In this document: in pieces, positions 1-64,000 of the stretch
How the letters are laid out: each line of letters opens with the position of its first letter
Numbering within the stretch: position 1 is the first letter of the stretch
Assembly: GCA_029974835.1 (NCBI GenBank)
Contig: JARKQN010000071.1
Location: 1 to 64,000 of the forward strand
Length of the DNA stretch: 64,000 nt
Reading direction: 5' to 3'
From: Bacteroidales bacterium
Lineage (GTDB): Bacteria > Bacteroidota > Bacteroidia > Bacteroidales > VadinHA17
Notes under the pieces: generated by a model
The model's database searches: none
Seen by the model: the letters and a program-made list of their open reading frames with translations, nothing else
What the model was told of the DNA's origin: nothing
Made by a program: the position numbers and the translations under genes

Positions 1-1
1 C

Positions 2-646
2 GAATTTGATTACAGGTGGCTCGTCTCGTTCGTAAAAGGCCCCGCAAGGCAGCCTCTGACATGGATAGTATTTGTTGTGGTTGTGATATTCATTGTGACG
101 GCCGTCTCAAACGGCGCAAACCTGACCGACGGGCTCGACGGACTGGCAACAGGGGTGTCGGCTATTATCGGAGCCGCCCTGGGAGTGCTGGCTTACGTTT
201 CAAGCAATATCATTTATGCAAGGTATCTTAACATAATGTACATCCCCGGTTCGGGAGAGCTTGTGATTTTTGCCAGCGCTTTCATCGGGGCAACAATAGG
301 ATTTCTCTGGTACAACTCCTATCCCGCACAGGTCTTTATGGGCGATACGGGGAGCCTCTCTCTCGGTGGCATTATAGCCGTTTTTGCCATCGTAATAAGA
401 AAGGAGCTTCTGATTCCCGTGCTATGCGGAATCTTCCTGGTTGAGAATCTCTCAGTGGTTCTCCAGGTGGCATGGTTCAAACGGACAAAAAGAAAATACG
501 GCGAGGGAAGGAGAATATTCCTGATGGCACCACTTCATCATCACTACCAGAAAAAAGGATATTCCGAACCAAAGATCGTAACAAGGTTCTGGATTGTGGC
601 AATAATACTTGCAGTGCTCAGTATTGTAACACTTAAGATAAGATAG
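2..646 (+). CDS. mraY: MraY, phospho-N-acetylmuramoyl-pentapeptide transferase (5' truncated by window edge)
   Basis: MraY transfers phospho-MurNAc-pentapeptide from UDP to undecaprenyl phosphate on the inner membrane, giving lipid I. The frame is open from base 2 with no start, so only the C-terminal ~214 residues are present. Visible family marks are [12 protein letters not shown], the catalytic [11 protein letters not shown] segment, and the HHHYQKKG histidine motif near the end, among several hydrophobic helices. An internal ATG at 77 is not the start, because conserved MraY sequence ([13 protein letters not shown]) lies upstream of it in the same frame. It heads the mur/fts cluster and ends 4 bases before the murD start. 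Confidence 0.96.
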
Positions 647-650
647 GGCT

Positions 651-1985
651 GTGAAAAAGATTGTGATACTCGGAGGAGGAGAAAGCGGAACAGGATCGGC
701 AGTGCTGGCCCGGAAACAGGGCTTCGATACTTTCCTTTCCGACAGCGGAACAATTAAACCCGCTTACCGGGAGATTCTTGAAAAAAACAACATCAGTTTC
801 GAAGAGGGAAAACATTCGGAAGAAATAATCTTTTCAGCAGATGAGGTGATTAAAAGCCCCGGCATACCTGAAAAGAATCCACTTATAAAATCCCTTCACG
901 AAAAGGGCATACCTGTGATTTCGGAGATTGAGTTTGCCGGGAGGTTCACCGACGCTCCAAAGATATGCATCACCGGGAGCAACGGAAAAACCACAACAAC
1001 AACACTTATATGGCACATGCTGAAGAAGGCCGGGATCAATGCCGCACTTACCGGTAATGTGGGAAACAGCTTTGCGATGGCCGTTGCAGAAGGCGGTTAT
1101 GAGTGCTACGTGCTTGAACTGAGCAGCTTCCAGCTCGACGGAATGTCAGAGTTTAAGGCCGAGACAGCCATCCTTCTTAATATAACGCCCGATCATCTCG
1201 ACAGGTACAATTACCAGATGCAGAATTATGTCGATTCAAAGTTCCGCATAATTCAGAATCAGGGCAGTGCGGATAATTTCATTTACTGGGCCGACGACCC
1301 GGTGATAATGAGAGAGATTGAAAAAAGAAATCCCGTGTCGCGGATGCTCCCGTTCTCTGCCACAAAAACAGAGGGGATGGCAGCCTGGGTCGAAAATGAT
1401 GAAATATTTATAAACCTCAAAGATAAAACCAGCCTTATGACTATTCACGATCTTGCTCTAAAGGGACGTCACAACACGCTTAACTCACTTGCCGCTGCAA
1501 TAGCCGGCAGGGTGATGAACATCCGCAAGGAGGTGATCAGGGAAAGCCTCACCGATTTTCAGGGGGTAGAGCACAGGCTCGAACCCGTTATCACTGTTCA
1601 TGGTATAAACTTTATTAATGATTCAAAAGCCACAAACGTGAACTCGACCTGGTATGCGCTCGAGTGCATGCAGACCAGGGTTGTCTGGATCGCAGGCGGC
1701 ATCGACAAGGGTAACGACTACTCCGAACTTTTTGATGTGGTGAAGAAAAAAGTCAGAGCCATTGTCTGCCTCGGCAAAGACAACAGGAAAATTATCGAGG
1801 CATTCAGCGACAAGGTGCCTTCAATTGTTGAAACCATGTCGATGGAGGAAGCAGTGCGGTCGGCCTATTACCTTGCCTCGAAGGGCGACACCGTCCTGCT
1901 CTCTCCTGCCTGCGCAAGCTTCGACCTCTTTAACAACTACGAGGACAGAGGAAGAAAATTCAAACAGGCTGTAAGAAATCTCTGA
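651..1985 (+). CDS. murD: MurD, UDP-N-acetylmuramoylalanine--D-glutamate ligase
   Basis: MurD adds D-glutamate to UDP-MurNAc-L-Ala in the cytoplasm using ATP. The 444-residue protein has an N-terminal Rossmann-like glycine motif (LGGGESG), the ATP-binding P-loop GSNGKTTTTT at residues 109-118, the LNITPDHLDRY segment, and the HRLEPV/NDSKATN region of the C-terminal ligase domain. Its length is normal for the family. The start is GTG, 4 bases after the mraY stop; no upstream in-frame ATG fits, and translation from GTG gives the expected KKIVILGGG beginning. It is followed by ftsW after 12 bases, so it sits inside the cluster operon. Confidence 0.96.
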   Translation: MKKIVILGGGESGTGSAVLARKQGFDTFLSDSGTIKPAYREILEKNNISFEEGKHSEEIIFSADEVIKSPGIPEKNPLIKSLHEKGIPVISEIEFAGRFTDAPKICITGSNGKTTTTTLIWHMLKKAGINAALTGNVGNSFAMAVAEGGYECYVLELSSFQLDGMSEFKAETAILLNITPDHLDRYNYQMQNYVDSKFRIIQNQGSADNFIYWADDPVIMREIEKRNPVSRMLPFSATKTEGMAAWVENDEIFINLKDKTSLMTIHDLALKGRHNTLNSLAAAIAGRVMNIRKEVIRESLTDFQGVEHRLEPVITVHGINFINDSKATNVNSTWYALECMQTRVVWIAGGIDKGNDYSELFDVVKKKVRAIVCLGKDNRKIIEAFSDKVPSIVETMSMEEAVRSAYYLASKGDTVLLSPACASFDLFNNYEDRGRKFKQAVRNL

Positions 1986-1997
1986 AAAGTATTATTC

Positions 1998-3200
1998 ATG
2001 GGCGAAAAACGGTTTGCAGCGATGTTTAAAGGTGACAGGGCTATATGGGCCCTGGTCGCTCTCTTTATGATATATTCGCTGCTTGCCGTATACAGCTCTT
2101 CGGCAGGTATTGCCTTTTCAAGGTTTGGCGGAAACACCGCATATTTCTTCAGAAGCCAGCTGATTATGCTTGCCCTTGGCCTGATAATAATAATAATCAC
2201 CCACAGGCTTTCAGTTTACATTTATTCATCACTGGCAAACCTGTTCTTTATTGCGGCAATAATACTTCTTGTACTGACATTGTTTATTGGGGTGAGAATA
2301 AATGAGGCTACCAGGTGGATAGAGATACCGGGCACGGGCTTCCGGCTGCAGTCGTCGGATGTCGCCAAAGTGGCACTGATAATTTATCTCTCAAGAGTCC
2401 TTTCGCAGAGCCAGGGCGGGGAACTGAACAACTTCCGGTTTGTGACAATCAGGCTTATAATGCCGGTTGCCGCAGTATGCCTTCTTATTATCACCGAGAA
2501 TCTGTCAACCGCCCTGATGATTTTCGGAATAAGCATCCTTCTGCTTTTTATCGGAAGGGTGCCCGTGAAATTCCTGCTGGCTTATGCAGGTATTGGCATA
2601 GCCGGACTGGTACTTGTGGTTTATCTGATTACGGTCATCTGGCCCGGCAACAACAGGGTGCAGGTGTGGAAGCACAGGGTTGAGAACTACTTCTCGGCCG
2701 AGAAAACATCTGATGATGAATCCTATCAGACCACCCAGTCGAGGATCGCAATCGCCACCGGAGGATTGTTCGGCAAAGCCCCCGGCAAAAGCACCCAAAG
2801 AAATATGCTTCCGCAGTCAAACTCCGATTTTATCTTCGCAATAATAGTTGAGGAATACGGTTTGATTTTCGGCGCCATACCGCTTATTCTCGCTTATATG
2901 ATATTGTTGTTCAGGGGAATAGCAATAGCAAAAAAATGCGATACAGCCTTTCCCGCATTTCTCGTGCTGGGACTGACCCTGATGATAGTTATCCAGGCCC
3001 TGGTAAACATGCTTGTGGCTTCAGGCCTCTTTCCGGTAACAGGCCAGACCCTCCCCATGATAAGCTGGGGAAGGACTTCTGTGCTTGTTGTGAGTTTCAG
3101 CATAGGAGCAATTCTGAGCGTGAGCAGGGTCAATAACGCCAGGCTGAGAAATGAGGAGCTTCCGGAGGAGGATAAGAAAAATGAGGGAGATATGATATGA
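1998..3200 (+). CDS. ftsW: FtsW/RodA family septal peptidoglycan glycosyltransferase
   Basis: This is a SEDS-family polytopic membrane protein that polymerises lipid II at the septum together with a class B penicillin-binding protein. It has 400 residues and about nine to ten hydrophobic helices. The characteristic LPQSNSDFIFAIIVEEYG stretch (about residues 272-289) and the GQTLPMISWG segment near the C-terminus mark the SEDS family. The last ~25 residues are charged and cytoplasmic. Its place between murD and murG is the classical position of ftsW rather than rodA. The stop overlaps the murG start (ATGA), so the two are probably translationally coupled. Confidence 0.94.
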   Translation: MGEKRFAAMFKGDRAIWALVALFMIYSLLAVYSSSAGIAFSRFGGNTAYFFRSQLIMLALGLIIIIITHRLSVYIYSSLANLFFIAAIILLVLTLFIGVRINEATRWIEIPGTGFRLQSSDVAKVALIIYLSRVLSQSQGGELNNFRFVTIRLIMPVAAVCLLIITENLSTALMIFGISILLLFIGRVPVKFLLAYAGIGIAGLVLVVYLITVIWPGNNRVQVWKHRVENYFSAEKTSDDESYQTTQSRIAIATGGLFGKAPGKSTQRNMLPQSNSDFIFAIIVEEYGLIFGAIPLILAYMILLFRGIAIAKKCDTAFPAFLVLGLTLMIVIQALVNMLVASGLFPVTGQTLPMISWGRTSVLVVSFSIGAILSVSRVNNARLRNEELPEEDKKNEGDMI

Positions 3201-4309
3201 AAACCACCGGAAACATACGGGTTATAATCAGCGGCGGAGGGACCGGAGGTCATGTGTTCCCTGCGATATCTGTTGCCAATGCGCTCAGAAAAGCTGCCCC
3301 TTCGGCAGAGATACTGTTTGTCGGGGCCCTCGGCCGGCTTGAAATGGAAAAGGTGCCCGCCGCAGGATACAATATTGTCGGCCTTCCGGTAGCCGGTTTC
3401 GACCGGAAAAACTTGTTCAGGAATTTTTCGGTGATTTTCAGGCTGTTGAGAAGTCTGCTGATTGCAGGAAGAATATTACGCGACTTCAGACCCGATGTTG
3501 CGGTAGGTGTCGGCGGTTATGCAAGCGGACCGGTTCTTTTCCGGGCTTCGGCAATGGGAATACCAGTACTGATCCAGGAACAGAACAGCTATGCCGGCCT
3601 TACAAACAGACTCCTCGGGAAAAAAGCCTCCGTCATCTGTGTGGCATGGGACGGGATGGAAAAATATTTCCCCGCATCGAAAATTATCAAAACGGGTAAT
3701 CCTGTCAGGATGGAGATGGAAAACTCGGTAAGCCTTAGAAAGGAAGCCCTTGACTATTTCGGGCTTGGCGGCGGCAAACCTGTGGTACTGGTTCTTGGCG
3801 GCTCACTCGGCGCCGGGAGCATTAACAAATGCCTTTCTTCCAATATCGGGATACTCGCAGAAGGGAATGCCTCATGGATATGGCAGACGGGTAAACACTA
3901 TTTTGAAAACGTAAACGCACTGGCTTCCGTCGCAGGAGCCACCGATGTAAAGGTTGTCCCGTTCATTGAAAGAATGGATTACGCCTACGCGGCTGCCGAT
4001 ATAATTGTTTCAAGGGCCGGTGCAGGAACAATCAGCGAGCTTTGCCTGGCTGGCAAGCCTGTTGTTCTTGTCCCTTCACCGAATGTCGCGGAGGATCACC
4101 AGACAAAAAACGCAATGGCACTTTCATCGGCGGGAGGAGCCGTGGTGGTGAAGGATAATGAGCTTGAGAATGCTCTTCTTCCGGAGATATTTTCACTGCT
4201 TGCAGATGAGAACAGAAGGAAAAGCCTCTCCGAAAACATAAGGAAAATGGCGGTAAGAGGCTCAGACATGATGATTGCTCATGAAATATTAAAACTCTCG
4301 GGAAAATGA
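3197..4309 (+). CDS. murG: MurG, lipid II-forming N-acetylglucosaminyltransferase
   Basis: MurG transfers GlcNAc from UDP-GlcNAc to lipid I on the cytoplasmic face of the membrane, giving lipid II. The 370-residue protein has the N-terminal G-loop GGGTGGHVFPA (residues 13-23), the GGYASGPV loop, QEQNSYAGLTN, and the C-terminal donor-binding region SRAGAGTISEL followed by VPSPNVAEDHQTKNA. These are all diagnostic GT28/MurG motifs. It overlaps ftsW by 4 bases upstream and murC by 4 bases downstream, which supports a single cotranscribed unit. Confidence 0.97.
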   Translation: MKTTGNIRVIISGGGTGGHVFPAISVANALRKAAPSAEILFVGALGRLEMEKVPAAGYNIVGLPVAGFDRKNLFRNFSVIFRLLRSLLIAGRILRDFRPDVAVGVGGYASGPVLFRASAMGIPVLIQEQNSYAGLTNRLLGKKASVICVAWDGMEKYFPASKIIKTGNPVRMEMENSVSLRKEALDYFGLGGGKPVVLVLGGSLGAGSINKCLSSNIGILAEGNASWIWQTGKHYFENVNALASVAGATDVKVVPFIERMDYAYAAADIIVSRAGAGTISELCLAGKPVVLVPSPNVAEDHQTKNAMALSSAGGAVVVKDNELENALLPEIFSLLADENRRKSLSENIRKMAVRGSDMMIAHEILKLSGK

Positions 4310-5700
4310 ACGGTACAGGAACCCTTGCGGGAGTATATTTTATAGGTATCGGCGGCATAGGCATGAGCGCCCTGGCCCGGTATTTTATTTCGAAGGGTGT
4401 GATCGTTGCAGGTTACGACCGCACGGAAAGCAGTCTCACCCGTGAACTCGAAAGGGAAGGGTGTTCTGTTTCATATAATGACGACGAATCAGCCATTCCG
4501 CCTCTCTTTAAAAATGCAGGCCTTAAGGATAAGATCCTCGTTGTTTTCACTCCGGCTATCCCGCCCGAATCAGCTATACTGAATTTCTTCAGAAGGGAGG
4601 GATATGCCATCAATAAACGTTCCGAAGTCCTCGGGGCTATATCATGTACAACCTCAACCATTGCGGTTGCTGGAACTCACGGCAAAACATCCGTTTCGAC
4701 CCTGACCGCACATATCCTGACTCATTCGGGAAGGGGCTGCTCAGCTTTCCTTGGAGGAATTTCCAAAAACTACAACTCAAACCTGCTGCTATCCGATTCG
4801 GAATATACGGTAATGGAAGCAGACGAGTACGACAGGTCTTTCCACAGGCTTTCGCCGCTGTTTGCGGTCATTACCTCGGCCGATGCCGACCACCTCGATA
4901 TTTACGGCAGTTATGAATCGATGCTGGAAGGGTATTCGGAGTTCTGCAGGAAGATAAGGCCGGAGGGAAAACTCCTCATTAACGAAAAGGTTGTCGGGAA
5001 AATCGCAGTACCGGAGGGTTTACCGTTGTTTGTGTACGGGTTTTCGGAGAGTTGCGATTTCAGGATTACCGACCATGAAAAAGCCGGTGAAAACTACAGG
5101 TTCAGCATACAGGCAGGCCGGGTCACTTTGAAAAATCTTGTTTATCCGTTTCCCGGAATCATGAATATGGAGAATGCCTGCGCCGCATCGGCTCTGGGCA
5201 TGATGTGCGGAGTTGACGAAAACGGCATTCGCAACGCCCTTGCAACGTTTAAAGGTGTGAGAAGAAGGTTTGATGTGAGGGTAAAGAGACCTGACTGCGT
5301 TTATATAGATGATTATGCCCATCACCCGGAAGAGATAAGGGCATTCATCAGTTCGGTCAGGGATTATTTCGGCAAGAGGCGGATTACGGGTATCTTTCAG
5401 CCTCATCTCTACTCGCGCACACGCGATCATGCCGACGGCTTTGCCGCCATTCTCGACACACTCGATGAAGTGATAATTCTGCCGATTTACCCGGCAAGGG
5501 AAAAACCGATTGAGGGAGTCTCCTCCGAAATGATTGCCGAAAGAATGAAAATGAAAAACAGAAGGGTGGTTGAAATGAAAGATGTTTTCTCCACCCTCGA
5601 TTTCGGGAAGATTGATGTGCTTCTGACAATAGGTGCAGGAGATATTGACCGTCTTGCTGATCCTATTGAGAATGAGCTGAAGAAACTGAAGGACAGATGA
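4306..5700 (+). CDS. murC: MurC, UDP-N-acetylmuramate--L-alanine ligase
   Basis: MurC joins L-alanine to UDP-MurNAc, the first amino acid of the peptide stem. It has 464 residues: an N-terminal nucleotide-binding fold with GIGGIGMSALARY (residues 14-26), the ATP P-loop GTHGKTSVS (123-131), the EADEYDRSF segment, and the C-terminal domain with DDYAHHPEEI and FQPHLYSRT. Both gene overlaps are 4 bases (murG upstream, ftsQ downstream). Nothing is missing or unusual for the family. Confidence 0.97.
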   Translation: MNGTGTLAGVYFIGIGGIGMSALARYFISKGVIVAGYDRTESSLTRELEREGCSVSYNDDESAIPPLFKNAGLKDKILVVFTPAIPPESAILNFFRREGYAINKRSEVLGAISCTTSTIAVAGTHGKTSVSTLTAHILTHSGRGCSAFLGGISKNYNSNLLLSDSEYTVMEADEYDRSFHRLSPLFAVITSADADHLDIYGSYESMLEGYSEFCRKIRPEGKLLINEKVVGKIAVPEGLPLFVYGFSESCDFRITDHEKAGENYRFSIQAGRVTLKNLVYPFPGIMNMENACAASALGMMCGVDENGIRNALATFKGVRRRFDVRVKRPDCVYIDDYAHHPEEIRAFISSVRDYFGKRRITGIFQPHLYSRTRDHADGFAAILDTLDEVIILPIYPAREKPIEGVSSEMIAERMKMKNRRVVEMKDVFSTLDFGKIDVLLTIGAGDIDRLADPIENELKKLKDR

Positions 5701-6476
5701 AGACGACAGGAAAAATACTGGTAACCGTGATGCTGCTCTATCTGCTGGCAACGCCTGTCTATCTGTCGGGCCGCGTAAAACAGATTAAGTGCAGCAGTGT
5801 CGAAATAACTGTGAGCGACTCTTCAGAAAACGGACTTATTACCCGCGGTGAAGTTGCTTCAATGGTAAGAAAGGAAGGCACTACACTGGCAGGAACTGGA
5901 TTGAAGGAGATTAAGCTTAACGAGATAGAGGAACGTATCAGGGCCAGGAACGAAATAAAAAGTGCGGAGGCTTATGTTACAATCGACGGCACGCTGCGTA
6001 TTGCCGTTACCCCGAGAGAACCTGTGCTGAGGCTGATAGTAAACGGTTCAGACTATTTTATGGATGATGAAGGAGTATTATTCAGAAAAAGGAAACTATA
6101 CACCCCCAGGGTTCATGTGGTAACAGGAAATTTCGAAATCAGGGGCCCGGTAGCAGAAGGGGTAAGTGTCCTGGATACTGCCGCCGGAGAAACGATCCTT
6201 AAGGATGTCTATAACCTTGTCGGTTTCATCAGACGCGACAGGTTCTGGTCGGCACAAATAGACCAGATAAGGGTTGCCGGTAACGGAGATATCAGTCTTG
6301 TCCCGCGCACGGCAGGGCACATAATCAATATCGGTAAAATAGACGGCCTTGAAGAAAAGCTCGAAAACCTTAAGGCTTTATACGACAAAATAATGCCCCT
6401 GGCAGGATGGGACGCCTACTCACTTATAGACCTTCAGTATAAAGACCAGGTTGTTTGCAGAAAAAAACCGAAATAA
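5697..6476 (+). CDS. ftsQ: FtsQ/DivIB-like division protein
   Basis: FtsQ is a bitopic inner-membrane scaffold of the divisome. The 259-residue protein has one N-terminal hydrophobic segment (about residues 7-24) followed by a periplasmic part whose first ~90 residues look like a POTRA domain (strand-helix pattern ending at VTIDGTLRIAVTPREPVLRL), and then a beta-rich FtsQ domain. Sequence conservation in this family is low. The call rests on the topology, the POTRA-like core and above all the position between murC and ftsA. It overlaps murC by 4 bases. Confidence 0.88.
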   Translation: MKTTGKILVTVMLLYLLATPVYLSGRVKQIKCSSVEITVSDSSENGLITRGEVASMVRKEGTTLAGTGLKEIKLNEIEERIRARNEIKSAEAYVTIDGTLRIAVTPREPVLRLIVNGSDYFMDDEGVLFRKRKLYTPRVHVVTGNFEIRGPVAEGVSVLDTAAGETILKDVYNLVGFIRRDRFWSAQIDQIRVAGNGDISLVPRTAGHIINIGKIDGLEEKLENLKALYDKIMPLAGWDAYSLIDLQYKDQVVCRKKPK

Positions 6477-6492
6477 AACATATCTAATCACT

Positions 6493-7848
6493 ATGAGCAG
6501 AAAACAGGAATATGTAGCAGCAATCGACATCGGTACCACTAAAATTGTGGCAATTGTCGGTACCAGGAACGAGAACGGCAAGATCGAGATTCTTGGCATC
6601 AGCCGCGCTCCTTCGAAAGGTGTCAAAAGAGGCGTTGTGCTAAACATTGAGGAAACAGTTAACGCCATTTCCACCACGGTGGAAGATGTGAAAAGGCGGT
6701 CCGGGATCGATTTTTCCGAAGTCTTCGTGGGAATTGCCGGGCAGCATATAAAAAGCATGAAAAGCAGAGGCTATATCATGCGCGACAATTATGACGATGA
6801 GATCACGAAAGATGAAATCTTCAGGCTGATAGGCGATATGCATAAAATACATATCGACATCGGTGAGGAGATAATTCATGTGATACCTCAGAATTTTATT
6901 GTTGATAACGAAGCCGGTGTAAAGAGCCCCATCGGAATGTGCGGCAGGAGGCTGGAAGCCAACTTCCATATTGTTATCGGACAGGTGGCAGCCGCTAAAA
7001 ACATCGAGAAGTGCATCCGCAAGGCAGGCCTGACGGTAAAGGACATGATTCTTGAGCCCCTTGCCTCTTCCGATGCATGCCTTACAGACGATGAGAAGGA
7101 GGCCGGCGTGGTACTGGTGGATATTGGCGGCGGAACAACCGACATAGCCGTCTATTACGATAATATCATCCGCCATACCGCAGTGATTCCTTTCGGAGGC
7201 AACGTTATTACAAACGATATCAAGGAAGGATGTGCAATACTGCACCGTCATGCCGAACAGCTTAAAATTCAGTATGGGTCGGCCCTGGGGGAACTGGCTC
7301 CCGAAGACAAGGTGGTATCAATACCCGGCATCAGCGGCAGGGATCCCAAAGAGATCTCCTTCCGCAGCCTCGCCTATATCATACAGTCGAGAATGGAGGA
7401 AATAATAGATGCCATCAACTTCGAGATACAAAACTCTGGCGTTGCCGATAAGCTTGCTGCAGGAATGGTCATTACGGGCGGAGGCGCAATGCTGAAATAT
7501 CTTCCCCAACTGATGAAGTTTAAAACCGGCATGGATGTGCGCGTAGGACTCCCCAATGAACACCTTGGCGGTCCCGGCAAGAACGAGATCAACCAGCCAA
7601 TGTACGCCACCTCAGTCGGTCTCATAATCAAAGGATTTGAATTCCTCGACACTTATCATAAAAAATTCATAGCCGGTAAACAGGATGAATTCGTGAGACC
7701 TGCTGCCGCCGTTAAGGATGAAGCTGCGGAATCTGTTGCAGCCGGTACGGAGGAGGTGACTGATACTGAAGAAAAGGTCTCACTCACCGAAAAAATAAAG
7801 ACCCTGCTCACCAGGATGTTTGAAGTTGAAGATCAGAAATTTAACTGA
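6493..7848 (+). CDS. ftsA: FtsA, actin-like divisome protein
   Basis: FtsA tethers FtsZ to the membrane and recruits later division proteins. I chose the ATG at 6493 (protein MSRKQEYVAAIDIGTTK, 451 residues). An in-frame ATG at 6451 lies inside ftsQ and would add 14 unrelated residues before the conserved beginning. Actin-fold phosphate motifs are AAIDIGTTKIVAIVG at the N-terminus and VLVDIGGGTTDIAVY near residue 215; ITGGGAML follows. The C-terminus after an acidic linker ends in SLTEKIKTLLTRMFEVED, which looks like the membrane-targeting amphipathic helix. ftsZ follows after 38 bases. Confidence 0.96.
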   Translation: MSRKQEYVAAIDIGTTKIVAIVGTRNENGKIEILGISRAPSKGVKRGVVLNIEETVNAISTTVEDVKRRSGIDFSEVFVGIAGQHIKSMKSRGYIMRDNYDDEITKDEIFRLIGDMHKIHIDIGEEIIHVIPQNFIVDNEAGVKSPIGMCGRRLEANFHIVIGQVAAAKNIEKCIRKAGLTVKDMILEPLASSDACLTDDEKEAGVVLVDIGGGTTDIAVYYDNIIRHTAVIPFGGNVITNDIKEGCAILHRHAEQLKIQYGSALGELAPEDKVVSIPGISGRDPKEISFRSLAYIIQSRMEEIIDAINFEIQNSGVADKLAAGMVITGGGAMLKYLPQLMKFKTGMDVRVGLPNEHLGGPGKNEINQPMYATSVGLIIKGFEFLDTYHKKFIAGKQDEFVRPAAAVKDEAAESVAAGTEEVTDTEEKVSLTEKIKTLLTRMFEVEDQKFN

Positions 7849-7886
7849 TATCTGTAATAAATATATAAACTTAAAATTAATGCTTT

Positions 7887-9362
7887 ATGGCCGATGATTT
7901 AATGAATTTTGACCTTCCCGTGGAAAGGTCGTCGATAATAAAGGTCGTTGGCATTGGCGGCGGAGGCAACAATGCCGTTAATCACATGTTCGAAAGAGGA
8001 ATCAGGGATGTGAATTTTGTTATTTGCAACACTGATCACCAGGCGCTTGCCACCAGCCCTGTTCCCGTAAAGGTGCAGATCGGGGAATCGCTTACCGAAG
8101 GCAGAGGGGCAGGCAGCAGGCCTGAGACAGGCCGGCAGGCTGCAATGGAGAACCTGAGCGACATTATGGACGCCATCTCGGGCAATACCAAAATGGTATT
8201 CATTACTACCGGCATGGGAGGAGGTACCGGCACGGGCGCCACACCCGTGATTGCCAAGGCTTGCAAGGATGCGGGGTATCTCACCATTGCCGTTGTGACG
8301 ATACCTTTCAGGTCGGAAGGAAAGATAAGAATAAAACATGCCATCGATGGCGTTAACGAACTCAGAAACCATGTCGATTCGCTGCTGGTGATCAATAACG
8401 AAAAACTTAGGGAAATATACGGCGATCTGCCCGTTTCGGCTGCATTTGCCAAGGCTGACGATGTGCTTACAACTGCCGTTAAAGGTATTGCTGAAATCAT
8501 CACGGCAACCGGCTATATAAATGTCGATTTTGCAGATGTTGAGACAGTTATGAAGGATTCGGGCGTTGCCCTTATGGGAATGGGTTCAGCATCCGGCGAA
8601 AACAGGGCCATCAAGGCCATTGAAAATGCACTCAACTCACCTCTGCTCAACTCAAACGACATAACAGGGGCAAAAAGCATTCTTGTAAACATTGTCACAG
8701 GCTGCGGCGAAAACGAACTTACAATGGATGAACTCGGCGAAATAACCGACTACATGTACGACGTGGCTGCAGATGACGCCCTCATCATAAGGGGTCTTTC
8801 ACGCGACGCTTCGCTGAATGAGGAAATCAGCGTAACAGTAATTGCCACTGGGTTTGAGGCCAACAGTATCTTTCAGCCTTATAAAAATCCTGAACCTGAA
8901 AGAATTACACTGTCACAGCCAGTGAATCAGGAGCCTTTAAATCAGCTTCAGGCAGGGCAAAGCGAAAGTTTCTCAGTCCACCAGAAATCAAAAAAGGCTC
9001 TGGTACCCGAAGTGAACGACTCTTTGCAGGCGAAGCTCGATTTCGGCATCCTCGATATGAGCCAGACTGCAAGGAAAAGGGAGGAGGGAGAAGAGGACGG
9101 AGAGAGACCTGCCGCCGCTAACCTTCAGAAACTGAAACATATGCAGAATATGTTGAAAAAGGAGGGCCTCTCGGGTCAGACAATGAAAGAGAACATCGAA
9201 TCGTTCGAGGATGTGCCGGCTTACGTCAGGCGCAACCTGGTCCTGTCGGGAACAGGAAAAAAGAGCAGCAGCAAAGTGTCGAAATTTACCCTTTCCACCG
9301 ATGAAAATGAGGGCCCCGTTCTGAGAGAGGATAACGCATACCTTAATGACAACGTAGACTGA
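7887..9362 (+). CDS. ftsZ: FtsZ, tubulin-like cell division GTPase
   Basis: FtsZ polymerises with GTP into the Z-ring. The 491-residue protein carries GIGGGGNNAVNHM near the N-terminus and the tubulin signature GGGTGTG at residues 111-117, plus the T7-loop region VDFADVETVM. The globular GTPase ends near residue 320. A long hydrophilic linker of about 170 residues follows, which makes the protein roughly 100 residues longer than the enterobacterial form; long C-terminal extensions are common in Bacteroidota FtsZ. It is the last clear division gene of the cluster; the next gene starts 2 bases after its stop. Confidence 0.98.
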   Translation: MADDLMNFDLPVERSSIIKVVGIGGGGNNAVNHMFERGIRDVNFVICNTDHQALATSPVPVKVQIGESLTEGRGAGSRPETGRQAAMENLSDIMDAISGNTKMVFITTGMGGGTGTGATPVIAKACKDAGYLTIAVVTIPFRSEGKIRIKHAIDGVNELRNHVDSLLVINNEKLREIYGDLPVSAAFAKADDVLTTAVKGIAEIITATGYINVDFADVETVMKDSGVALMGMGSASGENRAIKAIENALNSPLLNSNDITGAKSILVNIVTGCGENELTMDELGEITDYMYDVAADDALIIRGLSRDASLNEEISVTVIATGFEANSIFQPYKNPEPERITLSQPVNQEPLNQLQAGQSESFSVHQKSKKALVPEVNDSLQAKLDFGILDMSQTARKREEGEEDGERPAAANLQKLKHMQNMLKKEGLSGQTMKENIESFEDVPAYVRRNLVLSGTGKKSSSKVSKFTLSTDENEGPVLREDNAYLNDNVD

Positions 9363-9364
9363 AA

Positions 9365-11284
9365 ATGCTACGCAGGTTAACGTTGATAGTCATTCCTGCC
9401 CTGTGCATGGTCTTTCATTCAAATGCACAGGTTGGTGATACTGCCGGGGTCCGTAAACCCCTGCAGTGGACTCTTACGGATGATTATACAACGGAAACCT
9501 CCACAGACCCTGATACGGCCTTCTCTCTTTTCCACAGGTACCGGAAAACCGATAAATTCTCACCTTTCAATGCTTTCACAGGCAATTATGGTCAGCCTCT
9601 GTACCAGGTAAACTTTTTCGACAGGATTACCGATCCTTCCCGTTTCCTTTACCGGCATTACTACCCGTTTATGTTCACCCCTTTTAACCCGGTATTCATG
9701 GATACCAGGGTACCCTTCACAGAGATGGTTTTTTCCTATGCCGGGCCCAGGGAAATGGCCGATCAGACATTCAGAATAAGGCACTCGCAGAATGTAAACA
9801 GATTCCTTAATTTCGGACTGATTTATGACATCGTCAACAGTCTCGGGCAGTACAGTTACCAGAAGACTGATAATAAAAATTTTACTTTCCACTCTTCCTA
9901 CACCGGGGCGAAATATAAATTCTATTTTGCGGCAGGGCTTAATACAATTCTCAATAATGAGAACGGTGGAATAACAGACGAAACACAGCTTCAGAGTTTC
10001 GAACCGCGCGATGTTGAGGTGAAGCTGGGTTCACTGAGCCGTGCAGGCAGTATTCTTAGGAATAACAGTATCCTGGTTGTTCAGAGATTCTCTCCGGGTC
10101 ATGCAGGAAATAAAGGTGATACACTCAGTGAAAAATCATCACCACCCCTTACAGGTACTTTTTCCCACATATTTGTTTGGGAGAGCACCCGCAGGACATA
10201 TTCGGACAGCTACCCTCTGTCGGGATTTTACGATACGGTTTTTATAAGCAACACCGCAACCTTTGATTCTCTCTCCGAAAGGAGCATAAAGAACACTCTG
10301 CGGTTCGATTTCAGCACAAATCCTGCAAGGAAATTCAGGCTTGGAGGCGGTGCAGGCATCGGCCACGAATTTTACAGGTACAGCCAGATAGTACCTTCGG
10401 AACTGAACCCTCCGTCGGACACTGCTGTAAGAAAGGAAAGCAACCTGCTGGTAAAAGGATTGCTTTTCAATGACATAGGTGGTAATTTCAGATGGAAAGC
10501 CTCAGGAGAGCTGTTCCTTGCCGGTTTCAGGGCAGGCGATTTCAGCGTGGAAGGAGAAATAATGAAGACATTCGGCAGGGTGGAGAATCCCCCGTCATGG
10601 AAAATATATGGTTCATTCTCCTCTGTAAAACCTTCATACTGGTATTATTACTGGGGAAGCAACCATTTTAAATGGGAGAATGATTTTCTAAAGGTATTCA
10701 GGGTGGATGCCGGCACAAAACTTACGGTTCCGTCACGGCATTTCCTTTTAAGATTTGATTATGCCATCATTGACAATTACACGGGTTTTGGACACGATAC
10801 CGTTCCCTTTCAGCACACGGGGGGCCTTTCAGTGGCCTCACTTATGTTAGGTAAGGATTTCTCTGCATGGAAATTTCATCTGTCGAATCAGTTACTGCTG
10901 CAGAAGTCGAGTAACAGGGATGTTCTCGACCTTCCTCTGGTCAGCGTAAAATCGGCCGGATATTTCGAACATAACTTCCGCTTCAGAATTACAAACGGGA
11001 ATATCAATACCCAGATCGGCGTTGAGATTCTTTACAATACCGGATATTACGCTTATGGTTTCAATCCTTCCACCGGTGTATATTTCAACCAGTCGTCTGT
11101 AACTACAGGAAACTATCCGCTTCTTACGGCATTCCTGAATGCAAAGCTGAGAAGAACGAGGATCTTTCTCGCACTTGAACATTTCAATTCGGGGTTTACA
11201 GGCTATAACTACTTTATGATTCCGGGTTATCCTCTGAATGTCAGGACTTTCAGGTATGGAATTGCATGGACGTTTTATGATTAA
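9365..11284 (+). CDS. Putative outer-membrane porin (Porin_10-like)
   Basis: This is a 639-residue protein with an N-terminal signal peptide (about residues 1-22, ending HSNAQ) and long runs of alternating hydrophobic/aromatic residues typical of an outer-membrane beta-barrel. It ends in an aromatic-rich strand (RYGIAWTFYD), as expected for BAM substrates. The N-terminal HRYRKTDKFSPFNAFTGNYG region and overall length resemble the Bacteroidota putative porin family (Porin_10). I infer the family from memory of its pattern. No substrate can be assigned. It starts 2 bases after ftsZ, so it may be cotranscribed with the division genes, although its role there is unclear. Confidence 0.75.
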   Translation: MLRRLTLIVIPALCMVFHSNAQVGDTAGVRKPLQWTLTDDYTTETSTDPDTAFSLFHRYRKTDKFSPFNAFTGNYGQPLYQVNFFDRITDPSRFLYRHYYPFMFTPFNPVFMDTRVPFTEMVFSYAGPREMADQTFRIRHSQNVNRFLNFGLIYDIVNSLGQYSYQKTDNKNFTFHSSYTGAKYKFYFAAGLNTILNNENGGITDETQLQSFEPRDVEVKLGSLSRAGSILRNNSILVVQRFSPGHAGNKGDTLSEKSSPPLTGTFSHIFVWESTRRTYSDSYPLSGFYDTVFISNTATFDSLSERSIKNTLRFDFSTNPARKFRLGGGAGIGHEFYRYSQIVPSELNPPSDTAVRKESNLLVKGLLFNDIGGNFRWKASGELFLAGFRAGDFSVEGEIMKTFGRVENPPSWKIYGSFSSVKPSYWYYYWGSNHFKWENDFLKVFRVDAGTKLTVPSRHFLLRFDYAIIDNYTGFGHDTVPFQHTGGLSVASLMLGKDFSAWKFHLSNQLLLQKSSNRDVLDLPLVSVKSAGYFEHNFRFRITNGNINTQIGVEILYNTGYYAYGFNPSTGVYFNQSSVTTGNYPLLTAFLNAKLRRTRIFLALEHFNSGFTGYNYFMIPGYPLNVRTFRYGIAWTFYD

Positions 11285-11294
11285 AAATAATCAC

Positions 11295-11302
11295 TATCTT
11301 TG
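11295..11302 (+). promoter_or_regulatory. -7 promoter element for the MltF-like gene
   Basis: TATCTTTG matches the Bacteroidota primary sigma factor -7 consensus TAnnTTTG and is followed by GC. It lies 31 bases before the TTG start at 11334. A T-run (TTTT, 11273-11276) sits about 19 bases upstream at the place of the -33 element, but there is no exact TTG. Inference from consensus only. Confidence 0.55.
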
Positions 11303-11333
11303 CACCCCGAATTAAGAACCAAAAAAGGGTATA

Positions 11334-12749
11334 TTGATAAGGAGAATATTATTTGCAATTGCTGTTCTATTGCTGTTCTTTTCATGCGACAAAAACATGG
11401 TTCCGTCAGGCCAGCCGAATCTTTATGTGGCTGACCTGGATGTTCTGAGAACCAGAGGGAAGATAACAGCGGTAACCGATTTCAATTCCACGAACTACTT
11501 TATTTACCGTGGTACCCAGATGGGGTTCCACTACGATCTGCTTAAATCATTTTCATCATACACCGGACTGGATATTGAGATTATAACAAGCAATGATATC
11601 AATGCTTCCGTTGAGATGCTTCTTAACGGTGAAGCGGATATTCTGGTATCGGGTCTTGGTGAAAATATCAGGTGGAACAGGAATATCAGACTTACTGATC
11701 CGGTTACTGTTTCAGGGCAGGTGCTTATCCAGCGGAAACCCAACAGGTGGTCGAAGCTAAGCACTGAGGAAATAAAAGGCAGCCTGGTACGTGATGTCAG
11801 AGACCTTGCCGGTAAGACGGTTTATGTGCAGTCGGGGTCAACTGCTGCTGCAACAATAAAGAGTCTCAATGATAACACTGGGGGAAGATTCACCGTGGCG
11901 GAAGTTCCTTACGAGACCGACAAGATAATTTCGATGGTTGCACGGCGGATAATTGATTTTGCCGTTTGTGATGAAAATGTGGCAATCGTCAATGCAACGT
12001 ATAACCCGATAATTGATGTAAGTACCATTATTTCGCAGCCGGCCGGGCTGGCGTGGGGGATAAGGAAAGAGGGGTCGGAGCTTATGGCCGGGGCGATAAA
12101 TGAATGGCTGCAGATGATTAAAGGCAACGGCCTGCACGCAATTCTCTATTCAAATTATTTCAGGAACGAGAACCTCGCCAGGATTGTCAAAAGCGATTTC
12201 TATACGCTTAACACCGGGAAAATGTCGGCATGGGACAATTACATCAAGGCTTACAGTGATTCACTTAACTGGGACTGGCGGCTGCTGGCGTCGCTTATTT
12301 ACCAGGAGTCAGGTTTCAGGCATGATGTGAGATCTTTTGCCGGCGCTTACGGGCTTATGCAGGTATTGCCGTCAACCGGAAGACATTTTGGAATAGATGT
12401 AACATCCTCACCTATAAATAATATTAAGGGAGGCGTGATGTATCTTAGGTACCTGCAGAAATTTTTTGAGGACAAGATACCAGACGAGAACGAACGCCTG
12501 AAATTTGTGCTTGCAGCATATAATGCCGGTGAGGGAAATGTTCTTGATGCCATGAGGCTGGCAGATAAGCACGGAAGAAATCCGATGGTGTGGGATGATA
12601 ATGTCGCATACTTTCTGCTGAAGAAATCTGACCCAGAGTATTACAATGATCCTGTTGTGCAATTCGGTTACTGCAGGGGAGCAGAACCGGTGGCCTATGT
12701 TTCGGAGGTGCTTGCAAGGTATTCCGGCTACAGGAATCTTATCCCCTGA
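11334..12749 (+). CDS. MltF-like membrane-bound lytic murein transglycosylase lipoprotein
   Basis: This family cleaves peptidoglycan glycan strands at the periplasmic face. The 471-residue protein begins with a lipoprotein signal (MIRRILFAIAVLLLFFSC, Cys at residue 18). It then has a periplasmic solute-binding-like domain (about 40-265), and a C-terminal SLT domain with the catalytic-type YQESGFRHDVRSFAGAYGLMQ (about 323-343) and AAYNAGEGNVLDA. The domain order is that of MltF. The start is TTG; only this start retains the positively charged n-region of the signal peptide. The 3' end overlaps the opposite-strand Nudix gene by 11 bases. Confidence 0.9.
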   Translation: MIRRILFAIAVLLLFFSCDKNMVPSGQPNLYVADLDVLRTRGKITAVTDFNSTNYFIYRGTQMGFHYDLLKSFSSYTGLDIEIITSNDINASVEMLLNGEADILVSGLGENIRWNRNIRLTDPVTVSGQVLIQRKPNRWSKLSTEEIKGSLVRDVRDLAGKTVYVQSGSTAAATIKSLNDNTGGRFTVAEVPYETDKIISMVARRIIDFAVCDENVAIVNATYNPIIDVSTIISQPAGLAWGIRKEGSELMAGAINEWLQMIKGNGLHAILYSNYFRNENLARIVKSDFYTLNTGKMSAWDNYIKAYSDSLNWDWRLLASLIYQESGFRHDVRSFAGAYGLMQVLPSTGRHFGIDVTSSPINNIKGGVMYLRYLQKFFEDKIPDENERLKFVLAAYNAGEGNVLDAMRLADKHGRNPMVWDDNVAYFLLKKSDPEYYNDPVVQFGYCRGAEPVAYVSEVLARYSGYRNLIP

Positions 12750-13389
12750 CTTCCGGTCGTGACCTTCTGATAATTTCCAGGAATTCGTTAAAGATCATTG
12801 CAGTTGCGCCCCAGATAACATGTCCCGTGTAATCAAAGTATTTTATTCTGATGTTTTCTCCCCTTACCTTAAAATCACCAGTTTTGATTACCGGTTCTCT
12901 GATAAAACTCTCCATATCGGCTTCAATTAAAAAATCCACCTCGCTTTTCTGAGGAGTGAATACAGGTATGCCTTCGTACCAGCCCGCAAACGGAATTACA
13001 TTGATATTGCTGACATGTATATATAAAGGTGTAAGTTGCCCTATGATTTTTATGTTTTCTGCCGGCAGGCCTGTTTCCTCGGATGTTTCTCTCAGGGCAG
13101 TTTCTTCGGCCGACCTGTCGTTTCTTTCTCTTTTTCCTCCGGGGAAGCTGATTTGTCCGCCGTGTATTCCTTCATAATCGGGCCTTTTGATGAAGACCGT
13201 AAAGAGGCTGCCGTTTAACCTGTAAAGCAGTATCATCACAGCAGCTTCGGCGGTGTCGTGTCGTGGTATCCGGGGAAAGTTTTTGATCAGCCTGTCGGAG
13301 GAAGCCATCTCCCACTGCACCTCTTCACCGGGCAGTCCGGCTTCAAAAGCTTTGACTAATGTTTCTTTACTTATAATCACCGCAGACAA
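12739..13389 (-). CDS. Nudix hydrolase, CoA pyrophosphatase-like
   Basis: This 216-residue protein has a Nudix box at about residues 84-107, including ETALRETSEETGL, which gives the REx2EExGL metal-binding core. The preceding IHGGQISFPGGK is characteristic of the NudL/NUDT7-type CoA diphosphatases. The likely substrate is CoA or an acyl-CoA, inferred from the motif only. It lies 3 bases downstream of the LolC/E-type permease on the same strand, so the two probably share a transcript. Its stop lies within the end of the convergent lytic transglycosylase gene (11-base overlap). Confidence 0.88.
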   Translation of the reverse strand: MSAVIISKETLVKAFEAGLPGEEVQWEMASSDRLIKNFPRIPRHDTAEAAVMILLYRLNGSLFTVFIKRPDYEGIHGGQISFPGGKRERNDRSAEETALRETSEETGLPAENIKIIGQLTPLYIHVSNINVIPFAGWYEGIPVFTPQKSEVDFLIEADMESFIREPVIKTGDFKVRGENIRIKYFDYTGHVIWGATAMIFNEFLEIIRRSRPEVRG

Positions 13390-13392
13390 GCG

Positions 13393-14637
13393 TTAATCAT
13401 ATCTTATTGCCTTAACCGGAGTGATCCTGCTTATGAGCTGCGCAGGAACCAGAAGTACAAGTATTATGGCTGCCATTGTACCGGCATTAAGTAGGAGTAT
13501 ATGAACAATATCGATGTTTACCGGAACGCTCCTTATATAATATGAAGAGGGATCCAGGGTGATCAGTCCGGTGTGCAGCTGCAGCAGGGCCAGGCCGATA
13601 CCTGTTATATTTCCCCAGAGGAGCCCCTTGAAAATCAGCCATGCGGCCTGGTGGAGGAAGATTTTGCGGATGGTCTTGTCTTCAGTGCCCAGCGCTTTAA
13701 GCACACCTATCATGTTGGTTTTTTCAAGAATAAGGATTATAAGACCCGACACCATGTTAAAACCGGCCACCACAAGCATAAGCACTATAATCACGAGCAC
13801 ATTCATGTCCTGAAAGCCAAGCCAGTCGAATATCTGAGGGTATCTCATCCTGATATTTGTGACTTTCACTTTGGGCTCGTCGGGCATCAGCCTGTATCCT
13901 GTCATGTCTCTCACAGCCATGGTCATCTGGTCAAGTCTGGCGAAGTCGTCAATAAAAATTTCAAAACCGCTTACCTCATCATCCTTCCAGCCGTTAAGGC
14001 GCTTAATATGGTGGATGTCGCAGAAAACATATATCCTGTCGAACTCTTCAAGGCTGGTTTCATATATCCCGGTTATTGTGAATTTTCTCATCCTGGGCGG
14101 GTCCTGGATAAAATGCATTGCAAACGAATCTCCCGTTTTAAGCCGGAGCAGCGACGAGAGTTTTTTTGAGATTACAACACTGTTGGTTGAAGATGAGTCG
14201 CTTACAGTGAAAATTGTACCGTCCACCAGGCAGCTTTGGAAAAAGCTCCAGTCGAAGTCGGGCCCAATACCTTTTAATACCACGCCCTGTATGTCCGTCT
14301 CCGTTTTGATAATCCCGGCCTTAAGCCCGAAGACCTGTATATGACGGATGCCCGGCAGTTTCCTGAGGGCCGGAAGAAATTCAAGATTTGTGGTTATGGG
14401 TGATGTTTCGTATGAAATGTTTGAATCAAAATTCACTATCTGGATATGGCTTCCGAACCCCGTAATTTTATCGGTAATCTGTTTCTTGAACCCGGTAAGG
14501 ATGGAAACTGCCAGAAGCATGACGGCCAGGCCGACAGCTATGCCGGCCACTGCAATGACATTTATGGGACGGGAGAAGGATGTCCCCTGCCTCCTTTCCC
14601 GGATGAGCCTCTGTGCTATAAATAAAGGAAGGTTCAT
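13393..14637 (-). CDS. LolC/LolE-type ABC transporter permease (FtsX family)
   Basis: This 414-residue membrane protein has one N-terminal transmembrane helix (about 27-48), a periplasmic domain of MacB_PCD type, and three C-terminal helices forming an FtsX domain. The N-terminus (MNLPLFIAQRLIRERRQGTSFSRPINVIAVAGIAVGL region) is that of the lipoprotein-releasing LolC/E permeases. Such permeases extract lipoproteins from the inner membrane when paired with a LolD ATPase. No ATPase is adjacent; the only LolD-like gene in the window is at 55.3 kb. Assignment to lipoprotein release is inference from family. Confidence 0.85.
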   Translation of the reverse strand: MNLPLFIAQRLIRERRQGTSFSRPINVIAVAGIAVGLAVMLLAVSILTGFKKQITDKITGFGSHIQIVNFDSNISYETSPITTNLEFLPALRKLPGIRHIQVFGLKAGIIKTETDIQGVVLKGIGPDFDWSFFQSCLVDGTIFTVSDSSSTNSVVISKKLSSLLRLKTGDSFAMHFIQDPPRMRKFTITGIYETSLEEFDRIYVFCDIHHIKRLNGWKDDEVSGFEIFIDDFARLDQMTMAVRDMTGYRLMPDEPKVKVTNIRMRYPQIFDWLGFQDMNVLVIIVLMLVVAGFNMVSGLIILILEKTNMIGVLKALGTEDKTIRKIFLHQAAWLIFKGLLWGNITGIGLALLQLHTGLITLDPSSYYIRSVPVNIDIVHILLLNAGTMAAIILVLLVPAQLISRITPVKAIRYD

Positions 14638-14653
14638 TTTATGTTAACGGAGC

Positions 14654-14661
14654 CAAAGTTA
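14654..14661 (-). promoter_or_regulatory. -7 promoter element for the permease/Nudix pair
   Basis: Read on the minus strand, TAACTTTG matches TAnnTTTG and lies 17 bases before the permease ATG, giving a short leader. No TTG is found at the ideal 19-base spacing. Consensus-based inference. Confidence 0.5.
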
Positions 14662-14761
14662 GCAATTAAAATTTCCGGATGTTCACAAGTGTTCTTTACT
14701 CTCTTCAGGCGTTGGTAGCTGACCTGACAAAAACCCGGCTTCGGCCAATTTAAGATTAGGG

Positions 14762-14804
14762 AATGGCACGCGGATGACGCGGATGCGGCGGATAAACGCG
14801 GATC
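14762..14804. repeat. Direct repeat copy 1 (43 bp, CGCGGAT-rich)
   Basis: 43 bases from AATGGCACGCGGATGACG to CGGATC. They are repeated at 14,855-14,897 with only two differences (G/A at the ninth base and A/G near the end). Internally it contains four copies of the heptamer-like GCGGATr. Not coding. Confidence 0.85.
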
Positions 14805-14854
14805 AATTCCGCGACGATCTGCGTTCCATTGGTTTTCAGTTTATACAGCAAGGA

Positions 14855-14897
14855 AATGGCACACGGATGACGCGGATGCGGCGGATGAACGCGGATC
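14855..14897. repeat. Direct repeat copy 2 (43 bp, CGCGGAT-rich)
   Basis: Second copy, 41 of 43 bases identical to 14,762-14,804, starting 93 bases after it. A more diverged and partly inverted relative (ATCCGCGAAAATCCGCGCTG) lies at about 15,003-15,024. The phrase GCGTTCCnTnTGGTTTT recurs at about 14,821-14,836 and 15,040-15,056. Confidence 0.85.
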
Positions 14898-15141
14898 CCG
14901 CCTGCGTCGGGAGCGCTGATGAACGCAGATTAATCCGCATTAAATTGTTTTTCACGTTTTACAATACAAATATGACGACAAGTACATGATTGAGCGAAGA
15001 TAGATCCGCGAAAATCCGCGCTGAAATCGGCGGCAATACGCGTTCCGTCTGGTTTTAATTTTCTGCTCCTTTAAGTCGTATTCTGTTCTTAAAAAATCAT
15101 AGATTTACCTGTTATTTGCTGGTCCTGAAAAAGTACCCGTC

Positions 15142-16308
15142 ATGAAAATATTCAGTCTGTTAATCATCCGGCTTTTTCTGTTCCTGACTGCATGCGGCAG
15201 CACCGGCCGGGGAGTTATCACGGGCGACATGCAGCCGTCGGAGTATTTGAAAATACTGAAAGGGAAGAGGGTGGCTGTTGTTGCCAACCAGGCTTCGGTG
15301 GCAGGGGAGAGACATGCCGTGGATGAACTTCTGGAACACGGTGTGAACATCATCCTGATTTTTGCGCCTGAGCACGGTTTCCGCGACCTTGCCGATGCAG
15401 GGCAGAAAATAACGGATGGAAAAGACCCGCTTACGGGCCTCCCTGTTGTAAGTCTTTACGGCAAAACGGTGAAGCCTTCCTCCGGACAGATGAAAGGCAT
15501 TGATGCAGTGGTTTACGACATTCAGGATGTGGGCGCAAGGTTTTATACCTATATCTCAACGATGCATTATGTTATGGAGAGCTGCGCAGAAAACAACGTG
15601 ATGTTCGTGGTTCTGGACCGGCCGAATCCAAACGGATTTTATGTAGATGGCAACATCCCCGACATGGCTCACAGGTCATTCGTTTGTATGCACCCTGTCC
15701 CTGTGGTTCACGGGATGACCACAGGTGAATATGCAGGGATGATAAACGGGGAGGGATGGCTTGAAGGGGGTAAGAAGTGTGACCTCAGGGTGGTAAAGTG
15801 TAAGAACTATTCTCACAATACTCATTATGAACTGCCGGTAAAACCATCACCAAACCTTCCCAATCAGACGGCGGTCTGGCTGTATCCTTCATTGTGCTTC
15901 TTTGAAGGTACGGTCATCTCATGCGGCCGGGGCACGGATTTTCCATTCCAGGCATTTGGCCATCCGCTTCTTCCCGACAGGGGTTTCAGCTTCACGCCGC
16001 AGAGTGTGCCCGGTGCCGCCAATCCGCCACTGCTCGGACAAAAATGTTACGGGACGGATCTCAGAGACGCAATAAAGGACGGAACTGTACCCCGTCCAAA
16101 TTTAAATCCTGAATGGTTAATTCAGGCATACCGGGATTTTCCTGACAAAGATAATTTCTTCAACAGCTATTTTGATGTACTGGCAGGCGGACCTGAACTG
16201 CGGGAGCAGATAATAAGGGGTTTGAGTGCGGGGGAAATCAGAGCATCATGGAGGGACGGACTGGAAAAATTCAGCCGGATAAGGAAGAAATACCTGTTGT
16301 ATGATTGA
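15142..16308 (+). CDS. DUF1343 / NamZ-like exo-beta-N-acetylmuramidase lipoprotein
   Basis: This 388-residue protein has a short lipoprotein signal (LFLFLTAC, Cys at residue 18) and the DUF1343 pattern throughout: LIFAPEHGFRG-like IFAPEHGFRD, VYDIQDVGARFYTYISTMHYVME, VLDRPNPNG and VHGMTTGEYA. The family includes NamZ of Bacillus subtilis, which releases terminal MurNAc from peptidoglycan fragments. A role in cell-wall turnover outside the cytoplasm is therefore likely. The gene stands alone between a repeat region and a convergent aminotransferase gene. Confidence 0.9.
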   Translation: MKIFSLLIIRLFLFLTACGSTGRGVITGDMQPSEYLKILKGKRVAVVANQASVAGERHAVDELLEHGVNIILIFAPEHGFRDLADAGQKITDGKDPLTGLPVVSLYGKTVKPSSGQMKGIDAVVYDIQDVGARFYTYISTMHYVMESCAENNVMFVVLDRPNPNGFYVDGNIPDMAHRSFVCMHPVPVVHGMTTGEYAGMINGEGWLEGGKKCDLRVVKCKNYSHNTHYELPVKPSPNLPNQTAVWLYPSLCFFEGTVISCGRGTDFPFQAFGHPLLPDRGFSFTPQSVPGAANPPLLGQKCYGTDLRDAIKDGTVPRPNLNPEWLIQAYRDFPDKDNFFNSYFDVLAGGPELREQIIRGLSAGEIRASWRDGLEKFSRIRKKYLLYD

Positions 16309-16341
16309 AATGAAAGAAGGTGTGATTTACAGATTTTCCGG

Positions 16342-17544
16342 TTAATTTCCGGTTCTCCCCGGATAAACCTTCAAAGCTTCTTCCAGCACTTTCATGGCGC
16401 CCTTTAAGTCTTCGATATTGAGCACGTAGGCAATTCTTGCCTCGTTTCTGCCAAGCCCTGGCGTTGAGTAGAAGCCGGAGGCAGGGGCAATCATAACTGT
16501 ATGATTATTGTATTCGAACTCCTCAAGAAGCCATTGGGCGAACCTGTCGGCGTCATCTACCGGCAGCCTGACAACCGTATAAAATGCCCCTTTTGGTTTC
16601 GGGCAGTAAACGCCTGGTATCCTGTTAAGAGCTTCAACCATGTAGTTCCTTCGTGCAGTGTATTCCCTGTTTACTTCGCGGAAGTAGTCGGGAGGTGTAC
16701 CGAGGGATGCTTCGGCAACTATCTGGCCGAGGCCCGGAGGTGAGAGTCTTGCCTGTGCAAACTTAAGGGCAGTGCCGGTTACCTCGCGGTTGCGTGTTAC
16801 GATGGCCCCTATCCTTACCCCGCATTCGCTGTATCTCTTTGAAACAGAATCGAACATCACAACATTCTGCTCAATTCCTTCAAGGTTCATTGCGGAGAAA
16901 TGAAGCGCACCGTCATAACAGAACTCCCGGTATACCTCGTCGGAAAACAGATATATATCATGCTTCTTAACTATGTCGCGCAGCATCAGCAACTCTTCCT
17001 TTGAGTACAGATAGCCGGTCGGGTTGTTGGGATTGCAGATTAGAATGCCTTTTGTTTTCGGGGAGATCTTTTTTTCGATCTCGGAAATCGGCGGAAGTGC
17101 GAAGTCGTCGTCTATGTTCGAAGTTACCGGTACAATCTTAATTCCGCCGGCAGTGGCAAAGCCGTTGTAGTTTGCATAGAAGGGTTCGGGTGTAATAATC
17201 TCCTCGCCGGGGTTTACGCACGACATAAGCGTGAAAAGTACCGCTTCCGAACCGCCGGTGGTGACAAGAATGTTGCTGAAGTCAATGTCAATGCCAATAG
17301 ATTTATAATAGCCGGCCAGTTTGCGGCGATACGATTCATTGCCGGCCGAATGTGAATATTCAAGTATTTTGATATTCAGGTTCCTTACTGCATTGAGGGC
17401 AACCTCCGGAGTCGGGATATCGGGCTGGCCGATGTTGAGGTGGAAAACCTTCCGGCCTTTCCGTTTCGCTTCTTCGCTGTACGGAACAAGCTTCCTTATC
17501 GGAGATGGTGGCATTGCACGGCCTTTGTCGGATATTGAAGGCAT
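16342..17544 (-). CDS. Pyridoxal-phosphate-dependent class I aminotransferase
   Basis: This 400-residue cytosolic enzyme has a fold-type I aminotransferase pattern: NPNNPTG at residues 171-177, SDEVY at 201-205, and the PLP-binding lysine K236 in SVSKRYSECGVRIG. It belongs to the aspartate/aromatic aminotransferase group (class I/II). The amino-acid substrate cannot be decided from sequence alone. It is monocistronic as far as can be seen, and convergent with the NamZ-like gene. Confidence 0.92.
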   Translation of the reverse strand: MPSISDKGRAMPPSPIRKLVPYSEEAKRKGRKVFHLNIGQPDIPTPEVALNAVRNLNIKILEYSHSAGNESYRRKLAGYYKSIGIDIDFSNILVTTGGSEAVLFTLMSCVNPGEEIITPEPFYANYNGFATAGGIKIVPVTSNIDDDFALPPISEIEKKISPKTKGILICNPNNPTGYLYSKEELLMLRDIVKKHDIYLFSDEVYREFCYDGALHFSAMNLEGIEQNVVMFDSVSKRYSECGVRIGAIVTRNREVTGTALKFAQARLSPPGLGQIVAEASLGTPPDYFREVNREYTARRNYMVEALNRIPGVYCPKPKGAFYTVVRLPVDDADRFAQWLLEEFEYNNHTVMIAPASGFYSTPGLGRNEARIAYVLNIEDLKGAMKVLEEALKVYPGRTGN

Positions 17545-17566
17545 AAGAGAAAAGTTGATTTAAATA

Positions 17567-17574
17567 CAAATGTA
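17567..17574 (-). promoter_or_regulatory. -7 promoter element for the aminotransferase
   Basis: On the minus strand TACATTTG matches TAnnTTTG exactly and lies 22 bases upstream of the ATG. A TTT sits 18 bases further upstream in the -33 position. Consensus-based inference. Confidence 0.5.
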
Positions 17575-17690
17575 AGGAATTTGTGAAATGGGAAACGATG
17601 ATTTTTGGCAATATGGACAGATATTTGTCTGTAAGGAGTTAATGGGATAGCGGAAGAATCGGCAGATTTGAGATTTAAAAGCTGTACTGA

Positions 17691-18683
17691 TTAATTCTTT
17701 TCCACAAGAATGGCACAGTTCAGTTTTACCACCTCTGCGCAGAAATCAAAGTTGCAGGCTGCTGATACATCGTAAAGTGTGTGGTAATTCGGGTCGGGTG
17801 CCTGCCCGATGAAAAACAGGGCCTGATAACCCTTCAGGGAATAGGGATAACTGTCGCTCTGTTTCTGGTATTTGTTGTCGTTAATGAATTTCAGGCATGT
17901 GTATTTCTTTGCCAGGGTTTCTGCACCAAGCCTCAGTTCGTGGGAGTTGTCATAATCAATGATGTTCACAATCCAGTTCTGCTTATCAGTAAAGGGACAA
18001 AAGGCAACCATGTCGTTGTTAAGCATGCAACGCAGCTTAAGATTTTGCTCTGCGGCAGAAGCCGAATGGGCATAACTGCCTTTAAGTCCAAGCTCTTCCG
18101 CCGCGTAGGTTATGAATAGTATCCTGCTCTTTGGTATATAATTGTTTTTCTTCATCACCCTTGCAACCTCAAGAACAGTTGCAACTCCGCTTGCATTGTC
18201 GTTAGCCCCGTAAGCTTTGATAAACGGATCTCCTGATGATGAAGATAAAATATTGTCATGGTGTGCCCCGATAATGCTTGCAGTGTCGTCCTGCACCAGA
18301 CCTTCAAGGGTTGCAATTACATTATACTGCCACAGGGAATAGCTTACCTGCCTGTAGGTGACATTAATCATGAAAGAGTCGAGCCTTGTTTCAGAATAAC
18401 CCATTCTGATAAACCGGTTTCTTATGGCCACAGCCACCTGCCTGCGGTTATCAGCAAGTGAAAACCTGGTGCCCATCGATTCAAGCCACAGTACATTGGC
18501 CTTTATCGAATCGGCTTTAACCGATCCGGCAAGGGCTTCACTGATCAGCTCTTTGAGGTTCCGGGGTGGTTCTTCCTTTGAACATCCCGCCATCCAGAAT
18601 AACAGAACCGCAGGGATGATAAAATGAAAAAAATTTTTTCTCAGGCAGAAGCCATGGCTGAAAGCAGTATCTGAAATCTTCAT
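17691..18683 (-). CDS. M28 family metallopeptidase lipoprotein
   Basis: This is a predicted zinc aminopeptidase or glutaminyl cyclase-like exopeptidase, anchored by lipid. I take the ATG at 18683 (330 residues). An upstream in-frame ATG at 18731 would extend into the valS promoter and add nothing signal-like. A lipobox LLFWMAGC places the lipidated Cys at residue 34. Metal-ligand motifs are GAHHDN (140-144), GANDNASG (159-166) and AAEELGLKGS (194-203), with a histidine late in PNYHTLYD. The sequence is complete for the family. It is transcribed divergently from valS, with 75 bases between starts. Confidence 0.88.
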   Translation of the reverse strand: MKISDTAFSHGFCLRKNFFHFIIPAVLLFWMAGCSKEEPPRNLKELISEALAGSVKADSIKANVLWLESMGTRFSLADNRRQVAVAIRNRFIRMGYSETRLDSFMINVTYRQVSYSLWQYNVIATLEGLVQDDTASIIGAHHDNILSSSSGDPFIKAYGANDNASGVATVLEVARVMKKNNYIPKSRILFITYAAEELGLKGSYAHSASAAEQNLKLRCMLNNDMVAFCPFTDKQNWIVNIIDYDNSHELRLGAETLAKKYTCLKFINDNKYQKQSDSYPYSLKGYQALFFIGQAPDPNYHTLYDVSAACNFDFCAEVVKLNCAILVEKN

Positions 18684-18720
18684 GTTTAGCCGTTGCACCC
18701 GGCTAATATAGTAAATTTTG

Positions 18721-18728
18721 TATTTTTG
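18721..18728 (+). promoter_or_regulatory. -7 promoter element for valS
   Basis: TATTTTTG followed by CACC matches TAnnTTTG and lies 31 bases before the chosen valS ATG. It sits downstream of an in-frame ATG at 18693, so a transcript from here cannot use that earlier codon; this supports the start at 18759. The TTG at 18693-18695 is a little too far upstream for a standard -33 box. Confidence 0.55.
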
Positions 18729-18758
18729 CACCTTAACTTTTCAAGACAAAAGCTACAT

Positions 18759-21404
18759 ATGAACATTCCCCCGCGATATGAACCTTCAAAGGTTGAAAGC
18801 AAATGGTATTCTTACTGGATGGAGCACGGGTTCTTCAGAAGCAAACCCGACGGACGTGAACCTTACACTATTGTAATACCTCCTCCAAACGTAACAGGGG
18901 TCCTGCATATGGGCCACATGCTCAATAACACTGTTCAGGATGTCCTTATCCGCCGGGCGAGGATGCTTGGCAAGAATGCCTGTTGGGTGCCCGGAACCGA
19001 CCATGCCTCAATAGCCACTGAGGCAAAAGTGGTGGCCAAACTTAAAAGCGAAGGAATCGACAAGCGCGATATTGGCCGGGAAGAGTTTCTGAAGCACGCA
19101 TGGGAGTGGACCAATAAACACGGCGGAATAATTCTTGAACAGCTTAAGAGGCTAGGTGCTTCATGCGACTGGGACCGGACCCTTTTTACCATGGATGAGA
19201 AGAGATACGACTCGGTGATAAAAGTTTTCGTTAACCTGTACCGTAAAGGGCTTATATACAGAGGAGTGCGGATGGTGAACTGGGATCCTGAGGCACGTAC
19301 GGCCGTTTCGGATGAGGAAGTGAATTATACCGAGGAAAAATCAAAACTGTACTATGTAAGGTACCGTGTTGCAGGCAGTGAGGATTATATCACAGTTGCA
19401 ACAACACGACCAGAAACCATACTGGGAGATACAGCAGTATGTGCCAACCCTGCCGATAAAAGATATAAACACCTTAAGGGTAAAAAGGTAATAGTCCCGA
19501 TGGTTAACAGGGAAGTGCCGTTTATTTTCGACGAATATGTCGATATGGAGTTCGGAACAGGGTGCCTTAAGATTACACCTGCACATGATATCAACGACTA
19601 CGAAATAGGGCTGAAGAATAAACTTCCTGCAATAGATATCTTTAATGATGACGGTACGCTAAGTGAAAAGGCTCTCCTGTTTACAGGAGTCGACAGATTC
19701 AGGGCAAGGGAACTGGCCGAAGAGGAATTGCGGAAAAGCGGGAATCTGGTAAAGGTTGAAAACTATGTCAACAAGATAGGACGCTCCGAACGTACCTATG
19801 CCGTAATCGAACCCAAACTGTCGGTTCAGTGGTTCCTGAAAATGAAGGAAATCTCACAGCCGGCCCTCAGGGCGGTTATCGACGGCGACGTAAAACTGCA
19901 CCCCTCAAAGTTCAGGAACCTGTACCGCCACTGGATGGAAAACGTGCACGACTGGTGCATCAGCCGGCAGCTTTGGTGGGGGCACAGGATACCGGCATGG
20001 TATTATAACGACAATGAATTTGTTGTGGCCCACGATGAAGACGAAGCACTAAGGCTTGCAAGAAATGAATCGGGTAACAGCAGACTGACAAAAGACGACC
20101 TGAGACAGGATGAGGATGTGCTGGATACATGGTTCTCTTCGTGGCTCTGGCCGATAACATGTTTCGACGGCATCAATAATCCGGGGAACCCCGACATGAA
20201 GTATTATTACCCCACAAGTGACCTCATCACAGCACCTGAAATACTATTCTTCTGGGTTGCCAGGATGATTATTGCAGGGTATGAATTTGCCGGAGATAAA
20301 CCATTCAGTAATGTTTATCTTACCGGACTGGTCCGCGACCAGCAGAGAAGGAAAATGTCGAAGTCGCTCGGGAACTCCCCTGAACCGCTTGATCTGATTG
20401 ACAAATACGGCGCCGACGGGGTAAGGGTTGGCATGCTTCTCTGCTCACCCGCCGGAAATGACCTTCTCTATAACGACAGCCTTCCCGAACAGGGAAGAAA
20501 CTTCGCAAACAAGATATGGAACGCATTCAGACTTGTTAAAGGCTGGAAAACGGACAATAACATTCCGCAGCCTGAATCATCGGCTATCGCTGCCGAATGG
20601 ATGGAAGAGGTTCTCAACAGGGTCCTTCTGCAGACGGATGCCGACTTTAAAAAGTACAGAATATCGGAAGCCCTCATGAAAAGCTACAAGCTTTTCTGGG
20701 ATGAATTCTCGGGATGGTATCTTGAGATAATCAAGCCTGAATATATGAAACCCGTTGACGCGAAGACCTACGCTGCAACAATCTCGTTTTTCGAAAGGCT
20801 TATGCAGATCATCCATCCTTTTATGCCTTTTATAACCGAGGAAATATGGCAGCTCCTCGCTACGCGAAAAGAGGGTGAGAGCATTATGACCAGCAGAATA
20901 AATATTAAACGGAAGCATAACGACAGGCTTTCCGGGGGATTTGAGTACGCTAAAGAAGTCATCAGTTCTCTCAGAAACCTGAGAAAGGAAAAAAATATTC
21001 CCAACAGTGAGAAAATAGACCTTTTTATTAAGGCCGGCAGCGACTACGATCAGACTTTCATTCCGGTTATCAGAAAGATGTGTAACATAAATAATGTGGT
21101 TTTCACCGGATCGAAGGTGGAAAATGCCGCTTCATTCATGGCAGGCACAGTGGAATACTTTGTCCCTGCTTCAGGCAGCCACGACAGGGAAGAAGAAATT
21201 GAAAGGATCAGGGAAGAGCTTGATTACACCAGAGGTTTCCTGGCCATTGTTGAGAAGAAGCTGGGAAATGAGAAGTTTGTGAAGAATGCTCCCGGGGATG
21301 TTGTTGAGATGGAGAAAAAGAAGAAACAGGATGCCTTGTTGAAAATCAGTCATCTGGAGGAGAAACTGAGAGAGCTTCAGAAAGATGTTTTCCGGAGCGA
21401 ATAG
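18759..21404 (+). CDS. valS: ValS, valyl-tRNA synthetase
   Basis: ValS charges tRNA-Val in the cytoplasm. It is a class I synthetase of 881 residues from the ATG at 18759. The HIGH-equivalent HMGH lies at residues 50-53 after PPPNVTGVL. The editing domain has [13 protein letters not shown], the catalytic region has [16 protein letters not shown], and KMSKSLGNS is at about 531-539. The C-terminal ~70 residues form the coiled-coil arm typical of ValS ([13 protein letters not shown] onward). The last 28 bases overlap the 3' end of an oppositely oriented gene. Confidence 0.97.
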
Positions 21405-22678
21405 TTGTCGTCCTGTTTTACAACCTTCCAGTTTCCGTTAAGGATCAGCTGCCATCCGTCACCGTTAATGTGATTTTTTGATTCTTTAATGTTTTTTGCC
21501 CCAAGCCGGATGGTCTTAAGGTTATCGGTTAGAAGACAGCCGCCTTTTTCAACGGTAAGTTTTCCCCAGTTGTCCGACACTCTTAAAGTGTTGTAAATTG
21601 TACCAAGCGTATCCAGAGGCCTTACATCTTCAGGTTCAAAGTCGAAATTGGGACTCTCAAGTTCGAGTGTCAGGACCGGCTTCTCGGTAAATTTTGAGAG
21701 TTGCCTTCTGACCCTTTCCCTTATGCCTGTCATCCTCTGTTCTTCTTCCTTGTAGATTGCGTCAACGTCATACACGATGGCAAGACTGCCTGCCACATCT
21801 CTCGATATTTCCGGCAGCTCCAGTCCGAAATAGCTGACTGCCAGGCTGTCAATGCTGCCCCCGTTCAGGCTGATGCCTTTTATGTCGAAACCGTTTCTGT
21901 AAAGCAGAAAGGCATACACTGAACCAAGGATTGTTCCTGCCGACCTGGAAAAAGATGGCAGAGAATAGAAGAAATCAATATTTTCAATCATCCTCGTATT
22001 AGCCTTTTCTTCGGTCTCGTTGCATAATATCACCGAAGTAAAAAGCGAGAGGCCGTTATATTTTTCAAACCTGTTCTCATCGGCTTGCGAACTGCGTATC
22101 TGTTCCCTCCTGGCCGAACGGAAGATGATTGCATCTCTGAGGTAGCCGGGGAGATCCTCCCTGTCGGATTGCAGAGCCTTTTTAAGAGCCCTGGATTCGA
22201 GTTTAAGCCAGACTCTCGAAGGCCTTTCGTCCCAGTAACGGATAAAAAACCTTTCGGGTTCAAAGCCGTTCGATTTGAGGTAAATTCTGTAAAGAGCGCT
22301 GACGGCCATTGTAATAATCCTGTACCGGTCTTCCTGTCTGGGCAGCGGTATCATGGCATAGTACTCCCCTCCATATTCAACGGGTCCGTTTTCAATTATC
22401 CTTTCGCGGGGGAATATACCCTGCCACACCCCGTCTTTTATTCTGAGAAGGCCTTCCCTGTCGGGTCGTGAAGCAAATATTCTCCTTGAAGGACGGTCAA
22501 CGAACATGACGGGCCCGGAGAAATTCACACCCCATAATTTTCCGTTATCCTTGTTGCAGATTGAGTCAATAGTGTTGAAATATTTTATTGCCTCTGATGC
22601 CTGGAAATTAATTTCAGGCTCTTTTCTCGCACAGGCGGCGGAAAGCAGCACGACAGATACAATAAACCATTTATGCAT
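21377..22678 (-). CDS. Predicted lipoprotein of unknown function
   Basis: I do not recognise this family. The 433-residue protein has a lipoprotein signal ([11 protein letters not shown], Cys at about residue 16) and no further transmembrane segment. The rest is mixed alpha/beta, with a stretch (about 80-115) that reads like beta strands and a central helical part (about 120-240) rich in charged residues and in Tyr/Arg. The C-terminal ~70 residues return to short beta strands ([14 protein letters not shown]). It is convergent with valS, overlapping it by 28 bases, and is preceded by a good -7 element, so it is likely expressed alone. Confidence 0.7.
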
Positions 22679-22696
22679 AGGTTAGGAATAGGTAAC

Positions 22697-22704
22697 CAAA
22701 AGTA
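22697..22704 (-). promoter_or_regulatory. -7 promoter element for the 433-residue lipoprotein
   Basis: On the minus strand TACTTTTG matches TAnnTTTG and lies 19 bases before the ATG at 22678. No TTG at the ideal spacing. Consensus-based inference. Confidence 0.45.
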
Positions 22705-22788
22705 AACAAAAATTCAATATTATATAATCTGCGGCCGGCTACATAATTTCCATGAGAAAAATCATTAAGCATGACCGGTGCGAATACA

Positions 22789-22809
22789 TAATTTTGTGAT
22801 TCACAAAAT
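22789..22809 (+). promoter_or_regulatory. -7 element overlapping a perfect palindrome upstream of glutamine synthetase
   Basis: TAATTTTG (22,789-22,796) fits the TAnnTTTG -7 consensus. It overlaps a perfect inverted repeat ATTTTGTGA-T-TCACAAAAT (22,791-22,809) that ends 11 bases before the ATG. A dyad covering the -7 element and start point is the usual geometry of a repressor operator. The half-site TTTTGTGA recalls CRP/FNR-type half-sites, but the one-base spacing does not fit them. The regulator is unknown. Confidence 0.5.
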
Positions 22810-22820
22810 ATTAATTACAG

Positions 22821-24317
22821 ATGGAAAACGGAATAACAATGAACCCGAATGAGTTGGTAAGGTATCTGAAGAAATCTCCTGCGGAATTTACAAGGGATGA
22901 TATAGTAAGATTTATTGAAGCCAGGAATATTTCCATGATCAATTTCAGATATCCTGCAGAAGACGGCAAACTCAAAATGCTGAATTTTGTTCCGTACAGC
23001 AGGGAGCACCTTGTATCTATTCTGTCGACCGGTGAAAGGGTTGATGGTTCGAGTCTGTTTTCATTTGTCGAACCTGGGGCAAGCGATCTTTATGTAATAC
23101 CCCGATTCAGAACGGCTTTTGTGAATCCTTTCAGCAAGGTTCCCGCTCTCGACATATTGTGCTCATATTACAACAATAAAGGGCTCCCGCTCGAAAATTC
23201 CCCGGAGTATGTTCTGAGAAAGGCATATTCACGTTTCAGGGAGAGTACCGGACTTACCTTCAGGGCTTTCGGGGAACTGGAATTCTATATAAAATCGCAG
23301 TCGAATACTCTCTATCCGTTAACGGGGCAGAAGGGGTATCACCAGTCAATGCCTTTCTCAAAATTCGAGGAACTCCGGGTAAGGGCTCTTGATCTGTGTG
23401 CAAGGGCAGGCTGCAGGATCAAGTACGGACACTGTGAAGTAGGCAGTTTTTCGGCTGACGGATTCGACTATGAGCAGCATGAAATTGAGTTTCTGCCGGT
23501 CGAAATAGATGAGGCGGTTGAGCAGCTCATGATAGCAAAATGGATACTCAGGGTACTCGGTTATGAGTACGGGGTGGAAATAAGTTTTGCCCCCAAAATT
23601 ACAATCGGCATGGCCGGTTCGGGCATGCACGTGCATATGATGCTCGAACGAAACGGAATAAACGTAATGGTGGAGAACGGAAGGCTAAGTAATACTGCAA
23701 GAAAGATGATTGCAGGGATACTTGACCTGGCAGCCCCGCTCACAGCCTTCGGAAATACCATCCCGACCTCCTATCTGAGGCTGGTCCCCGACCAGGAAGC
23801 CCCTACAAACATCTGCTGGGGCGACAGAAACAGGTCGGTTCTCGTGAGAGTGCCGCTTGGCTGGCTGGGTGTAACAAATATGATAAAGGATGCAAACCCG
23901 CTCGAAGATTTTGACATCACCACTTTCCCGGCGAAACAAAGCATCGAACTGAGATCGCCCGACGGCTCTGCCGATATTTACCTGCTCTTTGCCGGCCTGG
24001 TAGTGGCAGCACAGCACGGACTTGAAATGCCGGGTGCAGATACCTTTGCAGAGAATCTGTATGTTGATTACAATATATTCAGGGAAAAAAAGGGTAAGGA
24101 CATGCAGTTTAAACCGCTCCCTTCTTCATGTCACGAGTCGGCCGAAGCTCTGATGGAAAAAAGGAAGATTTTTGAGAAGGACGGTATTTTCCCCGCTTCA
24201 TTGATCGAAAATACATGCAACAAACTTAAATCCTTCAACGATAAGGAACTAAGGAAAGAGCTGAAAACCAATGAAGACTTGATGAAGCTGGTTGACAAAT
24301 ATCTTCATTGCGGCTGA
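22821..24317 (+). CDS. Glutamine synthetase family protein
   Basis: The predicted activity is ATP-dependent amidation of glutamate in the cytoplasm. The 498-residue protein shows the GS beta-grasp and catalytic domains: DGSSLFSFVEPGASDLYVIP (about residue 72), GELEFYI (near 150), SGMHVHM (about 269) for ATP/metal binding, and NRSVLVRVPLGW with SIELRSPDGSADIYL for the C-terminal arginine and glutamate ligands. The length fits the ~500-residue GS form seen in Bacteroidota. Whether it is a true GS or a gamma-glutamylamide synthetase cannot be proven here. A second ATG at 22839 would remove six residues. Confidence 0.88.
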   Translation: MENGITMNPNELVRYLKKSPAEFTRDDIVRFIEARNISMINFRYPAEDGKLKMLNFVPYSREHLVSILSTGERVDGSSLFSFVEPGASDLYVIPRFRTAFVNPFSKVPALDILCSYYNNKGLPLENSPEYVLRKAYSRFRESTGLTFRAFGELEFYIKSQSNTLYPLTGQKGYHQSMPFSKFEELRVRALDLCARAGCRIKYGHCEVGSFSADGFDYEQHEIEFLPVEIDEAVEQLMIAKWILRVLGYEYGVEISFAPKITIGMAGSGMHVHMMLERNGINVMVENGRLSNTARKMIAGILDLAAPLTAFGNTIPTSYLRLVPDQEAPTNICWGDRNRSVLVRVPLGWLGVTNMIKDANPLEDFDITTFPAKQSIELRSPDGSADIYLLFAGLVVAAQHGLEMPGADTFAENLYVDYNIFREKKGKDMQFKPLPSSCHESAEALMEKRKIFEKDGIFPASLIENTCNKLKSFNDKELRKELKTNEDLMKLVDKYLHCG

Positions 24318-24323
24318 TATTTG

Positions 24324-25175
24324 TCACTTCCTTGCCATGGCCTTAAGGCTGATATCGATGCTCTTAATGTGATGTGTAAGGGCACCTACGGAAATGTAAT
24401 CCACCCCGCATTCGGCATATTGCCTGATATTTTCCAGGTTTATTCCGCCCGATGATTCGGTTTCAATCCTTCCTGCTATAAGTTCAACGGCTCTTCTGGT
24501 CTCTTCAATGGTGAAATTGTCGAGCATTATCCGGTCAATACCGCCGGTTTGAAGAATCTTTTTGACATCGCCGAGACTCCGTGCCTCGATTTCCACTTTC
24601 AGGTTTCTGCCGGTCCGGGCAAGGTAATCCCTGGTTTTAAGTATGGCATGTTCGATACCGCCGGCGTAATCTATGTGATTATCCTTAAGCATTATCATGT
24701 CATAGAGACCCATCCTGTGGTTTTCCCCGCCACCAATACGGACGGCTTCCTTTTCGAGAAATCTCATCCCCGGGGTTGTTTTGCGTGTGTCCAGGACCCG
24801 TGCTTTAAGGCCTTCCAGCCTTTTGGTGTATTCCCTAACCGATGTTGCAATGCCACTCATTCTCTGAACGACATTCAGCATGAAACGTTCGGTGGTGAGT
24901 ATTGTTCTGGCGCTGCCTGTTACAATGAAACCTATGGTTCCCGGCATCACTTCGTCGCCGTCGCTTAAGTAAAAATCAACCTTAAGCTTCCTGTCGGCAA
25001 AAGCATATATTTCGCGGGCGACATCGAGCCCCGCTATAATGCATTTTTCCTTAATGATCAGTTTGGCCGAGCTTTCGGCATCGGGAGGAATACAGGCAAG
25101 CGTTGAATGATCTCCGTCACCGATATCCTCACGGAGGCTTCTTTCAATAAAGTCATGGAGTTCAGTTCGATTCAT
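24324..25175 (-). CDS. nadC: NadC, nicotinate-nucleotide pyrophosphorylase (quinolinate phosphoribosyltransferase)
   Basis: NadC converts quinolinate and PRPP to nicotinate mononucleotide in de novo NAD synthesis. The 283-residue protein has the family motifs NVVQRMSGIAT, LDTRKTTPGMRFLEK, GGGENHRMGLYDMIMLKDNHI, and the C-terminal EIEARSL and IMLDNF strands of the TIM-like barrel. Length is typical. Its 5' end overlaps the 3' end of the DUF4783 gene by 14 bases, an arrangement I know as common in Bacteroidota. Confidence 0.96.
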   Translation of the reverse strand: MNRTELHDFIERSLREDIGDGDHSTLACIPPDAESSAKLIIKEKCIIAGLDVAREIYAFADRKLKVDFYLSDGDEVMPGTIGFIVTGSARTILTTERFMLNVVQRMSGIATSVREYTKRLEGLKARVLDTRKTTPGMRFLEKEAVRIGGGENHRMGLYDMIMLKDNHIDYAGGIEHAILKTRDYLARTGRNLKVEIEARSLGDVKKILQTGGIDRIMLDNFTIEETRRAVELIAGRIETESSGGINLENIRQYAECGVDYISVGALTHHIKSIDISLKAMARK

Positions 25176-25575
25176 CAGGATCGATGCGGATCTGGTGGAT
25201 TAGAAATTCCGTGCCCACTTTTTTAAGAAGGAAATAAACCCTGAAACTGCCCTTGTCGGTTTTAAGACTCCCTATTGCATACTGTGCATCGGCAGTTCCG
25301 CCCTGGTGTTTTACAATAAACTCCCTGGCACGATACCCGTTAAAGAAATCGCGAAGAATTGTTTCGGCAATATTTTTCTTGTAAAAGTCCTCCTTGCCAA
25401 GCATCATAATCTGAACGGTGTTGTTAAGGTGTTTTGAGAGTTCTGCGGAATTTCCTGTCCGGAAAGCAATGGTTATCTCTGCAGGTATCCTGGGCTGGTC
25501 CTGGCCGGAATCCGCGGCAAACGGGGTGGAGTTTACGCAGAGTATTAAGATACCGGCAGTAAGAAAGACTTTCAT
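25162..25575 (-). CDS. DUF4783 family exported protein
   Basis: This is a small secreted protein of 137 residues from the ATG at 25575. A signal peptide (MKVFLTAGILILCVNSTPFA) is followed by an NTF2/cystatin-like alpha+beta domain with the DUF4783 pattern (EITIAFRTGNSAELSKHL ... VQIMMLGKEDFYKKNIAETILRDFF). An in-frame ATG at 25647 is rejected because a -7 element at 25,597-25,604 lies between it and the signal peptide. Function unknown; the family commonly neighbours nadC and rlmH in Bacteroidota, as here. It overlaps nadC by 14 bases. Confidence 0.85.
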   Translation of the reverse strand: MKVFLTAGILILCVNSTPFAADSGQDQPRIPAEITIAFRTGNSAELSKHLNNTVQIMMLGKEDFYKKNIAETILRDFFNGYRAREFIVKHQGGTADAQYAIGSLKTDKGSFRVYFLLKKVGTEFLIHQIRIDPDESN

Positions 25576-25596
25576 TTTACAGATGATAGTGTCAGG

Positions 25597-25604
25597 CAAA
25601 TTTA
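25597..25604 (-). promoter_or_regulatory. -7 promoter element for DUF4783-nadC
   Basis: On the minus strand TAAATTTG matches TAnnTTTG and is 21 bases from the ATG at 25575. It probably drives both the DUF4783 gene and the overlapping nadC. Its position fixes the start of the first gene. Confidence 0.5.
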
Positions 25605-25668
25605 CACAAAATACTTTATAAATTCCATTACCGTGATTCATTAACACAGAAGGAGGATATTTATTGCT

Positions 25669-25676
25669 TATTTTTG
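25669..25676 (+). promoter_or_regulatory. -7 promoter element for rlmH and the histidine kinase
   Basis: TATTTTTG, followed by C, matches the TAnnTTTG consensus and lies 42 bases upstream of the rlmH ATG. No clear -33 TTG. Because the kinase gene overlaps rlmH, this promoter may serve both. Confidence 0.5.
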
Positions 25677-25718
25677 CAGATAACCGGTGTAATTTAAAAA
25701 ATCCGGGGTCTGAATTGT

Positions 25719-26192
25719 ATGAAGATAGTCTTATTGTTTACCGGCAGGACAAGCGGAAAATACCTGGAGGAAGGTATCTCGGACTATTCTCAGCGTATTT
25801 CGAGGATGACGGCTTTTGAAATTGTTACGGTTCAGGGAATAAAAAGCACCCCGGGGATGACACCCGATGAGGTAAAAAGGAGGGAGGGGGTTCAGATACT
25901 GAAACAACTGTCGGGTGAAGATTATGTTGTTTTGCTGGATGAGAGGGGAGAGCAGTCAGGGTCTGTTGCTTTTGCCGCAGAGATTGAAAAAATGATGATG
26001 AAACCCGTAAAAAGGATCGTATTTCTGACCGGAGGGGCTTGGGGAGTGTCGGAAGAGGTTTACAGGAGGGCCGACAAAAAGATATCCCTCTCCAGCATGA
26101 CTTTCTCACACCAGGTGGTACGGTTATTGTTCGCTGAACAGCTATACAGGGCATTAACAATCATAAAGGGTATACCGTATCATCATGGTTAA
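25719..26192 (+). CDS. rlmH: RlmH, 23S rRNA pseudouridine-1915 N3-methyltransferase
   Basis: RlmH methylates pseudouridine 1915 in helix 69 of 23S rRNA using S-adenosylmethionine. The 157-residue SPOUT-fold protein shows YVVLLDERGEQ, the SAM-binding knot FLTGGAWGVSEEV, and the conserved ending SLSSMTFSHQVVRLLFAEQLYRA with IIKGIPYHHG. The length is exactly that of the family. Its stop overlaps the ATG of the next gene by 8 bases. Confidence 0.97.
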   Translation: MKIVLLFTGRTSGKYLEEGISDYSQRISRMTAFEIVTVQGIKSTPGMTPDEVKRREGVQILKQLSGEDYVVLLDERGEQSGSVAFAAEIEKMMMKPVKRIVFLTGGAWGVSEEVYRRADKKISLSSMTFSHQVVRLLFAEQLYRALTIIKGIPYHHG

Positions 26193-29100
26193 AAAACAAG
26201 GGATGACACACCGGAGAAGGAAAATACTGATAACCGCATCAATGCTGTTGGTATTCATTGCGATGGCATTATTTGCCGGTTATCTGTACAACAGCCCTTT
26301 TGAGTATAAATTCCGGACCAAACGGTTTAACAGAATTCTTGAAAGAAAAGAATACCTCACAGGCAAATGTCTGCTTGATCTTAAGGAGAGGCTTGAAAAG
26401 GGAGGGAGCATCGATCAGGAGTCAGGGTCGGGGATCTTTAAAGTTATAAACAGGGAAGGAATAACAATACTTGAATATCTCGACAGGAAACTGGCATACT
26501 GGTCGGATAATTCGTTTGAGGTCCCGGTTGTATACAGCGACACTCTCTTTTCCAAACCGTTCATTTTTATTCACAACGGATGGTTTCTTACTCACAGGAT
26601 AAGATCGGGCCGCGAGACATGGATTGCGCTTCTAAGGGTAAGAAGCGAATACGGATTTGAGAATAAGCTTGTAAGCAACGGTTTTCCGGAGGCATTCAGA
26701 CTTCCGCCGGGTACCGGCCTTGCTCCTCCCGGTTCGACTCCTTATGATATTTCAACCTCGGACGGCCTGAAATTATTTTCCCTTGTCTTTCCGGCCGAAA
26801 GAAAAATATCATTTTTTACTCTGTTCCCTCTTCTGCTATGGACGGCTGCTTTTCTGCTTCTTATTTACCTTGCAGTTCTTTGTGCAGAAGCTTTGGCGGA
26901 TAGAGGCCGTCATCTTCATTCATTTCTTTTTATCCTTGCCTCCCTCTCGCTTATCTATATTCTTATAACCCTGAAAGGCCCCCCCGAGGTACTGAGAAAC
27001 ACAGGCCTGTTCACCGGTTACCAGTTCTCCCTGCCGGTCGTAATACCTTCACTGGGGCATCTGATTGTGCTTAGCGTACTGGTATGTTCACTGTCGTTGT
27101 TTTTTTTCAGGAATATACCGGTTAATGTGTTGCCTGAAGGGGGGAGAAGAATTACCGTTGCCCGTTTTGTTTTCTTACTGGCACCCGGCGCACTCTTTTT
27201 TGCTGTTTACCATTATCTGTTCATAAAAATTGTTTTCGATTCGAATATTGTATTTGAACCTTACCGCCTGCTTGAAGTGTCGTGGTATATGGTTGCAGGT
27301 TATACGGCAATATATCTTCTGGCGGCAGCTCCGGTGCTGTACCTGGTAAAGGTGCTCAGGGAGGTTGCCGCCGTAACCACAGTCACCTCTTTTGCAATCT
27401 CTCTCGGCGTTTCCCTGCTGATAATATTGCCGTTAATGGTTTTTGGCATTAGTCCTTTTTTGCCGGCGCTCTTTTTTTCATTATTCTGCATTACATTGTT
27501 TGCCGCTTACAGAAAGAAGACATCAGGATTCAATATTGCCATCTTTCTTTCGCTGATTTTTTCCATATATGCTCTTTATTTCGTTATTTCGCTCTCCGAC
27601 GAGAAATCTGTTGCACGGAAAAAGGTACTTGCTGTTACATATTCATCCGAGCATGATCCTGAGGCTGAGCATTTGCTGATAAATCTCTGGCCGGCCATTT
27701 CTGCCGACTCCACTCTTGCCGGGATGGTCTCAAAGGATTTGACAACTCAGTGGGAGATTGACTCCATAACATATTACCTGCACAACCGCTATTTCAACGG
27801 ATACTGGGGTAATTTCAGCCTGAGCGTGGTTTCGTGCCGTGATGATTCACCTCTCTGGATTTCATCGGAAGAGAAAATGGTGGATAACTGTTTCGGGTTC
27901 TTCCGCGAAAGAATTGAAAAATACGGCCACAATATTACGGGTACGGGATTTTATTTTCTGGAGGGCCAGGGAGGGAGGTCATACTATATCGGGCAGCTAT
28001 TCTTCGATACCGGCAATGGTTACAGGATGGGTCTCTTCATAGAGCTCTTCAGTGATGTGGATTCTTACCAGGAGGGTTATTCCGAGCTTCTGCTTGATAA
28101 AAAGTACCAGGGTTATTCGCGCCTCAGATATTATTCCTTTGCAAAGTATATAAACGGCAGCAGGGTGCTTCGCACAGGCGATTTCCCGTATGACAAAACC
28201 GATGAAGTTTACATTGACCGTGAATATGACTATCGCGTTTTCAACCGCGAAGGCTACAATCATGTACTGTACAGGAACGGCAACGTGACAGTTGTGATAA
28301 GCAGCAGGAGAGTCTCCTTTACAGATAACCTGATCTCATTTGCTTATATTTTTGCCCTGACGCTTATGGTGGCAGGCATTGCCGGTTTAACGATCGGCAG
28401 GCCGGGGTTGAAGAGCCTTTTCTACCTCAATTTCAGACAGAAACTCCAGATTTCCTTCATCGCCGTACTACTCCTTTCTTTTATATCGGTTGGTGTTATA
28501 GTGGCAATATTCAGTGTAAACCAGTATAAGGCACGGCACCTGGAGAACATCAAGGAGAAGATTACCTCCATTTATACTGAGATTGAGACTACGCTTGCTT
28601 CGGAGCCTGAACTTGCACCCGACTGGAGAGGACCCGCGAACCCATCGCTCAACGAATACCTTATCTCGCTGTCGAATGTCTTCAACACCGACATAAATCT
28701 TTACGACAAGAACGGTTACCTGATGGCCACTTCGCGGCCTGAGGTTTTTTACCGCAATCTGACCAGCAGGCGCCTGAACATGGATGCGTTCAATAACCTT
28801 GAAACCCTCACCAAAAGCGAATATATACAGCGTGAGAGAATAGCGTCCCTTGAATATGTGTCAGCCTACGTGCCCTTTTACAACAGTGAGGGAAATCTGC
28901 TTGCATATCTCAACCTGCCGTATTTCAGGATGCAGAGTGTCCTGACACGGGAGATATCAAACGTAATTGTTGCCGTGGCCAATTTCACGATTCTCATAAT
29001 ACTGATTACCATGGTGCTTGCGGTGGTAATAAGCAGAAGCCTGACGGCGCCCCTCAGCATGCTGAGCGCCGGCCTCGCATCGGTGCAGCTGGGAAGAAGG

Positions 29101-29901
29101 AGCGAACATCTTGTTTACGACGGCAGGGATGAGATAGCCGAGCTTGTAAGCAGATATAACCGAATGGTTGATGAGTTGCAGGAGAGCGCCAGGAGGCTGG
29201 CCGACTCCGAAAGGGAGTTTGCCTGGCGTGAAATGGCCAAGCAGGTGGCTCACGAAATAAAAAACCCGCTCACACCCATGAAGCTGAATGTACAGCAACT
29301 CTTTAAGGCATGGAAAGACAATGTGCCTGATTTTGAAAAAAGACTCGAAAAATTCACCAAAAACCAGATTGAATATATCGAAACCCTCTCTTCGATAGCG
29401 TCGGCCTTTTCATCATTTGCAAAACTGCCTTCACCCTCTCCTTCAGAAATCGACCTTACAGAGCAGATTAAAACAACCCTCGAACTCTTCAGGGACACGG
29501 AAAACATTACATTTACCGCCGGTTGGCCTGAGAAATGCAGAATAATGGTTTATGCCGACAGGGAACACCTGAATGGCATTTTCTCCAACCTGATTAAGAA
29601 CGCAATACAATCTGTACCGCAGGACAGGCACGGCGAGATAAAAATCGGTATCGAGGTAAAATCCGACAGGGCCATAGTATCAGTTGCCGATAACGGAACC
29701 GGGATACCCGATGAACTTAAGGCAAAAATGTTTACACCCAATTTTACAACCAAATCGTCGGGTATGGGCCTCGGACTGTCGATTGTGAAAAGATATGTCG
29801 AATCGGCGGGCGGCCGGGTTTGGTTCGAATCGGAAAAAGACAAAGGTTCTGTGTTTTTTGTGGAACTTCCTGTAAAATTTACCGTAGAAAGGGTTGAATA
29901 A
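26185..29901 (+). CDS. Large multi-membrane sensor histidine kinase (NtrY-like core)
   Basis: This 1238-residue predicted inner-membrane kinase has TM1 at about 15-36, an extracytoplasmic segment (~37-205), and a block of seven or eight hydrophobic helices (~208-470). An extracytoplasmic domain (~470-715), two more helices (~715-777), a third sensor region (~780-925) and a last helix (~926-950) follow. Then come a HAMP-like region and a kinase core with VAHEIKNPLTPMKLNVQQL (phospho-acceptor His1023), an N box near NLIKNAIQS and the G box GMGLGLSIVKRYVESAGG. The WREMAKQVAHEIKNPLTP context is NtrY-like. No response regulator is encoded nearby. It overlaps rlmH by 8 bases; an alternative ATG lies 18 bases downstream. 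Confidence 0.9.
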   Translation: MVKKQGMTHRRRKILITASMLLVFIAMALFAGYLYNSPFEYKFRTKRFNRILERKEYLTGKCLLDLKERLEKGGSIDQESGSGIFKVINREGITILEYLDRKLAYWSDNSFEVPVVYSDTLFSKPFIFIHNGWFLTHRIRSGRETWIALLRVRSEYGFENKLVSNGFPEAFRLPPGTGLAPPGSTPYDISTSDGLKLFSLVFPAERKISFFTLFPLLLWTAAFLLLIYLAVLCAEALADRGRHLHSFLFILASLSLIYILITLKGPPEVLRNTGLFTGYQFSLPVVIPSLGHLIVLSVLVCSLSLFFFRNIPVNVLPEGGRRITVARFVFLLAPGALFFAVYHYLFIKIVFDSNIVFEPYRLLEVSWYMVAGYTAIYLLAAAPVLYLVKVLREVAAVTTVTSFAISLGVSLLIILPLMVFGISPFLPALFFSLFCITLFAAYRKKTSGFNIAIFLSLIFSIYALYFVISLSDEKSVARKKVLAVTYSSEHDPEAEHLLINLWPAISADSTLAGMVSKDLTTQWEIDSITYYLHNRYFNGYWGNFSLSVVSCRDDSPLWISSEEKMVDNCFGFFRERIEKYGHNITGTGFYFLEGQGGRSYYIGQLFFDTGNGYRMGLFIELFSDVDSYQEGYSELLLDKKYQGYSRLRYYSFAKYINGSRVLRTGDFPYDKTDEVYIDREYDYRVFNREGYNHVLYRNGNVTVVISSRRVSFTDNLISFAYIFALTLMVAGIAGLTIGRPGLKSLFYLNFRQKLQISFIAVLLLSFISVGVIVAIFSVNQYKARHLENIKEKITSIYTEIETTLASEPELAPDWRGPANPSLNEYLISLSNVFNTDINLYDKNGYLMATSRPEVFYRNLTSRRLNMDAFNNLETLTKSEYIQRERIASLEYVSAYVPFYNSEGNLLAYLNLPYFRMQSVLTREISNVIVAVANFTILIILITMVLAVVISRSLTAPLSMLSAGLASVQLGRRSEHLVYDGRDEIAELVSRYNRMVDELQESARRLADSEREFAWREMAKQVAHEIKNPLTPMKLNVQQLFKAWKDNVPDFEKRLEKFTKNQIEYIETLSSIASAFSSFAKLPSPSPSEIDLTEQIKTTLELFRDTENITFTAGWPEKCRIMVYADREHLNGIFSNLIKNAIQSVPQDRHGEIKIGIEVKSDRAIVSVADNGTGIPDELKAKMFTPNFTTKSSGMGLGLSIVKRYVESAGGRVWFESEKDKGSVFFVELPVKFTVERVE

Positions 29902-29977
29902 GGTTTGAAACAGGTTAAAACCATTTTCTGAACTTGTTCAAATATTTTTTTAATTTAGCAACTCAGAAATCTGGAAA

Positions 29978-32900
29978 ATGTCAGGAAGGGCCCCGGTCTA
30001 TAAAAATATTGCATTCCTCATAACCCTCTTTCTGCTTTGCGGCGCTGAAGCTGCCGCACAGAAGAATCTTTCCGGGAACCTCGGGATGCCCTTCGCACGC
30101 GTTATTACCATTGGGACCGACAGGGTTACGGTTGACGATGTAACAGGCTTTAATGTTGCCGGAGGGGATACAATACTGTTAATTCAGATGCAGGGTGTGA
30201 AGGTGCAGGTGGCTCCGCTGTTCGGAAGTCTTCAGGATAAATACGGAGAACCGGGCCTGTGGGAATTCCTCATTACCCAGTCGGTAAACACCGGCACAAA
30301 GGAAATTATTTTCAGAAATAATCTGAAAAACTCCTATGATACAAAGGGCAACATACAGATTGTCAAAGTCCCCTTTTACAACAGCGCCAATGTAACAGGA
30401 ACACTGACTGTTGACGGATGGGATCCGGTAAGCAAAAAAGGAGGTATACTTGCACTTATTATCGGACGTACCCTCAGATTATCAGCCGATATTAACCTTG
30501 CGGGAAAAGGTTTCACCGGAGGCAATGATACAATCGGAGACGGAATATGCCGTGCCCTGGATGAATTAATCTATGGAAAAGATTATTATTCAAGGGCATT
30601 TACCAATGCAGGCTTTAAGGGAGAGGGTGCAGCCAATTACACCGAGTTTAATTCTTTACTCGACCCAGGTTACATTAAAGGTTTCGGGCCCGCATTTAAT
30701 GGTGGCGGCGGCGGTAACGGAAGATATTCCGGCGGTGGCGGCGGCGGTAACAGAGGAACAGGCGGAGCCGGAGGTGACGAGGATGCGTCGTGCGGTGCAC
30801 CCCGCGAGGGAGCCTCGGGAGGCCTTAAGGCCGAATACTTTCCTTCAATGATAGACCGACTGTTTCTCGGAGGCGGCGGTGGGGCATCCACAAGGGCCTC
30901 TTCAGGCGGAACAACAGGACCGGGCGGAAACGGTGGAGGAATAGTAATCATCATTGCCGACTCACTGCTGGGTAACGGGGGAAATATTATCGTATCAGGT
31001 AATCCGGGTTCCGATGCCACAGGAAATGCAGGCGCCGGCGGAGGCGGTGCGGGAGGCTCAGTCGCACTTTCGGTAAGCAATTACGGATCTTTACCTTATT
31101 CCATTATTGCTCAGGGTGGAAAAGGCGGCGACAGAGCTGCCGGTATCGGGGGCGAAGGCGGCGGCGGCGGTGGTGGACTTCTTTGGGTGAGCAATGATAT
31201 TACCGCCAACATTACTTTCAACGCCGCAGGGGGTATTACCGGTACTTCCCTCAGCCCAAACGCGACTCCCGGACAACCGGGCGATAAGAAACTGAGTTTC
31301 AAGGCCAACCTCAACGGCTTCCTGTTTAATTCAATCAGGTCATCAGTTACCGGAAACCAGGTTGACTCCGTTTGCTCAAACATGATTCCTCCTAAGATCA
31401 CCGGTACCATACCTGTCGGTGGCACCGAGCCTTACTCCTACCTGTGGGAGAAAAGCTACGACGAGGTTACCTGGACTCCGGTGGCCACAGGTACCGTAAA
31501 TTACCAACCGCCGGCTGCCGAAGCCGCTACAGTATGGTTCAGGAGAACGGTAACCGATTCATCGATCCCCACACCGCTGGTCGACGTGAGCAAACCGGTG
31601 AAGATTATCGTGCAGCCATTCATTAAAAACAACATAGTCGGCACATCCGACACAATATGCTTTGCCCAGGATCCCCCGACTTTCACCTCAAAGGCTCTCC
31701 TGCAGGACGGTAACGGCATCTACTCGTTCAGGTGGCAGGTAAGCACCGACAATGCACTTTTCTCTCTTCCGGTCAACACCTATAACACCGAATCCTATAC
31801 TCCTCCTCCGGCCCTGCAGGTTACTTCATGGTACCGCCGAACAGTCATTTCCGGCCGTTGCATTGATTCGTCGGCAATTGTAAAGATAACTGTACTCGAC
31901 ACCATAAAAAACAATAGCATAATCTCTCCTGCCGAGGAGATATGTTACGGAATGACATTTGCAAACCTCACTGCCACCACGGCACCCGTGCTTGCAGGTG
32001 GCGACGGCACCTACAGGTATAAATGGCAGGGCAGTTCCGACGGATCTCTCTGGAACGATGCTCCGGGCGTAATAAATAATGCGGGTTATAACCCGGACGA
32101 GAGCTCTCCCGTCTTCCCCGGATTCCAGTATTTCAGGAGGATCGTTTATTCGGGAAGCAATGATGTATGTGAAAACCTGAGCCATCCGGTCAAGCTTACG
32201 GCCTGGCCGGTTATAGGCAACAATACCATATCAGCCGGTCAGACAATCTGCTCCGGAAGCCTTCCTGCACCCCTTACGGGAACAACACCTGTTAACGGAA
32301 ACGGTGTTTATACTTACCTGTGGCAGGCCAGAACTAAATCCACATCCTGGTCAAATGCCCCGGGCCCCAACCCCGTCGACCAGGTGAATTATGTTCCTCC
32401 GTCACTGACCGACACCACCTGGTTCAGGAGGGTCGTCACGTCCTCAGCCTGCAGCGATACAAGCAACATTATTGTGATAAATGTTCACAGGCCAGTAATA
32501 AACAATAACATACAGCTGCTTTCTGGCATCACCGACACAACCATCTGCAGTGGTGCCACGCCGAAGCTCTTTTCAGGTAGTCTGCCTGCGGGCGGCACGG
32601 AAATACCGGGCGACTATGCATACATGTGGGAGACATCCCTGGATGAGTTCAGCGGATACTCCGGCATAGCCGGTGGCACAGGCAGGGATTACCAGAGCGG
32701 GCCTCTGGTCAACGGAACCTCTTCACCCGTAACACACTATTTCAGGCGCACGGTAACCTCAGGGCTCTGCAGCTCGGTAAGCGCACAGTTAATAAAGGTG
32801 ACGGTTCTTCCTTCCATAACGAACAATGTAATTACACCTGACAAGACAGCAGTATGCTATAACTCATCACCTGTCATTTCCGGAACGGCTCTTACAGGCG

Positions 32901-34183
32901 GCGCCGGAGGTACTCCAACCTGGCTCTGGATACAGAGTGCTACAGGCGCAGCACCATGGACCCCGGCAGCAGGAACCAACGATCAGCAGAACTACACCCC
33001 GCCGGCAATGACTGTACCTATGCATTTCAGGAGAGTGATTCTGTCAGGCCCGGCAAACTGCTGCATCGATACATCAAATGCGGTCAGTATTTCTATTAAC
33101 CCGTTGCCCACCGGACAGATAACAACAATTACCGATACCACGGTGTGCGGTGGTTCACCGGTTCCGTTGAAAATCCACCTTACCGGAACATCAAAATGGA
33201 ACGTGGTTTACACCGAGAACGGGACCCAGGTTACCCTGAACGGGATATTAAATGCCGATACGACCATATTGATAAGTAAATCACCTGCAACCGCATCGGC
33301 AACATATAATTATGCTCTCTTCGGGGTTACCGACAGGAACGGATGCCAGGCAACCTCACTCGCCGGAACCCGGAAGATCGATGTTTATAAAGTCCCGGTC
33401 GCCAATGCCGGGCCCGATGCCTCTGTCTGCGGCCCCCGTTACACACTTGGTGCAGTGCCCAGCGTTGGCACGGGCGTATGGTCATACCCGGGAGATGTTG
33501 TATCAGTAACTGCACCGGGTCCGGTAATGACGGTCGCAATAGACTCGCTAACCATGCCTGCATCCGTAATAAAGAGATTTTTCTGGGAAGAAACCAACTG
33601 GACATGCAAGTCGAAAGACTCGGTTGATATCACATTCTATAAGCGAACGGGCATTGTCAACGCGGGCCCCGACCGTGACCTTTACACGTTTGATTATGTT
33701 GACACTCTTCATGCAGCCAAACCTCTGGTAGGAACAGGCTCGTGGTCGGTTCTGGGAGGAGGGGCAGTGATTGTAAATGATTCCATCGCCACACAGCTGT
33801 CGCCCGGGCAAAACAGGTTTGAATGGAAAGTGGTGAACGGAAGCTGTGAATCGAAGGATGAAATTATCATAAATGTTTACGGGCTGATCGTTCCTGAAGG
33901 ATTCTCGCCTAACGGCGACGGGATAAATGATGAGTTTGTCATACAGGGTCTTGACCTGAATTTCAATGAATGCACCCTTAATATACTGAACAGCGCAGGC
34001 TCTGAAGTTTACCGGACAACAAACACCGGAGGAAAAACATGGCAGAACTGGAACGGCGAAAGTAACGGGAAAACGGTGCCCGAAGGTACATATTATTACC
34101 TGCTTACAATAAAATCGCTGAGAAACGGAACGATATTCAGGAAAAGCGGATTTATTTTACTTAAAAGATATAATCTGGATTAA
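29978..34183 (+). CDS. Type IX secreted, gliding motility-associated C-terminal (CHU_C) surface protein
   Basis: This 1401-residue exported protein has a signal peptide ending near AEAAAQ (residue ~28) and an N-terminal beta-rich domain (30-230). A Gly-rich low-complexity segment follows (~238-405, many GGGGG and GGAGG runs). Six tandem Ig-like repeats of about 85-100 residues come next (~470-1045), each with a Y-x-Y-x-W core, a YxPP motif, an FRR strand and a Cys pair. Two further Ig-like modules (~1045-1300) lead to the CHU_C domain (~1302-1401) with GFSPNGDGINDEF and GTYYYLLTIK. CHU_C is a type B sorting signal of the type IX secretion system. The likely role is an adhesin or cell-surface structural protein. 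PorP/SprF follows 32 bases downstream. Confidence 0.9.
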   Translation: MSGRAPVYKNIAFLITLFLLCGAEAAAQKNLSGNLGMPFARVITIGTDRVTVDDVTGFNVAGGDTILLIQMQGVKVQVAPLFGSLQDKYGEPGLWEFLITQSVNTGTKEIIFRNNLKNSYDTKGNIQIVKVPFYNSANVTGTLTVDGWDPVSKKGGILALIIGRTLRLSADINLAGKGFTGGNDTIGDGICRALDELIYGKDYYSRAFTNAGFKGEGAANYTEFNSLLDPGYIKGFGPAFNGGGGGNGRYSGGGGGGNRGTGGAGGDEDASCGAPREGASGGLKAEYFPSMIDRLFLGGGGGASTRASSGGTTGPGGNGGGIVIIIADSLLGNGGNIIVSGNPGSDATGNAGAGGGGAGGSVALSVSNYGSLPYSIIAQGGKGGDRAAGIGGEGGGGGGGLLWVSNDITANITFNAAGGITGTSLSPNATPGQPGDKKLSFKANLNGFLFNSIRSSVTGNQVDSVCSNMIPPKITGTIPVGGTEPYSYLWEKSYDEVTWTPVATGTVNYQPPAAEAATVWFRRTVTDSSIPTPLVDVSKPVKIIVQPFIKNNIVGTSDTICFAQDPPTFTSKALLQDGNGIYSFRWQVSTDNALFSLPVNTYNTESYTPPPALQVTSWYRRTVISGRCIDSSAIVKITVLDTIKNNSIISPAEEICYGMTFANLTATTAPVLAGGDGTYRYKWQGSSDGSLWNDAPGVINNAGYNPDESSPVFPGFQYFRRIVYSGSNDVCENLSHPVKLTAWPVIGNNTISAGQTICSGSLPAPLTGTTPVNGNGVYTYLWQARTKSTSWSNAPGPNPVDQVNYVPPSLTDTTWFRRVVTSSACSDTSNIIVINVHRPVINNNIQLLSGITDTTICSGATPKLFSGSLPAGGTEIPGDYAYMWETSLDEFSGYSGIAGGTGRDYQSGPLVNGTSSPVTHYFRRTVTSGLCSSVSAQLIKVTVLPSITNNVITPDKTAVCYNSSPVISGTALTGGAGGTPTWLWIQSATGAAPWTPAAGTNDQQNYTPPAMTVPMHFRRVILSGPANCCIDTSNAVSISINPLPTGQITTITDTTVCGGSPVPLKIHLTGTSKWNVVYTENGTQVTLNGILNADTTILISKSPATASATYNYALFGVTDRNGCQATSLAGTRKIDVYKVPVANAGPDASVCGPRYTLGAVPSVGTGVWSYPGDVVSVTAPGPVMTVAIDSLTMPASVIKRFFWEETNWTCKSKDSVDITFYKRTGIVNAGPDRDLYTFDYVDTLHAAKPLVGTGSWSVLGGGAVIVNDSIATQLSPGQNRFEWKVVNGSCESKDEIIINVYGLIVPEGFSPNGDGINDEFVIQGLDLNFNECTLNILNSAGSEVYRTTNTGGKTWQNWNGESNGKTVPEGTYYYLLTIKSLRNGTIFRKSGFILLKRYNLD

Positions 34184-34215
34184 ATAAGGAGAATGGGCTA
34201 AAGACTGACGAGAGA

Positions 34216-35172
34216 ATGGGAAGAAAGCTGGTACTGTTATTTATTATGAATTTTGCCTTGTTTAACCTGCGGGCGCAGAACGGCAGCGGCGATCCCACAC
34301 GCCTGAGCCTTGTTTACCCTGTTTACAGCCAGTACCTGCATAACGGGCTCCTTATCAACCCTGCCTATGCCGGCACGCGCGAAGCACTGAGCTTCTTCGC
34401 CTCCGGAAGGATGCAGTGGTGGGGAATAAAAGGGGCTCCGGTATCCGAAACAGTGTCGCTTCACACTCTGCTTAAAAACAACAAGGTCGGGCTTGGAGCT
34501 TCGGGCCAGTTTTTCAGGTATGGCTTTTCGAAGGCAACAAGCGTTTACACCGACTATGCTTACCACATAATGCTCGGCAAAGGCAGACTCTCAATGGGGC
34601 TGAGGGCGGGGTTCGATATGTCCAATACCGACTATGCCGGCATTATTCTTATTGATCCAAACGATCCGGCTTTTATGTCAAACGATAAACCTTATATCCT
34701 GCCCAACGTCGGATCAGGCATTTATTATTCATCAAAAAGGTTTTTTGCGGGCGTGGCAGTGCCTTCATTTCTCAGTTATCTGAAGAGCAGCTCAGGGGAA
34801 GTAACCTTCGACACTTTCACCGATTTCGACCTGCTGGCGACCGCCGGTGCCCTTATCTCTTTTTCAAAAGCCTTCAGATTCAAACCTTCGGTATTTATTG
34901 ATTATCCTCTTAACAGTCCGGGAGGCATGAGGCTGGATGTTAACGGCAATTTCATTTTCTATGACTTCCTTTGGCTGGGCGCCTCGTGGAGAACATACGA
35001 AGAGGTGGCTGTGGGAATACTGCAGTTACAGATAACTCCCCAGTTGATGCTGGGTTATTCGTACGACTATCCCACCGGAAAACTAAGCACCTACTCAAAA
35101 GGTTCTCATGAGATAATATTAAGATATGAATTCGGCTACAAGGTGTCAGCCGCTAACCCTCGATATTTCTGA
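34216..35172 (+). CDS. PorP/SprF family type IX secretion outer-membrane protein
   Basis: This 318-residue protein has a signal peptide (to about residue 21) followed by a beta-barrel pattern. The family hallmark is PVYSQYLHNGLLINPAYAGTREALS at about residues 35-60, and it ends in aromatic strands (EIILRYEFGYKV). PorP/SprF proteins are usually encoded just after a CHU_C-bearing substrate. They act at the outer membrane in type IX secretion or surface attachment of that partner, so the neighbour at 29978 is the obvious client. The next gene starts 2 bases after the stop. Confidence 0.93.
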   Translation: MGRKLVLLFIMNFALFNLRAQNGSGDPTRLSLVYPVYSQYLHNGLLINPAYAGTREALSFFASGRMQWWGIKGAPVSETVSLHTLLKNNKVGLGASGQFFRYGFSKATSVYTDYAYHIMLGKGRLSMGLRAGFDMSNTDYAGIILIDPNDPAFMSNDKPYILPNVGSGIYYSSKRFFAGVAVPSFLSYLKSSSGEVTFDTFTDFDLLATAGALISFSKAFRFKPSVFIDYPLNSPGGMRLDVNGNFIFYDFLWLGASWRTYEEVAVGILQLQITPQLMLGYSYDYPTGKLSTYSKGSHEIILRYEFGYKVSAANPRYF

Positions 35173-35174
35173 GT

Positions 35175-36623
35175 ATGAGAGTGACAGGCCGACATATCGC
35201 AATACTGGCAATGGCATTTATATGGCAGATCTCACCTGTCCCGGCTCAGACGTCGGTATACCAGACTAAAAGGATGCCATTCAACAGTCCCGTTTTTAAC
35301 GACATTGCCCCGGTAATTGTTAAGAATGGTGTTCTGTTCTGTTCCGACCGCCGCAACAACAGTGCTGCAAACGTTACCACCTTTGAAGATGAACGTCTCT
35401 ACAACCTCTATTTTGCCGAGCGGAGAGATTCATCACGGTGGAAACAGCCTGTTGCCGTTAAAACAGCCGGTTCCGATCTGCTTTTATACGGCCCTGTTAC
35501 GGTTGCAGCCGACGGGAAAACGATTTATTTTACAAGCAATGTCATTTCGGGGAAAGCTGCAAAAAAAAGAAATGTTAAAAACCGCCTTGGCATTTTCTCC
35601 GGTACTCTCGAAGGAAATATTTTAAGCAATGTGAAACCGTTTGACTATAACAGCACCGAATACAGCGTTGCACATCCTTCAGTAAGCAGAGACGGTAAAT
35701 ACCTGTTCTTCGCATCCGATATGCCTGGCGGACAGGGGGGATCTGATATCTATTATTGTGAATTTGTTAACAATGCATGGAGCTCACCAAAAAATCTTGG
35801 CAGCAAGGTAAATTCTCCGGCAAAGGAAAATTATCCTTTTATCCATCCTTCGGGCAGACTCTATTTTTCATCAGACCGTCCTGCAGAAGTGCCGGGTCTC
35901 GGAGGAATGAATATTTATTACACTTCACTTGTCTTTGGAGAGTGGGATGATCCGTTACTGATGCCCGAACCTGTCAATTCCGCTTCGGATGATTTTGCCT
36001 TTGTAATAGCAGACGACCTCAGGGAGGGTTTTTTCACAAGGAAATCCGGCAGGTATGACGATATCTGGATGATGTCGTCGGCTATCATAAGAAAACAGGA
36101 ATGCCCTCCTTCAGTACGTGAAACTTTCTGTTATGAGTTTTTTGATGAAAATGCGGTAAAATTTGATACAATGCCTGTGCCATTCAAATTCAGATGGAGC
36201 TTCGGGGATGGTGAGACAGGCGAGGGGGTTACCGTTCAGCACTGCTTTAAAAGCCCGGGGACCTATGTTGTCAGGCTTGATATTATTAACCTTCTGACCA
36301 ATGAGGTTGAACAGAACCAGAAGAGCTATACTCTTGAGATAGAAAGGACTGAACAGGCATACATATCGGGCCCCGATAAATGTTTTGAGGGAGAAAAAGT
36401 GGTGTTTGACGCCGACAGTACATGGCTCCCGGGATGGTCAATAAATCAGTTCTACTGGAACTTTGACGATGAGACGATAGCAATAGGCACGAAAGTTGAG
36501 AAGATGTTTGCAAGACCGGGCAGTTATAACATACAGCTCATTGTAAATTCCGCTCCTGATGCCAGCGGCAGAACCAAAGAGATATGTGTTTCGAAAAATG
36601 TGGCAGTTATCCGGAAGCAGTAA
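35175..36623 (+). CDS. Exported PD40-repeat and PKD-domain protein
   Basis: This 482-residue protein has a signal peptide (to about PVPAQ, residue 25). About four PD40/WD40-like beta-propeller blades (~30-300) follow, recognisable by repeats such as DGKYLFFASDMPGGQGGSDIYY and SGRLYFSSDRPAEVPGLGG. Two PKD-type Ig domains (~320-480) come next, with FRWSFGDGETGEG and FYWNFDDETIA. Such proteins resemble PorE-like envelope components but lack the OmpA-type peptidoglycan-binding domain, so that identity is not supported. It lies 2 bases after PorP/SprF and is surely cotranscribed. Confidence 0.82.
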   Translation: MRVTGRHIAILAMAFIWQISPVPAQTSVYQTKRMPFNSPVFNDIAPVIVKNGVLFCSDRRNNSAANVTTFEDERLYNLYFAERRDSSRWKQPVAVKTAGSDLLLYGPVTVAADGKTIYFTSNVISGKAAKKRNVKNRLGIFSGTLEGNILSNVKPFDYNSTEYSVAHPSVSRDGKYLFFASDMPGGQGGSDIYYCEFVNNAWSSPKNLGSKVNSPAKENYPFIHPSGRLYFSSDRPAEVPGLGGMNIYYTSLVFGEWDDPLLMPEPVNSASDDFAFVIADDLREGFFTRKSGRYDDIWMMSSAIIRKQECPPSVRETFCYEFFDENAVKFDTMPVPFKFRWSFGDGETGEGVTVQHCFKSPGTYVVRLDIINLLTNEVEQNQKSYTLEIERTEQAYISGPDKCFEGEKVVFDADSTWLPGWSINQFYWNFDDETIAIGTKVEKMFARPGSYNIQLIVNSAPDASGRTKEICVSKNVAVIRKQ

Positions 36624-36643
36624 ATGAATTTAAGTATTTTTGA

Positions 36644-37642
36644 ATGATGATATTTCTGAAAAAAATAATATATACCTGTCTGATAACGATACTGTTCCTG
36701 ATGTCAGGAAGGGATGTGATCTATTCACAGGCCGTGCCGGGGCAGGATGAGAATATACAATTTCTGGTTACCTTCGGAAAACAGGGCGAAACATCGTGGG
36801 GGGATGATGATTTTTCCCAGACATGGTTTTTTGCCGTCCCGAAAGATTTCAAGGGACGTTTCTATATCAGGGTTTTTGATCCGGATGCCGGAGGGGAGAA
36901 CGATGAACAGAAGGGCGAATGGGATTCACGGACTCTCTTCTCGGTCTATGGGGGCAAAGGTGTCGACCCTGAGGTGAATGACGATTCGAGGGGAATTCAG
37001 CCAACCGGACAATATAAAAGCGGTACTCTTCTGGCTTCAAGAACTTTCGGCAGTGAAAGACAATACGACAACAAGTATTACTCATTCGGACCCTTCAACC
37101 CCGCCGAAGGAGATTACAGCGAAAAATGGGGCTATATATTTAAGGTTATCGCCGACGGTGTGAGCGGGGATGACGGAAACCTTTACAGATATTTCCTTTC
37201 CCGCGAACCAAATGCAGACGTACCCATCGAGGGAGCCAATGCTTTCACTTATGAGTATACTTTCAGAATGTGGAATAATACGAAAAGCATATCTCATATA
37301 TACCCTTTCATTGATGAAGGCGTGGTTTACGTTAAGCAGAAAAACTTCGACTGGGACGATGATGGAACAATACTGGTTGTCTCAAGGGTGAGAAAAGGTA
37401 TCACGGTGCCGATTTCATCTGAAAATGACTGGGCTGAATCGCGCATACGGGTCGAACCTGCAGAGATAAACTCTTCCCTCGATTTCCAGTTTCATAAAAA
37501 ACAGGAATTCCTCGTGCGGAATAACAATGTGGTTATTTCACTGGAAAACCAGAGAGGTGATAACCTGAAGTTCTTCAGTGCACCCATAGGCGGGGTGCCT
37601 GTTTATGATCCCAAAATCGGCGTCCGTCAGATAGGCAAGTGA
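36644..37642 (+). CDS. Exported beta-rich protein of unknown family
   Basis: I do not recognise this family. The 332-residue protein has an N-terminal signal peptide (residues 1 to ~28, ending IYSQA) and no further membrane segment. The rest is rich in Asp, Gly and aromatic residues, with predicted beta strands such as GRFYIRVFDPDAGGENDE (about 73-90) and a likely Ca-binding-like acidic stretch FDWDDDGTILVVSRV (about 243-257). It starts 20 bases after the PD40-PKD gene, and its stop overlaps the GTG start of the propeller-phosphatase gene by 4 bases. It is therefore part of the same operon and may be translationally coupled to the phosphatase. Confidence 0.72.
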   Translation: MMIFLKKIIYTCLITILFLMSGRDVIYSQAVPGQDENIQFLVTFGKQGETSWGDDDFSQTWFFAVPKDFKGRFYIRVFDPDAGGENDEQKGEWDSRTLFSVYGGKGVDPEVNDDSRGIQPTGQYKSGTLLASRTFGSERQYDNKYYSFGPFNPAEGDYSEKWGYIFKVIADGVSGDDGNLYRYFLSREPNADVPIEGANAFTYEYTFRMWNNTKSISHIYPFIDEGVVYVKQKNFDWDDDGTILVVSRVRKGITVPISSENDWAESRIRVEPAEINSSLDFQFHKKQEFLVRNNNVVISLENQRGDNLKFFSAPIGGVPVYDPKIGVRQIGK

Positions 37643-40600
37643 TAAAGAAGATCTATAACATAAAGAATCATGCAGGCAGGAAAGGAGCATTGCTCCTCCT
37701 GGTACTCTTATCTTCCGTTATTAATGCCCAGACATTCAACTTCAGAAATTTCGGAACAGGGAGCGGCATCCCCGATACTTACATTTATTCAATCAGTCAG
37801 GATGCAAAAGGGTTCCTCTGGATATCTACAGGGAACGGACTTGCCAGATTTGACGGATTCAGTTTTCATCCCGTACCTTTCCCCGACAATATTGATACAA
37901 GATATTCCACCACCCTGTTTCGTGACAGTCACGGCCGGATATGGAGCGGCTGCAACGACGGCTCTCTTTTCTATTCAAATGGCAATGAACTGTTAAAAGT
38001 CAGGGATCTAGGAGTACAGAGCATTAACCAGATTTTTGAATCGGATAACGGATATATTTTCATAATACCACAGGAAAAGTACATTATAAGGATAAACCCC
38101 GAACGACCTGATGATGTGGTTTGGTACCCCACTAAACAGGGAATAATTCTGACATCGGCAGCATTTACGGATAATAACGATCTGCTTGTTGGTACCATGG
38201 AAAATCTTCTGCTTTGCAGGCTGGAGGATGATTCCCTTAAAGTTACAGAGCAGGTTAAGGGTATTGAATATACAAAAGTCCAGTCGATACTCCGTTTACA
38301 AAACAGTAACAGATATCTGGTTGGAACAGAAGGATCAGGATTGTACATTCTTGAATTCAGGGGCAAGGCCCCGGTGCTGCAAAGGATAAGTTCGGGCATG
38401 CTGCCTGAAGACCTTGATATAAGGGCAATGATGGAATCAAAAGACGGTTCTGTCTGGCTCTCGACGATGGGAAAAGGAATGATAAAGTTGTCATTAAGGG
38501 ATGGCTCACCGGTGCCGGAATCAGTTATTAAGTTTGACACGGAGGGTGGTTTGCAGGGAAATGATGTCAGATGCTCATTCCAGGATGATGAAGGTAATTT
38601 ATGGGCAGGGCTCTATGGTGAAGGCATATCACTTCTCGTTTCAGAAGCTACATGGTTTGTGGCTCCCGGAGTCCATCCCGAAAGTAACAATATAATCTAT
38701 ATACGCCCGTCAGGCAAAGAATACTTTATCGGTACTCCGACAGGATATTTCAACTATTCTCCTTATGATTCAAAGTCGGATAAATTCAATGATCTGAGCC
38801 GGAAAATTGACAGCGAAGTCTCGGCGTACCTTTACGAAAACGGTGAAATCTACGCGGGAACAAAAGGGAAAGGAATCTACCTCGTAAACAGGTTCGGTCA
38901 GGTCAGGCAATTTTTCATTTCAGAAAATTCAGGCAGAAATTACATCAGGCACATTAATTCGGATAAGGAGTTACTGTGGGTTTCAACTCTTGAGGGGGTT
39001 GTTGTACTAAACAAAAAGGATGGCCGTCTGGCAGCAAAATTCAATATTGATGAAAGGCTTCCCCATAACAGTATAAACCAGGTAATTATTCTGAATGATG
39101 GCAGGGCGCTTGTGGCCACCGAGTGTGACCGGCTTTACAGAATTTCCATGGAAAGCGGCGTTTCCGTAGGCAGAAGGGTTATGTCAGGAACCAACAGGAA
39201 TAAGGTGCTTTGCTATGCCCAGGACGAAAAAGGCGATATATGGGCCGGCACGGAAGGTAATGGAATATTTTGGTTCACAGGTGATTCACTGCTGAGGTTT
39301 ACAGTCGCCAACGGACTTTTTTCAAATTACTGCTACAGCATCTTTGCCGACAGCAGGGGAAAAATTTGGATCGGCCACGAAAGGGGATATTCAATGATTG
39401 ATCCGGTAAACGGACGGGTAAGGTCATTCTCTACAGGCTTTGCCCGCAACGGAAACTGCAACCCCTTTGCCATCGCCGAAGACCCGGAAGGCAGGGTTAT
39501 CATCGGAACCACAGAGGGTTTTGTAATTTACGACAGGTCGAAGGAATACGAAAAAGATATAATTCCCCGGACTTCGATCACAGGGGTTACCATTAATAAT
39601 GTTAAATACCCCCTGCGCGATGAATATAATCTGCCGTTCGGCAGGTATACAATAAAAATAGACTATGTGGGGATATGTTTATCTGATCCCGGAAGTGTAT
39701 TGTATTCGACGAAGATGGAAAACTGGGATGAAAGATGGTCAGAACCCGGCACTGAAAGGCAGATACCTTATACCCTGAGCGACGGCAGTTACAGGTTTCT
39801 GGTTAAGTCATTTAACAGCAGGGGCCAGACAGATAATGTGGCTTCGGCAATTGAATTCAAAATAAGGACTCCGTTCTGGAGAACCTGGTGGTTCATACTT
39901 GCAGGTGTGCTGACAATATCGGCAATAGTATATTTAATCCTGAAACAAAGGGAAAGAGCTCAGGCCCGGCAGAAGAAATATCTTGAAGATGAACTTGACA
40001 AACGAACCAGTGAGGTTGTAAGGCAGAAGGAGGAGATAGAACAGCAGAACCTCGAAATTACCGACAGTATCAACTATGCGAAAAGAATTCAGGCAAGCAT
40101 TCTTCCCGATACCCACAAGCTCAAAGAGGTTTTCTCGGATGCGTTTGTAATATTTCACCCCAGAGACATTGTAAGCGGCGACTTTTACTGGTTCGACAGA
40201 CTGGATGAAAAGAGATTCATGGTCGTGTGCGCGGACTCCACAGGGCACGGCGTTCCCGGGGCATTTATGTCAATGATAGGTTCAACCCTGCTCCAGGACA
40301 TAATCTCAAGAAAAGGTATTACAAAACCGTCACAGATACTCACTCTGCTCGACAAACAGATCATCTCAACACTTAACCAGAATGTAGATATAGGTGTTTC
40401 AAATGACGGTATGGATATGGTGGTTTGTGAAATAAACATCCCCGACCGTCATTTGAGGTTCGCTTCGGCCATGAGACCGGTTATTATCGTAATGGGAGGA
40501 GAATCGTACTATATAAAAGGCAACAGGTGCTCTGTCGGTGGCGAGTCGGTAATTGAAAAGTTTTTTGACGACCAGGAGTACTACCTGGGGAAGGGGGACA

Positions 40601-40809
40601 GCATTTATATGTTTTCCGACGGATTTCCGGACCAGTTTGGCGGAGTGGACGGTAAAAAGATGAAAATAGCCAGGCTGAAAACACTTATTGAAGACGTTCA
40701 GCACCTTCCGATGGAACAGCAGAAAGAAATCATAGATAAATTCTTCTTCGAGTGGAAAGGGACCTATGAACAGGTGGATGATGTTCTTATGATGGGTCTG
40801 AAGTTCTAA
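37639..40809 (+). CDS. Two-component-regulator-type propeller with SpoIIE (PP2C) phosphatase domain
   Basis: This 1056-residue transmembrane protein starts at GTG. A signal peptide (to ~31) precedes a periplasmic double propeller of Reg_prop repeats (~32-650; e.g. ISQDAKGFLWISTGNGLARFDG) and a Y_Y_Y-type domain (~680-745). One transmembrane helix (~751-770), a coiled coil (~775-815) and a cytoplasmic SpoIIE/PP2C domain (~830-1056) follow. The phosphatase has GDFYWF, VVCADSTGHGVPGAFMS with metal-binding Asp, YMFSDGFPDQFGG, and the final DDVLMMGL. It could sense an extracytoplasmic ligand and dephosphorylate a Ser/Thr-phosphorylated regulator. No anti-sigma partner is encoded beside it. It overlaps the previous gene by 4 bases and the convergent lipoprotein gene by 4. 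Confidence 0.9.
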   Translation: MIKKIYNIKNHAGRKGALLLLVLLSSVINAQTFNFRNFGTGSGIPDTYIYSISQDAKGFLWISTGNGLARFDGFSFHPVPFPDNIDTRYSTTLFRDSHGRIWSGCNDGSLFYSNGNELLKVRDLGVQSINQIFESDNGYIFIIPQEKYIIRINPERPDDVVWYPTKQGIILTSAAFTDNNDLLVGTMENLLLCRLEDDSLKVTEQVKGIEYTKVQSILRLQNSNRYLVGTEGSGLYILEFRGKAPVLQRISSGMLPEDLDIRAMMESKDGSVWLSTMGKGMIKLSLRDGSPVPESVIKFDTEGGLQGNDVRCSFQDDEGNLWAGLYGEGISLLVSEATWFVAPGVHPESNNIIYIRPSGKEYFIGTPTGYFNYSPYDSKSDKFNDLSRKIDSEVSAYLYENGEIYAGTKGKGIYLVNRFGQVRQFFISENSGRNYIRHINSDKELLWVSTLEGVVVLNKKDGRLAAKFNIDERLPHNSINQVIILNDGRALVATECDRLYRISMESGVSVGRRVMSGTNRNKVLCYAQDEKGDIWAGTEGNGIFWFTGDSLLRFTVANGLFSNYCYSIFADSRGKIWIGHERGYSMIDPVNGRVRSFSTGFARNGNCNPFAIAEDPEGRVIIGTTEGFVIYDRSKEYEKDIIPRTSITGVTINNVKYPLRDEYNLPFGRYTIKIDYVGICLSDPGSVLYSTKMENWDERWSEPGTERQIPYTLSDGSYRFLVKSFNSRGQTDNVASAIEFKIRTPFWRTWWFILAGVLTISAIVYLILKQRERAQARQKKYLEDELDKRTSEVVRQKEEIEQQNLEITDSINYAKRIQASILPDTHKLKEVFSDAFVIFHPRDIVSGDFYWFDRLDEKRFMVVCADSTGHGVPGAFMSMIGSTLLQDIISRKGITKPSQILTLLDKQIISTLNQNVDIGVSNDGMDMVVCEINIPDRHLRFASAMRPVIIVMGGESYYIKGNRCSVGGESVIEKFFDDQEYYLGKGDSIYMFSDGFPDQFGGVDGKKMKIARLKTLIEDVQHLPMEQQKEIIDKFFFEWKGTYEQVDDVLMMGLKF

Positions 40810-41333
40810 CTGCCGTCTTTACTGCACCGGCCGTTGCTGCCGAGTACAATTTCACATGTTCTTTCCGTGTTGCTCTCGTTTCCGGCCCTGTCTTTTACAT
40901 AAAAATCATAATAAATGGTATCGGCAGGTGTAGCAAAGAAATAAATAAAAGTCAGCTTTACCGTTCCCCTCAGTATCTTGTTCTGCCCGCTTCGTTCCAT
41001 ATACGGAATCCTGTAACCTGAAGGACGGAGAGGATCGTCGGCAGGAGCCGGCACAATGTCACCCCCCGATTTTCTTAACAACGTAAGGAAAAGGTTTACG
41101 CTATCACCTCCCGCAAGAGTGCCTGAAGGACTCAGTCCAAGGTCGCCGTCGCCATCCTCAAAGTAGAAAAAAAGCCGGCCTCCCTTTGAAAGATTACCGA
41201 GTATGTCCACCGTATCAAATACCTCGAAGCTCCTGAACTCTATTGAAGGCTCTGGCGGAAGCTTCTCTATTTTTTTACATGAACCTGCTATCAACAGAGC
41301 GAACAGAAATATCGTGATTTGTCTGATGGTCAT
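40806..41333 (-). CDS. Small predicted lipoprotein of unknown function
   Basis: This 175-residue protein has a lipoprotein signal (FLFALLIAGSC, Cys at residue 19). The mature part is a single beta-rich, probably Ig-like domain with an acidic EDGDGDLGLSPSG loop (~58-70), which resembles calcium-binding loops, and ends in VKDRAGNESNTERTCEIVLG. I know of no assigned function. It lies downstream of der on the same strand with 43 bases between, and could be the last gene of a rluB-era-der transcript. Confidence 0.72.
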   Translation of the reverse strand: MTIRQITIFLFALLIAGSCKKIEKLPPEPSIEFRSFEVFDTVDILGNLSKGGRLFFYFEDGDGDLGLSPSGTLAGGDSVNLFLTLLRKSGGDIVPAPADDPLRPSGYRIPYMERSGQNKILRGTVKLTFIYFFATPADTIYYDFYVKDRAGNESNTERTCEIVLGSNGRCSKDGS

Positions 41334-41376
41334 ATCCGTGTTTTAGTTTCCTGCCTCAAAAACCAAACCAAAGTAA

Positions 41377-42678
41377 TTATTTTTTTCTGAAAAATATTTT
41401 GACGGGAACACCTTTCAGGTCAAAGTTTTCTCTAAGCCTGTTCTCGAGGTAACGCTTATACGGCTCCCTTATATACTGCGGCAGGTTGCAGAAGAAGGCA
41501 AAAGAGGGTGCCAGGGTGGGCAACTGGGTTACATATTTTATTTTTATATGTTTTCCTTTAACGGCAGGAGGAGGATAAGAATTTATTGCTTCAAGCATCA
41601 CCTCGTTCAGTCTGGATGTTGCTATCTTCCTTTTCCTGTTTTCATTGACACTGTAAACAAGGTCGAGTATCCTGTGTATTCTCTGTTTGCTTAAAGCGGA
41701 GATGAACAGAATATCGTAGTCGGTAAATGGCAAGGTGCGTCTCCTGATCTCTTCGCTGAAAATTTTTACCGAATGAGTGTCCTTTTCGACAAGGTCCCAT
41801 TTGTTTACAAGTACAATTACCCCCTTGCTGTTGCGCTGTATGAGAGAAAAAATATTTATATCCTGGGCTTCAATGCCTCTTGTGGCATCAATCATAAGCA
41901 GACACACGTCGGAGTGCTCGATTGCCTTTATGGCCCTCATCACCGAGTAAAACTCAATGCTGTCATCTATCCTGGCTTTTTTTCTTATACCTGCAGTGTC
42001 AACAAGAAGAAAACTGTGATTATACTTTTTATATAATGTATAAATCGAATCTCTTGTAGTACCTGCCAGAGGTGTCACAATGTTTCTCTCCTCGCCAAGC
42101 AGAGAATTTAAAAGTGATGATTTTCCGACGTTCGGCCGTCCGACAATGGCAACTCTTGGCAAATCGTCATTTTCCTCTTCCGCGGATGGAGGAAGCGATT
42201 TTACGATATCGTCAAGAAGGTCGCCGGTGCCCGAACCGTTTATGCTGCTAATTGGGAAAGGATCACCAAGTCCAAGGGTATAAAATTCATGAATCCCTGC
42301 AAGGCGCTCGTTATTGTCAACTTTGTTTACTGTCAGAAACACCTTTTTGGATGATCTCCGCAGCAGGTTGGCCACCTCCTTATCAAGTTCGTGCACTCCT
42401 GTGGTGACATCGGTAAGAAAAATAATTGCATCAGCCTCATCTATGGCAAGAGCAACCTGCCTGTTGATCTCCTCTTCAAATATGTCTTCGGAATCTTCCA
42501 CGTAACCCCCGGTATCGATTACAGAAAAGGTTACGCCGTTCCATTCAGATTTTCCGTAATTTCTGTCTCTTGTTACGCCGCTTACTTCATCAACAATGGC
42601 TTCTCTTGTACCGGTTAACCTGTTAAACAGGGTTGATTTACCGACATTCGGCCGTCCGACAATTGCTATAATACTCAC
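41377..42678 (-). CDS. der: Der (EngA), double-GTPase ribosome assembly factor
   Basis: Der is an essential 50S assembly GTPase with two tandem G domains. The 433-residue protein has GRPNVGKST at residues 8-16 and GRPNVGKSS at 180-188, with DTGG and DTAG switch motifs. NKVD (about 118) and NKWD (about 300) give guanine specificity, and the C-terminal KH-like domain covers ~350-433 ([20 protein letters not shown]). It begins 10 bases after era and is likely cotranscribed with it. Confidence 0.97.
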
Positions 42679-42688
42679 TTACTGAAAA

Positions 42689-43561
42689 TTAATAACCGAA
42701 TTTCTTTAAGATGTAAGGATTATTCCTCCAGTCTTTTGTTACCTTAACCTGAAGTTCCAGAAATACTTTACGCCCGAAAAACTCTTCCATCTCTTTTCTG
42801 GCGGCTGTACCTGTTTTCTTAAGCATTTCCCCTTTGTGGCCTATAATAATCCCTTTCTGACTCTCCCTGGCCACATGAATAATTGCCCTGATTTTGCTCA
42901 ATCCTTCAAGATCCCGGAAACTCTCGATTTCAACCTCGGTTGAATAGGGAATCTCCTTGCTGTAAAAGAGAAAAATCTTTTCCCTTATTATCTCTGACGC
43001 ATAGAACCTCTCGAGCCTGTCAGTCAACTGGTCTTTAGGGAAATATGGCTGAGCTTCGGGAAGCAATTCAATAATTTTTTTTAGAAGGACATCGAGGTTA
43101 AAATTGTTTATTGCAGAGACCGGAATTATCTCTGATGCCGGGAAAAGTGATCTCCATGTCTGAACCAATGCCTCCACGGCTGCCTGGTCTGAAAGGTCGA
43201 TCTTATTGATTGCAATAATAACGGGAACGTTTGTTTTCTGAAGTTTGGGAATTATGTTGCTTTCACCGGCGGTTTTCTCAACAACATCGGTGACATAAAG
43301 GATTATATCGGCATCCTTCATGGCACTCTGAACCGATTTCATCATCGACTCGTGCAGTTTGTAACCTGGCTTTATTATGCCGGGGGTGTCGGAGTAAACA
43401 ATCTGGTAATCTTCGCCGTTTAAAATTCCCATTATTCTGTGCCTGGTTGTCTGGGCTTTGGGAGATGTAATAGAAATCTTCTCACCCACCATGGCATTCA
43501 TTAGTGTTGATTTTCCGACATTGGGATTGCCCAGGATATTTACAAAACCGGCTTTGTGCAT
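42689..43561 (-). CDS. era: Era, GTPase for 16S rRNA maturation
   Basis: Era binds near the 3' end of 16S rRNA and checks 30S maturation. The 290-residue protein has GNPNVGKST at residues 11-19, DTPG (~59-62), NKID (~119-122) and a C-terminal KH domain with the GHKGEMLKKTGTAARKEME turn (~240-258). Length and order are normal. It lies between the pseudouridine synthase gene (12 bases upstream) and der (10 bases downstream). Confidence 0.97.
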   Translation of the reverse strand: MHKAGFVNILGNPNVGKSTLMNAMVGEKISITSPKAQTTRHRIMGILNGEDYQIVYSDTPGIIKPGYKLHESMMKSVQSAMKDADIILYVTDVVEKTAGESNIIPKLQKTNVPVIIAINKIDLSDQAAVEALVQTWRSLFPASEIIPVSAINNFNLDVLLKKIIELLPEAQPYFPKDQLTDRLERFYASEIIREKIFLFYSKEIPYSTEVEIESFRDLEGLSKIRAIIHVARESQKGIIIGHKGEMLKKTGTAARKEMEEFFGRKVFLELQVKVTKDWRNNPYILKKFGY

Positions 43562-43573
43562 GATTTCAGGTAT

Positions 43574-44344
43574 CTAAAAGGCTCCTCTTTTAAGCATTGA
43601 AATTTCCTTATCGGTGAGGTATCTCCATCTCCCCCTTGGAAGGTTTCGTTTTGTAAGACCTGCGAAATAGACCCTGTCGAGCTTTTTCACCTTATAACCA
43701 AGGCTCTCGAACATTCTCTTTATTACGTGGTTCTGACCGGAATGAATTTCTATGCCCACCTGTGATTTGTCATCACCTGCAGCGTAGGCGGCTGAATCGG
43801 CAGCCACCAACTCTCCTTCAAGATCGATACCGGTGACCAGAGTTTCCAGGTCTGTTCGTGTAACATCCCTGTCGAGGAATACATGATAGACTTTTTTTCT
43901 CTGATATCTGGGATGTGTTAGTTTTTTTGCAAGTTCCCCGTCATTGGTAAGAAGAAGAACACCTGTGGTGTTCTTGTCAAGCCTTCCGACCGGATAAAGC
44001 CTTACCCCCGCCTTATCGCCGATGAGATCCATCACGGTCTTTTCCGCATGGGGATCGGAGGTGGTGGTCACAAAGTCTTTGGGCTTGTTCATAAGTATGT
44101 ATACTTTTTTCTCGGGTGACAGTTTTCTGTTTCTGAATTTAATTTCATCATTACTGCTTATTCTGTATCCAAGTTCTTTGACTACCTTTCCGTTAACTGA
44201 AATCAGACCCTTTAGAATAAGCTCGTCGGCTTCCCGGCGCGAACATACGCCGCTTGAGGCAATAAACCTGTTCAGTCTTATTCCTGAACCGGGCGCCTCT
44301 CCTTTCTTAACATTCATTTTCCCGGGCTTGTTCTTTCTTTCCAT
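43574..44344 (-). CDS. RluB-family 23S rRNA pseudouridine synthase
   Basis: This enzyme isomerises a uridine in 23S rRNA (or a relative of that site). From the ATG at 44344 it has 256 residues: a basic N-terminus, an S4 RNA-binding domain (IRLNRFIASSGVCSRREADELI) and the catalytic domain with the active-site aspartate in YPVGRLDKNTTGVLLLTNDGEL. An in-frame ATG at 44392 is rejected because a -7 promoter element covers it, so the transcript should start downstream of it. It heads a same-strand run with era and der. Confidence 0.93.
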   Translation of the reverse strand: MERKNKPGKMNVKKGEAPGSGIRLNRFIASSGVCSRREADELILKGLISVNGKVVKELGYRISSNDEIKFRNRKLSPEKKVYILMNKPKDFVTTTSDPHAEKTVMDLIGDKAGVRLYPVGRLDKNTTGVLLLTNDGELAKKLTHPRYQRKKVYHVFLDRDVTRTDLETLVTGIDLEGELVAADSAAYAAGDDKSQVGIEIHSGQNHVIKRMFESLGYKVKKLDRVYFAGLTKRNLPRGRWRYLTDKEISMLKRGAF

Positions 44345-44389
44345 AACATCATCTATCTCCTTTCTGTCAGTCCTTTGAAAGGCAGCCTG

Positions 44390-44397
44390 CAAATTTA
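44390..44397 (-). promoter_or_regulatory. -7 promoter element for the rluB-like/era/der operon
   Basis: On the minus strand TAAATTTG, followed by C, matches TAnnTTTG. The predicted transcription start falls near 44383, upstream of the ATG at 44344 and downstream of the alternative ATG at 44392. No good -33 TTG is seen. Confidence 0.5.
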
Positions 44398-44463
44398 CTA
44401 TTAATTGGCGAGATTACCCGAAAGGATTTTTTTGCATTTTTACAGGCTGTAATTTCAGCATAA

Positions 44464-45846
44464 GTGACACTTATAAAATCAATTTCGGGTATCCGGGGAA
44501 CAATAGGAGGCAGGCCCGGAGAGAATCTCACGCCTGACGATATTGTGAAGTTTACCTCTGCCTTCGGATTCTGGCTTCAGCAAAAGAACCAGGGCAGGAG
44601 AATTTCCGTTGTTACCGGGCGCGACAGCCGTACCTCCGGGCCTGTGGTTTCTTGCCTGGTCAACAACACTCTTGTTGCCATGGGAATAGATGTTATTGAT
44701 ACCGGACTGGCTACAACGCCAACAGTCGAAGTTGCGGTAACAGGTTCGGGATCGGCAGGCGGCATTATAATTACCGCCAGTCATAACCCGGCCGAATGGA
44801 ACGCTCTGAAGCTGCTCAACAACAGGGGTGAATTCCTGTCATCCTCAGAAGGTGAAGAACTCCTTTCACTTGCATCATCAGGTATTATTTCCTATGCTAT
44901 ACATAAAGACCAGGGTAATATTTTCACCGACCTCAGCTGGAGCGAGCGGCATATTGATATGATTCTCTCGCTTGATGCCGTTAACAGGGATGCTGTTGCC
45001 CGCAGGAATTTCCGGATTGTTGCAGACTGCATTAATTCAGTCGGAGCCCTTGTTATTCCGCCGCTGCTCTATAAAATGGGAGTAAGCGATGTTATTCTGA
45101 TTAATGCAACCCCCGACGGCAATTTTGCACATAACCCTGAACCGCTTCCTGAAAATCTTTCGGAGATTTCAGAAAAAGTGGTTACTGAGAAGGCCGACCT
45201 TGGAATAGTTGTTGATCCCGATGTTGACAGGCTGGCAATTATCTGCGAAGACGGAACAATGTTTGGCGAGGAATACACACTTGTTGCAGTGGCTGATTAT
45301 ATCCTTTCAAAAAATCCGGGCAATACGGTTTCAAACATGTCATCCACCCGTGCATTGAAGGTCGTTGCCGAAAAATACGGAGGCAGGCATTTTACTTCAC
45401 CGGTAGGCGAAATAAACGTCGTTGAAGAGATGAAAAGACGAAATGCAGTCATTGGCGGAGAGGGCAACGGTGGGGTCATTTATCCCGAAGCACATTACGG
45501 AAGGGATGCACTTGCAGGAATAGCACTGTTCCTATCACTGCTGGCAGGTAAGGGCACAGGTTGCAGAGAGCTTAGAAAAAGCTATCCTGAATTTTTTATA
45601 TCCAAAAATAAAATTCAGATTGAAAAATCCATTGACTTCGATAAACTGTCGGAAATTGCCCGCAGGGAGTTCATTAATGCCGTTACCGACCGGCGCGACG
45701 GCCTTCTCATCGAAGGATCAGACTGGTGGATTCATGCAAGGTCGTCAAATACCGAACCGATTATAAGAGTTTATGCAGAAGCAGCCACATCCGAAAAGGC
45801 AGAAATACTAAGCCGGAGGATGATTCAAATCGTTAAAAATATTTAA
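44464..45846 (+). CDS. glmM: Phosphoglucosamine mutase / phosphohexomutase
   Basis: This enzyme interconverts hexosamine-6-phosphate and -1-phosphate, feeding UDP-GlcNAc synthesis. The 460-residue protein has the phosphoserine loop ITASHNPAEWN with Ser106, the metal site DPDVDR (251-256), the sugar-binding loop GEGNGGVIYP (~334) and the phosphate loop RSSNTEP near residue 427. It belongs to the alpha-D-phosphohexomutase family; the TASHNP form with this length favours GlmM, but another hexose mutase activity is possible. The start is GTG. It is divergent from the rluB-like gene. Confidence 0.88.
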   Translation: MTLIKSISGIRGTIGGRPGENLTPDDIVKFTSAFGFWLQQKNQGRRISVVTGRDSRTSGPVVSCLVNNTLVAMGIDVIDTGLATTPTVEVAVTGSGSAGGIIITASHNPAEWNALKLLNNRGEFLSSSEGEELLSLASSGIISYAIHKDQGNIFTDLSWSERHIDMILSLDAVNRDAVARRNFRIVADCINSVGALVIPPLLYKMGVSDVILINATPDGNFAHNPEPLPENLSEISEKVVTEKADLGIVVDPDVDRLAIICEDGTMFGEEYTLVAVADYILSKNPGNTVSNMSSTRALKVVAEKYGGRHFTSPVGEINVVEEMKRRNAVIGGEGNGGVIYPEAHYGRDALAGIALFLSLLAGKGTGCRELRKSYPEFFISKNKIQIEKSIDFDKLSEIARREFINAVTDRRDGLLIEGSDWWIHARSSNTEPIIRVYAEAATSEKAEILSRRMIQIVKNI

Positions 45847-45969
45847 TTAAACTGCTGCGTTTTTAATGGCCGGGAATAAAAAGGTCATTTTAAGTGTCTA
45901 AATGGCTGATGAAATATTTAAACCGTTGTTAATTATTGTTAAACAATCTTTCAGCCAAAGGAATTTTAA

Positions 45970-45977
45970 TACTTTCG
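45970..45977 (+). promoter_or_regulatory. Possible -7 element for the export operon
   Basis: TACTTTCG resembles TAnnTTTG with one mismatch and lies 39 bases before the ATG of the adaptor gene, in a 170-base non-coding gap. It is the best candidate seen there, but weak. Confidence 0.3.
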
Positions 45978-46016
45978 TGGCTGGATTTTTAAGGAACAGA
46001 TTTTAAGCAAAATAAT

Positions 46017-47612
46017 ATGAAAAAAACGTTAATTATCTCAGGAATTGCAGTAGTAATTGTCGTAGCGGCTCTGATCATTATCGGCAGGGTTTCAAAGAAA
46101 AGCGACATAAGTGTCTTATATGGTGAAGCTAAAAAAGGGCAGTTCGACATAATTGTATATACTACCGGGGAATTGCAGGCAGAAAATTCGCTTGATATCA
46201 GGGGGCCTGAAATTGCCCAGTCAAGAAATATCAGGTCGATGGAAATAAAAATTCAGGACCTTGTACCGGAAGGTACTCTGGTTAAAGAGGGCGACTATGT
46301 TGCCACACTTGACAGAACCTCTTTTGATAATACACTTAAAGATGAAATGGAGAGGCTCGCAACATACGAAACCAACCTTGAGACAGCCATGCTCGATACT
46401 GCGGTTACCCTGACCAACCTGAGGGATAATATCAAAAACCTCACATATTCGGTTGAGGAAGCCCGTATTACCCTCGAGCAGTCAAAATATGAGCCACCTG
46501 CCACAATAAGGCAGGCCGAAATAAACCTTGACAAGGCTGAACGTTCGCTTGAACAGGCAAAACGCAGCTATAACCTCAGGGTTGAACAAACCAGGGCAAA
46601 TATTCTTAATACAAGAAGACAGCTTAATGAGCAAAGACAAAAAGTTGCAGACCTTCAGAAACTTCTTAGCAGTTTCATCATCAAGGCGCCGGCCGACGGA
46701 ATGGTGATTTATAAAAGAGACAGGACCGGAGCAAAAAGAAAAACGGGATCTTCAATAAGTCCTTTCGACAACGCCATCGCTACACTTCCCGACATGTCGT
46801 CGATGATTTCAAAAACATATGTAAACGAAATCGACGTCAGCAAGGTAAAGGCAGGCCAGAAAGTGGATATTATTGTTGATGCCTTCCCCGACAAATCCTA
46901 TACAGGTTCGGTAATATCAGTGGCAAACATCGGAGAACAACTTCCCAATGCTGATGCAAAAGTGTTCGAAGTTCTTATTAAGGTTGATGGTTCAGATCCT
47001 ATTCTTCGTCCGGCCATGACAACCGGTAATAAAATTGTCACCAAGACAATTAACGATGTAATTTACGTGCCACTCGAATGTGTCCAGACAGGCCAGGACA
47101 GCATACCGTTCGTTTATACAAAATCAGGCAAGAAACAGATAGTGCTGCTTGGTGAATCAAATGAGAATGACGTTGTGGTTGAGAAAGGAATTGAACCGGG
47201 TACACTTCTTTACCTCAGCACGCCTGAGAAACCCGAAAAATTTTCACTTGCCGGTGAGGAACTTATACCATTGATCAGAGAACGTGAGAGACTGAAACAG
47301 GAGGAGGAAAGACGCATCAGGGAAGAGGCCGCCAGGGCAGCTGAACGCAGACAGAGAATGATGGGTGGCGGAGCAGCCGGAATGAGAGGACAATTCCAGA
47401 ACTTCGGAGGAGGTAATTTCCCCGGAGGTGGTAACTTCCAGGGTGGTGCAGGTATGATGCCCGGAGGTGCCGGCGTACGCGATACCGCAGCCATGAGACG
47501 CAGGATGGAGGAATTCAGGAACTCGCAGGGCGGAGCCGGCGGAATGCGTGATACCTCGGCAAGAAGAAGAATGAACACCCAGAGAATGCAGGAGGGCGGA
47601 AACAATATGTAA
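46017..47612 (+). CDS. MacA-like periplasmic adaptor (HlyD/RND type) with Gly/Met-rich tail
   Basis: This 531-residue membrane-fusion protein links an inner-membrane ABC permease to an outer-membrane channel. It has an N-terminal transmembrane anchor (~5-23), a first half-lipoyl region (~40-100), a long coiled-coil hairpin (~105-220) and a second lipoyl half with FIIKAPADGMVIYKRDR (~221-237). Barrel domains follow (~255-390). From about 420 an Arg/Glu-rich helix leads into an unusual low-complexity tail rich in Gly, Met, Phe and Asn (~443-531). It is followed by a MacB-type permease (46-base gap) and a TolC-type channel. Confidence 0.88.
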   Translation: MKKTLIISGIAVVIVVAALIIIGRVSKKSDISVLYGEAKKGQFDIIVYTTGELQAENSLDIRGPEIAQSRNIRSMEIKIQDLVPEGTLVKEGDYVATLDRTSFDNTLKDEMERLATYETNLETAMLDTAVTLTNLRDNIKNLTYSVEEARITLEQSKYEPPATIRQAEINLDKAERSLEQAKRSYNLRVEQTRANILNTRRQLNEQRQKVADLQKLLSSFIIKAPADGMVIYKRDRTGAKRKTGSSISPFDNAIATLPDMSSMISKTYVNEIDVSKVKAGQKVDIIVDAFPDKSYTGSVISVANIGEQLPNADAKVFEVLIKVDGSDPILRPAMTTGNKIVTKTINDVIYVPLECVQTGQDSIPFVYTKSGKKQIVLLGESNENDVVVEKGIEPGTLLYLSTPEKPEKFSLAGEELIPLIRERERLKQEEERRIREEAARAAERRQRMMGGGAAGMRGQFQNFGGGNFPGGGNFQGGAGMMPGGAGVRDTAAMRRRMEEFRNSQGGAGGMRDTSARRRMNTQRMQEGGNNM

Positions 47613-47658
47613 TCCGGTATACCGTCCTGTAGCCGAAAAAATTTAATAAATAATAGAG

Positions 47659-49047
47659 ATGTTCAGATTTATCCTAAGATATTTTCACGATATTGAGATA
47701 GCTGTTGAATCAATTATCTCAAACAAGCTGAAATCAATACTGACCGCCCTCGGAATCATCTTCGGTGTGGCAGCGGTAATTGCCATGCTTGCAATTGGCA
47801 GGGGGGCCAAACAGGAGATACTGGAGCAAATGAAAATGGTGGGTGTAAATAATATTCTTATAAACCCCATCATTCCCGATAAAAGCGCATCTTCGTCGGA
47901 AGAGGGTGAGAAACAGCAGAGGAAGTTCTCGCGCGGACTTAACATGCTCGATGTGGAGGCTATTAAGGAAAACGTGCCTTCGGTAAAGAGAATCAGCCCG
48001 GAAATATCCTTTAACTCAACCGCCATACTGAACGGCGTGAAACATACAGCAAAACTGGTGGGCGTTTCAAACGACTATTTTTACCTCTATAACCTTCCTC
48101 TTGTCTCCGGAACGGTGTTTAACAAATTCCAGGATGAGAACGGAGTTCAGGTTTGTATCATCGGAGCCAATATAAGATCAAAATTTTTCAGCAAAATAGA
48201 TCCCATTGGACAGTATATTAAGTTTAATGGTATCTGGCTGAAGGTAATAGGTGTGCTTCAGAAAACAAATGTATCTCTCACGGGATTTGAGGAAAAGGGA
48301 GTGAATGTTTACAACGATAATATTTATATTCCCATCCAGACCATGCTAATGAGGTTCCAGAACCGGGCCCTTGTAAATACAAAACTTGCTTCCGAAGTAT
48401 CAACTTCAATCCAGATGTTCGGAGGCGGAATGGGAATGGGTATGGCCCGTGTTATTGTGAGCTCCTCCGATGCAAATACACAGCAGGAAACAAACTATAA
48501 TCAGCTCGACAGAATTGTGGTGCAGGTGCAGGAGACCGAACAGCTGAATACGACAACAGAAGTTCTCAGCCGGATGCTGACCCGCCGCCATTCGGGAGTA
48601 AAGGATTTTGAAATAACCGTTCCCGAACTGCTCCTTAAACAGCAGCAGAGAACAAAGGATATTTTCAATATAGTACTTGGTGCAATAGCAAGCATTTCCC
48701 TGATAGTAGGCGGCATAGGCATCATGAATATCATGTTTGCCTCAGTTATGGAACGCATAAAGGAAATAGGAACGCGTATGGCAATTGGCGCCAAGAAAAT
48801 GGACATCGTTGTTCAGTTCCTGTCAGAAGCCGTTCTTATAAGCATAACAGGCGGATTCATCGGTATATTCTTCGGCATAATAATGGCCAAGCTGATAGAG
48901 AAAATTGCAGGCATTATGACAATAGTCTCATTCTTCTCCGTTTTTATCGCCTTCGGAGTATCAGCTGCCGTCGGAGTAATCTTCGGTTACTCACCTGCAA
49001 AAAGAGCATCGGAAAAAGATCCTATTGAATCACTCAGATACGAATAA
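47659..49047 (+). CDS. MacB-type ABC permease lacking an ATPase domain
   Basis: This 462-residue protein has one N-terminal helix (about 25-47, SIISNKLKSILTALGIIFGVAAV), a large periplasmic MacB_PCD domain (~50-320) and three C-terminal helices in an FtsX domain (~335-445) ending in YSPAKRASEKDPIESLRYE. In MacB of Gram-negative bacteria the ATPase is fused at the N-terminus; here it is absent, as in many Bacteroidota homologues where the ATPase is a separate gene. No ATPase gene is adjacent. It probably exports a peptide, lipid or small molecule together with its neighbours. Confidence 0.9.
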   Translation: MFRFILRYFHDIEIAVESIISNKLKSILTALGIIFGVAAVIAMLAIGRGAKQEILEQMKMVGVNNILINPIIPDKSASSSEEGEKQQRKFSRGLNMLDVEAIKENVPSVKRISPEISFNSTAILNGVKHTAKLVGVSNDYFYLYNLPLVSGTVFNKFQDENGVQVCIIGANIRSKFFSKIDPIGQYIKFNGIWLKVIGVLQKTNVSLTGFEEKGVNVYNDNIYIPIQTMLMRFQNRALVNTKLASEVSTSIQMFGGGMGMGMARVIVSSSDANTQQETNYNQLDRIVVQVQETEQLNTTTEVLSRMLTRRHSGVKDFEITVPELLLKQQQRTKDIFNIVLGAIASISLIVGGIGIMNIMFASVMERIKEIGTRMAIGAKKMDIVVQFLSEAVLISITGGFIGIFFGIIMAKLIEKIAGIMTIVSFFSVFIAFGVSAAVGVIFGYSPAKRASEKDPIESLRYE

Positions 49048-49055
49048 AAAAAGGT

Positions 49056-50549
49056 ATGAAAAGAAATTTTGCAATAATTGTTTCAATTATTTCAGCTTCA
49101 CTTTTACAGATACAGAACTCTGAAGCACAGTCGGTAAAAAAAGTACTTACACTTGATGAAGTGATAAAGCTTTCGGAAGAGCAGTCTCCTTCGGCTTTGA
49201 TGGCAAAGCACAGATTCCGTGCAAGTTACTGGCAATACAGGTCCTTCAGAGCCCAGTACCTTCCTTCTCTTACTCTTACAGGTACCATACCTGATTTCAG
49301 TAACGGACTGGAAAAAGTTTACAACTCCGTGACCGACCAGTATGTTTACAGGGCAAAAAGTACTGTAAGTACAACAGGTACTCTTGCTCTTTCACAGGCT
49401 ATAGGGCCTTTGGGAACAACAATCTCACTGAGTTCCGACCTTACTCTGTACAAGGATATTGAGAAAAAGCTCCCTGTTAACTATATTACAAATCCTGTTT
49501 CCATAAATATTAATCAGCCTATCAGAAGGTACAACACGCTGAAATGGCAGGCTAAAATAGAACCTCTGAGATATGAAATGGCGAAGAAAGACTTCCTGAA
49601 CACTATTGAGGAAGTACACGGGACAGCTGTTCAGAACTTTTTCAGCCTTGCCCTGGCCCAGATAAACAAACAGATAGCCGAGATGAACTATTCCAATGCC
49701 GATACTCTTTACAGAATAGCCCAGGGAAGATACCAGCTTGGAACCATTGCCGAAGACGATCTTCTGCAAATGCAGCTATCCTTCCTTAATGCCGAAACAG
49801 CCAGAAAACAGGCTGATATGAATCTGAGAGACAGACAGATCCGTCTGGCATCATTCCTCGGTTTCAACGAGAATGTGGAAATAGAACTGATAATACCCAA
49901 CGAAATACCAAACCTTCAGGTAGATTTACAGGAGGTTCTTAACCTTGCGCTGGCGAATAACCCTGATATCATAAACCAGAGGGTAAATACTCTCAATGCA
50001 CGGAGCAGTCTTGCACAGGCACGCAACCAGAGGGGCGTTACAGCGACCATGACGGCATCAGTCGGGTTTAACCAGCAGAACACGGATTTCCTGATGGCGT
50101 ATGAAAACCTTAGTAATTCACAGAGGGTTAGAATCGGACTTACATTACCTATTCTCGACTGGGGTCAGGCAAGAGGGAAATATCTTATGGCAAAATCGAG
50201 CCTTGAACTTGCAGAAGTGCAGGAAAAACAGAACATGTCGAATTTCCAGCAAAACCTGTTCCTTGATGTCGCACAGTTCAATCTTCAGAGCGACCAGGTC
50301 AGGATAGCGGCAAAATCAGACACTGTTGCCACAAGACGTTACGAAGTTACGAAGGCACGATTTCTTATAGGTAAAATATCTGTACTTGATCTGAACGACG
50401 CTGATTCAAGGAAAGATACCAACAGGAGGGCATATATACAGGCGCTCCAGGCATACTGGTCATATTTCTATAATATCAGAGCCCTTACATTGTACGATTT
50501 CATCAACCGCAAGCCCATCGAAACCGACTTCGAAAAAGTGCTCTATTAG
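49056..50549 (+). CDS. TolC-family outer-membrane efflux protein
   Basis: This 497-residue protein has a signal peptide (to about SEAQS, residue 26) and two OEP repeats made of long alpha-helical hairpins alternating with short beta segments. Examples are the KQADMNLRDRQIRLASFLG helix of the first half and the RRYEVTKARFLIGKISVLDL segment of the second. It would form the trimeric outer-membrane duct for the adaptor and permease just upstream; the gap to the permease is 8 bases. Substrate unknown. Confidence 0.92.
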   Translation: MKRNFAIIVSIISASLLQIQNSEAQSVKKVLTLDEVIKLSEEQSPSALMAKHRFRASYWQYRSFRAQYLPSLTLTGTIPDFSNGLEKVYNSVTDQYVYRAKSTVSTTGTLALSQAIGPLGTTISLSSDLTLYKDIEKKLPVNYITNPVSININQPIRRYNTLKWQAKIEPLRYEMAKKDFLNTIEEVHGTAVQNFFSLALAQINKQIAEMNYSNADTLYRIAQGRYQLGTIAEDDLLQMQLSFLNAETARKQADMNLRDRQIRLASFLGFNENVEIELIIPNEIPNLQVDLQEVLNLALANNPDIINQRVNTLNARSSLAQARNQRGVTATMTASVGFNQQNTDFLMAYENLSNSQRVRIGLTLPILDWGQARGKYLMAKSSLELAEVQEKQNMSNFQQNLFLDVAQFNLQSDQVRIAAKSDTVATRRYEVTKARFLIGKISVLDLNDADSRKDTNRRAYIQALQAYWSYFYNIRALTLYDFINRKPIETDFEKVLY

Positions 50550-50590
50550 ACACCGTCAGGTATCTGACATTTAATTATACCCGTTGACCG

Positions 50591-50620
50591 TTGGGTATTA
50601 CCCAATTTTATTTAACTTTG
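50591..50620 (+). promoter_or_regulatory. Bacteroidota-type promoter for secDF
   Basis: TTG (50,591-50,593), a 19-base spacer, then TAACTTTG (50,613-50,620) followed by CGCC. This matches both halves of the TTTG/TAnnTTTG consensus (-33 and -7). It lies 51 bases before the secDF ATG. Confidence 0.7.
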
Positions 50621-50671
50621 CGCCTCGTTGAACGAAACGATTTAGTATAACCGTATCAAAAATAACGACAA

Positions 50672-53656
50672 ATGCAGAATAAAGGCGCTATTATTGTCCT
50701 GGCAGTAACCCTTGCCGTGGTATCTGTTTACCAGTTGTCATTTACAGCTGCAACCTACAAGGTTAAAAGCGATGCCAGGAAGTATGCAATGGGAAACCTT
50801 GAAAAGGAGATTGCCTACATCGATTCAATGTCAACTCTCACAAAAGACCAGTGGAGCTTCCTGGGTAATACTTTTAAGGAATGTCTTAAAAAGGAACTGA
50901 ACCTTGGCCTTGACCTTAAGGGAGGAATGAACGTAATCCTTGAAGTTTCCGTTGAAGACATACTCAGGGCAATGTCAAATTACAACCCTGATAAGACATT
51001 TAATGAAGCTCTTTCAAGGGCCAGGCAGAGACACCTGCAGACACAGGGTGATTTCCTGACTCTTTTCTCAAATGCTTTCAGTGAAATAGATCCGCAGGCA
51101 AGGCTCGCTTCAATTTTCGGCACAGTGGAGCTGAAAGACAAAATAAACTTTAACTCAACCAATGAGGATGTTATAAAAGTCCTTGAGAAGGAAGTCGATA
51201 ATGCCATTAACAATGCATTTAATATTCTTCGCACGAGGATTGACCGTTTTGGCGTTACACAGCCAAATATTACACAGCTTTCAACCAAGGGAAGAATTCT
51301 GATTGAGCTCCCGGGCGTAAACAACCCCCAGAGGGTTCGCGAGCTTCTTTCCGGGACAGCCAGTCTTGAATTCTGGGAGACCTACGAAAACAGCGAGATT
51401 ATCGGCTACCTGGCACAGGCAAATGATCTGCTCAGGGAAATAGAGGCAAACATGAAGAAAAGCGCCGATTCGGTGAAAGCTGTTGCCGGACAGGCGAAAG
51501 CGGGAGTGGATACAGTTGCCGGTGAACAGGACCTTCTGAATCTTATTAAAAAAGACACTACCAGTGCTGCCGAAGCCGAGAGCCTTGAGCAGTTTACCGC
51601 ACAGAACCCGCTATTTGGAATCCTCCGCCCTCACGTCGATCAGCAGGGAAACCCTCTGCCGGGCAGCCTGATCGGTATGGCAAGCTTCAGGGATACTGCA
51701 AAAGTAAATGCATATCTCAAAATGAACCAGATACGCGCACTCTTTCCACGTGATGTCAGGTTCTTCTGGAGCCAGAATCCTTATAAATATGACAATTCAA
51801 AAACATTTTATGAACTGCATGCCATTAAGGTCACAACACGCGACGGAAGGCCCCCGCTCGACGGAAGCGTGATTACCGCCGCCAGACCTTCCTCAGGTGT
51901 GATCTCTTCTGATATAAAGGTCGACATGGTAATGAACGCAGAAGGGGCAAAGACCTGGGCCAGGCTAACCCGCGAAAACCTGAACAGGTGCATTGCTGTC
52001 GTGCTTGACGGATATGTGCGCTCATATCCCCGCGTTGCGGTAGAGATCACAGGTGGAAATTCAGAAATAACAGGTGATTTTACTCTTGAGGAGGCTCAGG
52101 ACCTTTCAAATATTCTTTTATCCGGAAAGCTTCCTGCTCCGGCCAGAATAGTGTCTGATACCGTTGTAGGCCCCACGCTCGGAAAGGAAGCCATAAAATC
52201 AGGCTTTACTTCCTTCGCAATTGCGTTCATGCTGGTACTTGTCTACATGATATTCTATTACAGCCGGAAAGCCGGGTTGATATCAGATGTGGCCCTTCTG
52301 GGCAACGTCTTCCTTATGTTCGGTGTTCTTGCTTCACTGAATGCTGTTCTTACACTCCCGGGTATTGCAGGTATTGTTCTTACAATGGGTATGGCTGTTG
52401 ATGCCAACGTTCTTATTTATGAACGTGTGAGGGAAGAACTGAGGGCCGGAAAAGGAATAAAGCTGGCCATTGCTGACGGTTACAAACGGGCATATTCGGC
52501 AATTATCGACTCAAACGTTACCACACTTCTTACGGGTATTGTACTTTACGTTTTCGGTACCGGCCCCATCAGAGGGTTTGCCACAACACTTGTGATAGGT
52601 ATTCTCACATCACTCTTTACTGCTATTTTCATTACCAGGCTTATTTTTGAGGCAAGGCTTAAACGCAATGCCAATCTTACTTTCTCAGTGCCGGCCACAG
52701 CCAACCTGCTGAAAAATACCAAAATAGATTTTCTGGGAATGAGAAAATATTTTTATGCCTTTTCCATCGCAGTAACTGTTCTTGGAATCGGTTCACTTTT
52801 CGTCAGAGGCCTGAACCTGGGAATTGATTTTACAGGAGGAAGAACATATATTATCAGATTTGATCAGCCCGTGAAAACAGCTGATGTGGCCGGCAGGCTT
52901 TCGGTTGTATTCGGGGAAATGCCACAGGTAGTTACTTTCGGAAGCGAAGACCAGGTTAAGATTACCACGAAATATAAAATAAACCAGACCGGCGTCGAGG
53001 ATGAGGTTGAGACTCTGCTTTATAACGGTCTTAAAGATATGACGGGCGGTTCACTCGGAAGAGATGAATGGCTTTCACAATACAGGAAAAGTTCTGAAAC
53101 AATCGGGCCGACCATTGCAAGCGATATTAAGATTAAAGCCGTATATTCGGTTGGTATAGCGCTTATTATAATATTCTTTTATATATTTCTCCGGTTCAGG
53201 AACTGGCAGTATGGTTTCGGAGCGGTGGCATCACTGTTTCATGATACACTGTTTGTCATAAGCATCTATTCTCTGTTTTGGGGAATAATGCCCTTCAGTA
53301 TGGAAATTGACCAGGCATTCATTGCCGCAATTCTGACCGTGATCGGCTATTCTGTAAACGACACGGTGATAGTTTTCGACAGGATGAGAGAGTATCTTCC
53401 CATCTACAGGAAACGTCCGCTCAGGGATGTTCTGAATCTGGCCATGAATGCAACACTGAGCCGTACTATTAACACATCGCTGACAACACTTCTTACCGTT
53501 ATTGCCATATTTATCTTCGGAGGAGCAGTGATAAGAGGCTTTATATTCGCTCTTATGATTGGTATCCTGGTCGGTACATACTCATCAATCTTTGTCGCTG
53601 CCTCACTTATGTATGATACCACTCCTGCCAGGATAAAACAGGCACTGCCTGAATAA
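50672..53656 (+). CDS. secDF: SecDF, fused protein translocase accessory subunits
   Basis: SecDF uses proton motive force to assist Sec-dependent export across the inner membrane. The 994-residue protein is a natural SecD-SecF fusion. The SecD half has TM1 (~7-25), LGLDLKGGMNVILEV (~75-90), an extended periplasmic P1 domain (~95-490) and five helices. The SecF half starts at ~690 with GLNLGIDFTGGRTYIIRF (~711-728) and has its own helices with VIGYSVNDTVIVFDRMRE. Fusion is the usual state in Bacteroidota. A clear promoter precedes it and a hairpin terminator follows. Confidence 0.97.
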   Translation: MQNKGAIIVLAVTLAVVSVYQLSFTAATYKVKSDARKYAMGNLEKEIAYIDSMSTLTKDQWSFLGNTFKECLKKELNLGLDLKGGMNVILEVSVEDILRAMSNYNPDKTFNEALSRARQRHLQTQGDFLTLFSNAFSEIDPQARLASIFGTVELKDKINFNSTNEDVIKVLEKEVDNAINNAFNILRTRIDRFGVTQPNITQLSTKGRILIELPGVNNPQRVRELLSGTASLEFWETYENSEIIGYLAQANDLLREIEANMKKSADSVKAVAGQAKAGVDTVAGEQDLLNLIKKDTTSAAEAESLEQFTAQNPLFGILRPHVDQQGNPLPGSLIGMASFRDTAKVNAYLKMNQIRALFPRDVRFFWSQNPYKYDNSKTFYELHAIKVTTRDGRPPLDGSVITAARPSSGVISSDIKVDMVMNAEGAKTWARLTRENLNRCIAVVLDGYVRSYPRVAVEITGGNSEITGDFTLEEAQDLSNILLSGKLPAPARIVSDTVVGPTLGKEAIKSGFTSFAIAFMLVLVYMIFYYSRKAGLISDVALLGNVFLMFGVLASLNAVLTLPGIAGIVLTMGMAVDANVLIYERVREELRAGKGIKLAIADGYKRAYSAIIDSNVTTLLTGIVLYVFGTGPIRGFATTLVIGILTSLFTAIFITRLIFEARLKRNANLTFSVPATANLLKNTKIDFLGMRKYFYAFSIAVTVLGIGSLFVRGLNLGIDFTGGRTYIIRFDQPVKTADVAGRLSVVFGEMPQVVTFGSEDQVKITTKYKINQTGVEDEVETLLYNGLKDMTGGSLGRDEWLSQYRKSSETIGPTIASDIKIKAVYSVGIALIIIFFYIFLRFRNWQYGFGAVASLFHDTLFVISIYSLFWGIMPFSMEIDQAFIAAILTVIGYSVNDTVIVFDRMREYLPIYRKRPLRDVLNLAMNATLSRTINTSLTTLLTVIAIFIFGGAVIRGFIFALMIGILVGTYSSIFVAASLMYDTTPARIKQALPE

Positions 53657-53684
53657 TTTGAAAAATATACTTTTTACTTTTTAC

Positions 53685-53711
53685 AAAAGGAGAGTCAACG
53701 ACTCTCCTTTT
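53685..53711. terminator. Bidirectional hairpin terminator between secDF and exbD
   Basis: AAAAGGAGAGTC-AAC-GACTCTCCTTTT forms a perfect 12-base-pair stem with a 3-base loop and continues into T-rich sequence on the plus strand (TTTTTTG). A-rich sequence on the left gives U-richness for the opposite direction. It begins 28 bases after the secDF stop. The exbD stop codon (53,695-53,697) lies inside the stem, so the hairpin is part of that gene's end. Confidence 0.85.
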
Positions 53712-54099
53712 TTGTTGTGGCCAGGACCATTTTTACCTTGAGCCTGGTACCGGTTTCCATAACATCCACAAGGTCCTGAACGGTAAGGTTATGTGCAAAA
53801 CGAAGAACCACAGTTGGTTCCTGGATGTTTTTAATTCTTGACCAGAGAACAGATTCCAGTTCTCCGGGTGCTACGGGTGTATTGTCGATAAAGTATTGCC
53901 TGTCTTCTGTTACGGAAATGGTAACCTGCTGTTTGTTTATATTCTGAGCCGCATCCGAAGACGGAAGGAGAAGCTTAATGACATTAGGATTGGCAAGTGT
54001 GGATACGATAAGAAAAAACAGAAGGAGAAAGAACATTATATCGTTCAGCGATGAAGTGCTTACCTCAGGCTTAAAATGTTTTGTCCTTCGCAGATTCAT
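53695..54099 (-). CDS. ExbD/TolR family biopolymer transport protein
   Basis: This is the peptidoglycan-side partner of an ExbB/TolQ proton-driven motor. The 134-residue protein has a short cytoplasmic N-terminus (STSSLNDIMFF), one transmembrane helix (~22-42, FFLLLFFLIVSTLANPNVIKL region) with the usual aspartate replaced in sequence context by LND just before it, and a periplasmic ~90-residue domain. It is 1 base downstream of the ExbB/TolQ gene. Whether the pair powers TonB or a Tol-like system is undecided; no TonB or TolB is nearby. Confidence 0.9.
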   Translation of the reverse strand: MNLRRTKHFKPEVSTSSLNDIMFFLLLFFLIVSTLANPNVIKLLLPSSDAAQNINKQQVTISVTEDRQYFIDNTPVAPGELESVLWSRIKNIQEPTVVLRFAHNLTVQDLVDVMETGTRLKVKMVLATTKKESR

Positions 54100-54100
54100 A

Positions 54101-54721
54101 TCAGAGGGTCTTTAGAAATTCACTGACATCCCTTTGCAGCTTAACGGTAAACCGGTCGATCATCATCTGAAGGTAATGATAGGCCGAGTACGCAATAACT
54201 CCGACTATCAGCCCGACCCCGCTGCATATCATCTTCTGGTAAAGGCCCCCGGCTATTATGCCTATACTGATATTGTCGGCAAGGGAAATGTTGTAAAATA
54301 TCTTTATAACACCGGCTATCGTCCCGATAAAACCAAGCATCGGGGCAACACCAGCTATTATCCCCAGATAGCCCATATCTTTCTCCATAAGAGCTATCTC
54401 CAGATTGGCTGCAGATTCCATATAGCCCTCAACCTCCTTTGCAGGCTTACCTGCATGAATCAACCCGTTCTCAAATATCCTGCCGAACGCTGATGAGTCT
54501 TTTCTTGCATCGGCAAGCGCGCTTTCGTACCTTCTCCCGGCTGCCTCTGAAAGTATTTTGTTCACGAGCGAATTTCGCGGCGCGGCAGATTTCTTTATAT
54601 AAATATATCTCTCAATAAATATGTAAATACTTATGAATGAAAGCAGTATAATGGGTATCATAATTATTCCACCCTTCATCAACAGTTCAAATATACTGTT
54701 CACCTGAGATGTGTCGGCCAT
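54101..54721 (-). CDS. MotA/TolQ/ExbB proton channel family protein
   Basis: This is the proton-channel subunit of an energy-transducing inner-membrane motor. From the ATG at 54721 it has 206 residues; an ATG two codons upstream is equally possible. Three transmembrane helices are visible at ~17-37, ~117-140 and ~155-180. The conserved helix YLGIIAGVAPMLGFIGTIAGVIKIF is typical of ExbB/TolQ. Its partner ExbD follows directly. A strong promoter lies 29 bases upstream. Confidence 0.92.
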   Translation of the reverse strand: MADTSQVNSIFELLMKGGIIMIPIILLSFISIYIFIERYIYIKKSAAPRNSLVNKILSEAAGRRYESALADARKDSSAFGRIFENGLIHAGKPAKEVEGYMESAANLEIALMEKDMGYLGIIAGVAPMLGFIGTIAGVIKIFYNISLADNISIGIIAGGLYQKMICSGVGLIVGVIAYSAYHYLQMMIDRFTVKLQRDVSEFLKTL

Positions 54722-54749
54722 GTGCATTTACCCTTTATTTAATTCCATG

Positions 54750-54779
54750 CAAAGTTATTCTTTAATCCTTTCCCGTCAA
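54750..54779 (-). promoter_or_regulatory. Bacteroidota-type promoter for exbB-exbD
   Basis: On the minus strand TTG (54,779-54,777), a 19-base spacer, then TAACTTTG (54,757-54,750). The -7 octamer and spacing are identical to those of the secDF promoter. It precedes the proton-channel gene. Confidence 0.7.
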
Positions 54780-54883
54780 CCCAGTTTTATATTTTCCCCG
54801 GTAAGGTATTTCCCAAACGAAACAAGCCTTCAGTTATTCTCCATTATGTACATGAACCGCAATGGTGATTCGGATAAACTTTA

Positions 54884-54891
54884 TAATTTTG
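54884..54891 (+). promoter_or_regulatory. -7 promoter element for the TatA-like gene
   Basis: TAATTTTG followed by C matches TAnnTTTG and lies 21 bases before the ATG. No TTG at the ideal -33 position. Consensus-based inference. Confidence 0.5.
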
Positions 54892-54912
54892 CATGCTGAT
54901 GTATGATGTAAA

Positions 54913-55269
54913 ATGGGTACTCTGTTATTCATAAGCGGGCAGGAAATTTTTATTATTCTTCTGGTGGTTCTCCTTTTATTCGGAGCTGATAAACTACCTG
55001 AAATTGCAAAAGGAATTGGAAAAGGCATGCGCGATTTCAGAAAGGCAACTGAAGACATTAAGAAGGAAATAGAAGAGAGCACCAGAGAGGTGAGAAATGA
55101 AATATCCGACATTCAGACCTCGGTGGAGAATGAAATGAATGACATTTCTGATTCTATAACATCGGAAATAGAAGAATCTGCCGAACCCTTAAAAAAGGAG
55201 ATAGACGAGGCGGCAGGATCCCTGCAGGAAGATGTTGATGATATAAACCGCAATTTGTATACGGACTGA
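54913..55269 (+). CDS. TatA/TatE-type translocase subunit with long coiled-coil tail
   Basis: TatA oligomers form the pore for folded proteins in twin-arginine export. The 118-residue protein has a hydrophobic N-terminal helix (~8-23, [19 protein letters not shown]) followed by the amphipathic [10 protein letters not shown] helix, as in TatA. The remaining ~70 residues are a highly charged, Glu/Ser-rich heptad-like tail (~45-118), longer than in the classical proteins of 60-90 residues. TatC is not in the window. A LolD-type ATPase gene follows after 67 bases. Confidence 0.88.
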
Positions 55270-55336
55270 GATTTGGCTCAGATACCGGGACAGGTGTGTC
55301 AAAACCGGAACCAGACAAGAAATAAGAAACTGCCAG

Positions 55337-56008
55337 ATGATAAGGGCGACCGGCATAACAAAATCATATGGTACTCTTAAAGTTCTCAAAGGAGTAAATC
55401 TGGAAGTCAGCGACAGGGAAATAGTTGCAATAGCCGGTGCAAGCGGGGCCGGGAAAACGACATTGCTTCAGATACTTGGAACGCTCGACAGGCCCGACTC
55501 CGGTTCGGTTTTTTATAACGAAACAGAAACAGGCAAACTGAGGGGAAAACAACTGGCTGGTTTCCGGAACAGGAACATCGGTTTTGTTTTTCAGTTCCAC
55601 CAGCTTCTTCCGGAATTCACCGCCCTCGAAAATATATGCATTCCGGCATATATAGCCGGAAAGGGAAAGTATGAGGCTGAGAAAAGAGCCAGGGAACTGC
55701 TTGAATTCCTGAAGATGACCGACAGGGCCAATCATAAACCTTCAGAACTCAGCGGCGGAGAGCAACAGAGGGTGGCTGTGGCAAGAGCCCTGGTAAACAA
55801 CCCCTCGGTGATACTTGCCGATGAACCCTCCGGTAACCTTGACACTGAAAACAAAACCGGCCTTCACAGATTGTTTTTTTCCCTTCGCGATACATTCGGT
55901 CATACATTCATTATTGTTACTCACGACAGACAGCTTGCTTCTCTCTCCGACAGAATCATCCAGCTGAAAGACGGATTAATTGTAGATGGCAGCCAGGAAA
56001 AAGTTTAA
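55337..56008 (+). CDS. LolD-like ABC transporter ATPase
   Basis: This 223-residue ATP-binding subunit belongs to the MacB/LolD class. Walker A is GASGAGKT (34-41), the Q-loop lies in [17 protein letters not shown], the signature is LSGGE (138-142), Walker B is VILADEP (158-164), and the H-loop is in IVTHD. It could energise the LolC/E-type permease at 13.4 kb, the MacB-type permease at 47.7 kb, or another permease outside the window; no partner is adjacent. The 3' end overlaps the TIGR02757 gene by 23 bases. Confidence 0.9.
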
Positions 56009-56588
56009 AGGTATACCTGCTACGGAGTTAAAGGAATTTCTCGATGAGAAATACCTCCTGTACAACAACCCTTCATTCATTGAACATGACCCTGTGTCTA
56101 TACCTCATCGTTATACCACCAGCCAGGACAGGGAGATAGCCGGGTTTCTTACAGCCACAATTGCATGGGGACGGCGCGATCTGATTCTTAAATCTGCAGT
56201 CAGGCTGATGGAGATCATGGGAGATGCTCCGTATGACTTTATCATGAATGCAACGGACGGCACCATGCAAAAAGCTTCAGGATTTGTACACCGGACCTTT
56301 AACGGACACGACTGCGGGTTCTTTTTTAAAGCCCTTCGAAATATTTATATGAATTTCAATAGTATGGAGGAGCTCATAAGCACAGGTGCCGGGAGCAGCG
56401 GAGATATTGTCCCCGGACTGACTAATTTCAGACAGTATTTTTTCAATCTGCCACATCAGTGCCGTACCACAAAACATTTTGCCGATGTGGAAAAAGGCGC
56501 GGCCGGCAAGCGGCTCTTTATATTCATTCGGATAATTAAGGTAGCATTTAATCGAAATATATTAATTCATCCGGGTTCAGTTCAATAA
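55986..56588 (+). pseudogene. TIGR02757 family protein gene, 3' end disrupted by mobile element
   Basis: The first ~175 residues fit the TIGR02757 (DUF2400) family of unknown function: LKEFLDEKYLLYNNPSFIEHDPVSIPHRY, IAGFLTATIAWGRRDLILKSA, and a late TTKHFADVEKGAAGKRL block. The family normally continues with LNMFLRWMVR-type sequence and a further ~60 residues. Here the frame changes character after GKRL and ends within the 3' end of a serine recombinase gene. From memory of the family's ~255-residue length, this 200-residue product is truncated. The likely break is between about 56,505 and 56,550, where the AT-rich element begins. Overlaps the ATPase gene by 23 bases. Confidence 0.75.
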
Positions 56589-58290
56589 TTGACTCCCCTT
56601 TACCTCCTCCATAGGCTTCAAATCCCACAAAATCTTTTGGCACCTGAATTTTCTTACCACTGGCTTTAATAAAGTACTTCAGTAGATCAACATCGTCTTG
56701 CAAATCTTCTTTTGTTATTGCTCGTGACCTGTAATAACCAACCTGATACCATTTTAATGCAGCCCAATCGGTCATAAACATTATACTTTCTTCAAATCCT
56801 CTGTATTCAATTTTTATCAAGAAATAACCACCCCTGGAGTCAGGTTTATTATTGTGCTGGATAGTAATTTTTTTAATCAATGAGTGTACCAATTCCTTTG
56901 TTTCATCAAAACCAGTAGTAAGTTTATACTTACCAATTGTATTTTTAATCCGTTTTGTTCGGTTTTTCTGATCTCTTTCGATTAACCTGTTTTCCAATTC
57001 AGTTATAGCGATATCGTTGTCCTGAATTTTCTTTTTTACAGTCTTTAATCGTTCTTTTATGATTTCATCATCGGAAAAATCGGGATCCAACAAACGATCG
57101 TAAGCTTTCTTTTCAATTGCTTTATTCCGCTCATTTTCCATACACAGTGAGGAAAGCTTGGTTGTAATACCATCAATATCTTTTTTATCGCCTGATAACC
57201 CTGAAAGATATTCTTCCAAATCTTTCGAGAGGAATAGGTGTTTTATAATAAATGTTTCCAACTTTGGTATACTCAATGCCCGTGAAGTGCAAGACTGAGC
57301 ATTACGCATCTTGCTTTTGCATTTGTATGCGTTATCCCGGCCTTTCAATCTTTTCTTACCTCTGTATTCTTTTCCACACGTTCCACAAAACACCAAACCA
57401 TTAAGTAGATAATGATATTCATCCCTTTTCCCAACATTTTTCTTATTCAATTTTAAGTTTGCATTTACCCGATCCCAGGTGATTTCATCAATAATTGCTG
57501 GAACTTTGGTTTCATTTAAACCATTGTTCCACTTGCGAGAACCTTTATAAATGGTATTCTTTAAGAGAAGGTGCACCACATTTCCACGCCATCGCACATC
57601 ACTCTTGTTGTGACTGGTAATTTGATTTGTGTAATTATCCTTGCGTTTAAATGTTCCATCATAATAATTGAATTTTGTAGGTACTCCGTCAGCATTAAGT
57701 TGCCGGGCAATTGTGTACACTCCAATGCCTTCTTCAGACAATTTAAATATTCTTCTGACAATTTCGGCCTGATCTTCTCTTATTTGGAGATACCCATTTT
57801 CATCTCTTGTATACCCATATGCTGTTAATCCGTGAAACTTGCCTCTTTGTGCATTGGCAGTATGTGCTAACTTAACCTTCTGGCCTGTCAAAGTAGCATA
57901 AAACTCATTTGTTAATGACAGAATGCCTGTAAATAATTTGTTTTCAGGAATATCAAGATCAAGAAATTTGCCACCCGGGTAGTACTGGCAATGATACTTG
58001 ATCATTGTATAAGTAAACAAATTCCAGATCCTGTTATTACGTTCAATTCTTGATTGATCAAAGCAAAAAACCTTTGTAATTAAGCCTTTTTTGATTGAAT
58101 CCAGCATTAAAGCAAATTCAGGACGATCCTTTATTTCATCTTTTGTCCCGCTAATACCTTCATCCACGAAAGATTTAAATTCAATACCTTCTGTTTTTGC
58201 AAAAGCAATGCCAGCCTGCAACTGCGTTTCAATTGAAACATCCTTTCCTTTTTCTTTGTGTTTGCTAATCCTGCAATAAATACCGATCAT
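56548..58290 (-). CDS. Large serine recombinase (site-specific integrase)
   Basis: This 580-residue recombinase catalyses integration and excision of the element. The N-terminal resolvase domain (~1-145) begins IGIYCRISK with catalytic Ser9 and Arg7, then SFVDEGISGTKD and FDQSRIERNNR. A recombinase domain (~160-260, AYGYTRDENGYLQIREDQAEIV) and a zinc ribbon follow (FCGTCGKEY at ~300 and YKCKSKMRNAQSC). A long C-terminal coiled-coil region (~360-450) precedes the final domain. The architecture and length are those of large serine integrases. Its 3' end faces the truncated TIGR02757 gene. Confidence 0.93.
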   Translation of the reverse strand: MIGIYCRISKHKEKGKDVSIETQLQAGIAFAKTEGIEFKSFVDEGISGTKDEIKDRPEFALMLDSIKKGLITKVFCFDQSRIERNNRIWNLFTYTMIKYHCQYYPGGKFLDLDIPENKLFTGILSLTNEFYATLTGQKVKLAHTANAQRGKFHGLTAYGYTRDENGYLQIREDQAEIVRRIFKLSEEGIGVYTIARQLNADGVPTKFNYYDGTFKRKDNYTNQITSHNKSDVRWRGNVVHLLLKNTIYKGSRKWNNGLNETKVPAIIDEITWDRVNANLKLNKKNVGKRDEYHYLLNGLVFCGTCGKEYRGKKRLKGRDNAYKCKSKMRNAQSCTSRALSIPKLETFIIKHLFLSKDLEEYLSGLSGDKKDIDGITTKLSSLCMENERNKAIEKKAYDRLLDPDFSDDEIIKERLKTVKKKIQDNDIAITELENRLIERDQKNRTKRIKNTIGKYKLTTGFDETKELVHSLIKKITIQHNNKPDSRGGYFLIKIEYRGFEESIMFMTDWAALKWYQVGYYRSRAITKEDLQDDVDLLKYFIKASGKKIQVPKDFVGFEAYGGGKGESIIELNPDELIYFD

Positions 58291-58581
58291 TAAAAGATAT
58301 ATTTACGGAATATAAAGATAAGCAATAGCTTAAAGAATTATAATAATGTTGGTTAGCTGACATATTATAATTTTTTATAAAAAATTTTCAAAAGTCAATT
58401 TTGGCCAACTTATTTTATTTTCTGGAATTTTTTTTGCCTTTGATTTCATGGTCAGATCCGAAATATCCTGGTATTTATATTAAATGAAAAATTAATTGCC
58501 GGCAGAATAACTCTTTGCAGCACCCCCAGGTTACATATAGGGGGTGTCCAGGGGGTAGGGGAACCCGGGGATACACCAAAG
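58291..58581. other. AT-rich intergenic region with a G-rich patch
   Basis: Leader of the serine recombinase gene (no exact -7 match; TATCTTTA is the nearest), then AT-rich sequence including an 18-base palindrome AATTTTTTATAAAAAATT at 58,369-58,386. It closes with the G-rich hairpin region described separately. No coding frame is credible. Confidence 0.6.
58521..58570 (+). repeat. G-rich hairpin / G-quadruplex-like motif
   Basis: CACCCCC (58,521-58,527) and GGGGGTG (58,540-58,546) form a perfect 7-base-pair stem with a 12-base loop. Four G runs follow on the plus strand: 58,540-58,544, 58,551-58,555, 58,558-58,561 and 58,567-58,570, separated by 6, 2 and 5 bases, which satisfies the common G-quadruplex pattern. 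It is sharply different in composition from the AT-rich flanks. Confidence 0.65.
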
Positions 58582-58998
58582 TTGATAATTATGAGGACAT
58601 TACACTACAAAGTACAATTCTTTATCCTATGTTTAAGAATGAAGTTAAAAGCTTTGTTTCTAAAACTTGGTTGTCATTTCATTTCTTCATGGTACTATAT
58701 TAAAAGTGACTGCATATGCACTATAGGTCAGGTGGTAAAACTGAATCACATTTATACATATGAGGATAATGAACAGGTTGATATTGTACGTCTTACAGAT
58801 ATCCATTTCGAACGAGGATATTTATACTTCAACTTATTTTTCTTTTCAAAGAACCAGACAATTACTGTTCGACATACCCTAATGAAGGGGACAAATGCTA
58901 TCTGGAAGATTCTTGATAACAGGGAGTTTGATGAGAGAATGTCCAGAAGATTGTGGCGTGAAATTAATCAAGAGGTCGAGTTCGAATTCAGCAATTAG
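58582..58998 (+). CDS. Hypothetical protein of the mobile element
   Basis: Unrecognised. Up to 138 residues. The N-terminal ~40 residues are hydrophobic and basic and may be non-coding leader; an alternative ATG at 58639 gives ~119 residues. The C-terminal ~90 residues look like a small alpha/beta domain (HIYTYEDNEQVDIVRLTDI, then a TLMKGTNAIWKIL stretch). It is convergent with the DUF2130 gene, overlapping its stop by 4 bases. Real coding is likely from length and codon character in the C-terminal half, but this is not certain. Confidence 0.5.
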   Translation: MIIMRTLHYKVQFFILCLRMKLKALFLKLGCHFISSWYYIKSDCICTIGQVVKLNHIYTYEDNEQVDIVRLTDIHFERGYLYFNLFFFSKNQTITVRHTLMKGTNAIWKILDNREFDERMSRRLWREINQEVEFEFSN

Positions 58999-60254
58999 TT
59001 CATTTCATTTTCAGGCAATTCAAGAACATCATCCTTAGCTCCAATTTCCTTTAATGGTATTGATGAACCCGAAATACCTTTAACTGATCCTATAAAATGA
59101 TTTGTATTGAGTAGTACTTTCTGAAGTTGCTTTTCACGCTCTTTCCAAATACGTTCCATTGCACGTTTCTCCCTGATGTAACTATCCTGAAGATCTGAAA
59201 AACCTTCGACAATAGCGCTTATCTGCAACATAAATTCATTGCTTGTCAGGTAATCGTAAAGCATTTGCATTTTCTCACCTTTATTGGTCTGTGAAGAAAA
59301 TGCCTCTGCGATCTTTATAAGACTTTCCCTGAGTACAATAACCAGACCCTTGAAATCAAAAAACGAGCAAATCCAAACCCCATCCTTCTGGCCAATTTTT
59401 TCAATCCCTTCAGGCAATGCTTCTGTAATTATTACAAGTACATCAGCTTTGACAGTTAAAGCATCTGATTTTAATTTGGGAATCCAATCCGGTACAAAAG
59501 ACTTGGTTCGCTTACTTTCGTAAAGTATTTTACCGCAGTCAGACCCATATCTATTGCGGACAGTGTGAATTGTATCAGCACCTCGTACTCCCTTGCCAAC
59601 CTCCTCAATTAAATCGATTGGAAAGAGATTACGGAGAATCTCTTCGATTGCAAGTTCCTGAATCTCACCTTGCATTTGCATTGAACCCTGATCTGCTTTT
59701 CGACCCATTTCCTCAACCTGCTTTTTCAGTGAATTGATCAATTCATCCCGTTCCTTTAGTTTCAGTTCGACCCTTTCCGTTTCCCGCTTTTGTATTGTTT
59801 CCGATTCTTTTTGTAGTTTTTCTGTGAGAGTTTGCTCGAATTTTAATGACAAATCCTGTTCTTGTTCTTTCAATTTTCTTTTCAGTTGCTCATTTTCAAT
59901 TTTTGCCGTTTTCAAATCTGATACCTGCTTTTTTGCAGACTCAGCTTCTTCCATGAGAGTTTTTATTTGTTGCTCGTACTGTTGTTCAAACTGGTTTTTC
60001 AATTGCTTTGTTGTCTTTTCAGATACTGACTTCAGTTTTTCGGAAACCAATTGATCGATATTGGCCAACTGCTGTTTGATATCGGATTCTTTTTGTTTTA
60101 TAGCATCTTCTTTCTGTGCGTATTCTTCCTGAATCTTTGTGATGCTGATATTCATTTCTTCACGATACTTTTCTTCTATTTGGTGAGCTAAGACATCCTC
60201 AACATTGAATTCGTGCCCACATTTCGGACAATTGATTTTTGTACTTGATTGCAT
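58995..60254 (-). CDS. DUF2130 family protein, coiled-coil with nuclease-like core
   Basis: This 419-residue protein has an N-terminal zinc-binding CPKCGHEF knuckle (Cys9, Cys12) and a long charged coiled coil (~25-195). A globular C-terminal domain (~200-400) has the DUF2130 pattern GADTIHTVRNRYGSDCGKILYESK-type block (about 225-248) and WIPKLKSDALTVKADVLVIIT. The acidic residue D227 and the ExK pair E246/K248 are spaced like a PD-(D/E)xK nuclease. The coiled-coil-plus-nuclease layout recalls RmuC. The family has no assigned function that I know. A DNA-cleaving role is inference. It lies inside the mobile element. Confidence 0.82.
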   Translation of the reverse strand: MQSSTKINCPKCGHEFNVEDVLAHQIEEKYREEMNISITKIQEEYAQKEDAIKQKESDIKQQLANIDQLVSEKLKSVSEKTTKQLKNQFEQQYEQQIKTLMEEAESAKKQVSDLKTAKIENEQLKRKLKEQEQDLSLKFEQTLTEKLQKESETIQKRETERVELKLKERDELINSLKKQVEEMGRKADQGSMQMQGEIQELAIEEILRNLFPIDLIEEVGKGVRGADTIHTVRNRYGSDCGKILYESKRTKSFVPDWIPKLKSDALTVKADVLVIITEALPEGIEKIGQKDGVWICSFFDFKGLVIVLRESLIKIAEAFSSQTNKGEKMQMLYDYLTSNEFMLQISAIVEGFSDLQDSYIREKRAMERIWKEREKQLQKVLLNTNHFIGSVKGISGSSIPLKEIGAKDDVLELPENEMN

Positions 60255-60337
60255 ATGACTATTATTTATCTTGAACCGAAAAGAATTTTGTTAGGACATT
60301 ATCATCGATAAAGTTAGTAACTAATCACCACTCAACC

Positions 60338-60925
60338 CTAAAAACTTAATGAATCATAAGCTTCCAGCAACTCATCCCGTGTTATTCCAAGGTATCTCCG
60401 TGTGATCATGACTGAAGAATGATTGAACAACTGGCTTAAACGCACGATTGCAATTTCCGCATTTGTACCAGCTTTCGAAAACACTTCTCTCCCAAATGTC
60501 TTTCGCAAGGTATGAGTTGAAAAGTTACCGATACGTAAATTATATCGGGATTTAATGGATTTAAAGATTTTGTTAAGCCATTGGACAGAATAAACTGAGT
60601 TTTTCTGACTAAGGAAAATTTGCCTCTCATTTGAGGACGGCTTAATATGATTATAACATTCGTTTATGTGCTTTTTCAGTTGAGCATTAATCCGGATCTC
60701 CCTTGACTTTTGTGTTTTTGTCTCGACCAGGACAAATACATCCTTGTTAAGAATATCATTCCACTTAAGTTTTAAGATATCACTGATCCGGAGGCCCCAG
60801 AAACTTCCGGCTGCAATCAGTAGAGACAATTTATATTCTCTATCATCGTAAAGTTTACGAATCAAATTTAGGTTCTGATCCCAGGTCAAATAATCTGCAG
60901 TGGTTTTGCTGTATTTTTTACTCAT
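60338..60925 (-). CDS. Short tyrosine recombinase/integrase
   Basis: This 195-residue protein consists of a tyrosine-recombinase catalytic domain with only a vestige of the core-binding domain. The catalytic set is complete: Arg46 (GLRISD), His138 and Arg141 (THTLRKTFG), His169 (LFNHSS) and the nucleophile Tyr178 (RRYLGI). It could resolve multimers, excise a smaller cassette, or invert DNA. Small enzymes of this shape occur in Bacteroidota mobile elements. It is transcribed in the same direction as the DUF2130 gene, with 83 bases between them. Confidence 0.9.
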   Translation of the reverse strand: MSKKYSKTTADYLTWDQNLNLIRKLYDDREYKLSLLIAAGSFWGLRISDILKLKWNDILNKDVFVLVETKTQKSREIRINAQLKKHINECYNHIKPSSNERQIFLSQKNSVYSVQWLNKIFKSIKSRYNLRIGNFSTHTLRKTFGREVFSKAGTNAEIAIVRLSQLFNHSSVMITRRYLGITRDELLEAYDSLSF

Positions 60926-61086
60926 AAAATATTCAGTTTTGTTTAGTTATCGACAATAGTGAAGCATAGTTATTTATTCTCGTTGTTTTAATCATTGTAT
61001 ATCAATCTATTACGAAATAATATTCAGTTTTATACAAAAGTGAATGTTTTGGTCTCATGCATTTTTTCACTATCAGTTCCTGTCTG

Positions 61087-61269
61087 TTAATTATGACAAA
61101 ATTGGTAATACTGAAAATTTTCATCCCAGAATCTGAACCAACTTGGATATTTAATAATACTGATACCAGTTATTTTTTCATTTGACATGAATAACAGTAT
61201 AAGATAGTTTTCCAATGTCTCGCTATTAATACAAACCTTAAACTGTAATATCTTTAATTCCTCATGCAT
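61087..61269 (-). CDS. Possible small protein (60 residues), doubtful
   Basis: An open frame beginning MHEELKILQF with a fairly hydrophobic middle. No recognisable domain or promoter. It is reported only because the surrounding 476 bases have no other gene; it may be spurious. Confidence 0.2.
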   Translation of the reverse strand: MHEELKILQFKVCINSETLENYLILLFMSNEKITGISIIKYPSWFRFWDENFQYYQFCHN

Positions 61270-61288
61270 GTTGCAAAGATAATAAAAT

Positions 61289-61341
61289 GTTATAATTATA
61301 TGGTAATAATTATATATTTATTAATATATGGTTATAATTAT
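61289..61341. repeat. AT-rich direct/inverted repeats upstream of HTH gene
   Basis: GTTATAATTAT occurs at 61,289-61,299 and 61,331-61,341, with a further near-palindromic ATAATTATATAT between. This kind of array upstream of a small HTH gene suggests operator sites or replication iterons. Low sequence complexity is the alternative. Confidence 0.45.
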
Positions 61342-61375
61342 GACAATAACAATTTTAATCTAAGAATTGGATTCT

Positions 61376-61383
61376 TAATTTTG
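61376..61383 (+). promoter_or_regulatory. -7 promoter element for the first HTH gene
   Basis: TAATTTTG matches TAnnTTTG and lies 18 bases before the ATG at 61402, downstream of the AT-rich repeats. A T-run at 61,353-61,356 sits near the -33 position. Confidence 0.45.
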
Positions 61384-61401
61384 AATTAAATTTTTCATAA
61401 A

Positions 61402-61653
61402 ATGGTTTACGAACGTATAAATCCGATCTCTGACCGCCACCAGACAACATTGACTGCAATTGGAAAGAAAATTCTCGAACTACGCAGATCCACAGGTCTA
61501 TCTATTGAACGATTCTGTGTTAGAAATGACCTCCCCCGAATTTCATATGCAAATCTTGAAGCTGGTAAAAACTTTCATATGACAACACTATTAAAGGTAC
61601 TTGATGCATATCCTGAAATAAAATCACTGGAAGATTTCTTTATAGGTATATAA
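61402..61653 (+). CDS. Small helix-turn-helix protein
   Basis: An 83-residue XRE-like protein. Residues ~18-80 form the HTH fold: IGKKILELRRSTGLSIERFC as the first helices, NDLPRISYANLEAG as the recognition region, and KVLDAYPEIKSLEDFF at the end. It is probably a DNA-binding regulator of the element. The AT-rich repeats just upstream are possible autoregulatory sites. It shares layout with the HTH gene at 62002. Confidence 0.72.
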   Translation: MVYERINPISDRHQTTLTAIGKKILELRRSTGLSIERFCVRNDLPRISYANLEAGKNFHMTTLLKVLDAYPEIKSLEDFFIGI

Positions 61654-62001
61654 TAATTATAACAGGGATATGAAGGATTTTGGATTAACTATCCTGTTTT
61701 CCATGTGGCCAGAAGATTGTTAAGAATTTTATTCCAAGAATTCAGGTTTCATTAAAGTTCCACTGATTAAAATTGAAATTTTATAAACGACAATATCTGT
61801 GCTGGTGGTACATTTTGATACTTCAGATGGTGAAATTATCATAGGTTAGCGTTGAGTGCTTCGTATTACCATGATGTTGTGATGATCATTAACCCCATTA
61901 AGTGCAGCATATTTTACCATTAAATGTAGTTTAGATGTCATTATGGAACAGGCTGATCAATATTATAATGTGGCTGTATTTATATTGGAATATACGGCAT
62001 A
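61654..62001. other. Intergenic region between two HTH genes, nothing recognised
   Basis: 348 AT-rich bases without a credible frame, promoter match, or strong hairpin. Confidence 0.5.
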
Positions 62002-62274
62002 TTGAATATGAAAAAAAATGATATAATATCCAGCCAATCATCGATATCCGGCAAGCAATTGGTCGAATTAGAAAAGATTGGCCTTGTAATCCGGGAACTC
62101 CGGTTCAATTTTGGATTACTAACGCAAAAAGAACTTGCTGACAGGTGTGGAGTGCACTTCAACACCATCCATACAATCGAACATGGGAGAAGAAATTATA
62201 ATCTGTTGAGTCTCATCAAAATCATTTGTTATTTTGAATATGACCTGCCAACCTTTATGAGGGAATTGATGTAA
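62002..62274 (+). CDS. XRE-family helix-turn-helix regulator
   Basis: 90 residues (an ATG at 62008 would give 88). A typical XRE HTH lies in the middle: IRELRFNFGLLTQKELADRCGV followed by HFNTIHTIEHGRRNYNLLSLIKI. Likely role: controlling excision, replication or another function of the element. It is convergent with the replication-type gene at 62315, with 40 bases between their ends. Confidence 0.85.
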   Translation: MNMKKNDIISSQSSISGKQLVELEKIGLVIRELRFNFGLLTQKELADRCGVHFNTIHTIEHGRRNYNLLSLIKIICYFEYDLPTFMRELM

Positions 62275-62314
62275 ATTCTTTTTTATCTTAAAATGTTCAC
62301 TTGCTTCATTTTCA

Positions 62315-63244
62315 TCAGTCAGGATTGCTCACTTTACTTGGATTATCATATACAGCATTTACCTCTTTCTTGTAATCAGCATTAACATCCTTCTTGGTCG
62401 AAACTAACTGGACAGTCTTGGAAATTTCATTAAGTGATAAGGTCAACTTACTTTTGGAAAGTAGCTGATTCAGATCCTGAACGGTACTGGAGTTTGTTAT
62501 TTTTAAAAGGTAATAATATAATACGGACTGAAAAATCTTAATTGAAGTTATCTTTTTGTCTGATATTTCAACCCTATATCTTTCATAAAGTTTTGTAACT
62601 AATAATTGGTTATGACCATAAAAAAACTTGGAAGGTGTTTTTAAGTAATCATCGCTTTCCTTAGCTAATTCAATAGCTGAAAAAGATGGAGAAACCTCTT
62701 TTTGTTTTTCTTCTTTTATTTCTTGTTGGTTAATATTGTTATCAGGGAGTTCGCCTGGTATGTTAGTAGTCGTATTACCACTATTTAATGGTAACTGACC
62801 TACTACATTAGTGGGAGTATTACTATGAGTAGGTGTACCAATATCGGTAACAATACTAATAGGTGAACTACCGTTAATAGAATCATCATTGAAAATTGTA
62901 CTTTTAGGCAGGTTTCCATTATTATATTCTTTATCCTCTGGTACCGCTGCCAGCCTTAGTATCTCATTAATATTAACAGCAATTGTCTTATCAGTGACCT
63001 GGCGTATCAATTTCATGGCCCGGAACTTCTCTAATGCTTTTTTGATTGTCCGGTGATCTGATCCGACTGATTTTGCAATGCGGTAGATCGTGATTCTGAA
63101 CGATTCGGCATTTGATAATAGGTATGCCAGTATTAACTTTTCAGTGGCTGATAAATTTATATAAAAAAGTGCATTCGGAATTTGTGTAAAATCAGATTTA
63201 AGTTCTGTTTTTTTTACGTAAAAATAATTGCCGGTGCTTTTCAT
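62315..63244 (-). CDS. Winged-helix replication-type protein of the mobile element
   Basis: 309 residues. The N-terminal ~110 residues look like a helix-turn-helix (HTH_36/replication initiator A N-like) domain: TQIPNALFYINLSATEKLILAYLLS, then YRIAKSVGSDHRTIKKALEKF. A long Ser/Thr/Asn/Pro-rich linker follows (~115-180), then a second, helical C-terminal domain (~190-300). The protein could initiate replication of the element or act as a regulator. I cannot name the family. Its ATG overlaps the stop of the upstream gene by 4 bases, so translation is probably coupled. Confidence 0.68.
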   Translation of the reverse strand: MKSTGNYFYVKKTELKSDFTQIPNALFYINLSATEKLILAYLLSNAESFRITIYRIAKSVGSDHRTIKKALEKFRAMKLIRQVTDKTIAVNINEILRLAAVPEDKEYNNGNLPKSTIFNDDSINGSSPISIVTDIGTPTHSNTPTNVVGQLPLNSGNTTTNIPGELPDNNINQQEIKEEKQKEVSPSFSAIELAKESDDYLKTPSKFFYGHNQLLVTKLYERYRVEISDKKITSIKIFQSVLYYYLLKITNSSTVQDLNQLLSKSKLTLSLNEISKTVQLVSTKKDVNADYKKEVNAVYDNPSKVSNPD

Positions 63245-64000
63245 ATTAATTTATAATGAATTACATTTTTATTTTTTGATTCAACCAATTGTATAATATA
63301 ATTTGTTCCATGTGTAATGTTGTACAGTGGTATAAGTAAGAAATTTAACATTGCGAGATCAAATTCCTTTCCGTATGGCATCACATTGAAAATCTTGTAA
63401 AAGTTATCCTCCCATTCATAATCGCGATCATTAATTCGATAATAGCTGCCATTTAATGTGTATAGCGTTTGCAACAATAAATCGGGTATGCAGATATGAT
63501 ATTGAAGTGCTCCATTCTTATGAATCCAATCCATTTCTTCCTTCCAATTGGTTATGTTTTCCTTCTTCATAAAATCTTTCAACTCATTGTCCATCCGATT
63601 CCTGTGTCTGTCGTACCATTCTTTCTGATAGTCCATCTGAAATTTGAAAAAGTGTGTAATTGATAACATCACTATTAATGCCTGTTCAACTTCCATATTG
63701 ATTGTTCCATCATAATATTTTTTGTTGGCAAGGTCAATTATCAAATCGATTTTACTTTCGTTTAAAATTTTATTACCCATTTTATAGTCATCTATCAGAG
63801 ATTCAATGGTTTTGCGACCAGACCAGAATCCCAGAGCACATCCTGTTTCACAGTAAAATTGAATTATGTCACTTATTGATTCGATATGAATACCGGATCC
63901 CAGGAATAATGTACGGGCACCGTCGCCCTCACCGGATTCAAGTAGAACCTGATAATAATAATTCTGTTCCTCATCTGATACCTTAACAAGGAATTTATGG
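63241..64000 (-). CDS. Unknown mobile-element protein, 5' truncated by window end
   Basis: The frame is open from the right window edge: reading the minus strand from base 63,999 gives HKFLVKVSDEEQNYYYQVLL and on without a stop into the frame that includes the Met at 63780. That Met is therefore internal, and the gene is longer than it first appears, with at least 253 residues in view. No known domain. The visible part is helical with many aromatic and charged residues (WIHKNGALQYHICIPDLLLQ; YEWEDNFYKIFNVMPYG). It overlaps the winged-helix gene by 4 bases (ATGA), so the two likely act together. Confidence 0.7.
   Translation of the reverse strand, partial: HKFLVKVSDEEQNYYYQVLLESGEGDGARTLFLGSGIHIESISDIIQFYCETGCALGFWSGRKTIESLIDDYKMGNKILNESKIDLIIDLANKKYYDGTINMEVEQALIVMLSITHFFKFQMDYQKEWYDRHRNRMDNELKDFMKKENITNWKEEMDWIHKNGALQYHICIPDLLLQTLYTLNGSYYRINDRDYEWEDNFYKIFNVMPYGKEFDLAMLNFLLIPLYNITHGTNYIIQLVESKNKNVIHYKLI

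Follow-up and report, generated by a model that had tools for sequence, protein, structure and literature searches.

A conserved operon of type IX-related surface-protein genes, a U4 family protein and a propeller-sensor phosphatase in Bacteroidales

The locus and its conservation

The window analysed here, a stretch of 64,000 nucleotides from a Bacteroidales bacterium (assembly GCA_029974835.1, contig JARKQN010000071.1), carries five consecutive genes of one orientation, preceded by the gene of a sensor histidine kinase:

26185-29901, + strand: sensor histidine kinase of 1238 aa (HAMP, HATPase_c)
29951-29958, + strand: weak promoter-like box of the TTAG type, TAATTTAG, before the operon
29978-34183, + strand: gene 1, adhesin-like secreted protein
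34216-35172, + strand: gene 2, PorP/SprF protein (PF11751 and TIGR03519, over cut-off)
35175-36623, + strand: gene 3, PD40-PKD protein (PD40 and PKD matches)
36644-37642, + strand: gene 4, protein U4, of no Pfam or NCBIfam family
37639-40809, + strand: gene 5, phosphatase P0005 of 1056 aa, with a GTG start (Reg_prop, Y_Y_Y and SpoIIE)

The genes are separated by 32, 2 and 20 bases, and the last two overlap by 4 bases; the ORFs and family matches bear out the earlier note, which had described five co-directional genes with these gaps, overlap and families. The same gene order, for which that note had proposed a search in other Bacteroidota genomes, is complete in 98 of the 126 distinct U4 loci found besides the window; another 23 loci run off the end of their stretch and 5 deviate from the order. 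These 126 loci comprise 20 of L031-L050, 67 of L051-L130 and 39 of L152 and L177-L214, loci with an identical U4 being dropped and L001-L030, L131-L142, L163-L176 and L222-L246 left out. The median gaps of the relatives across the block are 1, 2, 25 and 11 nt. Part of the synteny is explained by vertical inheritance, because one set of relatives compared, the best 80 loci, consists mostly of near kin of the window. The five genes are a conserved unit with an order beyond chance, and its carriers are a group of mostly uncultured Bacteroidales. Parts of the trio formed by genes 1-3 are rearranged in the paralogous loci L048 and L049. L081 is a genuine exception to the pairing of U4 with the phosphatase, the gene behind U4 coding for a DUF5916 protein there.

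The histidine kinase gene lies upstream of the adhesin gene with 76 nt between them. Of 31 distinct loci in which more than 10.5 kb upstream and 4.5 kb downstream could be seen, 21 have a kinase immediately ahead of the adhesin gene. The median distance is 71.5 nt (64 loci), and the kinase gene is probably outside the transcript of the operon. The TTAG-type box, which may resemble the -7 element of Bacteroidota, is kept in the window and its close relatives L051, L052 and L074, the rest of the gap being largely diverged. Downstream genes (40806-41333, of no family, der, and an Era-type GTPase with a KH domain) are convergent to the operon. No rlmH, kinase or der was found in the 19-kb stretches of the f87 loci L178, L190, L199 and L209, nor in the visible part of L152, from another family of the same class. 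A consensus scan of positions 25000-42000 gave 31 promoter-like sites against 23.1 expected and 24 terminator-like sites against 18.3, the terminator count being slightly higher than in shuffles; the sole terminator-like site near the phosphatase gene (37580-37598) falls within the 3' end of U4. A strong terminator or promoter dividing the phosphatase from the other genes, which according to the earlier note would speak against its first reading, was not found and is rejected, since the scan is near expectation and the overlap of the two genes leaves no intergenic room.

The surface-protein genes and U4

The protein of gene 1 (1401 aa) contains an N-terminal AgmC-like region (AgmC_N, 157.2 bits, under the cut-off of 275), Ig-like repeats recognised by reading, and a C-terminal sorting domain matching both CHU_C in Pfam (4.7e-20, 71.9 bits, cut-off 27) and TIGR04131 (41.0 bits, cut-off 35):

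33887-34159, + strand: type B C-terminal sorting domain (PF13585), residues 1304-1394

Gene 2 belongs to the PorP_SprF family (1.2e-60; PF11751, 205.9 bits; TIGR03519 over cut-off). Gene 3 encodes PD40 (3.7e-16) and two PKD domains; its NCBIfam match to PorE, 149.8 bits, stays under the cut-off of 600, and neither TPR nor OmpA was matched in Pfam. A C-terminal OmpA domain is present in the counterparts of gene 3 in L152 and L048.

According to PMC9143113, the PorE-PorP-PG1035 complex of Porphyromonas gingivalis likewise combines type B cargo, a PorP-like barrel and a PorE-like protein with a PD40 propeller, and Flavobacterium johnsoniae has the building blocks of the trio in its PorE-like/type B/SprF-like operons (PMC9143113, PMC12618676). 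Genes 1-3 resemble this known complex, although the PD40 protein of the window differs from PorE in having neither TPR nor OmpA. The new part, absent from the systems described for both organisms in these sources, is U4 together with the transmembrane sensor phosphatase.

The genome also encodes the SprA translocon (PF14349, 617.3 bits) on another contig. Of 294 genomes of the order, 277 encode SprA whether or not they have the module, and therefore its co-presence in all 41 U4 genomes compared says little. The idea of the earlier note that the phosphatase regulates type IX secretion is left unsupported by this distribution, by the location of SprA off the contig, and by three loci, described below, in which the trio is missing.

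U4 has, by reading, a signal-peptide-like N-terminus that lacks cysteine, and an alignment of 14 sequences contains 83 invariant columns. Its AlphaFold2 model (pLDDT 91.5) predicts a double beta-sandwich. The best match of a structure search was weak (Z 5.7, rmsd 3.1, 112 of 332 residues aligned), the best Foldseek row had a TM of 0.22, and a PDB sequence search gave nothing better than E 0.31. SIDT1/2, carbohydrate-binding and CUB domains showed a weak double-beta-sandwich resemblance, and the Foldseek likeness to PNGase F and peptidylglycine monooxygenase was weak as well; none of these was trusted. In other classes U4 recurs as the N-terminal portion of large proteins. Their interpretation as U4-PD40 fusions was discarded as a profile artefact, NCBIfam indicating PKD-type repeats in L153.

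The sensor phosphatase

Phosphatase P0005 matches Reg_prop (9.9e-30), Y_Y_Y (1.2e-7) and SpoIIE (5.2e-18, 66.1 bits) in Pfam and is organised as follows:

37729-39864, + strand: periplasmic sensor, Reg_prop propeller and Y_Y_Y, residues 31-742
39874-39942, + strand: one transmembrane helix at about residues 746-768, recognised in the translation by reading
40204-40803, + strand: SpoIIE/PP2C catalytic domain (Pfam; PDB 6k4e)

The metal-binding Asp residues 848 (just ahead of the Pfam match), 866, 994 and 1048 are present, and all four are retained in 112-113 of the 113 U4-linked phosphatase rows. This single-pass fusion with an intact PP2C domain agrees with the proposal of the earlier note that the phosphatase is an envelope sensor. 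Residues 777-1056 match PDB 6k4e, titled putative serine phosphatase and presumably the SiaA domain, at 2.8e-31. SiaA is also the best NCBIfam match (176.7 bits over 779-1056, below the equivalog cut-off of 700), followed by PorZ (52.7, in the propeller part) and RssB (38.3). These matches place the catalytic domain with the SiaA kind, joined to a sensor different from that of SiaA.

The sensor half matches the hybrid two-component sensor PDB 4a2l (7.2e-40) and the hybrid sensor 3v9f. P0005 shares with such systems the extracytoplasmic Reg_prop and Y_Y_Y half and the membrane crossing, but its output is a SpoIIE phosphatase rather than a kinase-receiver-regulator, and a kinase form was seen only in the paralog L214. 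There the operon closes with a gene for a propeller-Y_Y_Y-HisKA-HATPase_c protein, and a receiver gene on its own comes next; the propeller of this kinase falls within the U4-linked clade. The replacement of the phosphatase by a histidine kinase and receiver gene in a paralogous operon indicates that the propeller is a sensor. The similarity to PorZ, which belongs to the type IX attachment complex, is limited to the propeller and lies under the cut-off of 260; unlike PorZ, P0005 has no CHU_C or TIGR04131 match and carries the transmembrane helix (by reading) and a phosphatase.

Among the best 60 matches of P0005 listed from the 294 genomes of the order, with 2 candidates scored per genome, 43 of the 44 best-scored come immediately after a U4 gene, as against none of the 16 that rank below them. 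Since searches with P0005 scored 2 or 4 candidates per genome, the numbers obtained for other propeller phosphatases are minimum values. U4 and the phosphatase occur without the trio in L184 (3.4 kb upstream visible), L194 and L203, and the U4-sensor pair is the core of the module. Distance correlations over the 44 loci having all eight genes fail to single out this pair: the best pair is PorP-PD40 (0.73), and, given Der, the correlation of U4 is 0.57 to the propeller and 0.46-0.51 to the other parts, but U4 is itself the weakest correlate of the propeller, all others reaching 0.59-0.66. Divergence is also much more rapid in the propeller, with a mean distance of 1.31, than in U4, with 0.55.

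Profile searches found neither PorP nor CHU_C beside the propeller-SpoIIE copies on contigs C17, C12 and C65 of the same genome, or in 20 further propeller-SpoIIE stretches. The earlier note had held that homologous phosphatases lying mostly away from type IX genes would count against it; this is what is seen outside the subclade, whereas the subclade itself is bound to U4 and usually to the trio. The gene beside the sister phosphatases was considered as a TPR-caspase, which holds for the copy of this genome only, a caspase match being obtained in one of four tested.

As genes for an adhesin, its anchors, an exported protein and a sensor phosphatase are kept together, some condition at the cell surface is probably sensed and relayed inward via a threonine-phosphorylation switch. 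Type IX secretion would export the CHU_C protein, the PorP/SprF barrel would hold it at the surface, and the PorE-like PD40-PKD protein would be on the periplasmic side of this adhesin complex. U4 may be the periplasmic partner of the propeller/Y_Y_Y domain. The phosphatase would respond when U4 changes, or when the adhesin complex does on assembly, loading or engagement, with the signal passing via the transmembrane helix and a coiled linker to the cytosolic SiaA-type domain.

Another explanation is that the sensor reads an outside ligand, such as a polysaccharide fragment, with U4 as a ligand-binding helper, the adhesin trio merely being switched on and type IX secretion unwatched. Hybrid propeller/Y_Y_Y sensors read glycans, the sensor half matches two of them as given above, the beta-sandwich of U4 weakly resembles carbohydrate-binding and CUB-like domains, and U4 and the sensor occur in three loci without the trio. 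However, the conservation of U4 is unusually high for a ligand-specific receptor, most loci have the trio, parts of which reappear reordered in L048 and L049, and no glycan-degrading family was matched in Pfam among the five genes; this explanation is less likely than the one preferred below.

Candidate target and possible function

On another contig than the operon, at G000:C88, the genome encodes a SiaB-family kinase (L245:1483-2043, over cut-off) adjoining a SiaC (L245:1088-1465, 160.9 bits). This SiaC exceeds the Pfam cut-off, scores 100.2 bits against the NCBIfam equivalog cut-off of 150, and has an NTSS motif with T at position 68; threonine 68 is the phosphosite of Pseudomonas aeruginosa SiaC (PMC7647112). 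The combination expected of a SiaABC system, SiaB and a SiaC with threonine 68 in one genome, is present. In L226, L237 and L239, SiaB-SiaC genes lie directly 3' of a propeller phosphatase (gaps of 36, 6 and 43 nt), and in L206 two SiaC genes are upstream of PD40-U4-phosphatase, the nearer one 127 nt away. The three phosphatases adjoining SiaB-SiaC score 203-216 on the SiaA-type profile, but fall outside the U4 clade, and L206, the one locus with SiaC genes near the U4 operon, has a phosphatase on a long, badly placed branch. The genome has 11 SpoIIE proteins, of which 8 of the 9 tested match the SiaA model, and a second SiaC-family protein (L143:3337-3756 on C91, 83.6 bits); with SiaB-SiaC on a separate contig as well, SiaC is a candidate, and not necessarily a specific, substrate of this phosphatase. 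The SiaC mentioned with type IX secretion in a paper on LolA/LolB is reportedly a sialidase.

The best reading is that the target may be a SiaC-type phosphoprotein, which appears likelier than the STAS or anti-sigma protein envisaged earlier, in view of the SiaA-type domain and the SiaB-SiaC linkage in relatives. A general stress-type switch, in which the targets of the phosphatase would be a STAS anti-sigma antagonist together with an RsbW-like kinase, is improbable. The genome does contain one RsbW-like kinase (C96, 89.5 bits; L215:4175-4579) and STAS proteins (3 matches, one confirmed at L245:7548-7886), in L241 a propeller-SpoIIE gene is followed after 7 nt by an RsbW-like gene, and a STAS gene is beside the receiver-SpoIIE gene of the U4-fusion locus L154. 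The phosphatases of L241 and L154 are of another type, however, with 114.8 and 129.6 bits on Pfam SpoIIE, yet 43 and 49 on the SiaA-type profile; a 408-aa SpoIIE protein encoded on C91 of the genome under study (127.7 bits), for which SiaA gave no match at E 1e-10, would be the better partner for RsbW/STAS, and single-sequence searches of a set of U4-clade loci gave neither STAS nor RsbW-like genes. Mere co-inheritance in a stable chromosomal neighbourhood, without functional link, is hardly credible and largely refuted: although the kinase, der and Era-type genes are also retained in many loci, the block persists in other families without the kinase/der flanks and in paralogous loci of shuffled order, its genes overlap, and U4 marks a clade of phosphatases.

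Our preferred reading, for which the chances seem roughly even, is of one operon with two joined modules, a type B adhesin complex and a U4/propeller arm that would act on SiaC through the SiaA-type phosphatase. A SiaB-type kinase would phosphorylate threonine 68 of a SiaC-type protein, the phosphatase would remove the phosphate, and unphosphorylated SiaC would then bind an effector. The threonine partner switch SiaABC(D) of P. aeruginosa shares the SiaA-type PP2C domain (PMC7647112, PMC8457831). The genome under study has the kinase and SiaC of such a switch, linked to propeller phosphatases in relatives; it differs in taking its input from a periplasmic propeller instead of the sensor of SiaA, and in keeping SiaB and SiaC outside the operon.

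More tentatively, the operon might provide transenvelope feedback, in which the state of the adhesin complex is read by U4 and the propeller and reported by dephosphorylation of SiaC, with an output interchangeable between phosphatase and histidine kinase and separate from PorXY-SigP. To our knowledge, the regulators described in this field act on the secretion apparatus. PorXY-SigP is likewise signalling tied to type IX genes; the five genes include no PorX, PorY or SigP part, and the phosphatase family and presumed phospho-target are different. Outside subscription papers, no publication was found joining SpoIIE, type IX and PorP, type IX and a partner switch, or a (two-component regulator) propeller, SpoIIE and Bacteroidetes; the sole match for SpoIIE, Bacteroidetes and gliding concerns selenium, and a review of T9SS effectors (PMC10202324) contains none of the terms SpoIIE, propeller and PorX.

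In conserved and compact form, the operon links a sensor of defined enzymatic output to a new periplasmic family and to the cargo with its anchor, and it supplies the first context for the U4 family. It bears on how Bacteroidota may sense the assembly or use of type IX surface adhesins, and it names a concrete candidate substrate, threonine 68 of SiaC.

The operon and its distribution

The five open reading frames lie on the plus strand at 29978-40809, where the earlier note had placed them, with gaps of 32, 2 and 20 bases followed by a 4-base overlap. According to Pfam and NCBIfam, gene 1 encodes a CHU_C/TIGR04131 protein, gene 2 a PorP_SprF protein, gene 3 a protein with PD40 and PKD domains and gene 5 a protein with Reg_prop, Y_Y_Y and SpoIIE domains; the product of gene 4, U4, has no family in either database. 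These parts, U4 excepted, are of known kinds. The first three genes are of the same kind as those for PorE, PorP and the type B protein PG1035 of P. gingivalis, which are reported to form a complex with PorP bound to PG1035 and PorE to peptidoglycan (PMC9143113). Five F. johnsoniae operons are reported to combine such genes, PorE-like, type B and SprF-like (PMC12618676). The PorE-like protein of the window is shortened, while its counterparts in loci L152 and L048 keep OmpA.

The genes on the 3' side are convergent: one encodes a short protein without family assignment, and the others are der and the gene of an Era-type GTPase. The 5' neighbour, 76 nt away, is a histidine kinase, found directly 5' of the adhesin operon in 21 of the 31 loci with enough sequence. 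This kinase (26185-29901) has about 900 N-terminal residues without assignment. A TTAG-type box precedes gene 1 and is kept in three close relatives, and transcription might start there.

U4 served as the marker for tracing the operon across genomes, and loci were annotated by profiles made from the operon's own proteins. It was present in 37 of 60 relatives and in 41 of 294 genomes drawn from the order, spread over 15 family labels; the best 80 of at least 384 U4 loci had Bacteroidota titles, nearly all of uncultured Bacteroidales/Bacteroidetes assemblies. Among 392 genomes of the phylum it occurred in 12, being free-standing in two (the window's own and G104) and part of larger ORFs in ten, one of these weak (E 2.4e-4). 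In loci of other classes (L153-L162), U4 forms the N-terminal part of ORFs of up to about 1650 aa; the one tested, in L153, carries PKD-type repeats and neighbours a receiver-SpoIIE protein, a dCache kinase, a cyclase and a FecR-LysM protein, and the L154 fusion neighbours receiver-SpoIIE and STAS genes.

The same five-gene order, which the earlier note proposed to look for elsewhere, is complete in 98 of 126 distinct U4 loci, a count that takes in L214, with its kinase output, and loci where a gene is divided between two ORFs; a further 23 loci reach the stretch end on one or both sides, and the order departs in L048, L182, L194, L203 and L206. Two loci counted as cut by the stretch end also differ: L184 has three other genes in place of the first three, and L049 has the operon parts in another order. 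L048 and L049 are paralogous loci with the same parts reordered, L048 having two PorP and two CHU_C genes. The block is flanked by the kinase upstream and der downstream in several families besides the window's own, and by neither in the f87 loci and the visible part of L152. The five-gene operon is almost certainly a functional unit.

Beyond the operon, G+C drops from about 0.45 to 0.32-0.38 at 56000-64000, likely a mobile element, which also holds a DUF2130 protein.

55986-56588, DUF2400 gene preceding the low-G+C part, matching its profile over positions 1-148 of 225 only
56548-58290, serine recombinase within it
60338-60925, phage-type integrase within it

Pairing of U4 with the propeller sensor

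U4 and this phosphatase correspond almost one for one. Across the 294 order genomes named above, 43 of the 44 best scored phosphatase matches stood directly behind U4 and none of the next 16 did. Five of 48 U4 places had no partner among those matches: two reach a contig end (G646, G468:C129), one is a fragment (G469:C64), one has a split propeller ORF (G473) and one is the kinase form of L214 (G042:C22). The propeller gene follows U4 at a median gap of 11 nt, within 60 nt in 123 of 125 cases; the only clear exception seen was a DUF5916 protein behind U4 in L081. A quick tree was built from 107 sensor halves, and on it U4 linkage required 3 label changes versus 21.0 in shuffles; the sole unlinked member inside the U4 clade was L049, with U4 on the other side, and the L206 sensor half formed a long branch outside it. 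A distance test gave no support for a special U4-propeller coupling.

By reading, the N-terminus of U4 is signal-peptide-like without a lipobox cysteine, and no sorting domain was matched in Pfam or NCBIfam. Across 14 sequences 83 columns are invariant. The confident structural model has two beta-sandwich domains and found no trusted match in structure searches.

In the gene 5 product, a sensor half like that of hybrid two-component proteins is combined with a SiaA-type catalytic half in which all four metal aspartates are kept. In L214, the adhesin, PorP, PD40 and U4 genes are followed by a propeller-Y_Y_Y protein ending in HisKA and HATPase_c, adjoined by a receiver gene; since the cytosolic domain is swapped while the outside parts are unchanged, this one locus, the most informative natural case, indicates that the propeller is an input domain.

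The earlier note would have given up the link to type IX secretion if homologous phosphatases lay mostly elsewhere. The wide family does lie elsewhere: none of 20 stretches around propeller phosphatases outside the U4-linked subclade had PorP or CHU_C by the own-made profiles. The subclade itself does not. The genome's seven PorP matches include six other loci, whose stretches read held no U4 or SpoIIE gene by such profiles. Among the nearest U4-free phosphatases are a copy on own contig C17 and those of 17 order loci (L222-L238). Eleven of these loci, and the own genome, have the phosphatase directly behind a gene for a 780-807-aa TPR protein resembling the own 782-aa one.

L149:5760-11297 (own contig C17), TPR protein and propeller-SpoIIE phosphatase pair

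This second conserved pair, unlinked to U4, also occurs in L222-L228, L231, L233, L235 and L237. The own TPR protein has a caspase-domain match; three relatives tested were TPR only.

The probable cytosolic target

No cytosolic target gene lies within the operon. The own genome has 11 SpoIIE genes; of nine proteins tested eight match the SiaA model, and a 408-aa protein on contig C91 does not at E 1e-10. C91 also encodes a fusion of a SpoIIE phosphatase with a YfiR-like domain (DUF4154; L148:9457-11400). On contig C88 a SiaB-family kinase gene adjoins a SiaC-family gene whose T68 stands within NTSS, in agreement with a reported P. aeruginosa peptide (PMC7647112). In that species, T68 phosphorylation is reported to keep SiaC from binding SiaD (PMC8457831). 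A second SiaC-family protein is on C91. Elsewhere, SiaB and SiaC genes are directly behind a propeller phosphatase (L226, L237, L239), upstream of four SpoIIE genes (L240) or about 5 kb off, with a SiaC lacking the threonine (L235). The PD40-U4-phosphatase genes of L206 are preceded on the same strand by a pair of intact SiaC genes and a third, short ORF.

The earlier note had suggested a STAS or anti-sigma partner, and such neighbours do exist: an RsbW-like gene behind the L241 phosphatase, a mirror case of the SiaB-SiaC loci, and a STAS gene beside the receiver-SpoIIE gene of L154.

L241:7743-11337, propeller-SpoIIE and RsbW-like kinase genes, gap 7 nt, other phosphatase type

However, both phosphatases are of another SpoIIE type, scoring 43 (L241) and 49 bits (L154) on the own-made profile on which the SiaB-SiaC-linked ones of L226, L237 and L239 score 203-216. 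Given this difference and the SiaB/SiaC linkage, we prefer SiaC over a STAS protein as the probable target.

U4 may be the direct partner of the sensor, which would sense U4 or the adhesin; the gene 5 phosphatase would then dephosphorylate SiaC, and the signalling may affect the adhesin. We give even chances to the whole chain from U4/adhesin sensing to SiaC dephosphorylation. A propeller/SpoIIE sensor combined with type IX/PorP genes was not found in the literature searched, which covered papers outside subscription. What would be new is the joining of two parts in one operon, the genes of a type B adhesin and a propeller sensor whose output is of the SiaA type.
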